Shown: positions 1-46,604 of the stretch, in pieces
Position numbering within the stretch: the first letter of the stretch is position 1
Layout of the letters: every line of letters begins with the position of its first letter
Assembly: GCA_018825145.1 (NCBI GenBank)
Contig: JAHJFD010000034.1
Location: forward strand, 1 to 46,604
Length of the DNA: 46,604 nt
Direction: 5' to 3'
Origin: Patescibacteria group bacterium
GTDB taxonomy: Bacteria; Patescibacteriota; Gracilibacteria; UM-FILTER-43-11
The notes under the pieces: generated by a model
Databases searched by the model: none
What the model was told of the DNA's origin: nothing
What the model saw: the letters and a program-made list of their open reading frames with translations, nothing else
Made by a program: the position numbers and the translations under genes

Positions 1-1857
1 CAGTTGCCCCATGTACTGGTGAGCCAGAGTGAGGTTCAGGCGATATTTTCGGGCTTCAGAAAGAATTTCGGCAAAAGTATCTGTGGCAAAGTTCTGGAAC
101 TCATCGATATAAAAATAGAAATCATTTCTGGCCTCTTCTCTAATTTCAGCCCTTTGCATAGCGGCCTGGTATACCTTGGTAATAATCATGGAACCAAGAA
201 TTTGAGCATTCTCCTCGCCCAGCAAACCCTTCGAAATCTTCATCAACAGAATTTTCTTATCATCCATGATCTCGCGAATATTGAATTGAGTCTTTGGCTG
301 ACCCACAATATTCCGAATCATATTCGTTGAAACAAGCTGACCGACCTTGTTGAGAAGGGGTGTAATGGCCTCAGCATCAAACTTCTCGCTCCAGGCGGCA
401 AACTCGGACACCCAGAAGTTCTTCACGACAGAGTCCTGAATGCGGGAAATAATCTTCTGGCGGTAATTCTTGTCCGTAAGCATCTTCAAAATCGAAAGCA
501 CGGTCGTATTTGGGCTATCCAAAAGGGCCAGAGTTGTATAACGAAGCACATGCTCCAAACGATCTGACCAGTTCGTGCCAAAAAGTTTCTTAAAAATATC
601 GATAAATCCAATGGTCACCTGCATCTTGTAGGCATCACCTACATTTTCGAGGGGGTTAAAAGCAATTGGGAAATCCGTGTCGGAAGGATCGAACAGCACC
701 ACATCATCCACTCGATGATCCGGAATATAGCGCATAACATCATCGACCAGATCACCATGAGGGTCCAGAATGGCCACCCCCTGCCCCGTTTCGAAATCGG
801 ATTTAATGAGGAGCTCCAGGAATTTGGACTTGCCGGAGCCGGACTTACCAACCGTATAAAGATGCCTTCGCCTGTCTGACCGCTTGATGCCGAAAGTAAC
901 AAAATTATTGTGATAATTGGTCACGCCAAAAAGAGAGACACTATCATTCTTTTCTTTAGGCAGATCTTGCGGCGGTTCTGATTTTTTAGCCAAAACGTGC
1001 ACGACATGAGGGGTGTGATCCGAATTGGGATAGTGATAAAGGCTGGCTAGCTCTTTAGCCCCCATTTTATGAGAACCTGACAGGCTTCGGCTCCGGAACA
1101 AATTCACAAAATGACTTGCCGTAGTGGTCCGGCCAGCAGAAAACTCCTGAATATCGGTATCATTGAATTGGTAGAAACTATTGATTACTGCCTCTAGTTT
1201 TCGGGAGGCAGTCGCGCCGTCCTTGGCTAAATAAGCGCATCTGACCACAACGTCAAAAGGCTCTTCATCAAACTTCTGAGCGGCCAGCTTGGCCCGCCTT
1301 GTTCTTATGGAGTCCTCCTGCTTACTTTTCGTCCGAAACCAGTCTTTAACATGAAAAATGGAACGCCATCTGGCAAAACGCATGGCCCAGTTACGCTTAA
1401 AATGATATCCGGCAGATTCATTAACCGGATTAATGACCATCTGCACCCAAACCTGCTCTCCGGGTCCGATCTTTGAGATAACGGAAAAAAGACCTGACTG
1501 ACTGTCCTCTTTAAAATTCTCGTAACCCTTGATGGGATAGATATCAAAGAAGTTAAAATTCAGAGTTGTGCCCGCCACAACCTCTTGTCCTCTGTGCAAC
1601 GAAGTATAATCCTCGACCTCCTGAATCTCACAATCCGGAAAAGTGGAGTAAATAAGGCCTTCAATCGTTTCCAGAAGATCATCCGGAACAACCGCGTAAC
1701 AATAAGTGTACTGCTCATAACCAAAGTACTCCAAAGATATGGTTTTGTTCTTAACCGTGTTTTGCAGATTCACTAAAACCTGCTGAAAGAGTTCTTCTTT
1801 TTTGGGATTTGCCTCTTCGCCCTGAGGAACAATGATGTGAAGGTAATGATATTTCAT
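1..1857 (-). CDS. Type IV secretion-type DNA-transfer ATPase (VirB4/VirD4/HerA-like), 3' end outside window
   Basis: The minus strand is open from an ATG at 1857 to the window edge (619 codons, no stop), so only the N-terminal part is present. Residues ~330-345 contain a Walker A motif (VGKSGSGKS) followed by an ILDPHGD segment, and near the edge is a Walker B-like block (FYIDEFQNF) followed by EARKYRLNLTLAHQY, a pattern typical of conjugation coupling and HerA/TraC-type ATPases with a DUF87-like core. The first ~300 residues are a poorly conserved N-terminal domain without obvious membrane helices. It presumably powers DNA or protein transport with the VirB6/VirB2-like genes at 32158-35860. 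No Shine-Dalgarno is visible; an extended -10 lies just upstream. VirB4-type versus VirD4-type cannot be settled from the visible part. Confidence 0.85.
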   Translation of the reverse strand, partial: MKYHYLHIIVPQGEEANPKKEELFQQVLVNLQNTVKNKTISLEYFGYEQYTYCYAVVPDDLLETIEGLIYSTFPDCEIQEVEDYTSLHRGQEVVAGTTLNFNFFDIYPIKGYENFKEDSQSGLFSVISKIGPGEQVWVQMVINPVNESAGYHFKRNWAMRFARWRSIFHVKDWFRTKSKQEDSIRTRRAKLAAQKFDEEPFDVVVRCAYLAKDGATASRKLEAVINSFYQFNDTDIQEFSAGRTTTASHFVNLFRSRSLSGSHKMGAKELASLYHYPNSDHTPHVVHVLAKKSEPPQDLPKEKNDSVSLFGVTNYHNNFVTFGIKRSDRRRHLYTVGKSGSGKSKFLELLIKSDFETGQGVAILDPHGDLVDDVMRYIPDHRVDDVVLFDPSDTDFPIAFNPLENVGDAYKMQVTIGFIDIFKKLFGTNWSDRLEHVLRYTTLALLDSPNTTVLSILKMLTDKNYRQKIISRIQDSVVKNFWVSEFAAWSEKFDAEAITPLLNKVGQLVSTNMIRNIVGQPKTQFNIREIMDDKKILLMKISKGLLGEENAQILGSMIITKVYQAAMQRAEIREEARNDFYFYIDEFQNFATDTFAEILSEARKYRLNLTLAHQYMGQL

Positions 1858-1881
1858 CGTTTATCAAAAATGCTAGCCCTA

Positions 1882-1911
1882 ATTGTATCAGATTTCCCCT
1901 ATTTAACTCAA
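1882..1911 (-). promoter_or_regulatory. Predicted promoter of the secretion ATPase gene
   Basis: On the minus strand, TTGAGT (1911-1906) and an extended -10 TGATACAAT (-10 hexamer 1887-1882) are separated by 18 nt, 24 nt before the ATG at 1857. The -35 box overlaps the end of the upstream Cys-rich gene. Confidence 0.5.
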
Positions 1912-3570
1912 ACTCTCTTGATAGCAGGGCTCACAATAAATTTTTTCAGGTCTTTCCTTCGAATAAGTCGTTTTGATATCAACTGAGCACTTATCACACT
2001 TGCGATCATAGAGTATTCGTGGATTCTTTAGTTTCATTCGGTCACCATGCCGGCATTCAAAGCATTTTCGGGGAACAGGTAGGCCAGCGTTCCGGTACAA
2101 CTTTAACTCCTGCGCAATCACCTTGTAGTTCTTACCGCAATCCACGCATGCCAGAATTTTCTTTGTAATTTCATCAGGAACATCTTCTATATCATCCGGT
2201 ATATCGTAGGATTGGGGCTGATATTCACGCTGATCTTTCGCTTGCCAATGATACCCACGCGCCAGACATTCCTCTTTGGTAAGAGGATAATTCTCCTGAG
2301 CCTCGGTGGTATTATAAGTAAACGGCGAAAGCTTGGCCGGAAAAAAATCACCCCACTCACCCGCTTTTTGCATGACTTCAATGATTTGAGCAACCTGCTT
2401 TTCATACTCATCGGGACTGTATTTCTTATTGAGGATCATGTATTCCGCGTGTTTCAGACCAACGCAACCAAACAGATTCTTGCAATTGTTCATACAAATA
2501 TCGGAGTAATATAGATCACTGCCGGCATAGGAACCTGAACATGAAATTGAATTAAAAGGCATAGGGACACACTCACAGTTCTCGTAACCGAGTTCACCGC
2601 TAACGTAACAACAATCATAGGCATCCTTTATTTCAAAGCCTCCCATCACATATTTGCAGTCTTTTGCTTCAGTCAGATCGTAGCACTCTATGCAATTCTG
2701 GGCATTGGTCAGAAAATCTCCGCTCGAATCAATAATGGTGCCCCTCTTTCTCATATGAGGATTGCTGGCATTCAGTACATTCTCAAAGAAATGCGCCTTG
2801 GCCTTCTGTAGATTAGAGTAAGAACTCATTGGAAATTCTTTAAGCTTCTGAAAATACTCCTTTTCGGAATATTCCTTATTCGCAATATGAAATTTCTTAT
2901 TCCTCAAACCGTAAGACATAAAGCAGTTGGAACAGTTACGACAGTCCAGTAAAAAGGCTGAATCGGAACATTGATTAGAAAAAAGAATAAACTGGCTGTT
3001 GTAAATATTTTGCGCAAAAATGCTTTCGTAGGTCAGTTGGCAAGAATCAATGAGTATATTGTCAATGCAGTCTTTACTTTTTTCAATCCAGACACCATAA
3101 AAACAGTCCCGGTTAAAATCTGAGGAAAACAATAGATAGCAATCCTTTAAATGAGAAACGCAGTTGGTGTATTCGCTGTTCTCATTCTGGCTCTGCATCA
3201 GGGCCATGCGGGGCACCCGCTTCCGAAGTTCCTGGAACTGCTCAAAAAAGGAACGACTAGTATCGTAATCTTGGCCAAAAAATGTTGGATCCCACTGATC
3301 ACTCCACCAGCACTTGATACAATAAACCGGAAAATCAGCTTTCTCGGAATACATGGAAAAAGTTTTCTGCTTGCAAAGGTCACAGTCTCGCTGAAATAGC
3401 ACGCGCTCATTACGCCAGCTCAAACGACGTTGTCTGCGGCAGTCAGGACAAAGCGTTGGTTCGGGTACAGAAAATTTCTTCCCGGCAACAACCGGACCTA
3501 TCCTGTCATAAAACTCCCGATCACTATCGACTATTTCAAAGCCAGTGCTGCACCGCTTACAATTGGGCAT
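1903..3570 (-). CDS. Cys-rich zinc-finger-like protein, array member 1 (distal)
   Basis: A 555-residue member of the six-gene paralogous family; I recognise no named family. The N-terminus has a CKRC pair and CPDCR, then CDLC and YCIKC, compatible with zinc ribbons. The centre is a run of DC/NC..C motifs about 15-25 residues apart, suggesting a small-turn solenoid. The C-terminus ends in two more finger-like pairs (CDKC, YCEPC). It has about 37 cysteines, no signal peptide and no membrane helix, so it is probably cytosolic. Unlike its paralogues it keeps an extra CVDC...KCFEC finger near residue 480-520, and it ends in QESLS instead of the shared LKEVY tail. That fits its place as last gene, since the tail encodes the ribosome site of the next gene. 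Start chosen at MPNCKRC, in a TGATG overlap with member 2. Confidence 0.85.
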   Translation of the reverse strand: MPNCKRCSTGFEIVDSDREFYDRIGPVVAGKKFSVPEPTLCPDCRRQRRLSWRNERVLFQRDCDLCKQKTFSMYSEKADFPVYCIKCWWSDQWDPTFFGQDYDTSRSFFEQFQELRKRVPRMALMQSQNENSEYTNCVSHLKDCYLLFSSDFNRDCFYGVWIEKSKDCIDNILIDSCQLTYESIFAQNIYNSQFILFSNQCSDSAFLLDCRNCSNCFMSYGLRNKKFHIANKEYSEKEYFQKLKEFPMSSYSNLQKAKAHFFENVLNASNPHMRKRGTIIDSSGDFLTNAQNCIECYDLTEAKDCKYVMGGFEIKDAYDCCYVSGELGYENCECVPMPFNSISCSGSYAGSDLYYSDICMNNCKNLFGCVGLKHAEYMILNKKYSPDEYEKQVAQIIEVMQKAGEWGDFFPAKLSPFTYNTTEAQENYPLTKEECLARGYHWQAKDQREYQPQSYDIPDDIEDVPDEITKKILACVDCGKNYKVIAQELKLYRNAGLPVPRKCFECRHGDRMKLKNPRILYDRKCDKCSVDIKTTYSKERPEKIYCEPCYQESLS

Positions 3571-5258
3571 CAATAAACCTCCTTTAAATAACACTGCTCA
3601 CAATATACTACTTCTGGCCTGTCGGGAGAATATGTTGTTTTAATGTCTTTTTGGCATTTGCCACAGTTTCGATCCCAAAACTTACGGGGATTTCTTCTAT
3701 GAAATCGATCCAAATGCCTTTGATCCGGGCTTCGCCTTGGAATTGGCAAGCCCTGCTCTCTGTAAAACTTTAACTCAGGATGAATGAGCTTGAAGGGCTT
3801 ATCTGTTTCCTCGCATCGGATAGCCCAATTCAGGATATCGTCAGGAATGTCATTGGTTTTATCAGGGAGCTGCTCTGCCTTAATCACCTTTTCCACCTGA
3901 GGTGCTGGGGGCTCATAATCATCCCACTTCCAACCTTTGGCCAAAACCTCTTCTTTCGTCATTGGATAATACATCTGGGCAGTGGTCTTGTTGTACCCAA
4001 AGGGAGAAACTGTATGACTAAAGAATTCACCCCACTCGCCCCCTTTTTTCATATGTTCAATGATCCTTGGCACAAGCTCCTCGTATTCCTCCTTCGTATA
4101 CTGCTTATTCAAAATACAATAGCTCTTCTGAAACATATTTGTACAACCAAAACAGTTTTTGGACCTTTCCATGTACCAACAATAACTGAGATCTGAACTG
4201 CTCACATGACCACCGAAAGTAAAGAGTAGATGAAAGCTATTTTCACCGCTGATAAGACACTCGTAAGATTCTTGCAGGTTGGAACCGTATTGATAGATAT
4301 CATAGAGGTTTTTACCGCCCAAAACGACTTGATAGCAGAATTTTGCATGCTCCAAATCCTCGCAATCAAAAGAATATTCAGTATTTCTACAATTTACGAG
4401 GTGATCACCGTAAGAATCCTCCAAATTATGGCCTGTATATTCCTTGAAAGTGTGTGATCTCTCCAATTCCTCAAGTCGCTTTCTATATTTTTGGTATTGC
4501 TCATGAGAACTCAAGTCAATCTCAGACATTTTCTTCTCATATTCCTCTTTTGAAAGCTGCTTATTTTCAAAACAGTACTCCTTCTCACGCAATCCGACAC
4601 AAAGGAAGCAATTCTTACAGCCTATACAATCCCGAAGAAACGCACTAGAGCTGCAATTGACGCAATCCTGTGACCCCGTTAGGCCAAAACAATTGTGAAC
4701 GTCGACACAGTCATAACAAAGCTCTGACTTGATGTTGTAAAAGCCGTCTACGCAGGATTTATCCTTTTTAAAACCATAACCGTAATAGCAATCCTCACAA
4801 AAATCAGCGTGCATAATCAAATAGCAGTTCTTACAAGATCCAGCATAGTGAATATAGTCAGAATTGATCAAAGTACCCTGAGTATCCAAAGCCTGGGACG
4901 GTGTTTGCCTTCTGAGCTCAGCAAACTGCTCAAAGAAAGGACGAGAAAAATCAAAATCCCTACCGGATTCGTGTTGATCCCATTTATCACTATGCCAACA
5001 CTCCCTACAATAAATAGGCTGCGGAGCATCCGGACCAAATTGAGAAAGCGTTCTTTGCTGACACAGCCCGCATTCCCTTTGATACAAAAATCTCTCATTG
5101 CAGAATGAGAGCCTCCTTTGCTGCCTGCAATCGGGACATAGGGTTGGTGCGGGAATAGAATATTTTTTTCCAGCTATAACCGGACTCACCCGATCATAAA
5201 ACTCACGATCTTTGTCGGTGACCTCGAAACCAGCATTGCACTGTTTGCATGTATTCAT
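3570..5258 (-). CDS. Cys-rich zinc-finger-like protein, array member 2
   Basis: A 562-residue paralogue of member 1. It starts at MNTCKQCNAGFEVTDKD, with its ATG overlapping the stop of member 3 by one base (TGATG). N-terminal CKQC and CPDCRQQRRL are followed by CGLCQQ and YCRECWHSDKW, then the family block GRDFDFSRPFFEQF. The middle contains repeated C-x2-C/DC motifs, and the segment GC.NCF.CVGL..KEY...NK recurs later as NCFGCTNMFQKSYCILNKQY, revealing two homologous halves. The C-terminus has CGKCQKDIKTTYSPDRPEVVYCEQC. Its last codons (YLKEVY) contain AAAGGAGG, the ribosome site for member 1. Function unknown; metal binding is inferred from cysteine spacing only. Confidence 0.85.
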   Translation of the reverse strand: MNTCKQCNAGFEVTDKDREFYDRVSPVIAGKKYSIPAPTLCPDCRQQRRLSFCNERFLYQRECGLCQQRTLSQFGPDAPQPIYCRECWHSDKWDQHESGRDFDFSRPFFEQFAELRRQTPSQALDTQGTLINSDYIHYAGSCKNCYLIMHADFCEDCYYGYGFKKDKSCVDGFYNIKSELCYDCVDVHNCFGLTGSQDCVNCSSSAFLRDCIGCKNCFLCVGLREKEYCFENKQLSKEEYEKKMSEIDLSSHEQYQKYRKRLEELERSHTFKEYTGHNLEDSYGDHLVNCRNTEYSFDCEDLEHAKFCYQVVLGGKNLYDIYQYGSNLQESYECLISGENSFHLLFTFGGHVSSSDLSYCWYMERSKNCFGCTNMFQKSYCILNKQYTKEEYEELVPRIIEHMKKGGEWGEFFSHTVSPFGYNKTTAQMYYPMTKEEVLAKGWKWDDYEPPAPQVEKVIKAEQLPDKTNDIPDDILNWAIRCEETDKPFKLIHPELKFYREQGLPIPRRSPDQRHLDRFHRRNPRKFWDRNCGKCQKDIKTTYSPDRPEVVYCEQCYLKEVY

Positions 5259-6919
5259 CAGTAAACTTCTTTTAGATAACATTGCTCGCAGTATACTACC
5301 TCTGGCCTATCCGGAGAATAGGAAGTCTCAATATCCTTCTGGCATTTGGCACAATTACGATTCCATATCATGTATGGATTCTTTATTTTGATTCTATCCC
5401 AATGACGCTGGTCAGGGTGACGATGAGGAATGGGAAGATTCTGTTCACGATAAAATTTCAATTCCTGCGCCACTATTTTATAGGGTTTTTCGGTCACCTC
5501 ACCAACAATAGCCCAATTCAGAATATCATCAGGTACATCCTTTATATCATCAGGTAAGCGCTCCGCTGGAATAGTCTTCACCGCCTGCAATTCAGGTTCA
5601 AAATCGGACCATTTATAGCCTTGCTCGAACGCCTCCGCCTTCTTCAAGGGAAAATGATCCTGTGCCAAGGTTTCGTTGTAGCCAAAGGGCGAGATATTTG
5701 GCGGAAAGAACTCACCCCACTCCCCCGTCTTCTTCATATGCTCAATAATCCTGGGAACCAACTTTTCATATTCCTCCTTGGAATACTGCTTGTTCAGAAC
5801 GCAATATTTCTTATGCTTGAGTCCGGCAGAGCCGAAACAATTTGTGCAATTTCGCGTGCACCAATAAGAATAATAGATGTCGCTGACACCCACACCGCAG
5901 TAAGAGCTCATGAAGACATTGGTGGCACCTGCACCCACAGCAGAGCAGTTGTAACAGCGTTCCATTTTATCGCCCCAAACATGAACATCCATGCTATCAA
6001 AAGAAGCAAGAAGGCAGTTGGTACAATAACGACAATCTTTTAGGTCGTTGGAATCAAAACAATAATACGAATTCTGGGAATTGCTCAGGTTGTCACCATG
6101 AGAATCAACATTCTGAACACCCCGGGTCGCTTTGACTGGCTGGGTCAAATGAAACTCTCTAACCTTCTTCTTCATTTCCTGAATCGCGCCATAATGACCA
6201 GACTGAAAATCAGCCATAAATTTTTCATACTCTTCCTTTGTATGAGGCTTATTGAAAATATGATATTCCTTCTGATGTAAATTGGCACAGCCAAAGCAAT
6301 TCTTGCAACCGATACAATCCCTTAAGAACCAGGAATCTGAACTGCTTGTGCAAAAGCTGGAATACTTCAGATTGAAACAGTTATTACAGCCGGTACATTC
6401 ATAACAAAGTTCCGACTGATACAGGAAAAGGAACTCCATGCAATTCCTCAAGTCAAAAAAGGTTTCACCGTAATAAGTATCCTCTGCCCGCTCGCCATCG
6501 AAGACAAGATAACAGTTCTTGAGCTTATAGTTATCGTTCGTGAAGTCGCTGTTTATATTGTCACCCATCAAAGAAAGCGCGATATGGGGGACAGCCTGAA
6601 TCAGTTCATTAATCTGTTCAAAAAAAGGTCGATTAAAGTCAAAGTCTCGCCCATACTCCATCGGATCCCATTTATCTGAAAACCAATCACTCACATTATA
6701 GACCTTGAATGGTTTGTCGGGGGAAATCACCGAAACGATATTCTCGCCGGTTAAATCACATTTACGCCTATATAGCTTTCGGCGATTATAAAAAGCCAGT
6801 CGCCACTTCAAACGACAGGTAAAGCACATGGTTGGGTCGGGCATATTAAGCTTGCTCAGAAGAGCCCTGTCTTCCTTAAGGATTTCAAAGCCAGTGCTGC
6901 ACTGCTTACAATTGGGCAT
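5258..6919 (-). CDS. Cys-rich zinc-finger-like protein, array member 3
   Basis: A 553-residue paralogue with 31 cysteines. The N-terminal ribbon differs from its relatives: the segment between CKQC and the second pair is shorter and reads MCFTCRLKWRL in place of CPxCRxQRRL, and the VYC.xCW pair is replaced by VYNVSDWF, so one metal site of the family is probably lost. The middle has the densest cluster (LCYECTGCNNCF, DCIGCKNCFGC), followed by the two NK.(Y/H)(T/S)KEEYE blocks that mark the internal duplication. It ends in the common NCAKCQ...YCEQCYLKEVY tail. The start is MPNCKQC at 6919, overlapping the stop of member 4; the tail of member 3 supplies a weak SD (AAAAGAAG) for member 2. Confidence 0.85.
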   Translation of the reverse strand: MPNCKQCSTGFEILKEDRALLSKLNMPDPTMCFTCRLKWRLAFYNRRKLYRRKCDLTGENIVSVISPDKPFKVYNVSDWFSDKWDPMEYGRDFDFNRPFFEQINELIQAVPHIALSLMGDNINSDFTNDNYKLKNCYLVFDGERAEDTYYGETFFDLRNCMEFLFLYQSELCYECTGCNNCFNLKYSSFCTSSSDSWFLRDCIGCKNCFGCANLHQKEYHIFNKPHTKEEYEKFMADFQSGHYGAIQEMKKKVREFHLTQPVKATRGVQNVDSHGDNLSNSQNSYYCFDSNDLKDCRYCTNCLLASFDSMDVHVWGDKMERCYNCSAVGAGATNVFMSSYCGVGVSDIYYSYWCTRNCTNCFGSAGLKHKKYCVLNKQYSKEEYEKLVPRIIEHMKKTGEWGEFFPPNISPFGYNETLAQDHFPLKKAEAFEQGYKWSDFEPELQAVKTIPAERLPDDIKDVPDDILNWAIVGEVTEKPYKIVAQELKFYREQNLPIPHRHPDQRHWDRIKIKNPYMIWNRNCAKCQKDIETSYSPDRPEVVYCEQCYLKEVY

Positions 6920-8574
6920 CAATAAACTTCCTTTAAATAACACTGCTCACAGTATACTACCTCGGGTCTATCGGGAGAATAGGAGGTTTTGATGTCCGCA
7001 TTGCATTTGGCGCAATTTCGGTTCCAAAGTCTGTTCGGGTTTCTGGTTTTCATTCTTTCCATATGACGCTCATCAGGATGCAACCTGGGGATGGGAATAT
7101 GATGTTCACGATAAAATTTGAGCTCTTCCTTGGTTAAGCGAAATGGCCTTCCTGAAACCTGACATTTGATAGCCCAATTCAGAACATCATCCGGAATGTC
7201 CTTACTGTTATCCGGTAGCTTTTCAGCCGATATAACCTTTTCCACGTCGGGCAGGGGTGCCTCATAGTCAGACCATTTGAAGCCCTGCTCAGCAACCTCA
7301 TTCTTAGTAAGTGGATACTGTTCATGGGCAACCGTTTCGTTGTAACCGAAAGGCGAAATCGAAGCAGGAAAAAATTCACCATATTCCCCGTTCTTTTTCA
7401 TTTGCTCAACAATCCGTGACCTCAGCCCCCCATATTCTTCCTTAGAATACTGTTTATTCAGAATACAATATTCATTCCGCTTGAGTCCGACACAGCCAAA
7501 ACTGTGACTTGAATTGTGAGAGCCATAAGAGTACTGCATATCCGAACAGGTCCAGTTCTGGACCGAGAATTGGACATTGAATGAAGAAATGCCGGTATTG
7601 ATCGCCTCATAAACCCACTCCGCCTCACGACCCACAGTGCTGACATCCATATTATTCTTTGACCCACGCCAGACGTGCTCACCATATTTGCAGTATTCGG
7701 CGTCGTGCGCATGATAGCATTCCTCACAATAACGCGCATCCATAATATAATCACCAAAGCAGTTTTCTGAATTTAGAATATGAGCATACTTATGAGGTTG
7801 AGTTAAAAAGAATTTCTTTGCTTCAGCAAGCCAATGTCCCAATTTCTTATACGAATCAAAATCTATTTTCCTAATAAATGCTTCGTATTCCTCCTTCGTA
7901 TGGGGCTTATTAAATATGTAATACTGCTTTTGATGCAGATTTATGCAGCCAAAACAATTTTTACACCCAATGCTGTCTTTCAGAAAATAGCTATCAGAGC
8001 AACTAGTACAATCCTGAGACCATTTTAAGTTGTAACAGTTGTAGCAATTATCAATTTCATAGCAGTAACGGGACTCATGAGAAAAAGAACTGTCAACACA
8101 ACCAAGACATTTTTGAAGCCAGTAACCATATAAGCAGTCCTCATTGTTACTGCTTTCGGTAATCATGTAACAGTGCTTACAATTGGCCAGCAAATGACAG
8201 TAATCGCAATCCTCATTATTGGCTCCAATAAGCGACATATGGGGAACAGCCCACATTAACTCATTAAATTGCTCAAAAAATGGCCGGTCGAAATCATAAT
8301 CCCTACCGTAATCGAGAGGATTATATTTGTCAGACCACCACTCCTGAGTCGAATAGACCTTGTAAGGCTTATCGGGTGAAAAAATCGATATAAGACGCTC
8401 ACCAGAAAGATCTGACTTGCTCACATACAGCTTTCTCTCATTTCTCCAAGCTAAACGCCTTTGTGCCCGGCAAGTGGGACAGAGAGTGGGAGACGGGACA
8501 TCAACTTTTTGATAATATTGCCAATCTTTATCGGTAACTTCAAAGTCTGTCTGGCATAATTTACAAGTTTTCAT
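6919..8574 (-). CDS. Cys-rich zinc-finger-like protein, array member 4 (first gene of the coupled quartet)
   Basis: A 551-residue paralogue. The reading frame stays open upstream to 8709, but homology starts at MKTCKLCQTDFEVTDKD and a -10 box sits 6 nt upstream, so I place the start at 8574. It has the family plan: N-terminal C-x2-C and CPTCRAQRRL, FFEQF block, a Cys/Asp-rich middle (CYEIDNCYNCYNL, DSIGCKNCFGC), a second half ending SFGCVGLKRNEYCILNKQY, and a C-terminal NCAKCNADIKTSYSPDRPEVVYCEQC pair. It is divergently transcribed from the ORF6N gene at 8685, and the two share overlapping -35 boxes. Members 4, 3, 2 and 1 are joined by TGATG overlaps and are probably one transcript. Confidence 0.85.
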   Translation of the reverse strand: MKTCKLCQTDFEVTDKDWQYYQKVDVPSPTLCPTCRAQRRLAWRNERKLYVSKSDLSGERLISIFSPDKPYKVYSTQEWWSDKYNPLDYGRDYDFDRPFFEQFNELMWAVPHMSLIGANNEDCDYCHLLANCKHCYMITESSNNEDCLYGYWLQKCLGCVDSSFSHESRYCYEIDNCYNCYNLKWSQDCTSCSDSYFLKDSIGCKNCFGCINLHQKQYYIFNKPHTKEEYEAFIRKIDFDSYKKLGHWLAEAKKFFLTQPHKYAHILNSENCFGDYIMDARYCEECYHAHDAEYCKYGEHVWRGSKNNMDVSTVGREAEWVYEAINTGISSFNVQFSVQNWTCSDMQYSYGSHNSSHSFGCVGLKRNEYCILNKQYSKEEYGGLRSRIVEQMKKNGEYGEFFPASISPFGYNETVAHEQYPLTKNEVAEQGFKWSDYEAPLPDVEKVISAEKLPDNSKDIPDDVLNWAIKCQVSGRPFRLTKEELKFYREHHIPIPRLHPDERHMERMKTRNPNRLWNRNCAKCNADIKTSYSPDRPEVVYCEQCYLKEVY

Positions 8575-8580
8575 GATTGG

Positions 8581-8608
8581 ATTATACAGCGAAATAACAC
8601 CTTGATAA
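8581..8608 (-). promoter_or_regulatory. Predicted leaderless promoter of Cys-rich member 4
   Basis: On the minus strand, TTATCA (8608-8603) and TATAAT (8586-8581) are 16 nt apart, and only 6 nt separate the -10 box from the ATG at 8574. Transcription would start at or beside the start codon. The -35 box overlaps the -35 box of the divergent ORF6N promoter. Confidence 0.65.
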
Positions 8609-8630
8609 GTGAACAAAAGTTCACTATAAT
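8602..8630 (+). promoter_or_regulatory. ORF6N-1 promoter with palindromic operator in the spacer
   Basis: TTGATA (8602-8607) and TATAAT (8625-8630) are separated by 17 nt. The spacer is filled by GTGAACAAAAGTTCAC (8609-8624), which has 6-bp inverted arms. The arrangement recurs at 10910-10938. Confidence 0.8.
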
Positions 8631-8643
8631 GAGGTCTTACAAA

Positions 8644-8670
8644 TTTGAAGTCACAATTTGTGACCTCAAA
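8644..8670 (+). promoter_or_regulatory. 27-bp palindrome in the ORF6N-1 leader
   Basis: Arms TTTGAAGTCACAA and TTGTGACCTCAAA surround a single central T; only one base pair between the arms mismatches. It lies between the predicted transcription start (~8637) and the ATG at 8685. Candidate operator or RNA hairpin. Confidence 0.75.
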
Positions 8671-8684
8671 ATAACCGCAATAAC

Positions 8685-9230
8685 ATGGGTAAAGCAGTAT
8701 CAAAATCACTCATTCCAACCGAACGAATTGAAGGTGTTATATGCACAATGAGAAGTCAAAAAGTAATACTAGATGAGGACTTGGCAATACTCTACGAAGT
8801 TGAAACAAAAAGTCTAAATAGAGCATTCTATCGAAACGAAGAACGATTTCCTGAAGATTTTGCCTTTCAAATAACAAAATCAGAATGGAATTCTTTGAAG
8901 TACCAATTTGGTACTTCAAAAAAGGGACGAGGTGGTCGACGAAAACTACCAATTGCATTTACAGAAGAGGGCGTTGCTATGCTGTCGGGCATCTTAAGAA
9001 GCGCTCAAGCAGTCACTGTAAATATCGAGATCATGCGCGCCTTCGTGAGGATGCGCTACATCATGACCTCCCAAAAAGAAATGAGCAAAGAATTAACTGA
9101 AGTAAAATCATTCCTCCTTAAACACTCCAATTCATCAGACCGTGAGTTCAGACGAGTATGGCAGGATATCGAAAAACTCAGCCAACCACCAACTCAAGAA
9201 GAACGTCGAATTGGCTTTCAAATAAACTAA
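8685..9230 (+). CDS. ORF6N-domain DNA-binding protein 1
   Basis: A 181-residue protein. The first ~100 residues match the ORF6N (phage/KilA-N-associated) DNA-binding domain: IPTERIEGVICTMRSQKVILDEDLAILYEVETKSLNRAFYRNEERFPEDFAFQIT, then AFTEEGVAMLSGIL. The C-terminal ~60 residues look helical and coiled-coil-like and end in a WQDIEKLSQPP motif shared with the second copy. Such proteins are common as phage antirepressor or regulator genes but also stand alone on chromosomes. It is divergent from Cys-rich member 4 and convergent with member 5; its stop TAA overlaps the stop codon of member 5 by 4 nt. The coding sequence contains a 27-bp palindrome (8894-8920) matching the one in its leader. It is likely autoregulated; the target is inferred. 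Confidence 0.85.
   Translation: MGKAVSKSLIPTERIEGVICTMRSQKVILDEDLAILYEVETKSLNRAFYRNEERFPEDFAFQITKSEWNSLKYQFGTSKKGRGGRRKLPIAFTEEGVAMLSGILRSAQAVTVNIEIMRAFVRMRYIMTSQKEMSKELTEVKSFLLKHSNSSDREFRRVWQDIEKLSQPPTQEERRIGFQIN
8894..8920 (+). repeat. 27-bp palindrome inside the ORF6N-1 coding sequence
   Basis: Arms TTTGAAGTACCAA and TTGGTACTTCAAA are perfectly complementary around one central T. The palindrome encodes residues LKYQFGTSK, just after the FPEDFAFQIT segment. It has the same length, ends and AATTT centre as the leader palindrome at 8644, differing mainly two bases either side (CA versus AC). Confidence 0.85.
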
Positions 9231-10882
9231 TAAACCTCCTTTAAATAACATTGCTCACAATATACTACCTCGGGCCGCTCCGGTGAATAGGAGGTTTTGA
9301 TAGCCGACTGGCATTTGTCACATTTGCGCTCCCACAGTTGTCTCGGATTTTTAAGAGCCAATCGCTTCAAATATCTTTGATCTGGACAAAGATCAGGAAT
9401 TGGCAGCTCTTGCCTTCTATAAAAGCTTAATTCCTGAGCAGTTATTCTAAAGTTTCTGTCGGATTTCTTGCATACAAGTACCTCACTCACAATAGAATCC
9501 TCTACATCCTCAATATTTTCAGGAACTTTAACCGTCTGAGGCCGGTAATCCCGCTTATCAGGTTCGCGCCACCGGAAGCCTTTTGCAAGACATATCTCTT
9601 TTGCAGACGGAAAAAATTCCTGTGCCAAAGTTTCATTGTAGGCAAACGGCGAAATGAACGGAGGAAAAAAGCGTCCCCATTCCCCCGTTTCTTTCACATG
9701 CCTGATGATCTTAGGCATCAACTCATTGTACTCATCAACAGAATACTGCTTATTCAGAACAACGTATTCATTATGATTCAGACCAACTGAACCAAACACG
9801 TTCTTGCTGTACATGCATTCAAAAGAATAAAGTCCCCACTTAAAATCACAGCAAATGGCCGAAAACAAAGTGTTCCTGTAGTAACCCCCGCCACCGTTAA
9901 AATAACTGAGTTCCGTTTCGCCGGTACGGTTGTGGTCCATACAGTCTTTAGCCACAAAAACGTCACACATATATTTGCAGTCCTCAAGCTTCACGCCCTC
10001 AAAACAATAATGTGAATTTTTTGAATTCTGAAGATAATCACCCGTACAGTTTTCGCTGTTTATAAGCCTGCTTGCCTGATGAGGATGCTTAGCTTTCAGC
10101 TTTTTGACTTCTGTCCGGATATTTTCAGCATGCTTTGGATCATTGAGCTTCTCAATCATCTCGAAGTACTGCTCTTTAGTATACGGCTTATTAAAAATAT
10201 GATATTCCTTGCTCCGAAGGCCGACACAGCCAAAGCAGTTTTTGCAGTTACGCAGATCAAACGAATACGCGCAGTCACTGACATTGTGACAGTCCTGACA
10301 AAATTTCGAGCTATAAGTGTCAGAGCAATCGACGTTCATATAACCAAGCTCAAAATTCGTATTAAAAGAACAGTCGAGTGTATCTTTTCCGTGATAAGAC
10401 CAGTCCATATACATGCAGTCTTCCATATAGCCGGAACCGAAACAAAGGTGACAGCTTTTGGATTCGTTGACGTAATTGTCGTAATCGCAGTTCTCTACGG
10501 CATAATTCACCAGAGCCGCTTTCGGCACCGCCTTCAAAAGTTCAGCGAACTGTTCAAAAAATGGCTTATTAAAGTCAAAATCACGACCATAGTCCAGCGT
10601 ATTCCACTTATCACCCCACCAGCAGTCGTAACAGTAAACAATGAACGGCCCGTCCGGCGCGTAAATAGAGATAACCGATTTATCGCAAAGAGCACACTTT
10701 CGCTGATAAAGCGCCCTCTCATTCCTCCACTGAAGCCGCAAAATCTGCCGGCAGTCCGGACAATTTTCCGGCTCGGGAATCAGAAACCTTTTACCACCAA
10801 AGACCGGACTTACCTTTTGGTAAAACGTCCGATCGGAATCGGTGACTTCAAAGCCTGCGTTGCATTGCTTACAGACTAGCAT
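9227..10882 (-). CDS. Cys-rich zinc-finger-like protein, array member 5
   Basis: A 551-residue paralogue, separated from the coupled quartet by ORF6N-1. Start MLVCKQCNAGFEVTDSD at 10882 is preferred to upstream methionines because it begins the conserved block and has a -10 box 6 nt away. It carries CPDCRQILRLQ, CALCDK, YCYDCWWGDKW, the FFEQF block, a middle of C/D motifs (DCSDTYSSKFCQDC, NCKNCFGCVGL), a second half ending NVFGSVGLNHNEYVVLNKQY, and CDKCQSAIKTSYSPERPEVVYCEQCYLKEVY. The stop is TAG, where coupled members have TGA overlapping the next ATG. The AAAGGAGG in its tail is therefore an orphan ribosome site with no gene following it on this strand. Confidence 0.85.
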   Translation of the reverse strand: MLVCKQCNAGFEVTDSDRTFYQKVSPVFGGKRFLIPEPENCPDCRQILRLQWRNERALYQRKCALCDKSVISIYAPDGPFIVYCYDCWWGDKWNTLDYGRDFDFNKPFFEQFAELLKAVPKAALVNYAVENCDYDNYVNESKSCHLCFGSGYMEDCMYMDWSYHGKDTLDCSFNTNFELGYMNVDCSDTYSSKFCQDCHNVSDCAYSFDLRNCKNCFGCVGLRSKEYHIFNKPYTKEQYFEMIEKLNDPKHAENIRTEVKKLKAKHPHQASRLINSENCTGDYLQNSKNSHYCFEGVKLEDCKYMCDVFVAKDCMDHNRTGETELSYFNGGGGYYRNTLFSAICCDFKWGLYSFECMYSKNVFGSVGLNHNEYVVLNKQYSVDEYNELMPKIIRHVKETGEWGRFFPPFISPFAYNETLAQEFFPSAKEICLAKGFRWREPDKRDYRPQTVKVPENIEDVEDSIVSEVLVCKKSDRNFRITAQELSFYRRQELPIPDLCPDQRYLKRLALKNPRQLWERKCDKCQSAIKTSYSPERPEVVYCEQCYLKEVY

Positions 10883-10888
10883 AATCCA

Positions 10889-10916
10889 ATTATACATCCT
10901 AAAAATCCCTTGATAA
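10889..10916 (-). promoter_or_regulatory. Predicted leaderless promoter of Cys-rich member 5
   Basis: TTATCA (10916-10911), a 16-nt spacer, TATAAT (10894-10889), then 6 nt to the ATG at 10882. The geometry is identical to member 4, including the -35 box overlapping that of the divergent ORF6N gene. Confidence 0.65.
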
Positions 10917-10938
10917 GTGAACATATGTTCACTATAAT
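10910..10938 (+). promoter_or_regulatory. ORF6N-2 promoter with perfect 16-bp palindromic operator
   Basis: TTGATA (10910-10915), a 17-nt spacer and consensus TATAAT (10933-10938). The spacer is one base plus GTGAACATATGTTCAC (10917-10932), a perfect palindrome. A bound protein would cover the promoter and, through the shared -35, the divergent one. Confidence 0.85.
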
Positions 10939-10951
10939 GAAACCTTACAAA

Positions 10952-10978
10952 CCTGAGGTCACAAATTATGATCTCAAA
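10952..10978 (+). promoter_or_regulatory. Palindrome in the ORF6N-2 leader
   Basis: Imperfect palindrome with core TGAGGTCACAA and TATGATCTCA arms around a central AT-rich base group; it aligns base for base with the leader element at 8644-8670. It lies between the promoter and the ATG at 10993. Confidence 0.7.
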
Positions 10979-10992
10979 AAAATAAGCAGTCT

Positions 10993-11535
10993 ATGAGCAA
11001 AACATCATCAAATTCACTTATTCCATCAGAACGAATCGAAGGAATGATATATGTAATAAGAGGTCAAAAAGTCATATTAGATACTGATTTGGCCGATTTG
11101 TATGAAGTAAAAACCAAACGTCTCAATGAACAGGTCAAAAGAAATTCGCAACGCTTTCCGCCTCAATTTATGTTCCAACTGACGGCAGAAGAAAAATCAG
11201 AGGTGGTCGCAAAATGCGACCACCTAAAGAATTTAAAATTTTCAAAGACAAACCCCTATGCTTTTACAGAACACGGGGCGCTAATGGCAGCCAACGTATT
11301 AAAAAGTGAAAAAGCCATTGCCATTAGTATTCAAGTAATTCAAGCCTTTATTCAATTACGACAATTAATCAGCTCACACACGCAACTAACTCAAGAAATC
11401 AATTCACTAAAAACTTTTGTTTTGAAAAATGCGCAAAAAACCACCCAAGAATTCAAAAGAATCTGGCAGGCCATCGAAAAACTCAGCCAGCCACCAGATC
11501 GAGAAGAAAAGAGAATTGGCTTTGATACCAGTTGA
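10993..11535 (+). CDS. ORF6N-domain DNA-binding protein 2
   Basis: A 180-residue paralogue of ORF6N-1. The N-terminal half has IPSERIEGMIYVIRGQKVILDTDLADLYEVKTKRLNEQVKRN, then RFPPQFMFQLT and YAFTEHGALMAANVL. The C-terminal half ends WQAIEKLSQPPDREEKRIGF, almost the same as copy 1. Divergence is strongest just after FQLT, where this copy encodes VVAKCDHLK from a palindrome (11201-11225). It is divergent from Cys-rich member 5 and convergent with member 6, with a further palindrome between its stop and that of member 6. A regulator role is inferred from the domain; whether it controls the Cys-rich genes or only itself is unknown. Confidence 0.85.
   Translation: MSKTSSNSLIPSERIEGMIYVIRGQKVILDTDLADLYEVKTKRLNEQVKRNSQRFPPQFMFQLTAEEKSEVVAKCDHLKNLKFSKTNPYAFTEHGALMAANVLKSEKAIAISIQVIQAFIQLRQLISSHTQLTQEINSLKTFVLKNAQKTTQEFKRIWQAIEKLSQPPDREEKRIGFDTS
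11201..11225 (+). repeat. 25-bp palindrome inside the ORF6N-2 coding sequence
   Basis: Arms AGGTGGTCGCA and TGCGACCACCT (11 bp, perfect) flank three A residues. It sits at the homologous place to the internal palindrome of ORF6N-1. Its inner GGTCGC/GCGACC matches the flanking element at 11538-11564. Confidence 0.85.
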
Positions 11536-11537
11536 TT

Positions 11538-11564
11538 TATGAGGTCACAAATTGCGACCTCAAA
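11538..11564 (+). promoter_or_regulatory. Palindrome between ORF6N-2 and Cys-rich member 6 stops
   Basis: TGAGGTCACAA and TTGCGACCTCA arms (11540-11562) lie between the convergent stops. The sequence nearly repeats the leader element at 10952, so the ORF6N-2 gene is flanked by two copies in the same orientation. There is no U-tract on the ORF6N-2 strand, so it is not a standard terminator for that gene. Confidence 0.7.
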
Positions 11565-13211
11565 CTAATAAACCTCCTTTAAATTGCACTGCTCGCAGTA
11601 TACTATTTCGGGCCTGTCAGGTGAATAAGTTGTCTGTATGGCTCTTTGGCACTTATCGCAGTTCCGATTGTAAAGTTTACGGGGATTCAGCCACGCCAAA
11701 CGGTCCTGATAGCGCTGATCTGGGTGACGACGGGGCAGAGGCAGGTGCTGAGTTCTGTAAAACTTAAGCTCCTGCGAAATAATTTTAAAAGGTCGGTCGG
11801 TGACTTCACATTGAATCGCCCAGTTCAGAACATCGTCAGGAATCGCCGTAACGGCATCGGGCAATCGGGAAGCCGGAATGATTTTTTCCACTTTCGGAAG
11901 TGGTAGCTCCTCGTCCGTCCATTGCCAGCCGCGGGCAAGAGCCTCCTCACGGTTCAGAGGATAAAAGTCCTGTGCAATCGTTTCGTTGTAAGCGAACGGA
12001 GACAAGGATGTCGGAAAAAACTCACCCCACTCCCCAGCCTTCTTCATGCTTTCAACGATCTTCGTCCGGAGAGAAAAATAATCTTCTTTTGAATACTGTT
12101 TATTCAGAATGCAGTACTTTCCCCGCTTGATGCCCACGCATCCATACAGATCATTGGAATAAAATGATTCAACAGAGTAGGAAACGTCCTTTACATCCCA
12201 GCAAAACACATTACAGATTCCGTTGTAGGCGTTGACTGCGCTCATTGAGTTGTACACAAGTTCCGCCTTAGGGGAATAATTGATGTCCGCGCAGTCTCTG
12301 GCCCCCTGCGGAATGTTCCAGCAGTAAGCGCAGTCCTCGAGGCCAAAACTTAAAAAACAGTCGCGCGCGTTCCGGCAGTTGATCAGGTAATCGCCAGTGG
12401 AATTTTCAGTATTCACTTTGTGTAGATCCCTCTGCGGGAATTTAAGCACGTGAGCTTTCAGACGGCTCATCATTTCATTCAGCTTCCCGCGGTCCGAGCG
12501 AAGCTCCGCCATCTGACGATCAAATTCTTCTTTGGTAACTTTTTGATTGAAGACATAGTATTCCTTATTCTTAAGACCAAAACAGCCGATACAGTTTTTG
12601 CATCCATCGCAATCGACGCAAAACGCCAGATTGGAAGAATGGTGACTGTCTTTACAGAAGATCGAATTGTAAAGACTCACGCATTCAACGCATTCATAGC
12701 AGAGCTCGCAGCCGGAACAGGCATAACAGTCTGTGCAGTCGCGCGAGTCGTTCGTCCAGTAGGAATACATAATATTTTGGCCCACCACCCCGGACACGCA
12801 CATGTAGCTGTTCTTGTAGTAAACGGAATAGGGGCAGTACTCACTGTTTTCGCCGTGGGAAACGATCATCGCCATATGCGGCACCGCCTTCATCAGGTCC
12901 TTAAACTGCTCAAAAAAAGGCCGTGAAAAGTCATAATCCCGCGCGTAACTCATGGCATCGAACTGGTCGCACCACCAGACGTCCTGGGCCGCAACTTTGT
13001 AAGGCGAAAACGGAGAATAGAAAGAAATAATGGATTTCCCTGAAAGATCACATTTTCGCTTATAAAGAGCGCGCTCGTTCCGGAACGACAACCGAAACTG
13101 ATTGCGACAAGCCGGACAATAATGGGGTTCCGGCACATCCATTTTTTTATAAAACCGCTGATCGGAATCAGTGGCTTCAAAGCCTGCATTACATGATTTA
13201 CAAATCCTCAT
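11565..13211 (-). CDS. Cys-rich zinc-finger-like protein, array member 6 (most promoter-proximal)
   Basis: A 548-residue paralogue starting MRICKSCNAGFEATDSD. N-terminal C-x2-C and CPACRNQFRL, CDLSGKSIISFYSP, FFEQF block. The central cluster CTDCYACSGCELCYECVECV is the most cysteine-dense of the array, followed by FCVDCDGCKNCIGCFGLKNKEYYVFNQKVTKEEF and a second half ending DLYGCVGIKRGKYCILNKQYSKEDY. It ends CDKCQRAIQTTYSPDRPEIVYCEQC and NLKEVY-TAG, with an orphan AAAGGAGG. It is divergent from the toxin-antitoxin pair at 13304. No signal peptide or membrane helix is seen. The paralogues share the frame LPD...IPDDVLNWAI before the last finger, which may be a separate C-terminal domain. Confidence 0.85.
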   Translation of the reverse strand: MRICKSCNAGFEATDSDQRFYKKMDVPEPHYCPACRNQFRLSFRNERALYKRKCDLSGKSIISFYSPFSPYKVAAQDVWWCDQFDAMSYARDYDFSRPFFEQFKDLMKAVPHMAMIVSHGENSEYCPYSVYYKNSYMCVSGVVGQNIMYSYWTNDSRDCTDCYACSGCELCYECVECVSLYNSIFCKDSHHSSNLAFCVDCDGCKNCIGCFGLKNKEYYVFNQKVTKEEFDRQMAELRSDRGKLNEMMSRLKAHVLKFPQRDLHKVNTENSTGDYLINCRNARDCFLSFGLEDCAYCWNIPQGARDCADINYSPKAELVYNSMSAVNAYNGICNVFCWDVKDVSYSVESFYSNDLYGCVGIKRGKYCILNKQYSKEDYFSLRTKIVESMKKAGEWGEFFPTSLSPFAYNETIAQDFYPLNREEALARGWQWTDEELPLPKVEKIIPASRLPDAVTAIPDDVLNWAIQCEVTDRPFKIISQELKFYRTQHLPLPRRHPDQRYQDRLAWLNPRKLYNRNCDKCQRAIQTTYSPDRPEIVYCEQCNLKEVY

Positions 13212-13217
13212 GGCACG

Positions 13218-13245
13218 ATTATACAACAAAAATATAAATCATTGA
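13218..13245 (-). promoter_or_regulatory. Predicted leaderless promoter of Cys-rich member 6
   Basis: TATAAT (13223-13218) is preceded by TG, with 6 nt to the ATG at 13211, as for members 4 and 5. The -35 region is weak (TCAATG, 13245-13240) and overlaps the strong -35 of the divergent antitoxin promoter. Confidence 0.5.
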
Positions 13246-13270
13246 CTTTTCAAATTAGGTACTATATAAT
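13242..13270 (+). promoter_or_regulatory. Toxin-antitoxin promoter
   Basis: TTGACT (13242-13247), a 17-nt spacer and TATAAT (13265-13270), 33 nt before the antitoxin ATG. Confidence 0.75.
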
Positions 13271-13301
13271 GTACTTGATTAGATACATAATTTTGTACAA
13301 A
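13254..13301 (+). promoter_or_regulatory. Two tandem 24-bp operator-like repeats
   Basis: Two adjoining 24-bp units (13254-13277, 13278-13301) both begin ATTAG(G/A)TAC and contain TGTAC at the same place, 15 of 24 bases matching. They cover the -10 box and leader, the expected place for autorepression by a Phd/YefM antitoxin complex. Confidence 0.55.
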
Positions 13302-13303
13302 TA

Positions 13304-13579
13304 ATGTTACCCAAAATTGTTTCACCATCAGAATTGCGAAAAAATCTCGCCGCTTTTCTGGAGCTGGCCATGCACCAGGTCGTTGTTGTAACTGATAAAG
13401 AGTCAAACAAGGTCATCATTGATGAGAGGGAATATAACCGCCTGAGTGCTCTGGCCGATCAGTTCATGCAGGAAGATCCCGAAGGAGAATATCGGCCTGG
13501 ATTCGTCAAAGAGGTCCTGCACCGTTCAAGGCATGGAGAAATTGATGAAACAGTCAAATCAATAAAGGACCTGTTATGA
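13304..13579 (+). CDS. Phd/YefM-family antitoxin
   Basis: A 91-residue protein with MLPKIVSPSELRKNLAAFLE near the start and VVVVTDKESNKVIIDEREYNRLSAL after it, the usual Phd/YefM N-terminal DNA-binding fold. The C-terminal ~40 residues are charged and would wrap the toxin. Its end overlaps the toxin start by 4 nt (ATGA), the normal type II arrangement. The operator repeats upstream suggest autoregulation. The pair is divergent from Cys-rich member 6. Family assignment is from sequence pattern only. Confidence 0.85.
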   Translation: MLPKIVSPSELRKNLAAFLELAMHQVVVVTDKESNKVIIDEREYNRLSALADQFMQEDPEGEYRPGFVKEVLHRSRHGEIDETVKSIKDLL

Positions 13580-13845
13580 TCGAAGTGGAATACAATAGGG
13601 ATTTTTTGAAGGATTTTAAAAAATTACCAAAAAACATCCGAAAAAAACTGGGCGAATTGGAAGAAATATTCAGAGAGAATCCATTCCATCCCGAATTACA
13701 CAGCAAAGGATTACACGGAAAATTGCGGGATTTCTATTCATTTCGGATCACACGCGATTACCGGGTTGTGTATTTATTTACTGATGAAAACAAAGCGCTC
13801 TTTCTGCTTGTGGGACACCGAAAAGATATTTACAAAAAAATCTAA
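13576..13845 (+). CDS. RelE/ParE-superfamily toxin (probable mRNA interferase)
   Basis: An 89-residue protein with the RelE/YafQ pattern: FLKDFKKLPKNIRKKL, NPFHPELHSKGLHGKLRDFYSFRITRDYRVVYLF and a C-terminal VGHRKDIYKK. The YSFRITRDYRVVY strand and the HRKDIY end hold the conserved basic/aromatic residues that RelE-like toxins use on ribosome-bound mRNA; this role is by family analogy. It is cotranscribed with the antitoxin. Its stop codon TAA overlaps, on the other strand, the TAG stop of a Cys-rich gene remnant, the same CTAATAAACC junction found after ORF6N-1. Confidence 0.85.
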   Translation: MIEVEYNRDFLKDFKKLPKNIRKKLGELEEIFRENPFHPELHSKGLHGKLRDFYSFRITRDYRVVYLFTDENKALFLLVGHRKDIYKKI

Positions 13846-13895
13846 TAAACCTCCTTCGGATAGAACTGTTTGTAAGTCTGCGTATAACAATCAGA
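13842..13895 (-). pseudogene. 3' stump of a seventh Cys-rich array gene
   Basis: Read on the minus strand this gives ...YKQFYPKEVY and TAG, close to the array tail (V)YCEQCYLKEVY, and it keeps the AAGGAGGTTTATTAG ending. Similarity is lost by about 13895, where the partial tRNA copy begins. It shows that the array once extended further upstream. Confidence 0.65.
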
Positions 13896-13896
13896 T

Positions 13897-13941
13897 GGTA
13901 GCCCCGACAGGAACCTGCCTGCCGGCAGGCAGGTCGAACCT
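13897..13941 (-). repeat. Partial copy of tRNA-Arg 3' end, interrupted
   Basis: GGTAGCCCCGACAGGAA (13897-13913) and TCGAACCT (13934-13941) together equal the 25-bp 3' region of the tRNA at 13961-13985. The copy is split by a 20-bp palindrome. A duplicated tRNA 3' end is a classic mark of site-specific integration. Confidence 0.8.
13914..13933. repeat. Perfect 20-bp palindrome CCTGCCTGCCGGCAGGCAGG
   Basis: The sequence equals its own reverse complement and is inserted exactly inside the partial tRNA copy. It is GC-rich against an AT-richer background and REP/MITE-like. I saw no second copy in this window. Confidence 0.85.
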
Positions 13942-13958
13942 ACTTCAAGGGTATTTGG

Positions 13959-14033
13959 TGGTAGCCCCGACAGGAATCGAACCTGTATCTAGACGTTAGG
14001 AGTGTCTTGTTCTATCCGTTGAACTACGGGACC
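13959..14033 (-). tRNA. tRNA-Arg (anticodon CCU)
   Basis: 75 nt including an encoded CCA. On the minus strand the acceptor GGTCCCG pairs with CGGGGCT (two G-U pairs). The anticodon loop is CTCCTAA (anticodon CCT), with one A-C mismatch closing the stem. The T-arm is ACAGG-TTCGATT-CCTGT and the D-arm is GTTC...GAAC. Confidence 0.92.
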
Positions 14034-14055
14034 ATAAAACAAGGCTCATTGTACC

Positions 14056-14784
14056 CTAAGCCAGCTCCCCGAAAAAGACTTTCTCAAGCGTCTTACTGTC
14101 AGATAGCTTTTCCACAGGCCCCTCCATCGCGATTTTTCCTTTGACCAGAATATAACCGCGGTGAGCGATGTGCAGTAGGCTTTTCAGGTTGTGTTCTACA
14201 ATTACAATACTGGTTCCAAAAGCTTTATTCACTTCGGCGATCTTTTCAAAGACATCCTGCACGATCTTCGGCGCTAATCCAATCGACGGCTCATCGAGGA
14301 CCAAAAGCTTGGGATTCATCATCAGGGCACGAGCCAGCGACAAAATCTGCTGCTCTCCCCCGCTCATATTGAAAGCCAGCATTTTAAATTTCTTTTTGAG
14401 TACAGGAAAAAAGTGAACGAGTTCATCAATTCGCTTCTCGATCATCTTTTTGTCATTCCAGAGAAAGGCACCCATCTTAAGATTGTCCCCGATGGTCATG
14501 GACGGGAAGATTCTTTTGCCCTGCCCGACAAAACTCATGCCGGCCCCGACCATTTTGACGGGATTCGGATGAATGACCTTGCCGTCAAATTCAACTTCAC
14601 CGGCTGATTTTTCAAAAAGACCGAAAACCGTTTTTAACAGAACCGTTTTTCCGGCTCCATTAGGCCCCATCAAAATCAAAATCTCGCCCTTTCGGACTTC
14701 AAAATCAACACCGTGCAGCACTTTGGTTGGTCCAAAGTGGACATCCAGATTCCTAACATTTAACAGCGCTTCTTCCATGGGCAT
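14056..14784 (-). CDS. livF: Branched-chain amino acid ABC transporter ATPase LivF
   Basis: 242 residues from MPMEEALL, with AAGAGA just upstream as a likely SD; the frame stays open further upstream through a repeat tract and I reject that extension. Walker A is GPNGAGKT, the signature is LSGGE-like (NMSGGEQQILSLARALMMNP), and LLVLDEPSIGLAP is the Walker B region typical of LivF. It energises uptake of leucine, isoleucine, valine or related substrates with LivG and the LivHM permease at the inner membrane. It is the last gene of the five-gene cluster. Family members sometimes carry urea or amides, so the substrate is inferred. Confidence 0.9.
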   Translation of the reverse strand: MPMEEALLNVRNLDVHFGPTKVLHGVDFEVRKGEILILMGPNGAGKTVLLKTVFGLFEKSAGEVEFDGKVIHPNPVKMVGAGMSFVGQGKRIFPSMTIGDNLKMGAFLWNDKKMIEKRIDELVHFFPVLKKKFKMLAFNMSGGEQQILSLARALMMNPKLLVLDEPSIGLAPKIVQDVFEKIAEVNKAFGTSIVIVEHNLKSLLHIAHRGYILVKGKIAMEGPVEKLSDSKTLEKVFFGELA

Positions 14785-14799
14785 ATCTCTTTTTAGTAT

Positions 14800-14843
14800 C
14801 ATTGATACAGCATTGATGAGGCATTGGTGGAGCATTGATGGGT
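14800..14843 (-). repeat. Four tandem 11-bp repeats between livG and livF
   Basis: Plus-strand units CATTGATACAG, CATTGATGAGG, CATTGGTGGAG and CATTGATGGGT follow each other without gaps. They lie in the short livG-livF spacer, upstream of the chosen livF start. Confidence 0.8.
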
Positions 14844-14859
14844 CAATGATCCAAAAAAA

Positions 14860-15609
14860 CTAATCCCCAAGGTAGGCCTCAATAACCTCGGGTTTGGTTT
14901 TAACATGTTCAAAAGTGCCTTCCGCGATCTTGCTTCCGGCATCCAGCACGATCACATGGTCGCAGATCTCGGCGATCAGCTTCATGTCATGTTCCACAAA
15001 CATAAGAGTCCGGCCACTGGCGACCAGTTCACGGATCAGCCCCTTGATTACCTTTATCATCTCAGGGAAAAGCCCGGAAAAAGGCTCATCCATCAAAACC
15101 AGTTTGCTTTCATACATGAAGAGTCGCAGGGTTTCGATCAGTTTGCTCTGCCCATAAGAAAGATTCTTAGCAAGCGAATGTTCTTTGTCCTCCAGACCGA
15201 CTTTCTTCAGCAGGACGCGCGCCTTCTTTTTCTCATTTTCAAACTCCTCGCTCAATATTCCACCACCAAAGAAAACACGCCTCAGATTCACCGGATTCAA
15301 ATATTTACTGGAAAGAAGCATATTCTCCAGAACCGTAATCTGAGGAAGAAGTTTGCTATCCTGGAAAGTGCGCGCTATACCCAAATGGCTGATCTGATCA
15401 GGCGTTTTGCCAATCAGCTCAATACCATCCAGCTTGATAGAACCGCCACTAGCAGGGAAAAGATTGAAAAGAACATTATAAAAACTCGACTTCCCTGCTC
15501 CATTAGGGCCAATTAGACCCGTAATCGAACCATCCTGCACGTCAAACGACAGGTCATTGAGGATTTTAAGGCCGCCGATGTGGAGATTGAGATCTCTTAC
15601 TAATAGCAT
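14860..15609 (-). CDS. livG: Branched-chain amino acid ABC transporter ATPase LivG
   Basis: 249 residues. Walker A GPNGAGKSS, the LivG-specific GIARTFQDSKLLPQITVLENMLL segment (Q-loop region), an ABC signature in the form LSYGQSKLIE, Walker B LVLMDEPFSG and switch histidine MFVEHDM. It pairs with LivF as the second nucleotide-binding subunit. It starts 2 nt after the livM stop, so translation is probably coupled. Confidence 0.9.
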   Translation of the reverse strand: MLLVRDLNLHIGGLKILNDLSFDVQDGSITGLIGPNGAGKSSFYNVLFNLFPASGGSIKLDGIELIGKTPDQISHLGIARTFQDSKLLPQITVLENMLLSSKYLNPVNLRRVFFGGGILSEEFENEKKKARVLLKKVGLEDKEHSLAKNLSYGQSKLIETLRLFMYESKLVLMDEPFSGLFPEMIKVIKGLIRELVASGRTLMFVEHDMKLIAEICDHVIVLDAGSKIAEGTFEHVKTKPEVIEAYLGD

Positions 15610-15611
15610 TT

Positions 15612-16478
15612 TTATATCTTATATTCCCCCAGTAACCCCTGAGGACGTAAATACATGACTAAAATAAGAACAAGGCCATAAATCATCTGCTGAACTTCGG
15701 CCAGAATGGAGGGTGGAAGACCCAAAAAACGAAGAACCTCAGGAAGCAGAATCAAAATGAAAGCTCCCAAAACGGAACCTTTCAAACTCGCCATCCCCCC
15801 CAAAATCACCATGATAAGAATTAGGACCGAAGGCATGAGCTCAAATAGCTTGGGTTCTATAAAAGCCAGAAAAGTTGCGGTAAAACTACCCGCTATGGCC
15901 GCAAAAATCGCCCCCACAGTAAAAACGCTTCTCTGATACCTCAAAACATTATGACCATTCACCGCCGTCACAGTCCGATTTTCCCGAATCCCCTTAATAA
16001 TGATTCCATAAGGTGATTTTGTAATCCGCCTGAAAAAGAAATAAGTAACGATAGCCGTCAGGAACACTAAAGCAAAAAAAAGCGGTTTACTGAAAAAACT
16101 CAGTCCAAAAATTTCAGGTGCCGCAATCCCTTTGATACCGAGAGGCCCCTTAGTCAGATCCGTCCAGTTGAGCATCACGTTGAACATGATGATGGAGAAG
16201 CCGAACGATACGAGAACCAGTGAATCTTCTTTCAATTTCAGAATCGGAAAGGAGGCGAGATACGCTATTACAGCCGCCAAAACCATCCCCACCATCACCG
16301 ACGGAACGAAGCTAAAGCCATGTTGGGTCGTCAAAATAGCCGTTGCATAAGCACCAATTCCATAAAAGGTCGCGTGACTGAGTGAGAGAATACCCGTATA
16401 GCCCGCCACATAATTCAGGCTCATAGCAAGAATCGAAAAGATCGTGACAACAATGGCGAGATGTAAAATGTACTCCAT
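15612..16478 (-). CDS. livM: Branched-chain amino acid ABC transporter permease LivM
   Basis: 288 residues and about eight hydrophobic segments. The N-terminal GYTGILSLSHATFYGIGAYATAIL is the hallmark LivM/LivH motif, the cytoplasmic coupling segment is SPYGIIIKGIRENRTVTAVNGHN, and the C-terminal half has GGMASLKGSVLGAFIL. Together with LivH it forms the membrane channel. The ATG directly follows the livH stop with no gap. Confidence 0.9.
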   Translation of the reverse strand: MEYILHLAIVVTIFSILAMSLNYVAGYTGILSLSHATFYGIGAYATAILTTQHGFSFVPSVMVGMVLAAVIAYLASFPILKLKEDSLVLVSFGFSIIMFNVMLNWTDLTKGPLGIKGIAAPEIFGLSFFSKPLFFALVFLTAIVTYFFFRRITKSPYGIIIKGIRENRTVTAVNGHNVLRYQRSVFTVGAIFAAIAGSFTATFLAFIEPKLFELMPSVLILIMVILGGMASLKGSVLGAFILILLPEVLRFLGLPPSILAEVQQMIYGLVLILVMYLRPQGLLGEYKI

Positions 16479-17348
16479 TTAATTTGAAATTTGCACTTTA
16501 TTAAACATGCCCTGAGGCAAAAAGAGCAGAAAGACCGTGAGCAGAATAAAGGCGGTCACCTCCTGCCAGCCACCACCCAGATAGTAGATGCCGATATTCT
16601 CTACCACACCCAGCAATAAGCCGCCCAGCATGGCACCCCGCATACTGCCGATACCTCCAATGATGGAAGCGATGATGGCCTTTAAAACCAAAAAGAGTCC
16701 GTAAGTTGGCTTCACACCGATTTCGAGTGCCACCATAGTACCGGCGATGGAACTGATAAAAGTGCCGATAAAGAAAACAATAAGAATAATTTGATTGGTT
16801 TTAAGTCCCAAAATGGTAGTCATTTCCGCATTGTCCCCAATCGCCCGAATCGCCATACCGTATTTGGTTTTGTTCAGAAAAAGCTCCAGCAAAATAACCA
16901 GAACGAGCGAGGTAAGCAGAATAACCAACTGATTAAAGGTAATTGTGATGCCCAAAAAGTGATATCCCTCTTTAATTGTTTCACTGATAGAAATGGAATA
17001 AGTATTGTTCTTCCAGATCAGCGCGATCAGATTCTGAACCATGATGAGCGCCCCAAATGACACCACCATCAAAACCAAACTTGAGGCCTTGCGATCCATC
17101 AGGGGCTTATAAAGCCACTGCCAAAAAGCCATACCCAAAAGGGCCGCTATAGCGGCCCCCAAGAACATACTTACAAAGAAGTTGATTTCAAAAGTAAGCA
17201 GGAAGAATCGCGTGAGATATATGCCGAGTACTGCGACAATTCCATATAAAAGATGAAAGAATCGAACGGATGAGAAGATGAGATTAAAGCCAATGGCCAT
17301 CAGGGCATATATGCCCCCGACAATGATTCCATTGACTAAAATCTGCAT
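16479..17348 (-). CDS. livH: Branched-chain amino acid ABC transporter permease LivH
   Basis: 289 residues, highly hydrophobic. It starts MQILVNGIIVGGIYALMAIGFNLIFSS, the usual LivH N-terminus, with the coupling segment KTKYGMAIRAIGDNAEMTTILGL and IGGIGSMRGAMLGGLLLGVVEN near the C-terminus. It is the partner of LivM. It lies 5 nt downstream of the substrate-binding lipoprotein gene. Confidence 0.9.
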   Translation of the reverse strand: MQILVNGIIVGGIYALMAIGFNLIFSSVRFFHLLYGIVAVLGIYLTRFFLLTFEINFFVSMFLGAAIAALLGMAFWQWLYKPLMDRKASSLVLMVVSFGALIMVQNLIALIWKNNTYSISISETIKEGYHFLGITITFNQLVILLTSLVLVILLELFLNKTKYGMAIRAIGDNAEMTTILGLKTNQIILIVFFIGTFISSIAGTMVALEIGVKPTYGLFLVLKAIIASIIGGIGSMRGAMLGGLLLGVVENIGIYYLGGGWQEVTAFILLTVFLLFLPQGMFNKVQISN

Positions 17349-17353
17349 GAAAA

Positions 17354-18511
17354 TTATTCAGTAACGAATACAAATTCACCATCTTTGGCAACCTTTACGC
17401 CTGCGGAAACATTATTATCTCCGTTTTCATCAAATTTTACATCGCTGGCTACACCCTTAAAAGTGGGCATGGAGTAAAGGTAGTCTTTGAGTGCTGTGCC
17501 ATCATAGCCAACCGCTGCTATGCCATTGGCGACAATATTGGCCGCGTCATAACCAAAAAGCGGTATGACAGCGGCAGACTGAGGTGCGGGTAATTCTGCG
17601 GCCTTTTCGGAATAACCGGAACGGCTTGGGTCTTCCGCAACCATAACAACCTTCACTCCCTCAGCGGCATCCTTAGCTGTATCAAAGAAGTCAGGTGCCG
17701 GAAGCGTATCTCCGCCATAAATCTGAATATTCAGGCCAAGCTCGGCTGCTTGTTTTACGGCAAAAGCTCCGACAACAGGACTTTGGGGAATAACAATAAG
17801 AACATCCGCCCCACTTTCCTGAACTTTGGCGAGAAGAGTCCGGAAGTCGGTATTGTCAGCGGCAAAAGGCTCATCTAACACGGATTCTTTGCCGGCTGTC
17901 GCTAAATGTCTTGCAATTGCTCCACGATAGGCCTGAGCGTAATCGCTCTGTTCGGTGAGTACGGCAACGGACTCGTAACCATGTGCCAGAATATCGTCCA
18001 CCATGGTCTTAGCCACCTGTTCATCAGACGGATAATTCCTGAACACGTAATCGCCGGCAGTTGTTACATCCGGACTGGAAGAGAGTGATGAGAAAAGCAG
18101 AACTTTGTTTGCCTCGGCAATCGGTGCAGCTGCCAGAGTTTCACCGGAACACTGACCGCCCAGAATCACCTGAACCTTATCGATGTTGATCAGCTTTTGA
18201 GCGGCATTGGCGGCATCCTGACCATTACATTTACCATCTTCATAAATAACCTCAACTGTGCTATCACCGATAGTGTGATTTTCGGAAAAATAAAGTTCAA
18301 TTCCTGCCTTCATGTCCTGACCATAGCCGGCCGCATTACCGGTTAGAGGCCCGATATAACCGATCTTGATTACATCAGGGAGTTCAACTGCTGCCGCTTC
18401 ATCGGAAGCGTCACCGGTATCGAAGCCGGCAGGGGCACCGCCACCAAGATTACAGCCAACCAAAAACAGACTGGAAAAGAGGAGTGCCAGTAAAGTTGTT
18501 TTCTTAAACAT
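17354..18511 (-). CDS. livK: Branched-chain amino acid ABC transporter substrate-binding lipoprotein
   Basis: 385 residues. A signal peptide with lipobox LFLVGCN (Cys near residue 20) anchors it outside the membrane. The mature part is a type I periplasmic-binding fold: IKIGYIGPLTGNAAGYGQDMKAGIELYF, DGKCNGQDAANAAQKLI, GGQCSGETLAAAPIAEANKVLLFSSLSSSPD, then YVFRNYPSDEQ. It captures the substrate for LivHMGF. A short linker rich in Gly/Ala/Asp follows the lipid anchor. Transcription probably enters from the gene upstream (38-nt gap); I see no clear promoter or strong SD in that gap. Confidence 0.9.
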   Translation of the reverse strand: MFKKTTLLALLFSSLFLVGCNLGGGAPAGFDTGDASDEAAAVELPDVIKIGYIGPLTGNAAGYGQDMKAGIELYFSENHTIGDSTVEVIYEDGKCNGQDAANAAQKLINIDKVQVILGGQCSGETLAAAPIAEANKVLLFSSLSSSPDVTTAGDYVFRNYPSDEQVAKTMVDDILAHGYESVAVLTEQSDYAQAYRGAIARHLATAGKESVLDEPFAADNTDFRTLLAKVQESGADVLIVIPQSPVVGAFAVKQAAELGLNIQIYGGDTLPAPDFFDTAKDAAEGVKVVMVAEDPSRSGYSEKAAELPAPQSAAVIPLFGYDAANIVANGIAAVGYDGTALKDYLYSMPTFKGVASDVKFDENGDNNVSAGVKVAKDGEFVFVTE

Positions 18512-18548
18512 AAATAAAAAATTAAAAAATATTCAAGAGGTCATTCTA

Positions 18549-19190
18549 CTACTCAACAACATTGAGTACAACCAATTTACTGTTGTCTTCAGGGAGTTCA
18601 GAACGTTTCACTTTGAAGCTATCCAATGGCTCATCCGCCTTAGCCCCCATCACCGACAAAAATGCGTCACGACTGTTTAAATCCAGCTTACTGCCCTCGG
18701 TGTTATAGCACATAGGAATAATAATACGTGGCTCGATCTGTTCGATGACTTCTTTGGCCTTTTTTGGCTCAAGACATCCTTTGCCGCCAACCGGCACAAA
18801 TAATATACCCACTTCACCTACCTGTTCCAGCTGTTCAGGGGTCAGTTTGGTTCCCTGTGCGCCCAAATGACAAAGACGTATATTCGCCCAGTTGATAACA
18901 GTAATATTGTTCTCCAGCTGTTCTTTGTCTTCCTTCTGATTATGAAAAGAGTGGATCATTTTAAAATGAATCCCCCTGGTTTCGTATTCGCCGGGCCAAC
19001 TGAAAACTTTTGGGTCACCCTCAACTGCATCAACATTATTATATGGAGACGCATTATGACTGACCGTCACCGCATCGGCTGAAAGCGTCGGTAATTTGAG
19101 ACCGATTTCTTCCTGAAAAGGATCGGTTACTAATGTAACGCCCCCTTCGGTGACCGAAAAACAGGCGTGTCCGTAAAACTTGATTTCCAT
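18549..19190 (-). CDS. Metallo-beta-lactamase-fold protein, metal ligands lost (probable pseudoenzyme)
   Basis: 213 residues resembling UlaG/UPF0173-like hydrolases: MEIKFYGHACFSVTEGGVTLVTDPF, PKVFSWPGEYE, and IPVGG-like LFVPVGGKG with RIIIPM near the end. The catalytic HxHxDH motif, expected after VTVSH, reads VSHNASPYNN. The later HLGDLG-type Asp is Ala (HLGAQG), and the expected MHY is MCY. All but one of the expected metal ligands are therefore missing. It lies directly upstream of the liv genes on the same strand and may share their transcript. It could be a structural or regulatory remnant. Confidence 0.8.
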   Translation of the reverse strand: MEIKFYGHACFSVTEGGVTLVTDPFQEEIGLKLPTLSADAVTVSHNASPYNNVDAVEGDPKVFSWPGEYETRGIHFKMIHSFHNQKEDKEQLENNITVINWANIRLCHLGAQGTKLTPEQLEQVGEVGILFVPVGGKGCLEPKKAKEVIEQIEPRIIIPMCYNTEGSKLDLNSRDAFLSVMGAKADEPLDSFKVKRSELPEDNSKLVVLNVVE

Positions 19191-19219
19191 ATTGTTGCAT
19201 GCTTAAAAAACCACACGCC

Positions 19220-19228
19220 ATTCTAGCA
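19220..19228 (-). promoter_or_regulatory. Possible extended -10 before the MBL-fold gene
   Basis: TGCTAGAAT (minus strand) 29 nt before the ATG fits an extended -10, but the -35 region is weak. Confidence 0.35.
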
Positions 19229-19258
19229 TAAGCCGCTCACTTCTGGAAAGGGTCTCTT

Positions 19259-20302
19259 TTAGGCTCTGATCGCCCGGATAGCCCCCCAGACAAGAATACC
19301 TAAAGAAGCTAAAGCGAAAGCAAAAAGTAATGTTTCAGCCGGTCCGGTGTCGGGCTGCCCATGCACCCCGGAAAGAACGGCATTGTAGGTTTGCTGGCTA
19401 TAGGGCTGTACCGCTGAGTAAGTAACATTGGCCTGATAAGCCGCCTGCTGGGTAACCGCCTTATTCTGGGCAAGCACGTCATAGGGGCTAACCGTGACGG
19501 TATGCGTGTTATAACGATACACGCCGCCGCCGGCTCCCGCACCCGCCCCAGCCTGCATGGCCCCCTGCGCGCCAAACTGGTCAGACTGTCCGCCGGGAAT
19601 AAAAACAGCACTTGGCTGCGCGATACCGGCTCCGTGCAAACCGGCCGCCTGATCCGTTAGAAGCTGCATCAGATCCTGAATCTGCTGATCACTTTGCTTT
19701 TGTTTTTCCTTGAAATCTTCAAGCTGCTTGCTGAGCGCCTGCAAAAGCTTGGCATTGGCATCCAGAGATTCCGCACCTTCTACGACCGCTTCTGCGACAT
19801 CAACTGTTTCGGTTTCCTTGTCGGCTTCATCAATGACAACACTCTCGGCACCAGTAACCGCCGCGGCTTTGTCCATGTCACTGACGGCCTCCTCGCCACC
19901 TTCGATTTCGGTGACAGGTTCAACCTGAATCGTTACCGCCTCTGATTCCGCCTGAATAACAGCCTCGTCAGCTGCTTTTTCTTTTTCAGCCTCCGCCTGC
20001 TGCTCTGCCCCTTCTTCTTGTTTACCGCCAAACAAAGCTCCTTCCTGCTGTTTTTCATAATCGGGAACCACCTTCAAGGTGCCGTCAAAGAGCTGCGCCT
20101 GCATAAGGCCGGCGAACTCCTGAGGAACAAGAAGCACAGTCAGAAAAATCACCAACGCCACAAAGCCGCCGCCCCAAAAGACGCGGTTTCTAACCTTGTA
20201 TGTTTCTCCTTTCGGAGATTTTAAAGCAACCTTATTCACAGCGGCGGACGTCGCTTCATCGGGAATTGTGATCCAAACGGTGTCTTTTTTTAGGACAGTC
20301 AT
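19259..20302 (-). CDS. Bitopic coiled-coil membrane protein at the end of the cohesin-dockerin operon
   Basis: 347 residues from MTVLKKDTVWITIPDEATS; the open frame upstream of this overlaps the preceding gene and I reject it. The ATG comes one base after the stop of that gene. Residues ~30-50 form a membrane helix (FWGGGFVALVIFLTVLLV). They are followed by a long Glu/Ala-rich acidic region, a coiled-coil-like stretch (ALSKQLEDFKEKQKQ), a Gly/Ala-rich low-complexity part, and a C-terminal helix (LLFAFALASLGILVWGAI). No family is recognised. Its position suggests it anchors or spaces the surface complex at the membrane. Confidence 0.75.
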   Translation of the reverse strand: MTVLKKDTVWITIPDEATSAAVNKVALKSPKGETYKVRNRVFWGGGFVALVIFLTVLLVPQEFAGLMQAQLFDGTLKVVPDYEKQQEGALFGGKQEEGAEQQAEAEKEKAADEAVIQAESEAVTIQVEPVTEIEGGEEAVSDMDKAAAVTGAESVVIDEADKETETVDVAEAVVEGAESLDANAKLLQALSKQLEDFKEKQKQSDQQIQDLMQLLTDQAAGLHGAGIAQPSAVFIPGGQSDQFGAQGAMQAGAGAGAGGGVYRYNTHTVTVSPYDVLAQNKAVTQQAAYQANVTYSAVQPYSQQTYNAVLSGVHGQPDTGPAETLLFAFALASLGILVWGAIRAIRA

Positions 20303-20303
20303 T

Positions 20304-21362
20304 TTATGCTGGATTAGATTTCGATTTATTTTTTCGGAAAGCCAGTGTGCCGCCAAGACCAAGGGCTGAAAAAGCCAGCCAGCCGACCAGTGGGCCGTTC
20401 TGAGGCTGTAAAGGTATTCTGGCAAGAAGAGATGCCAGAATTTCGTCAAAAGGCGAAGTGGATGACAGCGGTTCATTGATGATGACTGCCGCCTCATCGG
20501 AATAATCGCTTTCCCTTGACTGGGAATCATAGGCAGTAATTGCAAAGTAATAGACTTCGCCATTATTCAGTCCGTCCAGACGATACTGGCTGACTCTGCC
20601 AATTGTTCTGCGTCGGGTATACATGCCGGAAGTTTTTCCGTAATAAAGGTTATAGCCAACCAGCTCCGGTTCACTGCTCAGGTCCCACTTAAGATCGACA
20701 TAACCCGGACCGGTATTCACCTGTAAATTCTGGGGTCTTTGCAGATTGGCAAACCCATAACCGGTCACGATGACCTCGGCCGGAGGAAGCTCCGTAACCG
20801 CTTCCTGACCTCCGTATGGCTGTGCGCCTGGATTGAGGTTGATTATCAGTGCTTCCGGCTCTCCGGAAAGAATATTGACCGGAAAAGCCTGGTCGACAAT
20901 ATTCACGCTGGTATGTCCCAGTTCGGACACCTGATAGTCGTAAGCCTCGATCGGCGTGGCAATCGCGTAAGGAGTTTTTACTTTAAACCGGACAGTCGCC
21001 ACCTTAGCCTGAGCCTGGGCAAAGCCGCCGGAAATATTGGAGCGCCCCAATTTAACCAGCCCCTGGTCGGTACTGATTTCGGTTTCACCGGGAGCGGAAA
21101 GGGTGAAAGGAGATTCATCGGTATCAATGCTGACCGCCTCCAGAACGTCTGCGTTGTAATCCAGCCAGGAACGGACAGAGACAACATTCTGAAGTCCCGG
21201 ATTCTTGAGGGTAAGATTCACATCGAATTCATCCCCCACTCTGGCTTCAGTGACGGCGGAAGTTATTTCCAGCGTGGCATCCGCCTGCTGGGCCAGAGTT
21301 ATGGCGTAACAGACAGTAATGGATACAAGCAAACCGGTAATAATATATAGAGTTTTCTTCAT
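20304..21362 (-). CDS. Cohesin-like and fibronectin-III surface protein with C-terminal anchor
   Basis: 352 residues. After a signal peptide (MKKTLYIITGLLVSITVCYA), residues ~27-165 resemble a cohesin domain: ITSAVTEARVGDEFDVNLTLKNP, SVRSWLDYNADVLEAVSI, then VATVRFKVKT. Residues ~208-300 are a fibronectin type III domain (RPQNLQVNTGPGYVDLKWDLS... YYFAITAYDSQSRES). A C-terminal hydrophobic helix followed by RKNKSKS serves as membrane or wall anchor. Cohesins bind dockerins, and dockerin-like tails occur in the two large proteins of the same operon. It is a paralogue of the lipoprotein at 21364. Cohesin assignment is by pattern, so moderately sure. Confidence 0.75.
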   Translation of the reverse strand: MKKTLYIITGLLVSITVCYAITLAQQADATLEITSAVTEARVGDEFDVNLTLKNPGLQNVVSVRSWLDYNADVLEAVSIDTDESPFTLSAPGETEISTDQGLVKLGRSNISGGFAQAQAKVATVRFKVKTPYAIATPIEAYDYQVSELGHTSVNIVDQAFPVNILSGEPEALIINLNPGAQPYGGQEAVTELPPAEVIVTGYGFANLQRPQNLQVNTGPGYVDLKWDLSSEPELVGYNLYYGKTSGMYTRRRTIGRVSQYRLDGLNNGEVYYFAITAYDSQSRESDYSDEAAVIINEPLSSTSPFDEILASLLARIPLQPQNGPLVGWLAFSALGLGGTLAFRKNKSKSNPA

Positions 21363-21363
21363 C

Positions 21364-21936
21364 TTATTGATTTAGGATAAGAAGGGGTGACTGAGGTTTA
21401 AGCAGGATATTAACAGGGGCTCCGTCCAGCATCATGTTGGCGGAAGTATGCCCGGTTAAATCCTGTTTATAGTCATAAGCCTCAATCATCGCAACGCCAT
21501 CGGAAACCCGCCCAAAGTGAAGATCCGCCACAACAATCTCTTTATCATTTACTGCCGAAACAGCGGAACGCCCAAGCATCATCAGACCTGCCTCATTATC
21601 AAAGTTGTTATCATAGGGGGCAGTGAGTTCAAACGCTGAAACTGCGGTGTCGATAGAAATACCTTTCAGATCATCCGGGTTATAAGCGAGCCAGGCCTGA
21701 AGCGAAGTAATCGGCTTCTTTTCGGGATTATCCAGCATAAGGCGAAGTACAAAACCCTTGTCATCAGCCTTAACCTGTACCAGGGAAAGCTTTACTGTTT
21801 TTTTCATTTCCTGTGCCTCAGCAATACGCTCCATGCCAGCCTCGGACACGTTCTTCGGGCTGCAGCCAGCCAGCAGATTGGCGGAAATAACAACAATAGC
21901 GGCCGCGATGAGAATTTTTACAGATTTCAGATTCAT
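21364..21936 (-). CDS. Cohesin-like lipoprotein
   Basis: 190 residues, lipobox LLAGCSPK near residue 24. The mature part resembles the cohesin-like domain of the next gene: LVQVKADDKGFVLRLMLDNP, SLQAWLAYNPDDLKGISIDT, IEAYDYKQDLTGHTSANMM and APVNILLKP all have counterparts there. As a single cohesin-like domain on a lipid anchor it could tether a dockerin-bearing surface protein to the cell. It lies between the two giant proteins and its paralogue on one strand with gaps of 1-18 nt. Confidence 0.7.
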   Translation of the reverse strand: MNLKSVKILIAAAIVVISANLLAGCSPKNVSEAGMERIAEAQEMKKTVKLSLVQVKADDKGFVLRLMLDNPEKKPITSLQAWLAYNPDDLKGISIDTAVSAFELTAPYDNNFDNEAGLMMLGRSAVSAVNDKEIVVADLHFGRVSDGVAMIEAYDYKQDLTGHTSANMMLDGAPVNILLKPQSPLLILNQ

Positions 21937-21954
21937 GACTTGAATTTTGTTTGA

Positions 21955-24900
21955 TTATTGAATTTCGCCGCCGGCGGGTTCCGAAGTGATAGGAACAGTG
22001 GCATTTGGATTGGCCTCAGGCGGCTGACCCGCCTGATTGGCGGCGGTAGCCTGCGCGGCCGCATTGGCGGCGGCACTAGCCACGTTTTCCCCCTGCCCGA
22101 AGTAAATAGTTCCGTAAACTGAAGAGAAAATAGTGAAGTCACTGAAATCCACCTTTCCGTCGCCATTTAAGTCGGCAAAATTGGCGGCCGCCTTATGCTG
22201 AGCGACAGCCAGGTTATAGCCTTTAAAGCCTTTATTGAGCGATACCGGTAACTTGGTGCCATCGTAAGATTCCAGGCCCTCAAGGGTAATGCGGTATTTC
22301 TGCTCGGACTTCTGAGGCCCGGTCTTAATATGCAAAACATTTCCCGGAGCCAGGAGTGAAACGCCAAGAACATCCAGCTTTTGGGAAGTGTTCCCGCTTT
22401 CATAAATTGAAACGCCAAACTGAGTACTTCCATCGGTCTGGCTCATGCCGGAACGGACGGAAGAAGGTTTAAGGTTATCCCTGAATTCCAGTTCAACCAT
22501 ATTTACATCGCTCGCCTGTATGTACTCCAGAACAGGAGCCTTATTCAGTGCCTTAAAACCGTTGAAATTCAGGCGGCTCGACGCCCCTTCCGTCATTCCG
22601 CGGCCCACAATGTCTTTGACTGACTTGGAAACGGAAAGGACATAGCGCTTGCCGGGAGTCTGGCTAAAGGTAGTCAGAGTAACCACGGTACCGGAAGCAT
22701 TGATTGTTGCGCCGGTAACAGGCAGTTCTTCATTTATATCGCTTTCACTGCTAACCGTGAACCCTTTTCCGGAAGCGCTTACGGTAGTAGCTGAGATTTC
22801 TTTGTTAAACAATACTTCAAGGGTCGTTTCGCCGGTTGGAATAGCGGCAAGGGCCTTTGGCGGCTCCTGCTGGTCGGAAATGGAATCACCCGTGCCCACA
22901 TAAACCGGAATACTGCCCTGGGTTGTCTTACCGCCGGCATCCGTCACAATGACCCCTACCTGGTAAGGGTTAGGACTGGCAGTCGTGAGCGTGCTGACCG
23001 TGACATTCGGAAGGATAAACCATTGTCCGTTCATCCCCTCCTTCACACTGGGATTCATGCAGACAAGCACATTGGAACCCGTGGGACAACTGCCGTCGGA
23101 AGGCGCGGCGGCCTGACCGCCGCCCAAAGTACCGTTGGTCTGCGTGCCCACCTGCCCGATTTCACTTAAGTTAGCGATCACGGATTCGACATCGCCGTCG
23201 TCATCCTGAATGAAAGCGTACAGGGTAATCGGCGTCTGTCCGTCATTGAGCGCCACACGGGGGGTGGTGTAAGCCCGGTCCGCGACAACCCTTGGCGCAT
23301 CGCCAAGCGTATCTTTGTGGGTCACATCAATCTGTAATATCAGGCTGGTCATTCCTCCCGTTTTATCGGTCGCGACAATGTTAATATCGTGCATTCCGAG
23401 CGGAGCTATTTTTGGAACGGTTAAACCGCTCGCCTTATACCAGGCGGTAAAACCGTCCGTTCCGGCATCCGCGTCTTTCTGGAGCTTGACCGGAGAAAGG
23501 CCGAGAGTCCCGAAATTGGCTGTCACATCCTGCACGGCGGCCAGGCCATCGGCGTCCGAAACAAAAACATTGATATCGAAAGCCGTCTTGCCGTCCCGCG
23601 GAATGGATTTGCGCGGACTGATGTAGCTGAGGTCACTGCTTATAGTAGGGCCGTTCGCGGAAGCGGAAACCTGCAGCGAAACAGTTTTAGTGGATTTTTC
23701 ACCCGTTTTGTCCGAGGCGGTAATGGTAATTGTGTAATTACCCTCACCGGTTGCCGTAGGAATAGTGAATTCTTCCGACTGGAAGTATTGCGTTTCCAGT
23801 TCAGTCCCTTCCGCCACCTCGCTTACCGCGGTCAAAGGCATAAAACCAATTCCCAGCGCCCCCAGATCCGCGATTACGGAATTGATGGTTGACGCGCCGT
23901 CCTGATCTGTTACCTGAGCGGAAATCCTGAGTGGAGTAGTGGAATGAGGCGACACGCTGATCGGACTAACATAAGCCTGATCGATCACCGGCGCCACGCT
24001 TTTGATAACGTCTTTACTAACTCGAATACTTACAGTACCGGTAAATTTTTCACTGTCCTTGCGCACCTCCACCGGAAGCAAATAAGGCGCATCTTTCGTC
24101 TGCACAGTAGCCGGCACCGTCGTTTCATAGGTATACCACTGGCTGTACTGTGGCTGAGTGCCGGTGTCTTTGACCATTTCGGTGGTCGAAGGCCCGCCGA
24201 TCTGGCTGAGGTTCACGACCACGCTGGAAATACTGGAAAGACCCACAGGATCTTCCACAAGCACCCATAATTTGGTCTTCGTCACACCGTCATTCGCAAC
24301 ACTGTACGGATTAGCTTTCGACTGATCCGAATGTACGGTCAGCACCTGCTCGGGAAGAGTAACAAGAAGCGCGCTGGTAAAGACCAGCGAATTATCGGCG
24401 TTGTCTATCAAAGTAACATTGTAAAGATCCGCCGCAAAATCAGCCGGTACCGTAAAAGTCAGCGATGTGGCCGTCTGACTGACAATTGTCATGACCTCGG
24501 TACCAACCCGAACCTCTTTTACCACATCAAGGTTCTTACCTGAGATTATAACGTTAGTCTCAAGTTCATTGGTGATCTGACTGGGTGTCAGCAAAGTAAT
24601 AGACGCCGTTGGCAACTGAAACCCGAAGAAATTATTCACTTTGGCATTGCCAAGCCGGAGACCGTTGGAATCTTTGACGCCGTTAAACACGACAAAATAG
24701 TTCAGAGCGGAACTCTGAATGGCCGTTTTCAGTTCATAAGTATCCGAGTCAATCTTAGTCACGCCGGTCACAACAAGACTGGTACGTACAGCGGGGTTAA
24801 GCGGATCTGTAAACCGGAAAATATTGTGGTTCACAGGAGTGAAACTGCTCTCCAGAATCTCACCGCTAAAGTTGATTCGTAAAGTCTGCGCATCGATCAC

Positions 24901-27114
24901 ATCGATTGAACTTACTGTGACCGGACTTTTGGCGGCCTGCGTGTTGTAACCGGCAAAATAAGCGGCTCTTTTTAATGAGTAATCCCCCTGATACGAGTAA
25001 ACGTCAGCAGGATTGAAAACCGTTACTTTATATATAGTAGCCGGATTAAAAGGACCGGCGGCTGTAATCGTGACACTCTGATAACCAGGATCAATTACCA
25101 TAGATCCCACAATTGCGACGTCATTAATCTGAAAATCAGCCAGGGTGACATCCCGCTCATCGATGTTTTCGGAAAAGAAAACACGCACCTGAGTACTCGA
25201 GATCGCCTGAGCGGAAGAGATATTGAGAGCGCGGCTTACCGCGAAATCTTTGGCCGCAAGGGTATTCGCCCCACCGTCACTGATTCGGACAATGTAGTGT
25301 GTGTCAGGGTCAAGACGGGCGGCCATAACCACCGCAAGATCGTTTCCGGACATGCCAACGGAAGACACAATCTGCGAAGCAAGCGGCGGTACACCGCTGT
25401 CATAAAGCACACTGACATGCGCCGGCAGAACAGTACTGAAATTCAGGCTGCCAGCGGGAATAATAAAGGCATCTTTCTTGCTGACCTGCACTGTGCCCAC
25501 TGAGTTTACAGAAGTACTGTGTCCAAGTCCCCAGAAGGAAATGGATTTGTAAGTATCGTCAACCGACACGCCCTGCACGTTTGTCAGCCAGGCCGGCGCG
25601 CTCACCGCGAAAGTGAAGTTAGCATTAGCATTATTAAACACAGCGTTTTCCAGGGTCAGAGTCGAACCGGAACCGGAAATGGACTGGTTATAAACACCAA
25701 GCTGACCGTCATCAATCAAAGTGCCGGCATTACCTGCAACGGTAGTATAAAGTCGTCCTACAGGATTGTTTATTATACTTCCAAGTTGAATAGTCTCATC
25801 AAAAGTTAACTGCAGGCGATAAGTACCGCTCACATCGGTAACAGTAGCCCCAATCAAACGTGGTCCGTTCTTCGCTCCGGCAAAAGCCACCCTGTCAACG
25901 CCCAGACCCGCCCCATCCGAATCACGCAGAATCGCGCTCTGACTTACCGCCGAAAGCAGATAAGTATTGTCTTTTAAAAGAGGTGTGGAAACTGAAAGGG
26001 TAACATTAGCCCCTGAAACCGAAGCCACATTATTAATTACGACTGCACCACCGCCCTGAATATTCAAAGCAAAGTCTGATTTAGTGACCGAAGCCGCCTT
26101 AACCGCATGGGTAAAAGTAGCGGTAATCGTATTGTAACCTGTCACCGTGGCACTGCTCATTCCAAAGTCGGAAAGTGCAGAAGTTCCTGTTCCGTAACCG
26201 TGAAAAATCACGTTGGAATAAGCGCTGTCCAGTGTGCCCTGCTGATTGGAAGCAATACTGATAACGGTAGGCCGCATCGTAATCGTATACTCCTGACCAG
26301 GCGTTTGAGCCGCTGTTGTAAGAACCGCGTATTTTTGACTGTAGCCATAGGAAGTTCCCGATTCAACAAGGCTGACAGCCAGATCTGAGCCAAGATTACA
26401 GGCATCTGTACCGCTGTTAAAAGAACCATCTTTACAAACATCATAGTCAACCGTGGTACCGATATTAGAAAGATAGTCGGAAAATTCCACCGCAATGTGC
26501 GTGCTGTCGATAGCCTGGGCATTCAGTGCCTTAAGCTCATTCTGCCCCTGCACCGTAATGGTGCTGGCAGGCATACTGGCTGTCGTCACCGGATCGGAAC
26601 CGTTTAGCAGAGCCAGGTCTTCAAAAGTTACATTAATCACCTGCCCAACCGGCAAAGCGTCATTGAGTTGAGTATTTAATTTGAAAAGGGTTTGGCCAAC
26701 GGTGATGGAAATCGGCGTATTCAGAATAATCGTCACAATCAGCTTGCCGTTCTCCGGCGCGGCCGTCATCTGGAAGGCGGCACTCTGGAACTGGGTGCCG
26801 GCATCAAAGATGATCGGGTTATTCTTAAAAATCAGCGCGTTAACAGGGCTGTATTTAAGGGCAAAAGTAATACTGTCAAAATTCGCCAGATTGGACGCGC
26901 TCTTGATTTCGAGCAGACCTGATTCACCGACACCGCCTGTGTAGTTGGGCATATAAAGGTCGGTCGCTCCGGCCGGGATTCCTGCGTTTGTCAGATCCGC
27001 CATATTCAGGGCCGGATTCGTGTGCACCAGATAAGTCGTGAGAATGGTCATCAGCGCGATGCCGATTCCCATCAGGTACTTATTCCATCGATTTTTTGGA
27101 TTTGGATTTTCCAT
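21955..27114 (-). CDS. Giant multi-Ig surface protein with N-terminal cohesin-like and C-terminal dockerin-like motifs
   Basis: 1719 residues. An N-terminal membrane signal (YLMGIGIALMTILTTYLV) is followed by a cohesin-like region (~50-180), then several SbsA/Big-type Ig repeats (for example STQVRVFFSENIDERDVTLADF and AQTLRINFSGEILESSFTP). Near residue 870 is an IPT/TIG-like domain (ITLLTPSQITNELETNVIISG). After it come at least three cadherin-like repeats marked by V(S/T)D.DG, and two more Ig repeats. Near residue 1660, FADLNGDGKVDFSDFTIFSSVYG is one dockerin-type calcium loop and helix; the usual second half is absent and an Ala/Pro-rich tail follows. Its ATG overlaps the stop of the preceding gene by one base. 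Likely a fibre-like adhesin or scaffold. Confidence 0.75.
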   Translation of the reverse strand: MENPNPKNRWNKYLMGIGIALMTILTTYLVHTNPALNMADLTNAGIPAGATDLYMPNYTGGVGESGLLEIKSASNLANFDSITFALKYSPVNALIFKNNPIIFDAGTQFQSAAFQMTAAPENGKLIVTIILNTPISITVGQTLFKLNTQLNDALPVGQVINVTFEDLALLNGSDPVTTASMPASTITVQGQNELKALNAQAIDSTHIAVEFSDYLSNIGTTVDYDVCKDGSFNSGTDACNLGSDLAVSLVESGTSYGYSQKYAVLTTAAQTPGQEYTITMRPTVISIASNQQGTLDSAYSNVIFHGYGTGTSALSDFGMSSATVTGYNTITATFTHAVKAASVTKSDFALNIQGGGAVVINNVASVSGANVTLSVSTPLLKDNTYLLSAVSQSAILRDSDGAGLGVDRVAFAGAKNGPRLIGATVTDVSGTYRLQLTFDETIQLGSIINNPVGRLYTTVAGNAGTLIDDGQLGVYNQSISGSGSTLTLENAVFNNANANFTFAVSAPAWLTNVQGVSVDDTYKSISFWGLGHSTSVNSVGTVQVSKKDAFIIPAGSLNFSTVLPAHVSVLYDSGVPPLASQIVSSVGMSGNDLAVVMAARLDPDTHYIVRISDGGANTLAAKDFAVSRALNISSAQAISSTQVRVFFSENIDERDVTLADFQINDVAIVGSMVIDPGYQSVTITAAGPFNPATIYKVTVFNPADVYSYQGDYSLKRAAYFAGYNTQAAKSPVTVSSIDVIDAQTLRINFSGEILESSFTPVNHNIFRFTDPLNPAVRTSLVVTGVTKIDSDTYELKTAIQSSALNYFVVFNGVKDSNGLRLGNAKVNNFFGFQLPTASITLLTPSQITNELETNVIISGKNLDVVKEVRVGTEVMTIVSQTATSLTFTVPADFAADLYNVTLIDNADNSLVFTSALLVTLPEQVLTVHSDQSKANPYSVANDGVTKTKLWVLVEDPVGLSSISSVVVNLSQIGGPSTTEMVKDTGTQPQYSQWYTYETTVPATVQTKDAPYLLPVEVRKDSEKFTGTVSIRVSKDVIKSVAPVIDQAYVSPISVSPHSTTPLRISAQVTDQDGASTINSVIADLGALGIGFMPLTAVSEVAEGTELETQYFQSEEFTIPTATGEGNYTITITASDKTGEKSTKTVSLQVSASANGPTISSDLSYISPRKSIPRDGKTAFDINVFVSDADGLAAVQDVTANFGTLGLSPVKLQKDADAGTDGFTAWYKASGLTVPKIAPLGMHDINIVATDKTGGMTSLILQIDVTHKDTLGDAPRVVADRAYTTPRVALNDGQTPITLYAFIQDDDGDVESVIANLSEIGQVGTQTNGTLGGGQAAAPSDGSCPTGSNVLVCMNPSVKEGMNGQWFILPNVTVSTLTTASPNPYQVGVIVTDAGGKTTQGSIPVYVGTGDSISDQQEPPKALAAIPTGETTLEVLFNKEISATTVSASGKGFTVSSESDINEELPVTGATINASGTVVTLTTFSQTPGKRYVLSVSKSVKDIVGRGMTEGASSRLNFNGFKALNKAPVLEYIQASDVNMVELEFRDNLKPSSVRSGMSQTDGSTQFGVSIYESGNTSQKLDVLGVSLLAPGNVLHIKTGPQKSEQKYRITLEGLESYDGTKLPVSLNKGFKGYNLAVAQHKAAANFADLNGDGKVDFSDFTIFSSVYGTIYFGQGENVASAAANAAAQATAANQAGQPPEANPNATVPITSEPAGGEIQ

Positions 27115-30100
27115 TATGGTTTCTTAGTCACTTTATTAAAAAGCAAAATCACGTCTACAAGTGTCACACCTCCCACACCATCAACGTTGGCCGCCAGAAG
27201 CTGGGCGGGAGTAGGACTGGGGTTAATTCCCGTCGCGATCTGAAAAGCCAGAATCACGTCGACCATATTGGTGACTCCATCGCCATTCACGTCTCCTTTG
27301 CCGATCTGGCCGATACGGATCGGGAAGACATAGTTAAGGGTATGATTTGAGGCATCGGAAATACTGAGGATAAGCTTGTAAACTCCGTCAAAAAGATTCT
27401 GGTCGGTTGGAATTTCAATAGGAATATTGTAGGTTTTGTACTGCATCGCGAGCGGTTGCGGCGTAGGTGTAGGCGTTGTACCGTTCGTACCTGATGTACC
27501 GGTTTCACCAGTGCCGGTTCCGTTCGTGCCGGTTCCGTTCGTGCCTGTTCCGGTCGTGCCGGTGCTTCCGGTCGTCCCCTGTTCCACCACTTTGACTTCC
27601 TGAAGGAACGGAGTAGCCGAGAACCAGATGGCCGTGGAATCCTGGTTGATCTGCTGATATGTGCTATATGTGGAATAAACCAGCGATGTGCTGATAGACT
27701 TGATATCATCAACTGTATCCACGTCGGAAATTTTTGTCTGCAAAGTTATGCGTGACCCTTTGGTCACAGAACCTGAACCGATACGGCGGACAAATTCGAT
27801 TACCGGACCTGAATCGACGGTGATAGTCACATAATTACTGTTCACGACTGAACCGTCGGCGTTTTTGTACTTAGCGACAACTGTGGAAGTGCCGCTCTTA
27901 TCCCCCAGCTTGATCAGACCGGAATCAAGCGAAGCCTGATTCAGGTAACCGACCGGCGTGTTCACCCATGTGAATTCGGTGGGCGGAAGGAGCTTGGTAG
28001 CTCCGTTATCGTACTGTGCAATCACCTGAAGCCCGTAAGTTTCACTGGCAGGCAGAGGAATAGCATTATTATAGGTAGGAAGAATCGCCACATTAGATTC
28101 AAGCGCGGTAGTGTCGATATCAATTATTCCGTTCTCATCGATGTCCTGAATATTGTCGCCGTCCGTATCGGAACTCTGGTTGAGTGGCTGCAGAATCAGC
28201 ATGCCCGGATAACCGTTGATCGTGGTCACTTTAACAATTGGCTGAGCCAAAGAATTTGTAAGCGCGGCAATAGTAGTTGCCAGACCGGTACCCGCGCCAT
28301 TCACAATCGCGTTCACCTTGGAAATCTTATTACTATAGGTACCCGCGGGAAGTGTGATGTTTACAGTCTGCCCTTCAATCACAAAAGTCTGTCCGGCCGC
28401 CTCGGGATTATGAATCGCGATAATCACGCTCTTGTGAGCGTTATCCACAGTCAGCGCGGGAAGTTTATCTTCGGTTCCTTTGTCAAAAGTCACTCTTAAT
28501 CCGGAAATTTTGTTAACAGTAATCGATAACGGAACCGATTCAATCGTTCCAATTTCCGCCTCACCGGTGTCGTAACGCGCCGTGATGTTTGTCACGCCGG
28601 GCTTAAGCGCGGTAAGTAAACCTGTGCCATCAACCTTGGCCACTTCCTCATTACTCGAGAACCATTCGATTCCGCTGGCCGCGGTAATATTTTCATATTC
28701 ATTTATTTCATTATTCGCGCCTCCGGCAAAAGCGTTGATCTGTACAGTGTCGGATACATCCAGCACATCACCGGGCTGTCTTCCGACCATCTGCAAAACA
28801 ACTTTCTTTTCGATGACGTCGATTTCAAAAGAAGCTATACAGCCCTGCTTGTCCATGGCGGACAAAATGGAAGTACCGGGACGCTTGGCGTACATAATCG
28901 CCACATGCGAAACATCATCCGATTGTTTTTTAACGGTTGAGGTAAAGGTACCGGGAACATCAGTGAGGACACCTTTGGCAATAGCGCCCAATATAAAGGC
29001 GCCGGCGGTAAAATCACTGACTTTTACTTGAGCAGCCTTACCCGGCGTCATTGCACCGGTTGTCTGAACTGTGGCTGAAATCTGACCCGTTACAGTGCCA
29101 GAGTAAGTTCCTGAAACAGAACCGGAAACAACACCTGTTACAGTGCCACTAAGAGGCATACCCACACCAGCACTTGAACTGTAACTACCACTCCCCTCAA
29201 GAAAACCAGAAAGCGTACCACCTTGCACGGTAACCGGTACCACCTCATCCTCAATCGACACATTGACCGTATAGCTAGCACCACTAATATCATAATCAAT
29301 CGGTATGGTAGCAGTGACCGTACATGTTTCGGTTCCTGATACGTACACAGGCGGATCACCTGTATAGTCCTTATCACAATCCGCAATATTATAGGTTCCC
29401 TTAGTGGAATCAGCCGTTTCTATGGCTGGTGGGATATTAATAGTCGTATCCACAAAATCCGCCGTACCTTTATCTTGTTGTGAAGCCTCAGAAAGGGAAG
29501 TGACTTCTAAAATAGAAGGATGTGATGTGATCCACTGAATTTCGCCGGCGCTGTGACTGGCAAAAACAATGGCACTGTCTCCCTGTAAAACTTCGTTATC
29601 AAGTTTGAGTGGTGTAGTCAGCACCCCCAGACCTTCATTCACTCCGTTCGCCCCTCCCGCGAAACAAGGGGGTCCAACCTGCACGCTGTCCACAATACAA
29701 ACATATCCGTTATTAGGATGAGTACCCATTTCAGTCGCCTGCAATAAGATAATTTCAGGATTAGTTCCATTTGGATAAGCAACAAATGGTGAATCACTGC
29801 CCATTAAATCATTAAATACATAAGCAAAGTTAAGGGCAGTAAGCGCTTCATTTCCGGTGCCTGCACTCCGCACTTTTATTTCGTAAACTCCGTCAGCGTT
29901 ATTCGCGACAATTTTAGCCCGTGCGTCAATTCCGTTAATCGGATCGACACTGACATCCGGTGCCAAACCGATATGAATCTGGAAAGTTTTCGCCCCTGCC
30001 ACAGTCGTAACAGGATAATTCAGATCGATCGAGCTCGTGATACTTCCGAAATCAAAACCGGTCGAAGTGACGGCAAACGTACCAAGATCAGCTGGAGAAA

Positions 30101-30608
30101 TATTTACAAAACCTTCCCCATAGCCACGCAGAATAGAAGTCTTCAGAAAGGAACAGGAAACAGGTTCAATGGTCAGATCCGCCGCAACAGGATTCATTTT
30201 TACACCCGACACTTCGATCTGCACCTTACAGGCAGTACTGAAAGTGTCCGGAAGGATAATCTTGCTGCCGGCAAAAACGGTGCCTGCGGGACAGGGTAAA
30301 ACCGGACTGCTGTCGAAAGTAATGAAAGACCCTTCCAGATCAGAACCGCTTACAATGCCATCAGTATTAGGCGCCACCAGGTCAACAAAAACTGAATTGA
30401 TGGTCACCACGCCATTGACCGGATAGGCAGAACCCTTGGGCGACACGAACTCAGCACTTAAAACGTCAACAGGAGCAAGGCCGTCCAGAATACTGGCGGA
30501 AAGCCTTCCGCTATCATACCGGGTCACATGGTAAGTTACTGCCACAATGCCGATGGCAAACGCCAGTGCAAGAAATGAATTGACTATTTTTTTGATGAGA
30601 TCTTTCAT
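27114..30608 (-). CDS. Large secreted Ig/Big2 protein with C-terminal dockerin
   Basis: 1164 residues with an N-terminal signal anchor (SFLALAFAIGIVAVTY). The first ~450 residues are beta-rich and unassigned. A Ser/Gly/Thr repeat (GTVTGVVSGSVSGTYSG) follows, then a Big2-like domain (residues ~640-720: WFSSNEEVAKVDGTGLLTALKPGVTNITARYD), more Ig-like modules, and a Thr/Gly linker coded by a 15-bp minisatellite. The last ~65 residues are a two-part dockerin: GDVNGDGVTNMVDVILAFQIATG and a second, degenerate copy VDGVGGVTLVDVILLFNK. The dockerin should bind a cohesin-like protein of the operon in a calcium-dependent way; the partner is inferred. Confidence 0.8.
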   Translation of the reverse strand: MKDLIKKIVNSFLALAFAIGIVAVTYHVTRYDSGRLSASILDGLAPVDVLSAEFVSPKGSAYPVNGVVTINSVFVDLVAPNTDGIVSGSDLEGSFITFDSSPVLPCPAGTVFAGSKIILPDTFSTACKVQIEVSGVKMNPVAADLTIEPVSCSFLKTSILRGYGEGFVNISPADLGTFAVTSTGFDFGSITSSIDLNYPVTTVAGAKTFQIHIGLAPDVSVDPINGIDARAKIVANNADGVYEIKVRSAGTGNEALTALNFAYVFNDLMGSDSPFVAYPNGTNPEIILLQATEMGTHPNNGYVCIVDSVQVGPPCFAGGANGVNEGLGVLTTPLKLDNEVLQGDSAIVFASHSAGEIQWITSHPSILEVTSLSEASQQDKGTADFVDTTINIPPAIETADSTKGTYNIADCDKDYTGDPPVYVSGTETCTVTATIPIDYDISGASYTVNVSIEDEVVPVTVQGGTLSGFLEGSGSYSSSAGVGMPLSGTVTGVVSGSVSGTYSGTVTGQISATVQTTGAMTPGKAAQVKVSDFTAGAFILGAIAKGVLTDVPGTFTSTVKKQSDDVSHVAIMYAKRPGTSILSAMDKQGCIASFEIDVIEKKVVLQMVGRQPGDVLDVSDTVQINAFAGGANNEINEYENITAASGIEWFSSNEEVAKVDGTGLLTALKPGVTNITARYDTGEAEIGTIESVPLSITVNKISGLRVTFDKGTEDKLPALTVDNAHKSVIIAIHNPEAAGQTFVIEGQTVNITLPAGTYSNKISKVNAIVNGAGTGLATTIAALTNSLAQPIVKVTTINGYPGMLILQPLNQSSDTDGDNIQDIDENGIIDIDTTALESNVAILPTYNNAIPLPASETYGLQVIAQYDNGATKLLPPTEFTWVNTPVGYLNQASLDSGLIKLGDKSGTSTVVAKYKNADGSVVNSNYVTITVDSGPVIEFVRRIGSGSVTKGSRITLQTKISDVDTVDDIKSISTSLVYSTYSTYQQINQDSTAIWFSATPFLQEVKVVEQGTTGSTGTTGTGTNGTGTNGTGTGETGTSGTNGTTPTPTPQPLAMQYKTYNIPIEIPTDQNLFDGVYKLILSISDASNHTLNYVFPIRIGQIGKGDVNGDGVTNMVDVILAFQIATGINPSPTPAQLLAANVDGVGGVTLVDVILLFNKVTKKP
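27511..27555 (-). repeat. 15-bp minisatellite in the dockerin-protein linker
   Basis: GTGCCGGTTCCGTTC occurs twice in tandem, followed by a third unit with two changes. It encodes Gly/Thr/Asn linker units of five residues and could vary in number by slippage. Confidence 0.75.
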
Positions 30609-30630
30609 TTTGTTTTTTTGATAGTTTTGT

Positions 30631-31638
30631 TTACATCATCAGCATCCCGTTCAGAACCAGGACAATCGCCAGGCTCATCGAGGCGGCTTCCTCAAGCAGA
30701 TGAAAATTGAGGTACCTGACAAGAGGCAGATGATTGAATTTTCTGGACCAATGCTCCATTCTGTTTTTATGAAGCCTTGAAGTCTTAAGCATTTTAATCA
30801 GTTCTCTTTGTACATATTTCCCCCACTCCCTGGCGTTATCTTCAACAATGATGTAACGCATAGTGGCGAAAGTAATCTGCGTCAAAAAGAAGACAGTCAG
30901 CAGTACCGCAAACATTGTGGCGAAGTAAAACACCAGAATCGATCCAAGGATTGCAATTGTAACGGCGGTGTAAACCTGCCTCTGGCTGATATAGTCAGCC
31001 TGCTGTTTCAGATGGATTTTGACAAGGGAATGCAGAAGATAAGCAAGGCTGGCCAGGATCGGCAGATCGACTCCAACCGGCGCTGAAAGCAGGGCGTAAT
31101 TAAAACTGCTGAACTGCCCATGCAGAACCGAAGGTACCTGAGCCGTCAGGTAAAATCCCAAAAGAATCAGCAAAAAAACAAATAGCTGAGCAGCAAAGAG
31201 CCAGGCTCCCCGCGCATGGATTCTTTCGTTCACCGAGTAGAGCACGTCAAGTTCACGCTTACTGTCGCTCATGGTCAGTTCACCGCGGCGAAAACGATCT
31301 ACCAGTTTTCTGTGAAACAAGTGAATCTTCTTTTGTTTAAGCTGAAGGTTCACTGACGGATAGAGCGTGATCAGTTCGACTAGCAAAGCCATCACAATTA
31401 CGGCCGCTATAAGACTGCCGCCAAGCAAACTTGTCAGGCCATTCAGAAAACCGGAGAAAGTATGCAGGAAACCGCCCCAAAAAGAAGACATATCTGTGAG
31501 TCCCATATTCAGAGAAGCGGCCAAATGCCAGCCTGCAAGGCCATTCACCTCGACATAATTAACACCTTGCATGTAAGCCGCGTAAAGACTGACGGCAAAC
31601 AGAATGACACAAGTTAGAATAAGTCCTGTTCGTTTCAC
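30631..31638 (-). CDS. YidC/Oxa1-like polytopic membrane protein
   Basis: 335 residues with about five or six membrane helices. After an N-terminal helix and a loop, the core reads LIAAVIVMALLVELITLYPSV followed by a basic cytoplasmic hairpin (QLKQKKIHLFHRKLVDRF, ELDVLYSVNERI) and ARGAWLFAAQLFVFLLILLGFYL. This order, including the Lys-rich coiled hairpin and the LY...G...Q pattern, resembles YidC/Oxa1 insertases, though it is divergent and has an extra basic C-terminal segment before the last helix. It is the first gene of the cohesin-dockerin operon, so it may help to insert or assemble these surface proteins. It could instead be an unrelated membrane protein of the same layout. Confidence 0.5.
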   Translation of the reverse strand: MKRTGLILTCVILFAVSLYAAYMQGVNYVEVNGLAGWHLAASLNMGLTDMSSFWGGFLHTFSGFLNGLTSLLGGSLIAAVIVMALLVELITLYPSVNLQLKQKKIHLFHRKLVDRFRRGELTMSDSKRELDVLYSVNERIHARGAWLFAAQLFVFLLILLGFYLTAQVPSVLHGQFSSFNYALLSAPVGVDLPILASLAYLLHSLVKIHLKQQADYISQRQVYTAVTIAILGSILVFYFATMFAVLLTVFFLTQITFATMRYIIVEDNAREWGKYVQRELIKMLKTSRLHKNRMEHWSRKFNHLPLVRYLNFHLLEEAASMSLAIVLVLNGMLMM

Positions 31639-31670
31639 GATTGTTTTTTGTTTATTTTTTAAATCTCCAT

Positions 31671-31699
31671 ATTATACCAAATTTGTGTAGCTTCAGCAA
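31671..31699 (-). promoter_or_regulatory. Promoter of the YidC-like/cohesin-dockerin operon
   Basis: TTGCTG (31699-31694), a 17-nt spacer and TATAAT (31676-31671), 32 nt before the ATG at 31638. It is the only strong promoter I see for the six-gene unit. Confidence 0.75.
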
Positions 31700-31945
31700 T
31701 TCACTAACCTTGACCAAATCAAATTTGATGTTTAAACATACATTTTAAAGCGCATTGGACCGAAATTACGACCAAATTTGACAGACTCGTTTTTTATGAA
31801 TCTTATTTTTTGCTTTATTTAGGCCAAAAAAAACAAAACATGAATTTTTTATCGAAGCAAATTCTGCGTTAAAAATCATAATCGTGCACTGTTAAAATTT
31901 TTCACAAACTTACGCTTATCCCACTACCCCTTTTAGGGTCATAAA

Positions 31946-32007
31946 TTCTGATGCACAAAGTTGGTGCAAAATCTGTGCAAAGTTTGCACACAATCTGTGC
32001 ATCAGAA
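31946..32007. promoter_or_regulatory. Nested TGTGCA palindromes, candidate regulator-binding array
   Basis: Outer arms TTCTGATGCACA (31946-31957) and TGTGCATCAGAA (31996-32007) are perfectly complementary. Inside lies TGTGCAAAGTTTGCACA (31974-31990), also palindromic, plus a further GGTGCAAA half-site at 31963. The site is about 85 bp upstream of the -35 of the VirB6-like gene. Confidence 0.7.
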
Positions 32008-32091
32008 AACTGGTAGTCCAGTGGACACGCCAGGGAGCCTGAGAAAAATGTGTGCTTTTATTCTGGTTGTCACGCCCCAAATGATGAATAA

Positions 32092-32120
32092 TTGATTTTT
32101 AAGCTCAAATAAGGTATAAT
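32092..32120 (+). promoter_or_regulatory. Promoter of the VirB6/VirB2-like operon
   Basis: TTGATT (32092-32097), a 17-nt spacer and TATAAT (32115-32120), 38 nt before the ATG. Confidence 0.75.
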
Positions 32121-32130
32121 AGAAAGATTT

Positions 32131-32156
32131 CTAGAACCTATTTACTAGAACCTATT
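32131..32156 (+). repeat. Direct repeat CTAGAACCTATT in the leader
   Basis: Two exact 12-bp copies (32131-32142, 32145-32156) lie just before the ATG at 32158. No SD is seen, so the repeat replaces the usual ribosome site region. Confidence 0.8.
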
Positions 32157-32157
32157 A

Positions 32158-34182
32158 ATGGCAGGTAACACAAAACAAAAACTCGCCAGGAAATTTCTCA
32201 GCATTCTGATGCTTGGACTTTTTGTGTTCAGCGCCCCTCTGGCCTTAGCCCAGGACGGCAGTGAAACCGGCGAAGGAAATGACACCCTATTTGAACCGGT
32301 TGAAAAACAGATCATTCAGCTTACCGACGAAGGAACTCAGGATGACTGGGGTATTTCAGAATTTGAAACCGCCGGACTCAAATTCCTGATCCGGGGAAAG
32401 GAAGCACTAACCTGGTCACTCAGTATCGAAGACGGGGGCTTCCACAACGCGGCCATCGAAAAAAGCTACAACAAAGTCCTGACTATCGTAAACAGTCTTT
32501 TCATTCTGGGCATGCTGGCCATTGCCATTATGTGGATGTTTTCCATTCTGATTCCACGCAAATATCTGAAGAAAGTCATTCTGGTTTACAGTCTGGCAGT
32601 GATCTTCATCAATTTTGCCCTGCCAGTAAACCAGCTGTTTATTGACGGAACAAATCTTCTTCAGAAAACCCTGCTGACGGAAAAAGACGGGACCATTCAG
32701 ATTACTGATATAGTGCAGACTCCCGCCTACAGCGAAGCGCTCAGCTTCCGGAATCAGGGTAACAACAGCGTGGCTAACAAAAAACAAATCGAACCGATAA
32801 CCCTGAAGATCGCCGACGCCGAAGGCGAAACAACCTTAATCGGAAAAATCCGCGTGCCCCAGGGGGAAGAAATCAATGAAGAAGTCATCTCCCTGAACAA
32901 TCAGGAGATTTCTCTGCTGAAGAGCACCCCTTTCAACATCTATCAGGAGCAGACCCTCTTCCGATTTTTACTTCTGGTGGCAACAGGCATCGCTTACTTT
33001 ATCATCGCTCTCATCTTCGTTCTCAGGATTGTGATCCTATGGGCCCTGCTGATTCTTTCACCGATTTTGCTGCTGCTCGCGATCTTCCGGAGCACGCGCG
33101 GCTGGTTCCTGAACTGGCTAAGTATGTATGGACGCTGGCTACTCATCGGCCCACTGACCGCGCTTGGCATTGCCGTCATCGTAAATGTCTGGCAGCTGAG
33201 CGGCCTGCCGATTTCTGTCAGCGAAACCTACACGCCCGCGGTTTTTTCGGCCGAAAAGGTGTCTAACATTGTCTTTTATCTTCCCGGCAAAGACACCGCC
33301 AACACCCTGAGCAATACCCAGGAAATGATGGAATACATCATCTTCCTGATCATGTTATACCTGCCGATCTTTCTTGGCTTCACCCTTACCCGCAGAAAAG
33401 TTCTGCATGAAAGCCTGGTGGCAGTCACCAAAAAACTGATCAGCAATTCGCAGATTTCTCAGCAGCAGCTGATTCAGCAGGCCCTGGCCATTCAGGAAAA
33501 GGACGAAGAAAAAAGAGAACGGCCCATGGGCATTGTCGATAGCTTCAGACATCTGGTAAATGACAAAATAGGACTCTTTGCCGAAACAGCCATGCCGGTA
33601 CACAAACTGAAAATCAGTCCCGAAACACCAAGCGCTCCGCTCCCGACAGCCTCTAACTTTCTGCCGGAAAACCTTAGTCAGATGCCCGTTCCGAAAATGC
33701 TTGAATTGCTTGGTATGCAGAAAAATTCCAAAGCCAGCCACAAAAAAGTAATCGAAAAAATGGCCTTCACGGAATCCATCGCGGACAAAAAAGAAAAAGG
33801 GCAGACAATGGCCGTGATGCACGAAATTGAGGCCAGGGCCGGCGAAAAAGACAAAGAAGCACTGGCCATTATGCAGCAGATAGAAACAATAAGGGAAACC
33901 TGCCCACTAAATAACCTGCCAACACCGGCAGCTGAGGTTCACGTGGAAGGCGCGCGTCCGGAATCCGTTTCCAGCATAAACATCAACGTGAACGACGCCA
34001 GGCCCGAGAAAGACCGGAAAGTGCGCGACTCCAGCTTCGGTTCCAAAAGTGAAGAAAAAGGCAAAAAGTCGACAGGTTCCGAAAAGTCACAGCCCCCTTC
34101 GGAGAAAGATGAGGAAAAGAAGCAGAAGGAGGATCAAGAAAATTCAGATCCCACCAATGAGGAAGAACTAACGACTAAATAA
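32158..34182 (+). CDS. VirB6/TrbL-like polytopic secretion protein
   Basis: 674 residues. Signal peptide (FLSILMLGLFVFSAPLALAQ), an extracellular part, two membrane helices (~105-165), a second outside loop, then a hydrophobic block (~265-345: LLLVATGIAYFIIALIFVLRIVILWALLILSPILLLLAIF and a further helix) and a last helix near 390-410. The remaining ~260 residues are cytosolic, Glu/Lys-rich and probably disordered. The layout of several helices with a long polar tail, next to VirB2-like genes, fits the VirB6/TrbL inner-membrane component of type IV secretion. No catalytic motif. First gene of a four-gene plus-strand cluster. Confidence 0.65.
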   Translation: MAGNTKQKLARKFLSILMLGLFVFSAPLALAQDGSETGEGNDTLFEPVEKQIIQLTDEGTQDDWGISEFETAGLKFLIRGKEALTWSLSIEDGGFHNAAIEKSYNKVLTIVNSLFILGMLAIAIMWMFSILIPRKYLKKVILVYSLAVIFINFALPVNQLFIDGTNLLQKTLLTEKDGTIQITDIVQTPAYSEALSFRNQGNNSVANKKQIEPITLKIADAEGETTLIGKIRVPQGEEINEEVISLNNQEISLLKSTPFNIYQEQTLFRFLLLVATGIAYFIIALIFVLRIVILWALLILSPILLLLAIFRSTRGWFLNWLSMYGRWLLIGPLTALGIAVIVNVWQLSGLPISVSETYTPAVFSAEKVSNIVFYLPGKDTANTLSNTQEMMEYIIFLIMLYLPIFLGFTLTRRKVLHESLVAVTKKLISNSQISQQQLIQQALAIQEKDEEKRERPMGIVDSFRHLVNDKIGLFAETAMPVHKLKISPETPSAPLPTASNFLPENLSQMPVPKMLELLGMQKNSKASHKKVIEKMAFTESIADKKEKGQTMAVMHEIEARAGEKDKEALAIMQQIETIRETCPLNNLPTPAAEVHVEGARPESVSSININVNDARPEKDRKVRDSSFGSKSEEKGKKSTGSEKSQPPSEKDEEKKQKEDQENSDPTNEEELTTK

Positions 34183-34215
34183 GTAATAACTAATGATTAA
34201 TAATTAATAAGTGCC

Positions 34216-34710
34216 ATGCAAACTGAACTCGGACAAGTAAATAACTTCGGCGAATTCATATCTCTGATCTGGGCCTTCGGCTCACGGGCCATTATTGCCT
34301 TTGCGATTTTCTTCATTGTACTGGGTGCCTTTTATTACATTGCCTCCGCCGGTAACGAAGAAAAAATCGAACAGGGAAAAGAAATGGTCTACGGCAGTCT
34401 GATTGCGATTGCGATTGTTCTGCTCTCCGGCGTTCTGATAAGAATTCTGCACCAGCCAACTCAGGGTGTGATAGGCCATCTATCCGAACTGCCGGAAGTA
34501 ATAGGCAACGCCACCAATATTCTCGTCAGCCTGATCGGAGCCTTCAGCTTCCTGATGCTGGCTTACGCTGGTTTCCTGTATTTAACGGGAGGTGGTGAAA
34601 AAACAAGAATCATGAAAGCCCATCGCGCTTTTGCCTACTCAATTTATGGGTTAATTGTGGGCGTTCTCGCTTATGGAATAGCCAATACCGTCATTAAATT
34701 TTTAATTTAA
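34216..34710 (+). CDS. Small four-helix membrane protein, tandem VirB2/TrbC-like
   Basis: 164 residues with two copies of a two-helix unit. The first is IIAFAIFFIVLGAFYYIASAGNEEKIEQGKEMVYGSLIAIAIVLLSGVLI; the second is LVSLIGAFSFLMLAYAGFLYLTGGGEKTRIMKAHRAFAYSIYGLIVGVLAYGIA. Each has a G(N/G)E(E/K)-type polar turn between helices, as in VirB2/TrbC pilins. This looks like an internal duplication of the single-unit protein encoded next. It may be a pilin or a membrane pore part. No signal peptide is evident. Confidence 0.65.
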   Translation: MQTELGQVNNFGEFISLIWAFGSRAIIAFAIFFIVLGAFYYIASAGNEEKIEQGKEMVYGSLIAIAIVLLSGVLIRILHQPTQGVIGHLSELPEVIGNATNILVSLIGAFSFLMLAYAGFLYLTGGGEKTRIMKAHRAFAYSIYGLIVGVLAYGIANTVIKFLI

Positions 34711-34720
34711 TTGAGACCTC

Positions 34721-35083
34721 ATGATAAAAGAAATATGGCACTCCATCATAGGTACTGCTTACGCCCAGAATCTGATCCCCTGTGAAGACGGAACCATGGC
34801 CGACCCAACCGTTGGATGCACGGAAACGCCCAAAGCGATCGTCAGCACACAGTCGGAAATACTCAGTATTATTCTGAAGACAGCTGATTCCGTAGTTACT
34901 GTAGCTGTAGCCGCATCAGTGATAGTTCTGATTTACGGCGGCATCGTTTATGCCATAAGTATGGGGAACGAAGACAGGATAAAAACCGCCAAGAATATTA
35001 TTTTCTGGAGCACTTTCGGACTGATCGTCACTCTGCTGGCTAAATACATCGTGACGGCCGTACTGGTAATTATTACCCAATAA
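34721..35083 (+). CDS. VirB2/TrbC-like pilin-type protein
   Basis: 120 residues. A short N-terminus with an AQN cleavage-like site (TAYAQN) is followed by a small loop containing two cysteines (PCEDGTMADPTVGC) and then two helices (VVTVAVAASVIVLIYGGIVYAI and IIFWSTFGLIVTLLAKYIVTAVLVII) joined by SMGNEDRIKTAKN. The GNEDRIKTAKN turn matches the other two VirB2-like proteins of the cluster. The two cysteines may form a disulphide outside the cell. Confidence 0.7.
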   Translation: MIKEIWHSIIGTAYAQNLIPCEDGTMADPTVGCTETPKAIVSTQSEILSIILKTADSVVTVAVAASVIVLIYGGIVYAISMGNEDRIKTAKNIIFWSTFGLIVTLLAKYIVTAVLVIITQ

Positions 35084-35119
35084 TAATTTAATCTGTCCAT
35101 AAATTTTTCTCTTTCCCTC

Positions 35120-35147
35120 TTGTTCGCGCACCATAAACTTGTATAAT
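35120..35147 (+). promoter_or_regulatory. Internal promoter before the MopE-like/VirB2-like gene
   Basis: TTGTTC (35120-35125), a 16-nt spacer and TATAAT (35142-35147), 17 nt before the first ATG. This gene may be expressed separately from those upstream. Confidence 0.65.
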
Positions 35148-35164
35148 TTTTTTGAACAATAAAA

Positions 35165-35860
35165 ATGATAAAAATGTCTAAAACCATAAAGCGAATTCTC
35201 AGTTTTGGCGCTCTTGCCCTCTTTTTCATCGCTTTCCTGGCTCCGGTAACCTTGGCGCAGGGTGTGGAGTGTGACTCTGACGCAGATGGCTTCATCAGCT
35301 TTCCCGCGAGCGGCGCGGATGTTATTTTGGGTGAAGGAGTGAACGTAAACGGTAACTATTCAGCGGCTGAATGGGCCAATCTTTTTGAAACCTTTAAAAA
35401 CGATCCGGCCGCCGAGTCCTTGTGTTCCGCTCTGAATTTTAAAAAAGGCGCCGAACCAACCCGCTGTGACAAATCCCTAATCAGTCCAAACTCCGGTGTT
35501 TTTGACCCTTCACAAGCTGAATCCGTCCAGGGCAATACGGTTTACCCGACAGCCTTCGACAAACCTGACAACGGTATTGACGAAAACTGTGACGGAGCCG
35601 ACGGCAAGCTGATTGAAGGCGGAGAAACCGGAACAAATCTGGGAAGCCTGGCTGATCGTGTGGTATATATGCTGAGCCGCGCTGTTGTCGTCATCTCAGT
35701 CATCGTTCTGATATGGGGAGGAATCCTGTACAGTACTGCCACCGGTGACGAACGAAAAACTTCCAAAGCAAGAAAAGCAATTATTGGAGCCATTATCGGG
35801 CTCGCGATCGGCCTGCTGGCGCCGTCCATCGCTGCTTTCATCATAGCCAGCCTGGCATAG
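35165..35860 (+). CDS. VirB2-like membrane protein with N-terminal MopE-type metal-binding segment
   Basis: 231 residues; the start may be MSKTIKRIL 9 nt further in. Signal peptide ends near TLAQG. The extracellular part begins ECDSDADGFISFP and ends with GIDENCDGADG. That pair of Asp/Asn-rich cysteine motifs resembles the calcium/metal-binding repeats of MopE-like proteins. The last ~80 residues form a VirB2-like two-helix unit (VVYMLSRAVVVISVIVLIWGGILYSTATGDERKTSKARKAIIGAIIGLAIGLLAPSIAAFIIAS). The fusion suggests a pilin whose exposed part binds calcium. Followed by a terminator. Confidence 0.7.
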   Translation: MIKMSKTIKRILSFGALALFFIAFLAPVTLAQGVECDSDADGFISFPASGADVILGEGVNVNGNYSAAEWANLFETFKNDPAAESLCSALNFKKGAEPTRCDKSLISPNSGVFDPSQAESVQGNTVYPTAFDKPDNGIDENCDGADGKLIEGGETGTNLGSLADRVVYMLSRAVVVISVIVLIWGGILYSTATGDERKTSKARKAIIGAIIGLAIGLLAPSIAAFIIASLA

Positions 35861-35885
35861 CCAACAAAAACAAAAAGAAAAGAAG

Positions 35886-35923
35886 AAGCCTGTCGCACTT
35901 TTAGAAGAAATGACGGGCTTTTT
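35886..35923 (+). terminator. Intrinsic terminator after the secretion gene cluster
   Basis: A stem of AAGCCTGTC with GACGGGCTT (one G-U pair), a 17-nt loop, then a run of T. It starts 26 nt after the stop of the VirB2-like gene. Confidence 0.75.
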
Positions 35924-36053
35924 CATTATTCTTTGTCAGGTGTTGAACTTGAATTTTATGGGTATTGCCATGACTTAAAAGCCCTCGGTAGGATTCAATG
36001 GTTTCTTTGTCCGGTTCATTGCTAGAATATAATATTATTACTATTCTGTCAAC

Positions 36054-36082
36054 TTGCGGGTCCATCATTAATTGGATATAAT
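36054..36082 (+). promoter_or_regulatory. Promoter of the Fic gene
   Basis: TTGCGG (36054-36059), a 17-nt spacer and TATAAT (36077-36082), 27 nt before the ATG. A second AT-rich candidate (near 36026) is weaker. Confidence 0.6.
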
Positions 36083-36088
36083 TGGATA
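36069..36088 (+). repeat. Tandem TAATTGGATA over the -10 box
   Basis: Two exact adjoining 10-bp copies span the -10 box of the Fic promoter and could be a repressor site, perhaps for the HTH domain of Fic itself. Confidence 0.55.
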
Positions 36089-36109
36089 AAGTTAAAAAAT
36101 ATCCATTTT

Positions 36110-37204
36110 ATGCAACACTTATTGGAAAAATTCAAATTCACAAAACAACAGGCGCGTGATTTTCAGCAGATGCTCCGCCAACTCGATGAATTCAAAGGGT
36201 TCTGGAAAGGCCATCTAAACATCAGTCCCCAGATTCTGAACCGGCTGAAAAAGTTCGCCCTCATCACCTCCACGGGTGCTTCCACCCGCATTGAAGGCGC
36301 CGATCTTTCCGACGAGGAAGTGAAAAAACTGCTGGCAGGGTTAAAAATTCGGAAACTGCGTGACCGAAGCCAACAGGAAGTGGCAGGTTACGCCGAACTG
36401 ACCAGGCTGATTTTCGACCATTACAAAGAAATCCGGTGGAATGAAAATGAAATTAAACATTTTCATAAAATCCTGCTCCGTTACTCCGAAAAAGACCGTC
36501 ATCATCTGGGGGAATACAAAAAGGGGTCAAATGCCGTGGTTGCCCGGGGCGCCGAAGGTCATGAAACAGTTATCTTCAACCCCACACCTCCATATCTCAC
36601 AGCGAAAGAGATGAAAGAACTGATCGCCTTTACCAAAGAAAGCCTTAAAACAAAGGAAATTCATCCGCTTTTAATCATCGGGCATTTTGTGGGCGAGTTT
36701 TTGGCCATTCACCCCTTTCAGGATGGCAATGGAAGACTTTCCCGTGCTTTGACGAACCTCCTGCTATTACAGGAAGGATATTCCTATGTGCAGTATGTTT
36801 CGCTGGAAAAAATAATTGAGGACCGGAAAGAAAATTACTACGTCGCCCTGCGAAAAAGCCAGCAGAACAGAGGTAAGGATAGTCAGGATATTGCTCCCTG
36901 GATCGAGTTCTTCCTATCCGTTCTCATCGAACAGACCAAACACGCCAAAGCCCTTCTGGAACGAAAAAACGTGGAAGAAGAGCTTTCGGAAAATCAGATG
37001 GCCGTCCTTCGCCTTCTGCAATCAGAGGGCGCAGGATTGCCCGTAAAAGAACTGGTTAAAAGAACCGGAATTAACCGCAATACCGTCCGCAAAGCGCTGG
37101 AACGGCTAAGGAATTCACAACTGGTCAAACAGATCGGTTTGGGCAGGGCGGCCAAGTGGAGGGCTTGGGCACGCCATCAAAAACCCGATAAATCCTCAAT
37201 CTGA
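36110..37204 (+). CDS. Fic-domain protein with C-terminal winged helix
   Basis: 364 residues. The catalytic Fic motif [12 protein letters not shown] lies at ~200-211, with all key residues (His, Asp, Gly-Asn-Gly-Arg). An N-terminal inhibitory motif STRIEG (~63-68) probably blocks ATP binding in cis, as in class II Fic proteins. The N-terminal ~40 residues are a Fic_N-like helical part; residues ~290-355 are a helix-turn-helix ([30 protein letters not shown]). Fic enzymes AMPylate protein targets; the target is unknown. The gene runs convergently into uvrB, overlapping its last 28 nt. No toxin-antitoxin partner is visible beside it. Confidence 0.9.
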
Positions 37205-39132
37205 TCGCGAAGTTCAGCGGCCTTCTCAAATTCAAGATTGTCGGAAGCCAGTTCCATCTGGCGACTGAGTTCTTCGATAAGCCTTTTTCGCTCTTCAGCC
37301 GGCACCTGCTCTTTGTTGTATTTCTTTTTGGGTTTGTGTGTGTGCTGGGCAATATCTTTAACAGCTTTGACGATAGTCTGCGGAGTAATACCATGCTTCT
37401 TGTTGTACTGTTCCTGAATGGTGCGACGCCGGTTCGTCTCATCGATCGCCGCTTTCATGGCATCTGTCATGACGTCCCCATACATGATCACATGACCATT
37501 CACGTTGCGCGCCGCGCGGCCGGTGGTTTGAATCAGAGCGTCACGGGAACGCAAAAAGCCCTGCTTGTCTGCATCCAGAATAGCAATCAGCGATACTTCC
37601 GGAAGGTCCAGTCCTTCGCGCAGCAAATTGATCCCGACCACAATATCGATATTACCCAGACGAAGATCACGAAGTACCTCTATGCGCTCCAGCGTGTCGA
37701 CTTCGGAGTGAAGATACTTGGCTTTTAAATCCGCCTCGACCAGATAATCAGTCAGCTTTTCAGCGGATTTTTTGGTTAGCGTGGTAATGAGCACGCGCTC
37801 TTTCCTTTCCAGAACTTTCCGGATTTCTTCCAGCAAGTCGTCAATCTGATGTTTGGTCGGCCGAACTTCCACAGTGGGATCTACAAGGCCGGTGGGACGG
37901 ATAATCTGTTCGACAATATTCTTTTTGCCGCTGTGCTCTTTTTCGTAAACGGCAGGCGTGGCCGAAATATACACCACCTGATTCACGTGCTCCTCGAATT
38001 CCGAGAATTTGAGCGGGCGGTTGTCTAAACAGCTGGGCAACCTAAAGCCGTGTTCTACGAGAGTGGTTTTGCGGTTCAGATTCCCATTATGCATAGCATT
38101 GAGCTGAGGAATGGTCATGTGAGACTCATCAATGAACAGCAGGAAGTCATCCGGAAAGTAGTCCATTAAAGTTGAAGGCTGTTCGCCGGGCTCGCGGTTG
38201 TTCAGGTAACGCACATAGTTTTCGATTCCGGAGCAGTAACCCGTTTCGAGCATCATCTCGATGTCGTATTCGGTGCGGGTGAGCAGGCGCTGAGCTTCCA
38301 GTTCTTTTCCCATCATCTTGAGTTCCCTGTGGCGGACTTCCAGATCTTTCCTGATTTGCTCCACCGCATTCTTGATAGCCTCCTGCGTAGTTACGTTATG
38401 TTTAGCAGGGAAGATTTTGACCGAATCCATTTCTTTATAAACTTCACCTGTAAAGGAATCAGCCTCGGTGATGGCTTCGATATCATCACCAAAAAACTCG
38501 ATGCGGTACACGTTATCGGAGCTGGGCGGAAAGATTTCGACCGTGTCGCCCAGCACGTGAAACATGCCCTGCTTAAATTCCAGATGACTGCGGCGGTATT
38601 GCAGATCAGTTAGCTTGCGGAGTAGCTTGTCACGCTTGACCATTTCCCCCACCTTGAGTTCGATGGCCAGGTTTTCATACATACTTACATCGCCCAGGCC
38701 ATAGATGGCCGACACGGAAGCGACGATAAGAGTATCTTTGCGGGTAAGCAGGTTGTGCGTGGCCGCGTGCCGGAGCTTGTCGATCTCTTCGTTGATGGCG
38801 GAGTCTTTTTCTATATAGGTATCGGTCGCCGGCAGATACGCCTCAGGCTGGTAGTAATCGTAGTACGAAACAAAGTATGAGATGGCGTTATCGGGAAAAT
38901 ATTCCTGAAATTCACTGCAAAGCTGAGCCGCCAGCGTCTTATTGTGGGCCAGCACCAGAGTCGGCTTATTGATCTGCTGAACCAGATTGGCCATAGTGAA
39001 AGTCTTGCCCGAACCGGTCACGCCAAGCAGGGTTTGGTGCTTCTCCCCCTTATTCAGACCGGTCATCAGTTTTTCAATGGCTTTCGGCTGATCCCCCGTT
39101 GGTTTGTAGTCAGAGACTAGTTTGAATTCCAT
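37177..39132 (-). CDS. uvrB: Excinuclease ABC subunit B (UvrB)
   Basis: 651 residues, usual length. Walker [11 protein letters not shown], the [10 protein letters not shown] beta-hairpin region that holds the damaged strand, [12 protein letters not shown] (Walker B), RPTGLVDP, and the C-terminal helicase motifs [13 protein letters not shown] motif ends the protein ([28 protein letters not shown]), which contacts UvrC. It performs nucleotide-excision repair damage checking with UvrA and UvrC, which are not in this window. The start codon is only 7 nt from a -10 box. Confidence 0.96.
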
Positions 39133-39139
39133 CTAAGTA

Positions 39140-39168
39140 ATAATACATGACAGGTCTGGCAGGTTCAA
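39140..39168 (-). promoter_or_regulatory. Predicted leaderless promoter of uvrB
   Basis: TTGAAC (39168-39163), a 17-nt spacer, TATTAT (39145-39140), then 7 nt to the ATG at 39132. No LexA-type box is seen. Confidence 0.65.
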
Positions 39169-39176
39169 GCGCCTCC

Positions 39177-39185
39177 TGATATAAT
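39177..39185 (+). promoter_or_regulatory. Extended -10 of the htpX-like gene
   Basis: TGATATAAT, with 9 nt to the ATG at 39195. No good -35, as allowed by an extended -10; it predicts a leader of 0-3 nt. Confidence 0.55.
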
Positions 39186-39194
39186 TGGCGCGTT

Positions 39195-40103
39195 ATGTAC
39201 ACCCAAATCGACCAAAATAAGAGCAATACCCGAATTCTGATGTACCTGTTCATCGCCTTTTTCCTGCTGGTAGGCTACGGCTTTGGTTATGCATATACCG
39301 AAAGTCAGGATGCCGCCATCGGATTTATGGGGATTTTCGGCATTATCGCCATTATTTACGCAGGTGTAAGTTACTTTGCCGCCGGAAAGATTGCCCTGAG
39401 CATTACTGGGGCCACAAAAATCAAAAAAGAAGACAACCCCACCCTGTACCGGACGGTCGAGAATCTGGCGATTGCCGCCGGCGTTCCCACGCCCGACATT
39501 TACCTGATCAACGACACCGCCCTTAACGCTTTTGCCACCGGACGCGACCCCAAACATGCCAGCGTGGCCATCACCAAAGGACTTTTAGACCAACTGGAAA
39601 AACCTGAACTGGAAGGTGTGATGGCCCACGAACTTTCGCATATTCAGAATTTTGACATCCGCCTGCAGAGTATTACCGTTGCTCTGATCGGCCTGATCGC
39701 GCTGATTTCGGACATATTTTTGCGGAGCATGTTCTATGGCCGGAGATCGGACAGAAGATCAAGTGGAAAAGGCAGCGGCCTTCTGATCCTCATCGGCATT
39801 GTCCTTGCAATACTGTCGCCCATCATCGCCAAACTTATGCACCTGGCCATCAGCCGGCAGCGCGAATACCTGGCCGACGCCAGCGGCGCATTACTTACCC
39901 GCTACCCCGAAGGACTGGCCAGCGCACTTGAAAAAATAAAGGCCGACAAAGAACCGCTGGAAGCCGCCAACAAAGCCACCGCCCACATGTATATCGAAAA
40001 TCCTCTGCGCAATGAACAGGGCATGAAGTGGATGAACAGTCTTTTTTCCACACACCCCGACATCAATGACCGTATTGCCAGACTACGCGGTATGGTCCAA
40101 TAG
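39195..40103 (+). CDS. htpX: HtpX-like M48 membrane metalloprotease
   Basis: 302 residues. Zinc motif HELSH (~150) with a later glutamate in REYLADASGA. Two N-terminal helices (MYLFIAFFLLVGYGFGYAY, FMGIFGIIAIIYAGVSYF) and two further hydrophobic segments around 165-220. The C-terminus holds LFSTHPDINDRIARLR, standard for HtpX. It degrades damaged or misfolded membrane proteins, with the active site on the cytoplasmic side. It is divergent from uvrB over a 62-bp region with back-to-back promoters. Confidence 0.9.
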   Translation: MYTQIDQNKSNTRILMYLFIAFFLLVGYGFGYAYTESQDAAIGFMGIFGIIAIIYAGVSYFAAGKIALSITGATKIKKEDNPTLYRTVENLAIAAGVPTPDIYLINDTALNAFATGRDPKHASVAITKGLLDQLEKPELEGVMAHELSHIQNFDIRLQSITVALIGLIALISDIFLRSMFYGRRSDRRSSGKGSGLLILIGIVLAILSPIIAKLMHLAISRQREYLADASGALLTRYPEGLASALEKIKADKEPLEAANKATAHMYIENPLRNEQGMKWMNSLFSTHPDINDRIARLRGMVQ

Positions 40104-40127
40104 CTACCCAAGAGGTATATCAAAAAG

Positions 40128-40186
40128 TCTATATGCGAATCATATATAGATTATATATACGATTGTATATGTATTCGACATATGCC
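40128..40186. repeat. Imperfect inverted repeat between htpX and the glycan genes
   Basis: TATATGCGAATC near 40130 and the complement of TATTCGACATATG near 40173 form imperfect arms around a run of AT-rich ATATATA units. It could be an operator or a weak hairpin; no function is assigned. Confidence 0.4.
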
Positions 40187-40257
40187 CAAAAAGAGACCCT
40201 TAGGAGGTAGGGCAATTTTCTTTTCCCAAGCAATCAAAAATCGCATAGAATAAGACC

Positions 40258-41064
40258 ATGAAAAAGCAATTAGTTTATCTGAAAATACTGCAAATTGTCG
40301 TTGACGCCATCTTGATTCTGGCAGCATTTGCGTTGGCCTACTTTTTGCGCATCGGCTTTTACTTTTCCACTGAATTCTCCTTCCGGAATTACCTCCTCGT
40401 CGCCCTGATCACCCTTCCTTTTACCATGCTCTTCATGTTCTTCATAAGGGCATACAAGTTGTCTCAGCAAATCTGGAGCTGGCGGCATATTCAAAGGCTC
40501 ACATTTGTGGCGCTTGAGAACGTTTTTTTGTTTATGATCCTTTATTACTTCACTTTCCGCGAGTTCTTCAGCCGTCTGATTCTGATTTACCTATTCCTGC
40601 TCACTCTGGCTTTTCTGTTTATCTGGCATAATATCTTCCGGTGGATTTTAAAAAAGGCGTCCAGTAAAGAAATCGGCGTTTATCGCGCTCTTATTATCGG
40701 CACCAACAGACCGGCTGAGGTCATCGTACGCCTGCTGATCAGCGAAAAATCCCATATCAAACCCGTGGCCGCCATAAATGCTCACGGCGGAGGTAAAACT
40801 ATGATTTCCGGCATTCCAGTAGTCGGCAAAATGAATCTTTTTGAAAAAACCATCGCGGATCACGACATAGACATCATCATTCAGGTGGATCATCTGGAAC
40901 AGAGTCTGAACATCATCAACTACGCCCTGGCCAATAACATTAAATACCTGATGCCACCGGAACTGCTGGGTATTTTTCAGGGTCATCAGATCATCGAAGA
41001 AGTGGAAGGCATGCCGTTCCTGAAAGTGAATAAACATAAAAAATGGTGGAATTCAATTTGGTAA
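40258..41064 (+). CDS. Polyprenyl glycosylphosphotransferase-like protein lacking the catalytic domain
   Basis: 268 residues. Four or five N-terminal membrane helices (first KILQIVVDAILILAAFALAYFLRIGFYF) and then a Rossmann-like domain (VYRALIIGTNRPAEVIVRLLI ... GIPVVGKMNLFEKTIADHDIDIIIQV). This is the N-terminal half of WbaP/WcaJ-type sugar-1-phosphate transferases. The C-terminal sugar transferase domain is absent: the protein ends HKKWWNSIW just where it should begin. It may be a regulatory or partner subunit, or a truncated enzyme. It is followed after one base by a nucleotidyltransferase gene, so both probably serve surface glycan synthesis. Confidence 0.75.
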   Translation: MKKQLVYLKILQIVVDAILILAAFALAYFLRIGFYFSTEFSFRNYLLVALITLPFTMLFMFFIRAYKLSQQIWSWRHIQRLTFVALENVFLFMILYYFTFREFFSRLILIYLFLLTLAFLFIWHNIFRWILKKASSKEIGVYRALIIGTNRPAEVIVRLLISEKSHIKPVAAINAHGGGKTMISGIPVVGKMNLFEKTIADHDIDIIIQVDHLEQSLNIINYALANNIKYLMPPELLGIFQGHQIIEEVEGMPFLKVNKHKKWWNSIW

Positions 41065-41065
41065 C

Positions 41066-42013
41066 ATGAAATGTATTATTCTGGCCGGCGGCTTCGCGAC
41101 ACGCCTTTGGCCGCTGACCGAAAACAAAGCCAAGCCCTTATTGCACCTGAAAGACAGGCCGCTGATTTCGCATATCGTGGAAAAACTGCCCCAAGATACC
41201 GAAATCATTATTTCCACCAATGCGGTATTCGAGGAAGAATTCAAAAAATGGGCCGAGCAGTTCCCGGACCGGAATCTGAAGATCTTTGTGGAGGATTCAA
41301 TTGGCGATGATATGAAAAAAGGGGCACTGGGTGCCACCGCCCTCGTTATCGAAACGGAGAGAATTGACGAGGATCTGATGCTTTTAGCCGGTGATAATTA
41401 CTTTGGATTTGAAATGGAAAAAATGCTGGCAAGATTTACCCAAAATCCCCTGCTAGCCGCCTATGATATTAAGGACAAAGATAAGGCACGAAAATTCGGC
41501 GTGGTGGTACAAAGGGATGGAAAGGCCGCGGAATTTCAGGAAAAGCCTGAAAACCCCAAAAGCACGCTGGTTTCGACGGGCTGTTTTTTGTTCCCCGCCA
41601 AAAACCTGAAAGATATTGTGCACTATGCCAAAGAAAAGAGCGATGACCTAGGAGGCGTGTTTGAATATATGACCCAAAAAGGCGAAGTAATCGACGTATT
41701 TCATTTCGACGAACCCTGGGTGGACATTGGCTCTTTTGAGGCCTACCTGCAGGCAAACAAAGACCTGCTGGCCGGCCAGGTCATTGAAAAAGAAGGGGTA
41801 AAAAAAGAGGGCAATAACCAATTTTTAGGCGGCGTGTACCTGGGTGAAAACGTGATCGTCCGCAATTCAGTTATCGACCACTCGGTCATTCTGGCCAACT
41901 GCGAAATCGACAACTGTGTGATCCGTAACTGCGTCATCGACGAAAACTGCACACTCAAAAACCTGGACCTGAGCTACAAAATGATCCGCCAGGGCAGTAA
42001 AATTGAAAAATAG
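41066..42013 (+). CDS. Sugar-phosphate nucleotidyltransferase with beta-helix C-terminus
   Basis: 315 residues. The N-terminal signature is MKCIILAGGFATRLWPLTENKAKPLL (activates a sugar 1-phosphate with an NTP). Further motifs are LAGDNYFGF (metal-binding Asp) and FQEKPENPKS. The C-terminal ~65 residues have hexapeptide repeats (VIVRNSVIDHSVILANCEIDNCVI) that form a left-handed beta-helix, as in glucose-1-phosphate thymidylyl-/adenylyltransferases. The sugar cannot be told. It is coupled to the preceding glycosylphosphotransferase-like gene. A terminator follows. Confidence 0.88.
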   Translation: MKCIILAGGFATRLWPLTENKAKPLLHLKDRPLISHIVEKLPQDTEIIISTNAVFEEEFKKWAEQFPDRNLKIFVEDSIGDDMKKGALGATALVIETERIDEDLMLLAGDNYFGFEMEKMLARFTQNPLLAAYDIKDKDKARKFGVVVQRDGKAAEFQEKPENPKSTLVSTGCFLFPAKNLKDIVHYAKEKSDDLGGVFEYMTQKGEVIDVFHFDEPWVDIGSFEAYLQANKDLLAGQVIEKEGVKKEGNNQFLGGVYLGENVIVRNSVIDHSVILANCEIDNCVIRNCVIDENCTLKNLDLSYKMIRQGSKIEK

Positions 42014-42020
42014 ACAGCTC

Positions 42021-42058
42021 AAACACCCCAGCCGTCCGAAGACAGCAAGGGTGTTTTT
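42021..42058 (+). terminator. Intrinsic terminator after the nucleotidyltransferase gene
   Basis: AAACACCC and GGGTGTTT arms around a 20-nt loop, ending in TTTTT. Confidence 0.6.
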
Positions 42059-42083
42059 GCCCGACCACACCTCGAGGCTCATG

Positions 42084-42677
42084 CTAGAACTGCCACATCA
42101 CGGCACCGACGGGCATCATCTCGTTCGCCTCGACGTCATAGTGGTCGATTTCGAAGTCGAAGTGGCCGAAGTGGCCACCGCCCATGATGTAGAGAGGCAC
42201 GTCACCGTCCGACATCCCCTTGAACGAGAAGTAGAGATACGCGCCGGCCTCGAAGGACCAGCCAGCGGAACCGGTGGTTACCGGAAAGCTGAATATGGTC
42301 GCGAGCTCAGTGCCGAACCAGTCGTCAACGAACTCGACGTTCCAGCCGATCATGGGGCCGAAACCCCAGAAGGCGAAATTCTCCTGAAACTCCTGTCCGG
42401 GAGGGCAGACTACCAGGTACCCGCAGGCGTTCTCGGTTACCTGGTCGGCGACCGAGGGCTTATCCAGGCGGTAGTAGCTGAAATGCCCGCCAATCTGGAC
42501 GCCGGGCTCAAAGGTGTAGCCCACGATTCCCCGGAACAGGAAGAGGTCATCCTCCTCCGGGAGATCGAGACCCGTGATTTCGGCCATGAGAACAGGGCCG
42601 TCGTCGTCTCCGGCACGGGCCTGCCGGACAACGAAAAAGACAAGACACAAGGTCAGCAGAGTGATGAGCTTTTGCAT
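42084..42677 (-). CDS. Small outer-membrane-barrel-like secreted protein, probably transferred
   Basis: 197 residues from MQKLITLLTLCLVFF, with GGAGG 5 nt before the ATG (CGGAGGCTCACATG) deciding the start. A signal peptide ends near ARA. The mature protein has alternating hydrophobic strands with many aromatic residues (LFLFRGIVGYTFEPGVQIGGHFSYY, FWGFGPMIGWNVEFV, WSFEAGAYLYFSF) and ends in Phe (VMWQF), as outer-membrane barrels of diderm bacteria do. G+C is clearly higher than in neighbouring genes. Two cysteines (ACGYLVVC) may bond. Function unknown. It has its own strong promoter and is flanked by unrelated genes. Confidence 0.7.
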   Translation of the reverse strand: MQKLITLLTLCLVFFVVRQARAGDDDGPVLMAEITGLDLPEEDDLFLFRGIVGYTFEPGVQIGGHFSYYRLDKPSVADQVTENACGYLVVCPPGQEFQENFAFWGFGPMIGWNVEFVDDWFGTELATIFSFPVTTGSAGWSFEAGAYLYFSFKGMSDGDVPLYIMGGGHFGHFDFEIDHYDVEANEMMPVGAVMWQF

Positions 42678-42778
42678 GTGAGCCTCCGAAAAAAAATGTG
42701 TGGTCGGGTTTTGAAGGACCAAATCAGCCAGCCCCTTCACGGGCCAGCCGAAAGGGTGCCAAGAATGATTGGTTATAA

Positions 42779-42806
42779 ATAATACATAATTTTTTTAATT
42801 CGTCAA
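42779..42806 (-). promoter_or_regulatory. Promoter of the barrel-like gene
   Basis: TTGACG (42806-42801), a 16-nt spacer and TATTAT (42784-42779), giving a leader of ~95 nt that contains two GGCTGGC repeats and the SD. Confidence 0.7.
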
Positions 42807-42837
42807 GGTACGGACTTCGCCAAAAGCTCAAAGGCAA

Positions 42838-42866
42838 TTGCCAAAAAAGGACATCTCCGCTAAACT
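42838..42866 (+). promoter_or_regulatory. Candidate promoter of secD
   Basis: TTGCCA (42838-42843), a 17-nt spacer and TAAACT (42861-42866), 43 nt before the ATG. Confidence 0.5.
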
Positions 42867-42909
42867 ATCACCGCTTATTTGAATCTTCAATCTTTAATTT
42901 CCAATCGTT

Positions 42910-44961
42910 ATGAAACGCTTTTCAAAAGGACTTACCATAATAATTATCGGCGCCCTGTTAATGGCCGTCGTGGCTATGCCTGACTCAGTGAAATCCAAAT
43001 TACCTTCTGACCCTGTCAGCACCTGGGCCAAAAACCAGAAAATCACGCTCGGTCTGGACCTTCAGGGCGGCACTCAGCTGGATTACCGCATTGACCTGCG
43101 AAAGATTGAAGAAAGAAATGCCGACGACGACGAGTCAAATAATGTGGTGGTGCGCGATATCGTGGAAGGCGTCCGCGCTACCCTGGAAAGGCGCGTGAAC
43201 GGACTGGGGGTTTCTGAACCGAATATTTATACCTCGGATGTGGCAGGTGAAAAACATGTGATTGTGGAACTGGCCGGCATCAAGGATGTGGAAGAGGCCA
43301 AAGCTATTGTCGGAAAAACCATCCAGCTGGAATTTAAGGAACCGAAAACCGAAGAAGACCCCGACGCCCTTGGTAAGATCGAAGCGGAAGCCTCTGAAAC
43401 CCTGAAAAAAGCCCTGGCTGATCCGGACAAATTTGAAACAGTAGGCCAGAACGTGCAGACCAGCGACGAAAAAATCCTATACAAAGGCGCAGAGGAAGGC
43501 TGGGAATCAGAACTGGCCGTCAAACAAAAAGAAATACTCCCCACCATGGAAGCGGGTCAGGTTTATGGAAAACTGGTTGAAAACAGCGGCGATTTTATCG
43601 TTACCCCGGACAGGCAGATTAAGGAAAGAAAGGGCTTTCTGATACTGAAACTCGACGCCAAAGAACTCCGTGATAAAACGGAAAAGACCGATGGGGAAGT
43701 ACGCGCTTCCCATATTCTGATTGCCTATGAGGGCGCCGAAAGGGCGGCGGAAAGTGTAACCCGGACAAAAGAAGAAGCGTCGGCGGAAGTCAGGAAAATC
43801 CTGACCGAAGTACAGGCTGACCCTGACAACTTCGGAACTCTGGCCGAAAAATATTCCGATGACCCGACAGCCGCCGGCAAAGGCGGTGACCTCAATTTCT
43901 TCGGAAAAGGCACAATGACACCTGAATTCGAATCCGCCGCTTTTGCTCTGGAAGTGGGCGCCATTTCAGACGTGGTTGAAACCCCTTTCGGCTTTCATAT
44001 CATAAAAGTAACCGACAAAAAAGAACCTGTGGAAACAACTGTAAAGGAAAACTATTACACTTACAGCGAAATCCTTTACGACACCACGCCTGATCCATGG
44101 AAGTCCACCGGCCTGGATGGCTCTCACTTCAAATCCGCCAGCGTCACTTACGACCAGATCGGCGCGCCTCAGGTAGCCATTCAGTTCGACGACGAAGGCG
44201 CTAACTTGTTCGAAGAGCTTACCGACCGGCTGGTCAACCAGCAGCTGGCGATTTTTGTAGGCGGCGAACTGATTTCCGCGCCCCGCGTCAACCAAAAGAT
44301 CATTGGAGGACAGGCCGTGATCACCGGAATCGGTTCGCTACAAACTGCGCTTCAGCTGGCGAATGACTTAAATACAGGTGCCATCGACGCCCCTATCATT
44401 CTGAGCGGTCAGTACACCATCAGCGCCTCACTGGGAGAAAATGCACTTCAGATGTCTCTTTATGCCGGCCTGATCGGCCTGATCGTTTTGGCCCTTTTTA
44501 TGATCCTCTATTACCGTCTTCTGGGGATATTTGCCGTACTGGCTCTTCTGATTTATTCCGTCATTGTGATCTTCATCCTGAAAACAACGGGTATAGTAAT
44601 GACACTGGCAGGTATCGCCGGTATTATTCTTTCGATCGGTATGGCGGTGGATGCCAATATTCTGATTTTTGAGCGTACCAAGGAAGAACTGGCCGAGGGT
44701 CAAAGTTATATCGCCGCCATCACCACCGGTTTTGAAAGAGCCTGGTCATCCATCCGTGATTCAAATGTCAGCTCGCTAATCACATGCGTGATTCTATGGT
44801 TCTTCGGTAACTCAATCATACGCGGTTTCGCGCTGATGCTTGCCCTTGGTATTGTGGTTTCCATGTTCACGGCCATCAACGTAACACGTGCCTTCTTAAA
44901 GACTCTGAACGGAACCAATACCTCCAAAAATAGATTCCTGCTGGGGGCGAAAAAATTGTAA
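42910..44961 (+). CDS. secD: SecD protein-export subunit with embedded parvulin (PpiC-type) domain
   Basis: 683 residues. The N-terminal helix and GLDLQGGTQLDYRID and RVNGLGVSEPNI are typical SecD. In the first large periplasmic part, residues ~263-370 form a PpiC/parvulin prolyl isomerase domain (RASHILIAY ... GGDLNFFGKGTMTPEFESAAF ... TPFGFHIIKVTD). The SecD fold then resumes (FDDEGANLFEEL, LISAPRVNQKIIGG), and five or six helices follow from ~513 with GMAVDANILIFERTKEE. SecD uses the proton gradient to finish protein export; the isomerase would act on emerging chains. No secF follows. The gene appears intact across both junctions, so a fusion rather than an assembly fault is likely. Confidence 0.92.
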   Translation: MKRFSKGLTIIIIGALLMAVVAMPDSVKSKLPSDPVSTWAKNQKITLGLDLQGGTQLDYRIDLRKIEERNADDDESNNVVVRDIVEGVRATLERRVNGLGVSEPNIYTSDVAGEKHVIVELAGIKDVEEAKAIVGKTIQLEFKEPKTEEDPDALGKIEAEASETLKKALADPDKFETVGQNVQTSDEKILYKGAEEGWESELAVKQKEILPTMEAGQVYGKLVENSGDFIVTPDRQIKERKGFLILKLDAKELRDKTEKTDGEVRASHILIAYEGAERAAESVTRTKEEASAEVRKILTEVQADPDNFGTLAEKYSDDPTAAGKGGDLNFFGKGTMTPEFESAAFALEVGAISDVVETPFGFHIIKVTDKKEPVETTVKENYYTYSEILYDTTPDPWKSTGLDGSHFKSASVTYDQIGAPQVAIQFDDEGANLFEELTDRLVNQQLAIFVGGELISAPRVNQKIIGGQAVITGIGSLQTALQLANDLNTGAIDAPIILSGQYTISASLGENALQMSLYAGLIGLIVLALFMILYYRLLGIFAVLALLIYSVIVIFILKTTGIVMTLAGIAGIILSIGMAVDANILIFERTKEELAEGQSYIAAITTGFERAWSSIRDSNVSSLITCVILWFFGNSIIRGFALMLALGIVVSMFTAINVTRAFLKTLNGTNTSKNRFLLGAKKL

Positions 44962-44975
44962 GTTTCAATATTGAA

Positions 44976-45395
44976 ATGCAATCACAGAACAATAGCATCG
45001 AAGTATATGTTGACGGTGGTTCCCGCGGAAATCCCGGACCGTCAGGCGGAGGCTTCGCCATCTTGCAGAGCGGTAAAGTGATCGATAAAGGTTCTGAGTA
45101 CTTTGGCGAAAAAACAAATAATCAAGCCGAATACATGGCCCTGAGAATAGCCCTGAAAAAGGTCTACGACAAATACGGCGACGGAGACACAGAAGTGAAC
45201 TGCTTTATGGATTCCCAACTAGTCGTGGAGCAGATGAACGGCAACTACAAAGTCAAAAGTGAAAACGTTAAACCCCTCTTTCAGGAAGTCCGGCGTATCG
45301 CGGATCAGTTTAAGAACTTTTCCATCAGCCACGTCCCGCGCGAAGAGAACTATCTGGCTGACAACCTGGCTAACAGGGCAATGGACAGAGGATAA
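44976..45395 (+). CDS. rnhA: Ribonuclease HI
   Basis: 139 residues. The catalytic DEDD set is visible: VYVDGGSRGNPGPSGGGF (first Asp), NNQAEYMAL (Glu), FMDSQLVVEQM (Asp) and NYLADNLANRA (last Asp). It cleaves RNA in RNA-DNA hybrids. This form lacks the basic handle region and resembles the short RNase HI of many Gram-positives. It lies 14 nt after secD and ends 2 nt from the end of the convergent phosphatase gene. Confidence 0.92.
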   Translation: MQSQNNSIEVYVDGGSRGNPGPSGGGFAILQSGKVIDKGSEYFGEKTNNQAEYMALRIALKKVYDKYGDGDTEVNCFMDSQLVVEQMNGNYKVKSENVKPLFQEVRRIADQFKNFSISHVPREENYLADNLANRAMDRG

Positions 45396-45397
45396 AT

Positions 45398-46537
45398 TTA
45401 AGCGGCGGCCCTGGAAGAAGGCGGAGGCGTTTCACGGTGCAACTTATCTACGCCAAAAACGGACCAGCCTTCAATATCCCCATCTTCTTCGATCCGTACT
45501 CCGCCCTCAGTGGAACCGTAACCGAATGCCGATGACATGCCAACGTCGGAAGCGATAAGTTTTATGCCGTGTTTTTCAAAACCGGCATGCATTTCGGGAC
45601 CGAAATCAAGACGGTCATGCCCCACAACTACAACGTTGATGCCCCGTTTTTTCAGGGCTTTGGCAATGCGGGCTATCTTTTTTTCCGGCATATTCTTGAT
45701 ATCCGTTTTGTAACGTATCCATAAAGGCCCGTACTCACTGACGATATTCCTGAACTCCGAAAATTCCCCCTCAGAAAGATCCGAATAAGCTTTCTTCCAT
45801 TTTTGATTAACCCCTTCGATTCCTTCGTCTTCCATTATTCTTGCCCACACATCGTTAATGCCTCCGTGCACATATAAAACATCATCAACCTGAGAAACCA
45901 GCTTCATGGATGTGATCAATTCGTGATATTCACCTCCGGGAGCAAACATTTCTTTCATTTTTTGCCATACTTCATGCTCGCTTTGCAAATGATACTTTTT
46001 TCTGACTTCTTTAAATACCTTATCGCCTCCGTTATCAGAACTTAACCAGACTTCCCGGTAAGTACTCCAGTCAGCCATAGCTCCGATCATCATGGATTCA
46101 TGATTGCCCAGAAGCAGGTCAATCCGGCCTCCGGCATCTTCGGCCTGCTTTTTGATTTTTATTAGGTAATCAAGCACTGCAAGATTCGTATCACCCCGAT
46201 CTATGTAGTCCCCCAGACACACAGCCACTTTGTTACCGCCGGCCCAATCGTCATTTGCATCCGTAAGCTCAAGGGCCTGAAGTGATCTTTTTAAGGCCGC
46301 AACATCACCATGAACATCCGGAATAGCGATAACCTCGGTTTCCCGGACAACTTCACTGTAATCCAATTTTGCGGAATTACGCCTGTCGGACTCAGCCTCA
46401 GGCTGACTGTCGAGCATGGCGCGACGGCCACTGAGCAGACCGGCAATACCTTTTCGTATGGCCAACGTAAGGCCCGGCTTGTTGTCAGGAGCTTCGGAAG
46501 GGGTTTGCGATGGTGTATTAACTGCCAAACCGGACAT
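45398..46537 (-). CDS. PPP-family metallophosphatase (protein phosphatase-like)
   Basis: 379 residues. After ~75 poorly conserved residues come the metal motifs of the PPP family: IPDVHGD (GDxHG equivalent), CLGDYIDRGD, LLGNHESMM, then LYVHGGIND and VVVGHDRL. It most resembles bacterial and Shewanella-like protein phosphatases; symmetrical tetraphosphatase activity is an alternative. The substrate is unknown. The N-terminus is rich in Pro/Ser and the C-terminus in Pro/Ser/Ala; no signal peptide. It has its own promoter near the window end. Confidence 0.82.
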   Translation of the reverse strand: MSGLAVNTPSQTPSEAPDNKPGLTLAIRKGIAGLLSGRRAMLDSQPEAESDRRNSAKLDYSEVVRETEVIAIPDVHGDVAALKRSLQALELTDANDDWAGGNKVAVCLGDYIDRGDTNLAVLDYLIKIKKQAEDAGGRIDLLLGNHESMMIGAMADWSTYREVWLSSDNGGDKVFKEVRKKYHLQSEHEVWQKMKEMFAPGGEYHELITSMKLVSQVDDVLYVHGGINDVWARIMEDEGIEGVNQKWKKAYSDLSEGEFSEFRNIVSEYGPLWIRYKTDIKNMPEKKIARIAKALKKRGINVVVVGHDRLDFGPEMHAGFEKHGIKLIASDVGMSSAFGYGSTEGGVRIEEDGDIEGWSVFGVDKLHRETPPPSSRAAA

Positions 46538-46563
46538 ATAAGTAATTATAAAACCAGTTTATA

Positions 46564-46592
46564 ATTATAGCATATATTTAACAATCAGGCAA
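46564..46592 (-). promoter_or_regulatory. Promoter of the phosphatase gene
   Basis: TTGCCT (46592-46587), a 17-nt spacer and consensus TATAAT (46569-46564), 26 nt before the ATG at 46537. Confidence 0.75.
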
Positions 46593-46604
46593 GTATCTTG
46601 ACCG

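Follow-up and report, generated by a model that had tools for sequence, protein, structure and literature searches.

The window, by which we mean the whole stretch of DNA analysed here (46,604 nucleotides from a Patescibacteria group bacterium of the Gracilibacteria, contig JAHJFD010000034.1), contains two ORF6N genes with palindromes both in their leaders and inside their own coding sequences. This arrangement raises the question of why a gene should carry operator-like DNA within its reading frame, and whether that DNA is related to the protein that the gene encodes.

Two ORF6N genes and their palindromes

The features of the two loci are as follows, by position in the window.

8604..8632, + strand: putative promoter of gene 1, identified by eye (TTGATA, 17 bp, TATAAT), with the box GTGAACNNNNGTTCAC between the hexamers
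8644..8670, centre 8657: leader palindrome of gene 1, 12/13 pairs, half-site TCAC (Q type)
8685..9230, + strand: ORF6N gene 1, 181 aa, recognition-helix residues K42, S43, R46 and R50; 107.3 bits to the Pfam model
8894..8920, centre 8907: internal palindrome of gene 1, TTTGAAGTACCAATTTGGTACTTCAAA, perfect (13/13 pairs), half-site TACC
10952..10978, centre 10965: leader palindrome of gene 2, TGAGGTCACAAATTATGATCTCA, a weak, degenerate upstream copy with 9/11 pairs by eye
10993..11535, + strand: ORF6N gene 2, 180 aa, recognition-helix residues K42, R43 and E46 from the helix alignment; 108.9 bits to the Pfam model
11200..11226, centre 11213: internal palindrome of gene 2, GAGGTGGTCGCAAAATGCGACCACCTA, 11 perfect pairs round 3 central bases
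11538..11564, centre 11551: palindrome after the gene 2 stop codon, 11/13 pairs, arms TCAC/TCGC

The leader and internal palindromes had been described in a sequence-only reading, along with the third palindrome beyond gene 2, and all of them are real, although the gene 2 leader copy is degenerate. That reading also held that the leader and internal sites of each gene share length, ends and centre. This is accurate for gene 1, but the internal site of gene 2 has other ends (GAGGTGG...). In gene 1 the bases that set specificity differ between the leader and the internal site (TCAC vs TACC). Both leader palindromes are centred 28 bp before the ATG, and the internal palindromes are translated in different reading frames, as LKYQFGTS in gene 1 and EVVAKCDHL in gene 2.

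The GAACNNNNGTTC box is present in the promoters of both ORF6N genes. Besides its place in the gene 1 promoter it was found at five other places in the genome, and its neighbours include HigBA, a tyrosine recombinase and a DNA methyltransferase. Control of this box by a LexA/SOS system was considered and rejected, as the LexA domain (PF01726) has no match in the 93% complete genome.

Both proteins belong to the ORF6N family (Pfam PF10543), scoring far above the cut-off of 27.8 bits. The AlphaFold model of the gene 1 protein, computed as a single chain (pLDDT 86.9), places helices at residues 30-37 and 41-50. A fold search of BFVD returns KilA-N proteins (best E 1.7e-5) and a PHROG anti-repressor profile matches at 1.8e-26; the fold is helix-turn-helix (HTH)-like and resembles that of known KilA-N/Bro-N members. 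Sequence and fold searches of the PDB gave no match at E <= 0.001. The PADLOC PDC-S05 profiles match the two window proteins at 4.5e-54 and 1.6e-58. Co-directional downstream neighbours of ORF6N genes are varied and include few restriction-modification genes, and a conserved operon partner was rejected. Most ORF6N loci are chromosomal; on two small Segatella plasmids, the ORF6N gene adjoins a replication gene.

A palindrome that follows the recognition helix

The internal palindrome is not peculiar to this window. Of 171 non-redundant ORF6N genes, drawn from viral contigs and a wide range of phyla, 150 (88%) have a palindrome (score >=9) at the same codon position. Codon-shuffled versions of the genes, which had been named in advance as the control that could undo the idea, yield one in 0.6% of cases, and other windows in the same genes in 0.9%. 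Sequence analysis thus establishes it as a feature of the DNA, and its two arms vary in concert from gene to gene. A single internal site was detected in 142 of 166 genes, and some genes carry extra internal copies in tandem. Among 14 plasmid and phage genes fetched later, the site was detected in 13, with a full fit to the rule described below in 10 of these and a one-arm fit in 2 more.

When the half-site bases (k) are numbered outwards from the palindrome centre, a scan of all protein columns links k4 most strongly to residue 46 (z 71) and k7 to residue 42 (z 30); the two residues lie within the predicted recognition helix (41-50). At k4 the rule is that Q goes with A, E with G and R or K with C; 159 of 166 genes obey it, compared with a shuffled mean of 82 and a maximum of 101 in 2000 shuffles. 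It is kept in all 34 viral genes and in 72 of 76 genes from other phyla. At k7, K42 is accompanied by G in 78/78 genes. Arginine at residue 50 accompanies k3=C in 159/161 genes, and N or S occurs without k3=C. One subfamily member (L245, K46 with GG) is an exception to the simple rule. Pairings of Gln with A, Glu with C and Arg or Lys with G are classical residue-base contacts, and the ORF6N rule matches them. In the window, the internal sites match their own proteins in both genes: k4=C fits R46 in gene 1, k4=G fits E46 in gene 2, and k7=G fits K42 in both. The gene 1 leader site, being of the Q type, does not fit its own R46 protein.

The paired positions also change together on the tree. 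When the tree is built from an alignment in which the helix and the residues encoded by the palindrome are masked, the helix side and the site side each change at least 46 times, and among 16 supported independent pairs a mean of 14.6 are concordant and 0.0 opposed. The association also extends to synonymous positions. The serine codon TCA occurs with Q in 100 genes and with E in 1, while TCG occurs with Q in 2 and with E in 17 (P=2e-17), and the choice between the arginine codons AGG and AGA and between the lysine codons AAG and AAA tracks residue 42. The rule also holds in 10 of 10 genes in which the palindrome is translated in a different frame. The idea of an operator within the coding sequence that co-varies with the protein is therefore strongly supported by the column scan, the tree, the synonymous sites and the other-frame genes, and the sequences indicate that the co-variation reaches beyond the stretch that the palindrome encodes to the DNA-reading helix. 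Since the letters of the palindrome change in step with the gene's own helix, it is very probable that the protein's binding site lies within the gene that encodes it.

Elsewhere in genomes the motif is scarce. Pattern searches of 353 genomes of the window's class place nearly all sites in or beside ORF6N genes, with two exceptions; the reversed-pattern control gave 0. A dispersed mobile palindrome of the REP/RPE type was rejected, given the near absence of the motif away from ORF6N genes. External copies accompany a minority of the genes and fit the rule of their own gene about as often as would be expected had the gene been picked at random from the family, so that the proposed matching of upstream and internal sites within genes does not hold generally. 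Approximately 6% of genes have an own-like copy in the 150 bp upstream, as opposed to approximately 0.1% for permuted palindromes.

Likely autorepression and competing explanations

It is proposed that the ORF6N HTH protein binds the palindrome inside its own coding sequence, probably as a dimer, with residues 42, 43, 46 and 50 predicted to read k7, k5/k4, k4 and k3, respectively. The site falls within codons that specify a flexible loop, and the protein could therefore tolerate the changes by which site and helix stay in register with each other. The most likely outcome is that bound protein halts RNA polymerase approximately 220 bp into the gene, an elongation roadblock that would give a negative feedback able to move along with the gene to any place of insertion. 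We put the probability of self-binding with likely autorepression by roadblock at roughly 0.6; binding, dimerisation and the roadblock outcome are the parts that we infer. Most of the genes have no matching promoter site, which is unusual for autorepression, and the roadblock would thus have to carry it. It counts against this reading that recognisable sites are confined to genes of the protein's own family, which leaves the protein without an evident purpose.

One alternative, which we consider unlikely, is of another kind. ORF6N may bind its own gene, but with the function of recognising ORF6N genes of the same type, as in exclusion or incompatibility between mobile copies; feedback would then be a side effect, and specificity groups would diversify like phage immunity types. 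The switching of k4 at least 46 times on the tree is consistent with this, as are the 27 core types, the foreign type of the extra and external sites, the listing of the family by PADLOC as a defence candidate, and the finding that paralogues in one genome are of equal type in 1 of 36 pairs. This last count is not significant (P 0.17 when the types are redistributed over these genomes, 0.08 relative to the whole family) and makes within-genome orthogonality suggestive only, and the extra sites have no obvious match to other resident ORF6N genes. An elaboration that we regard as doubtful is that each protein recognises ORF6N genes of its own type only, its own gene first, so that residents silence incoming copies. 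Extra internal, flanking or arrayed palindromes of foreign type would record or exploit other types, and diversification would be driven by switches in which helix and site change as a pair and synonymous codons bear the label.

Cooperation of the internal site with leader or flanking sites through DNA looping, as at the lac and gal operators, is improbable. The sites of the window genes are approximately 250 bp apart and the excess of own-like upstream copies would suit it, but a second site is absent from most genes, external sites match their own rule at chance level only, and the gene 1 leader is of the Q type although the protein has R46. A role for the palindrome as a cis-acting origin or maintenance site, comparable to oriLambda inside gene O, is very improbable. 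A predicted site of the binder inside the gene encoding it, the tandem copies in some genes and the Segatella replication genes would be in keeping with this; against it are the one detected internal site in most genes, the mainly chromosomal loci, and the absence of additional copies around the replication gene of the small plasmids.

An RNA hairpin in the mRNA, which the sequence-only reading had offered as its alternative, deserves scarcely any weight: the palindrome can fold as RNA, but G.T mismatches are fewer than A.C mismatches (14 vs 29), neither a G.U-tolerant stem nor an Rfam family was found, and the bases track the HTH recognition helix. Conservation of the peptide alone, with the palindrome as by-product or with residue 46 contacting loop residues within the protein, can be dismissed almost entirely. 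A correlation of residue 46 with loop residues does exist by way of the codons, but the palindrome is lost on codon shuffling, other-frame genes keep the rule, and synonymous Ser, Arg and Lys codons track residues 46 and 42, which refutes it unless codon choice has another cause.

If binding of the internal site is correct, ORF6N, a widespread family of uncertain function, gains a predicted DNA target and a readable residue-to-base code. It would be a strong case, judged from sequence, of regulatory DNA contained in the very gene that encodes its reader, with examples from various phyla as well as from phages and plasmids. Dozens of independent paired switches could be used to study joint change of regulator and site, synonymous codon choice is linked to a residue approximately 30 positions away, and the family offers candidate orthogonal repressor-operator pairs ready-made.

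Comparison with known systems

The literature yielded no description of an internal self-site for ORF6N. The sequence-only reading knew of no description either; a close functional precedent exists in C.Kpn2I, described below. KilA-N, Bro-N and phage antirepressor proteins resemble ORF6N in fold and profile, and the papers retrieved describe no internal self-site for them. PDC-S05 is a defence candidate by profile, and its PADLOC entry says nothing about palindromes.

Two other systems share part of the arrangement. The lambda O protein binds repeats in the middle of its gene (oriLambda), which also encode part of O (PMC7466680). There, several iterons and an AT-rich stretch act in replication, whereas a single palindrome is usual in ORF6N genes, which, unlike oriLambda, give no sign of origin function. 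LacI bound at lacO3 acts as a roadblock to transcription of its own gene (PMC3711431), but lacO3 is one of the usual lac operators and has further roles, while the ORF6N site is a coding palindrome tied to protein specificity.

The closest likeness is to the controller protein C.Kpn2I, a small DNA-binding regulator that recognises a site within the region encoding it and represses itself by an elongation roadblock, a form of regulation that its authors suggest may be widespread among C.Kpn2I relatives (PMC6237814). The predicted ORF6N site, deduced from matched helix-site changes, likewise falls inside its own coding region. C.Kpn2I belongs to another family, being a C-protein from a type II restriction-modification system; the varied downstream neighbours of ORF6N genes do not point to such systems. 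Unlike C.Kpn2I, ORF6N has its site mid-domain in approximately 90% of genes across phyla, together with a residue-base code.

Palindromes of the two ORF6N genes

Both ORF6N genes lie on the forward strand of the window, with the following palindromes in and around them.

8685-9230, + strand: ORF6N gene 1, family match
Centre 8657: leader palindrome of gene 1
Centre 8907: internal palindrome of gene 1, inside the coding sequence
10993-11535, + strand: ORF6N gene 2, family match
Centre 10965: degenerate leader palindrome of gene 2
Centre 11213: internal palindrome of gene 2, inside the coding sequence
Centre 11551: palindrome after the stop of gene 2

The sequence-only reading had placed palindromes in the leader and coding sequence of each gene and a third after gene 2. 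The internal pair, the gene 1 leader site and the site after gene 2 all stand, but the gene 2 leader site is degenerate. Scanning the whole genome with TNNCAAWTTGNNA finds four places with full symmetry or a single base out of register with it: the gene 1 leader, the gene 1 internal site, the site after gene 2 and, on another contig, a third ORF6N gene. The pattern misses the gene 2 internal site, where the centre is CAAAATG.

Each ORF6N gene has a divergent cysteine-rich neighbour on the opposite strand. These two belong to a tandem array of large cysteine-rich (CxxC) genes (3570-13229, - strand), in three scanned members of which no Pfam family scored above cut-off. A Phd/YefM-like antitoxin and ParE-like toxin pair occupies 13304-13845. 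A box, TGAACNNNNGTTCA, is present in both ORF6N promoters (8610-8623 and 10918-10931) and also occurs near HigBA-like genes, a cytosine methyltransferase with a Vsr-like gene, and a tyrosine recombinase (L234, L235, L237); no LexA domain was detected in the genome carrying it.

The internal palindrome across the family

ORF6N genes were collected from the class of the window (Gracilibacteria; matches in 51 of 353 genomes), from 80 genome contigs spanning many phyla and from 50 viral contigs. Queries against the contigs comprised only the 53 residues preceding the palindrome, which is thus itself outside the query. Among 171 genes below 80% identity, 150 have a palindrome scoring at least 9 at the same codon position, compared with 0.6% after synonymous-codon reshuffling, a control that the earlier claim of an internal palindrome thereby passes, and 0.9% in other windows of the same genes. 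The centre usually falls 20-21 codons past the RFP motif. Of the k3-k11 pairs (half-site bases counted outwards from the centre) at 166 sites, 1416 of 1494, or about 95%, are Watson-Crick; k2, k3 and k6 are nearly invariant, while k4, k5, k7 and k8 vary, the left and right arms in step.

A dispersed repeat is disfavoured for the class of the window, since all but two of the roughly 60 places (38 genomes; 353 whole genomes scanned) that carry the TTGANNTNNCAAWTTGNNANNTCAA motif are in or beside an ORF6N gene, as judged by comparing places. The reversed pattern has no match in the 353 genomes. Solitary palindromes of this kind occur near position 1501 of two loci (L074 and L077), with an rmuC-like gene and an unnamed gene as neighbours and no detected ORF6N gene nearby. 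Conservation of the peptide alone is contradicted by 10 genes, including gene 2, in which a similar core lies in another reading frame and encodes an unrelated peptide (VVTNCDHL rather than LRSQFVTS). The mRNA hairpin that had been offered as an alternative is not supported: mismatches summed over k3-k11 (29 A.C, 14 G.T) reveal no preference for G.U pairing.

A code between recognition helix and half-site

Every well-filled domain column up to the palindrome start was scanned against k4, k5 and k7-k11. Residue 46 is by far the top column for k4 (z 71) and residue 42 the top column for k7 (z 30); in an AlphaFold model both are on helix 41-50, the second helix of the helix-turn-helix. Position k4 is A with Q46 (106/112), G with E46 (22/24) and C with R or K46 (29 of 30 symmetrical sites), and k7 is G in all 78 genes with K42. 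In addition, k4/k5 tracks residue 43 and k3 tracks residue 50. The residue-base pairs are familiar from many protein-DNA structures. In the window, the internal half-site TACC of gene 1 agrees with R46 of its protein and TCGC of gene 2 with E46, whereas the gene 1 leader site is of the Q type (TCAC) although its own protein has R46.

The k4 rule holds for 51/56 genes of the class, 72/76 of other phyla and 34/34 viral genes; it was first spotted by eye in the class genes and afterwards checked against every gene, and as the other sets had already been collected, none is a sealed hold-out. Fourteen plasmid and phage genes (L239-L250) were collected after the rule was formed. A site was detected in 13, of which 10 fit fully and two more in the left arm only, and that of L245 breaks the rule; in the fourteenth gene, TGCCAAATTGGCA was seen by eye together with R46.

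Kinship was addressed with a FastTree tree for which the helix and the residues encoded by the palindrome were masked; on it, k4 and residue 46 each switch at least 46 times. On average, 14.6 of 16 supported independent pairs that differ in k4 show the concordant difference at residue 46 and 0.0 the opposite one; the corresponding averages for k7 with residue 42 are 12.3 of 14 and 0.0. Residue 46 might be coupled to loop residues by a contact within the protein, but such a contact should have no influence on synonymous codon choice, which nevertheless also tracks the helix. Without correction for kinship, serine TCA accompanies Q46 (100 vs 1) and TCG accompanies E46 (17 vs 2; P=1.6e-17), and AGG versus AGA for arginine (P=5e-12) and AAG versus AAA for lysine (P=9e-9) follow residue 42. 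Together, the tree-paired switches and the synonymous codons indicate that the palindrome is very probably a binding site of the protein encoded by its own gene, and the proposal of an operator held in coding sequence and co-varying with the protein is strongly supported.

In gene 1 the palindrome spans codons 70-79, and the AlphaFold model is least confident at residues 71-80 (mean pLDDT 63), a predicted loop ahead of strand 90-92. This is consistent with a segment whose amino acids are free to change as the DNA requires. Three genomes of one genus (G021-G023) have ORF6N frames containing in-frame TGA codons (L051, L064, L004), which may be pseudogenes or point to a reassigned TGA.

Additional sites and a possible role

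Thirty external sites were found beside the 166 genes, mostly within 150 bp. They fit the k4 rule of their own gene at the rate of random genes (upstream 7/13, 6.2 expected; downstream 9/17, 9.6 expected), and the matching of leader and internal operators within a gene therefore does not generalise. Own-like copies within 150 bp upstream accompany only about 6% of genes; as most lack one, the internal site is the universal one. At the internal place, more than one palindrome was detected in ten genes. In nine of them, at least one site, usually the last, fits the gene's own helix at k4 and k7, but only 1 of 14 extra sites does so (3.9 expected had the sites been sampled from the whole family). 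Five loci (L040, L046, L047, L031, L111) have two to five palindromes inside the ORF6N gene, the extra ones mostly of a type their own protein should not read. These foreign-type sites could be left over from changes of specificity, could serve other members of the family, or both. Downstream of the ORF6N gene of L155 (2100-2410) is a tandem array of six perfect or near-perfect palindromes, about 51 bp apart, with similar spacers and a different core in each.

The internal site is about 220 bp past the start codon, and the simplest effect would be that bound protein blocks elongation of its own transcript; we infer binding, dimerisation and a roadblock. No constant downstream neighbour of ORF6N genes was found. 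The protein resembles KilA-N proteins and antirepressors, and is listed as defence candidate PDC-S05.

In the titles, abstracts and one passage of the open-licence literature that were covered, no description of palindromes in ORF6N genes was found. To our knowledge, a self-site present throughout a family and across phyla, with a residue-base code reaching synonymous bases, is new. Self-sites within a protein's own gene are already known from lambda O (PMC7466680) and C.Kpn2I, which blocks elongation while bound within its own coding region (PMC6237814); LacI blocks elongation of its own transcript at lacO3 (PMC3711431). Bound at its internal site, the ORF6N protein would most likely act in the manner of C.Kpn2I.

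Follow-up and report, generated by a model that had tools for sequence, protein, structure and literature searches.

The locus described here raises the question of what an operon that combines cohesins, dockerins and a YidC-like membrane protein might build. The window, the whole 46,604-nucleotide stretch of DNA that was analyzed, belongs to a family of ultra-small, probably host-dependent bacteria. On its minus strand, positions 19259-31638 carry six co-directional genes in the order YidC-like, Dock1, Dock2, Coh1, Coh2 and bitopic protein (Table 1). The gaps between these genes are 22, -1, 18, 1 and 1 bases, which confirms the tight six-gene operon described in the first-pass annotation. The true start of the sixth gene is the ATG at 20302, in agreement with its relatives; the mechanical start at 20563 falls inside the cohesin gene. 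The operon extends past 19259. A gene of the same strand, 68 bases downstream, encodes a Lactamase_B_3 hydrolase with a metallo-beta-lactamase fold (E 1e-38) and lies downstream of the operon in all nine complete loci. This seventh gene was absent from the earlier description. Upstream of the operon, the TATAAT at 31676-31671 is part of a block that is almost identical across three genomes. The claim of one strong promoter is not supported as to its strength: the -35 TTGCTG has only three of six consensus matches, and a scan of the upstream minus strand for the sigma-70 consensus listed no promoter. A strong sigma-70 promoter was dropped, only the -10 element being convincing.

Table 1. Features of the operon and its neighborhood, with positions in the window
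Feature	Position	Strand	Basis
Seventh conserved gene, Lactamase_B_3 metallohydrolase	18549..19190	-	PF13483
Bitopic protein: WITIP N-terminus, coiled-coil-like middle, C-terminal PDTGP-TM-basic tail	19259..20302	-	alignment
Coh2, cohesin and fn3, C-terminal membrane segment after PQNGP	20304..21362	-	PF00963, PF00041
PQNGP motif of Coh2, possible sorting signal	20391..20405	-	sequence; kept in relatives
Coh1, cohesin lipoprotein, 190 aa	21364..21936	-	lipobox LLAGC; homologous to Coh2
Dock2, 1719 aa: N-terminal membrane segment, cohesin, Big_5 and TIG, half dockerin, conserved C-terminal tail	21955..27114	-	Pfam
Single EF-hand/half dockerin of Dock2 (DLNGDGKVDFSD)	22129..22197	-	PF00404, 18.3 bits, below cut-off; loop kept in relatives
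N-terminal cohesin domain of Dock2	26545..26970	-	profile match, model, structure search
Dock1, 1164 aa: N-terminal membrane segment, Big_2 domain, C-terminal dockerin	27114..30608	-	Pfam, alignment
Type I dockerin of Dock1, two loops, second degraded	27129..27299	-	PF00404; alignment with solved dockerins; loops
YidC/Oxa1-superfamily paralogue, 335 aa	30631..31638	-	PF02096 in relatives; fold search; hydropathy and charge topology
Glu88 codon, position of the conserved basic YidC groove residue	31375..31377	-	alignment
Putative promoter TTGCTG-N17-TATAAT	31671..31699	-	sequence; block conserved in three genomes
VirB6/TrbL-like membrane protein	32158..34182	+	PF04610, 27.4 bits, over cut-off; conserved beside operon
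Three T4SS pilin-like genes	34216..35860	+	PF18895 over cut-off in 3/3

The same gene order is found in eight further genomes, all of one Peregrinibacteria family. In the nine genomes, the contiguous order is YidC-(extra dockerin proteins)-Dock1-Dock2-Coh1-Coh2-bitopic-hydrolase, with Dock1 absent from one; the extra proteins of the relatives are dockerin proteins with EGF or TSP3 repeats. The whole order is conserved down to ~30-45% protein identity, which excludes a chance arrangement. The YidC-like paralogue is encoded by 15 of the 18 family genomes and by 0 of 335 other genomes of the class. The bitopic protein has the same count in the family (15/18) and occurs nowhere else, and dockerins are present in 16/18. 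Two family genomes (G341 and G350) jointly lack the YidC-like protein, cohesin, dockerin, the bitopic protein and the VirB6-like protein. The operon is specific to this family, one Peregrinibacteria lineage.

Three of the operon proteins carry cohesins, and each was recognized by a different route. Coh2 matches PF00963 with 35.4 bits (cut-off 24.1), the one match over cut-off in the window genome, as well as PF00041 with 27.7 bits, over cut-off. Coh1 has no Pfam match of its own and is homologous to Coh2 by alignment and by BLASTP between relatives, down to 1e-24. The "two cohesin-like anchored proteins" of the first-pass annotation are thus borne out, Coh2 by profile and Coh1 by homology, and the HMM check proposed with that reading returned a significant cohesin match. 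A joint profile of Coh1 and Coh2 reaches solved cohesins at E 0.011 only. The third cohesin, the N-terminal domain of Dock2, was not in the earlier description. It has a profile match to cohesin 5m2o (E 2.1e-4), and an hhalign comparison with the Coh profile was uninformative (probability 2%). The assignment was decided by the fold model (pLDDT 86.5): in structure searches with it, each of the 50 best matches was a cohesin (Foldseek E 6.9e-8, Z 15.6). Entries 2xdh, 2w1n and 2jh2, from the non-cellulosomal systems compared below, rank among these top matches. A further cohesin in the N-terminal region of the window's Dock1 was considered and is unsupported, as the profile search gave antibody-like chance matches only.

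The partners expected for cohesins are found at the ends of the two giant proteins, whose Ig-type domains belong to Big_2, Big_5 and TIG. Dock1 ends in a type I dockerin of two EF-hand-like repeats. With its neighbors, the tail of the window copy scores 22.9 bits against a PF00404 cut-off of 22.9, and all nine aligned Dock1 tails match the profile, the best at 6.8e-13. In the genus of the window, the second of these repeats has a degraded loop (NVDGVGGVTLVD). Dock2 has one loop only and falls short of a two-repeat dockerin. Of the "two huge dockerin-tailed Ig proteins" originally described, the window copy of Dock1 therefore just reaches the cut-off, with strong matches among its relatives, while Dock2 bears half a dockerin. 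The half dockerin and the degraded loop both count against a structure held together by cohesin-dockerin pairing. They favor instead the explanation that the cohesin-like and EF-hand domains are generic beta-sandwich and calcium-stabilized adhesin modules that do not pair with one another, as does the low sequence identity of these cohesins to those of known function. We consider this unlikely, since the family gains and loses cohesins and dockerins together, both are encoded in one operon, and Dock1 has two complete loops in most other relatives.

Cohesins and dockerins are familiar above all as parts of cellulosomes, and a cellulosome or other carbohydrate-degrading complex was considered as an explanation. 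In the window genome, however, the only two dockerin matches are those of the enzyme-free giants, and no dockerin is borne by an enzyme. There is also no multi-cohesin scaffoldin in this genome, which has a single Pfam cohesin match and one cohesin per operon protein. With neither dockerin-bearing carbohydrate-active enzymes nor a scaffoldin, this explanation is rejected as highly improbable, and the original description of a cohesin-dockerin surface operon that is not a cellulosome holds.

The first gene of the operon encodes a homologue of YidC. PF02096 (60KD_IMP) matches 10 of 13 YidC-like proteins of the family, the best at 1.3e-8; the window's own copy scores below threshold. In a fold search, YidC structures rank first, with Z 13.0 to the B. 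halodurans YidC (208 residues, rmsd 5.3) and 6.3 for the next unrelated structure. A family profile had no match among PDB sequences, and the kinship rests on fold and Pfam. Hydropathy and charge predict six hydrophobic segments, with Lys/Arg-rich loops on one side and the C-terminus outside. The best-conserved part is the cytoplasmic C1 loop (mean 0.81). A PF02096 search of the window genome, a 93% complete MAG, found no canonical YidC. The idea that the YidC-like protein is the sole YidC of the cell was given up, as a canonical copy is present in both congeners and in the other family members searched. All 14 other members searched encode it separately (E 1e-46 to 1e-51), which makes the YidC-like protein a second, specialized copy. 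The operon's "own YidC-like protein" has thus proved a stronger observation than first stated, namely a separate paralogue restricted to this family.

The conserved positive residue in the groove of YidC is central to a debate on whether insertion relies on electrostatic attraction or just on a wet groove. This residue has been described as strictly conserved across YidC homologues, and in E. coli YidC the change R366E abolishes activity unless another mutation accompanies it (PMC8920935). In the paralogue, Glu88 aligns without gaps to the Lys of eight canonical YidC proteins from the same family, and this Lys aligns to the Arg of 3wo6 and of E. coli YidC. The residue is Glu in the YidC-like proteins of 15/15 genomes, so that the positive groove residue of YidC/Oxa1 is lacking throughout and the protein is classed as a homologue, not as a canonical YidC. 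This charge inversion was missing from the first-pass annotation. In two genomes, the YidC-like protein is extended by at least 510 residues, which include 12 Cys in G349 and 17 in G352. The fused region is probably extracellular, and in G352 it contains a PKD domain over cut-off. BLASTP of the fused segments against the other operon proteins found no homology.

Since R366E inactivates the E. coli protein, a naturally acidic groove might mean that insertase activity has been lost. The paralogue could then be a structural membrane platform that kept the fold, lost the groove charge, acquired an additional membrane segment at the C-terminal end and displays its C-terminus outside as a further part of the surface complex. 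The Glu in all 15 genomes, the two fusions to a long, probably extracellular region and the canonical YidC retained elsewhere in the genomes are consistent with such a platform. Yet the C1 loop is the best-conserved part, as expected of a protein still working with the ribosome, SRP or Sec, and an invariant Glu, rather than a drifting position, suggests a selected function. We regard the platform as a tentative possibility. The alternative is that an insertase of the YidC superfamily with a naturally acidic groove serves as the dedicated assembly factor of a cohesin-dockerin surface structure, to which its long extracellular fusion partner in two lineages may also belong. Here we judge the case evenly balanced. 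If true, the rule that every YidC homologue has a positive groove residue would have an exception in nature. Published acidic grooves worked only with suppressor mutations; with a family in which the Glu is natural and invariant, the question can be tested directly.

Two of the operon proteins, Coh2 and the bitopic protein, carry putative sorting signals and may be sortase substrates of the LPxTG type. Coh2 has PQNGP ahead of its C-terminal membrane segment. A P-x-[TS]-G-P motif, followed by a membrane segment and a basic tail, is present in 12/12 aligned bitopic proteins, and two sortases are encoded in the window genome.

The operon is divergent from VirB6 and T4SS-pilin genes in relatives wherever the contig reaches far enough. 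These conserved neighbors were omitted from the first-pass annotation. The operon could be the contact or adhesin module of the neighboring T4SS, with fibers that hold donor and target for VirB6-pilin transfer. Apart from the divergent arrangement, this explanation draws on a gene for a VirB4-like ATPase, located on a different contig, and on the dependence of monoderm T4SS on surface adhesins (PMC12102498). Adjacency by itself is no functional link, however. Two genomes (G346 and G351) have the operon and no VirB6-like match, although each of their contigs stops at the YidC gene, and the cohesin clusters of other families (L046 and L052) have no T4SS neighbors within 20 kb. This makes a T4SS adhesin rather doubtful.

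Overall, the original interpretation is partly supported. The explanation we favor, and consider somewhat probable, is a surface structure of cohesins and dockerins that depends on calcium and is assembled with the help of its own insertase or chaperone; it would probably serve contact with a host or partner cell. The giants would be inserted through their N-terminal membrane segment, whether cleaved or retained, placing the Ig/TIG stalks and C-terminal EF-hand dockerins outside the cell. With calcium, on which dependence is suggested by the intact EF-hand loops, the dockerins may plug into the cohesins of the lipoprotein Coh1, the C-terminally anchored Coh2 and Dock2 itself. The result would be doubly anchored or chained fibers, which accessory dockerin proteins, such as the EGF and TSP3 types of the relatives, could join. 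The YidC paralogue, with a groove acidic instead of basic, would act as the dedicated insertase or membrane chaperone of these proteins. The finished structure would most likely mediate contact with host or partner cells, perhaps together with the T4SS-like pilus encoded in the opposite direction. As these bacteria are known from metagenomes only, we infer host contact from the phylum. A cultivated Patescibacterium cannot grow as an epibiont without its T4SS pilins and a dockerin-domain protein (PMC10633639). A role of the operon in host contact or adhesion is plausible. For the question of how uncultivated Peregrinibacteria could form a surface for host contact, the operon is a concrete candidate.

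Several known systems share parts of this operon. Our literature search found cohesin-dockerin systems in Peregrinibacteria undescribed beyond a passing co-mention. The cellulosome shares the cohesin and type I dockerin modules and the anchoring proteins, whereas the operon has no dockerin-bearing enzymes and one cohesin per protein. The T4SS of Patescibacteria, which are MPF-FATA-like with arrays of VirB2-like pilins, resemble the divergent neighbors with their VirB6/TrbL-like protein and T4SS pilins; no gene of the surface operon encodes a T4SS component, and the link is positional only. Among the YidC/Oxa1/Alb3 insertases, with which the paralogue shares sequence and fold homology, the Gram-positive two-paralogue systems, such as YidC1/YidC2 of S. 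mutans, likewise have a second paralogue beside the canonical one. In S. mutans, YidC1 has an effect on adhesion and on the biogenesis of the cell surface (PMC8546722). In contrast to known YidCs, the operon's paralogue has an invariant groove Glu, is extended at its C-terminus by one more membrane segment and by fusions, and is encoded together with the surface proteins. Non-cellulosomal cohesin-dockerin proteins of Archaeoglobus fulgidus, ANME archaea and the glycoside hydrolases of Clostridium perfringens are alike in cohesin fold, in dockerin tails and in the lack of a many-cohesin scaffoldin, and dockerin-cohesin binding has been verified for the archaeal ones (PMC9012536). Unlike these, the operon unites all modules on enzyme-free Ig giants and anchors together with a YidC paralogue, and would thus employ cohesin-dockerin modules without enzymes and alongside their own membrane-insertion factor.

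The window corresponds to contig C40 in a 1.16 Mb genome that is 93% complete. Its minus strand carries an operon that is read downward from 31638, with intergenic gaps of 22, -1, 18, 1, 1, and 68 bases. The first-pass annotation had described a six-gene cohesin-dockerin operon. The gene order and domains bear this description out, and its end point is moved because a Lactamase_B_3 hydrolase gene follows after the 68-base gap. Directly downstream on the same strand lies a branched-chain amino-acid ABC transporter (window 14056-18511) composed of Peripla_BP_6, two permeases, and two ATPases. LivJ also follows the hydrolase gene in the congener G344, not in G343, and the transporter is not conserved beyond the genus of the window.

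Genes of the operon, its divergent neighbors, and YidC-like fusions at loci in two other genomes
Feature	Location	Strand	Length or remark
YidC-like protein, first in operon	window 30631-31638	-	335 aa
Glu88 codon of YidC-like protein	window 31375-31377	-	
Dock1, giant Ig protein, second in operon		-	1164 aa
Dock2, giant Ig protein, third in operon		-	1719 aa
Coh1, cohesin lipoprotein, fourth in operon		-	190 aa
Coh2, cohesin + fn3, fifth in operon		-	352 aa
Bitopic protein, sixth in operon	window 19259-20302	-	347 aa, counted from ATG 20302
Lactamase_B_3 hydrolase, seventh in operon	window 18549-19190	-	213 aa
VirB6/TrbL-like gene	window 32158-34182	+	
Three T4SS pilin-like genes	window 34216-35860	+	
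YidC-like fused to long Cys-containing region	L055:16540-19107	-	region probably extracellular
YidC-like fused to long Cys-containing region	L015:897-3703	+	region probably extracellular; PKD domain

The operon is contiguous from the YidC-like gene through the hydrolase in nine genomes. Relatives are labeled Candidatus Peregrinibacteria, Patescibacteria, and, once, Gracilibacteria. Genome G351 has a minimal form without Dock1. Other genomes encode extra proteins between YidC-like and Dock1, each with an N-terminal membrane segment, several with dockerin-like tails, and with repeats of the EGF, DUF4215, or TSP3 type. A juxtamembrane motif resembling NPxLFRA recurs in many of these proteins (23/32, by a loose pattern and with shared ancestry possible). 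Two genomes, G341 and G350, jointly lack the YidC-like protein, cohesins, dockerins, bitopic protein, and VirB6-like protein. In several relatives, dockerins are also found on other contigs, with up to six matches in all (G349), and the cohesins of the operon may therefore serve further clients.

A cohesin domain scoring above the Pfam cut-off is present in Coh2 together with an fn3 domain; Coh1 is a homolog of Coh2. The C-terminus of Dock1 is a type I dockerin scoring at the Pfam cut-off. All nine aligned dockerin tails match PF00404 (best 6.8e-13), and their profile finds solved dockerins. The stalks of the giants are composed of Big_2, Big_5, and TIG domains. Dock2 ends in one EF-hand loop and then a conserved tail, PDxTVPxTxxPAGG. 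The Dock2 proteins seen in complete form keep this tail (window 21955-22125, PNATVPITSEPAGGEIQ) behind the single EF-hand. The domain after the Dock2 membrane segment, newly recognized in this analysis, is a cohesin. Aligned with its counterparts (18 domains), it matches R. flavefaciens cohesins (E 2.1e-4), and its AlphaFold2 model (mean pLDDT 86.5) has only cohesins among the best 50 Foldseek matches (best E 6.9e-8), one of them the non-cellulosomal Archaeoglobus cohesin. VIA-align superposes it on a cohesin with Z 15.6 over 132 residues (rmsd 2.1). The N-terminal cohesin and the C-terminal single EF-hand thus give Dock2 a socket and, at its opposite end, a (half) plug, an arrangement that would allow chaining. 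P-x-[TS]-G-P precedes the C-terminal membrane segment of the bitopic protein in 12/12 cases, and Coh2 carries PQNGP; given the two sortases in the genome, these motifs may be sorting signals.

Cohesins occur in 144 of 341 genomes of the class, and layouts differ outside the window's family: Dock-Coh-PxTG at locus L046, a Coh2-like gene with a bitopic gene at L052, and an LTD-cohesin-dockerin protein with a cohesin-TM protein at L043. Another cohesin-dockerin layout is a gene pair from several other families (L043, L044, L045, L049, L058). Its first member is a protein of about 500 aa (LTD, cohesin, fn3, and weak dockerin in L043) and its second, in several loci, a smaller protein with a cohesin and a C-terminal membrane segment.

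The YidC-like gene is an addition peculiar to this family, with homologs in 15/18 of its genomes and 0/335 other genomes of the class. PF02096 is matched by 10 of 13 family members' proteins. YidC structures are the top Foldseek matches of the model (pLDDT 69), and fold comparison with YidC gives Z 13.0 over 208 residues (rmsd 5.3; next unrelated fold 6.3). The operon copy is a specialized paralog, because the 14/14 other family members searched also carry canonical YidC (E about 1e-46 to 1e-51). Unlike these, the window genome gave no canonical YidC match, most likely an assembly gap in an incomplete MAG.

When the paralog is aligned with eight of the family's canonical YidC proteins, no gap falls near the first core membrane helix, and Glu88 takes the place of their conserved Lys. 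This Lys corresponds in turn to the Arg conserved in B. halodurans and E. coli YidC. The groove position is thereby acidic, with Glu in all 15 genomes that have the paralog. The E. coli YidC variant R366E is inactive unless it also carries a suppressor mutation (PMC8920935). By operon logic, the paralog would serve the membrane-anchored giants. The main alternative is a structural platform in which insertase activity has been lost; the invariant Glu, and the cytoplasmic C1 loop (QLKQKKIHLFH...) that is the paralog's most conserved segment, lean toward activity. Lys and Arg are concentrated in predicted cytoplasmic segments, and the C-terminus is therefore predicted to lie outside. Two genomes encode a protein that runs on past this C-terminus: in G349 it reaches 855 aa (253-kb contig), and in G352 it has at least 935 aa and includes a PKD domain that scores above the cut-off. 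The extensions contain 12 and 17 cysteines, respectively, and have no detectable homology to other operon proteins.

The divergent VirB6/TrbL-like and pilin-like genes are all over Pfam cut-offs and are present wherever relatives' loci extend far enough. A VirB4-like ATPase gene is located on another contig. GCAC-containing repeated elements (TGTGTGCAAACTTTGCACAGATTTTGCACC, window 31960-32030) lie between the two divergent operons, with similar ones in L004 and L005, and are a possible operator. Adjoining the pilin genes is a Fic/DOC-domain protein with a winged-helix C-terminus (window 36110-37204), for which BLASTP against the relatives' loci found no homolog. Elsewhere, window 1903-13229 encodes six paralogs, each about 560 aa long and ending in SPDRPEVVYCEQCYLKEVY or a similar tail. 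A weak treble-clef zinc-finger start was seen in the one tested, and ORF6N-domain genes lie between them on the opposite strand. In several relatives (L059, L062, L071, L078), arrays of this kind immediately follow the operon.

By analogy with established cohesin-dockerin pairs, the tails would pair with the sockets in a calcium-dependent manner, and the biology of the phylum suggests contact with a host or partner cell. In Patescibacteria the T4SS is monoderm in type, poor in relaxases, and has been proposed to be a co-opted system (PMC12102498). Epibiotic growth of Southlakia requires a dockerin-domain protein, the T4SS, and its pilins (PMC10633639). We found no description of the combination, the natural acidic groove, or the YidC fusions in the papers retrieved from an open-access library that lacks many journals. 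The ingredients are already known: non-cellulosomal cohesin-dockerin pairs, YidC paralogs, and giant Ig proteins.
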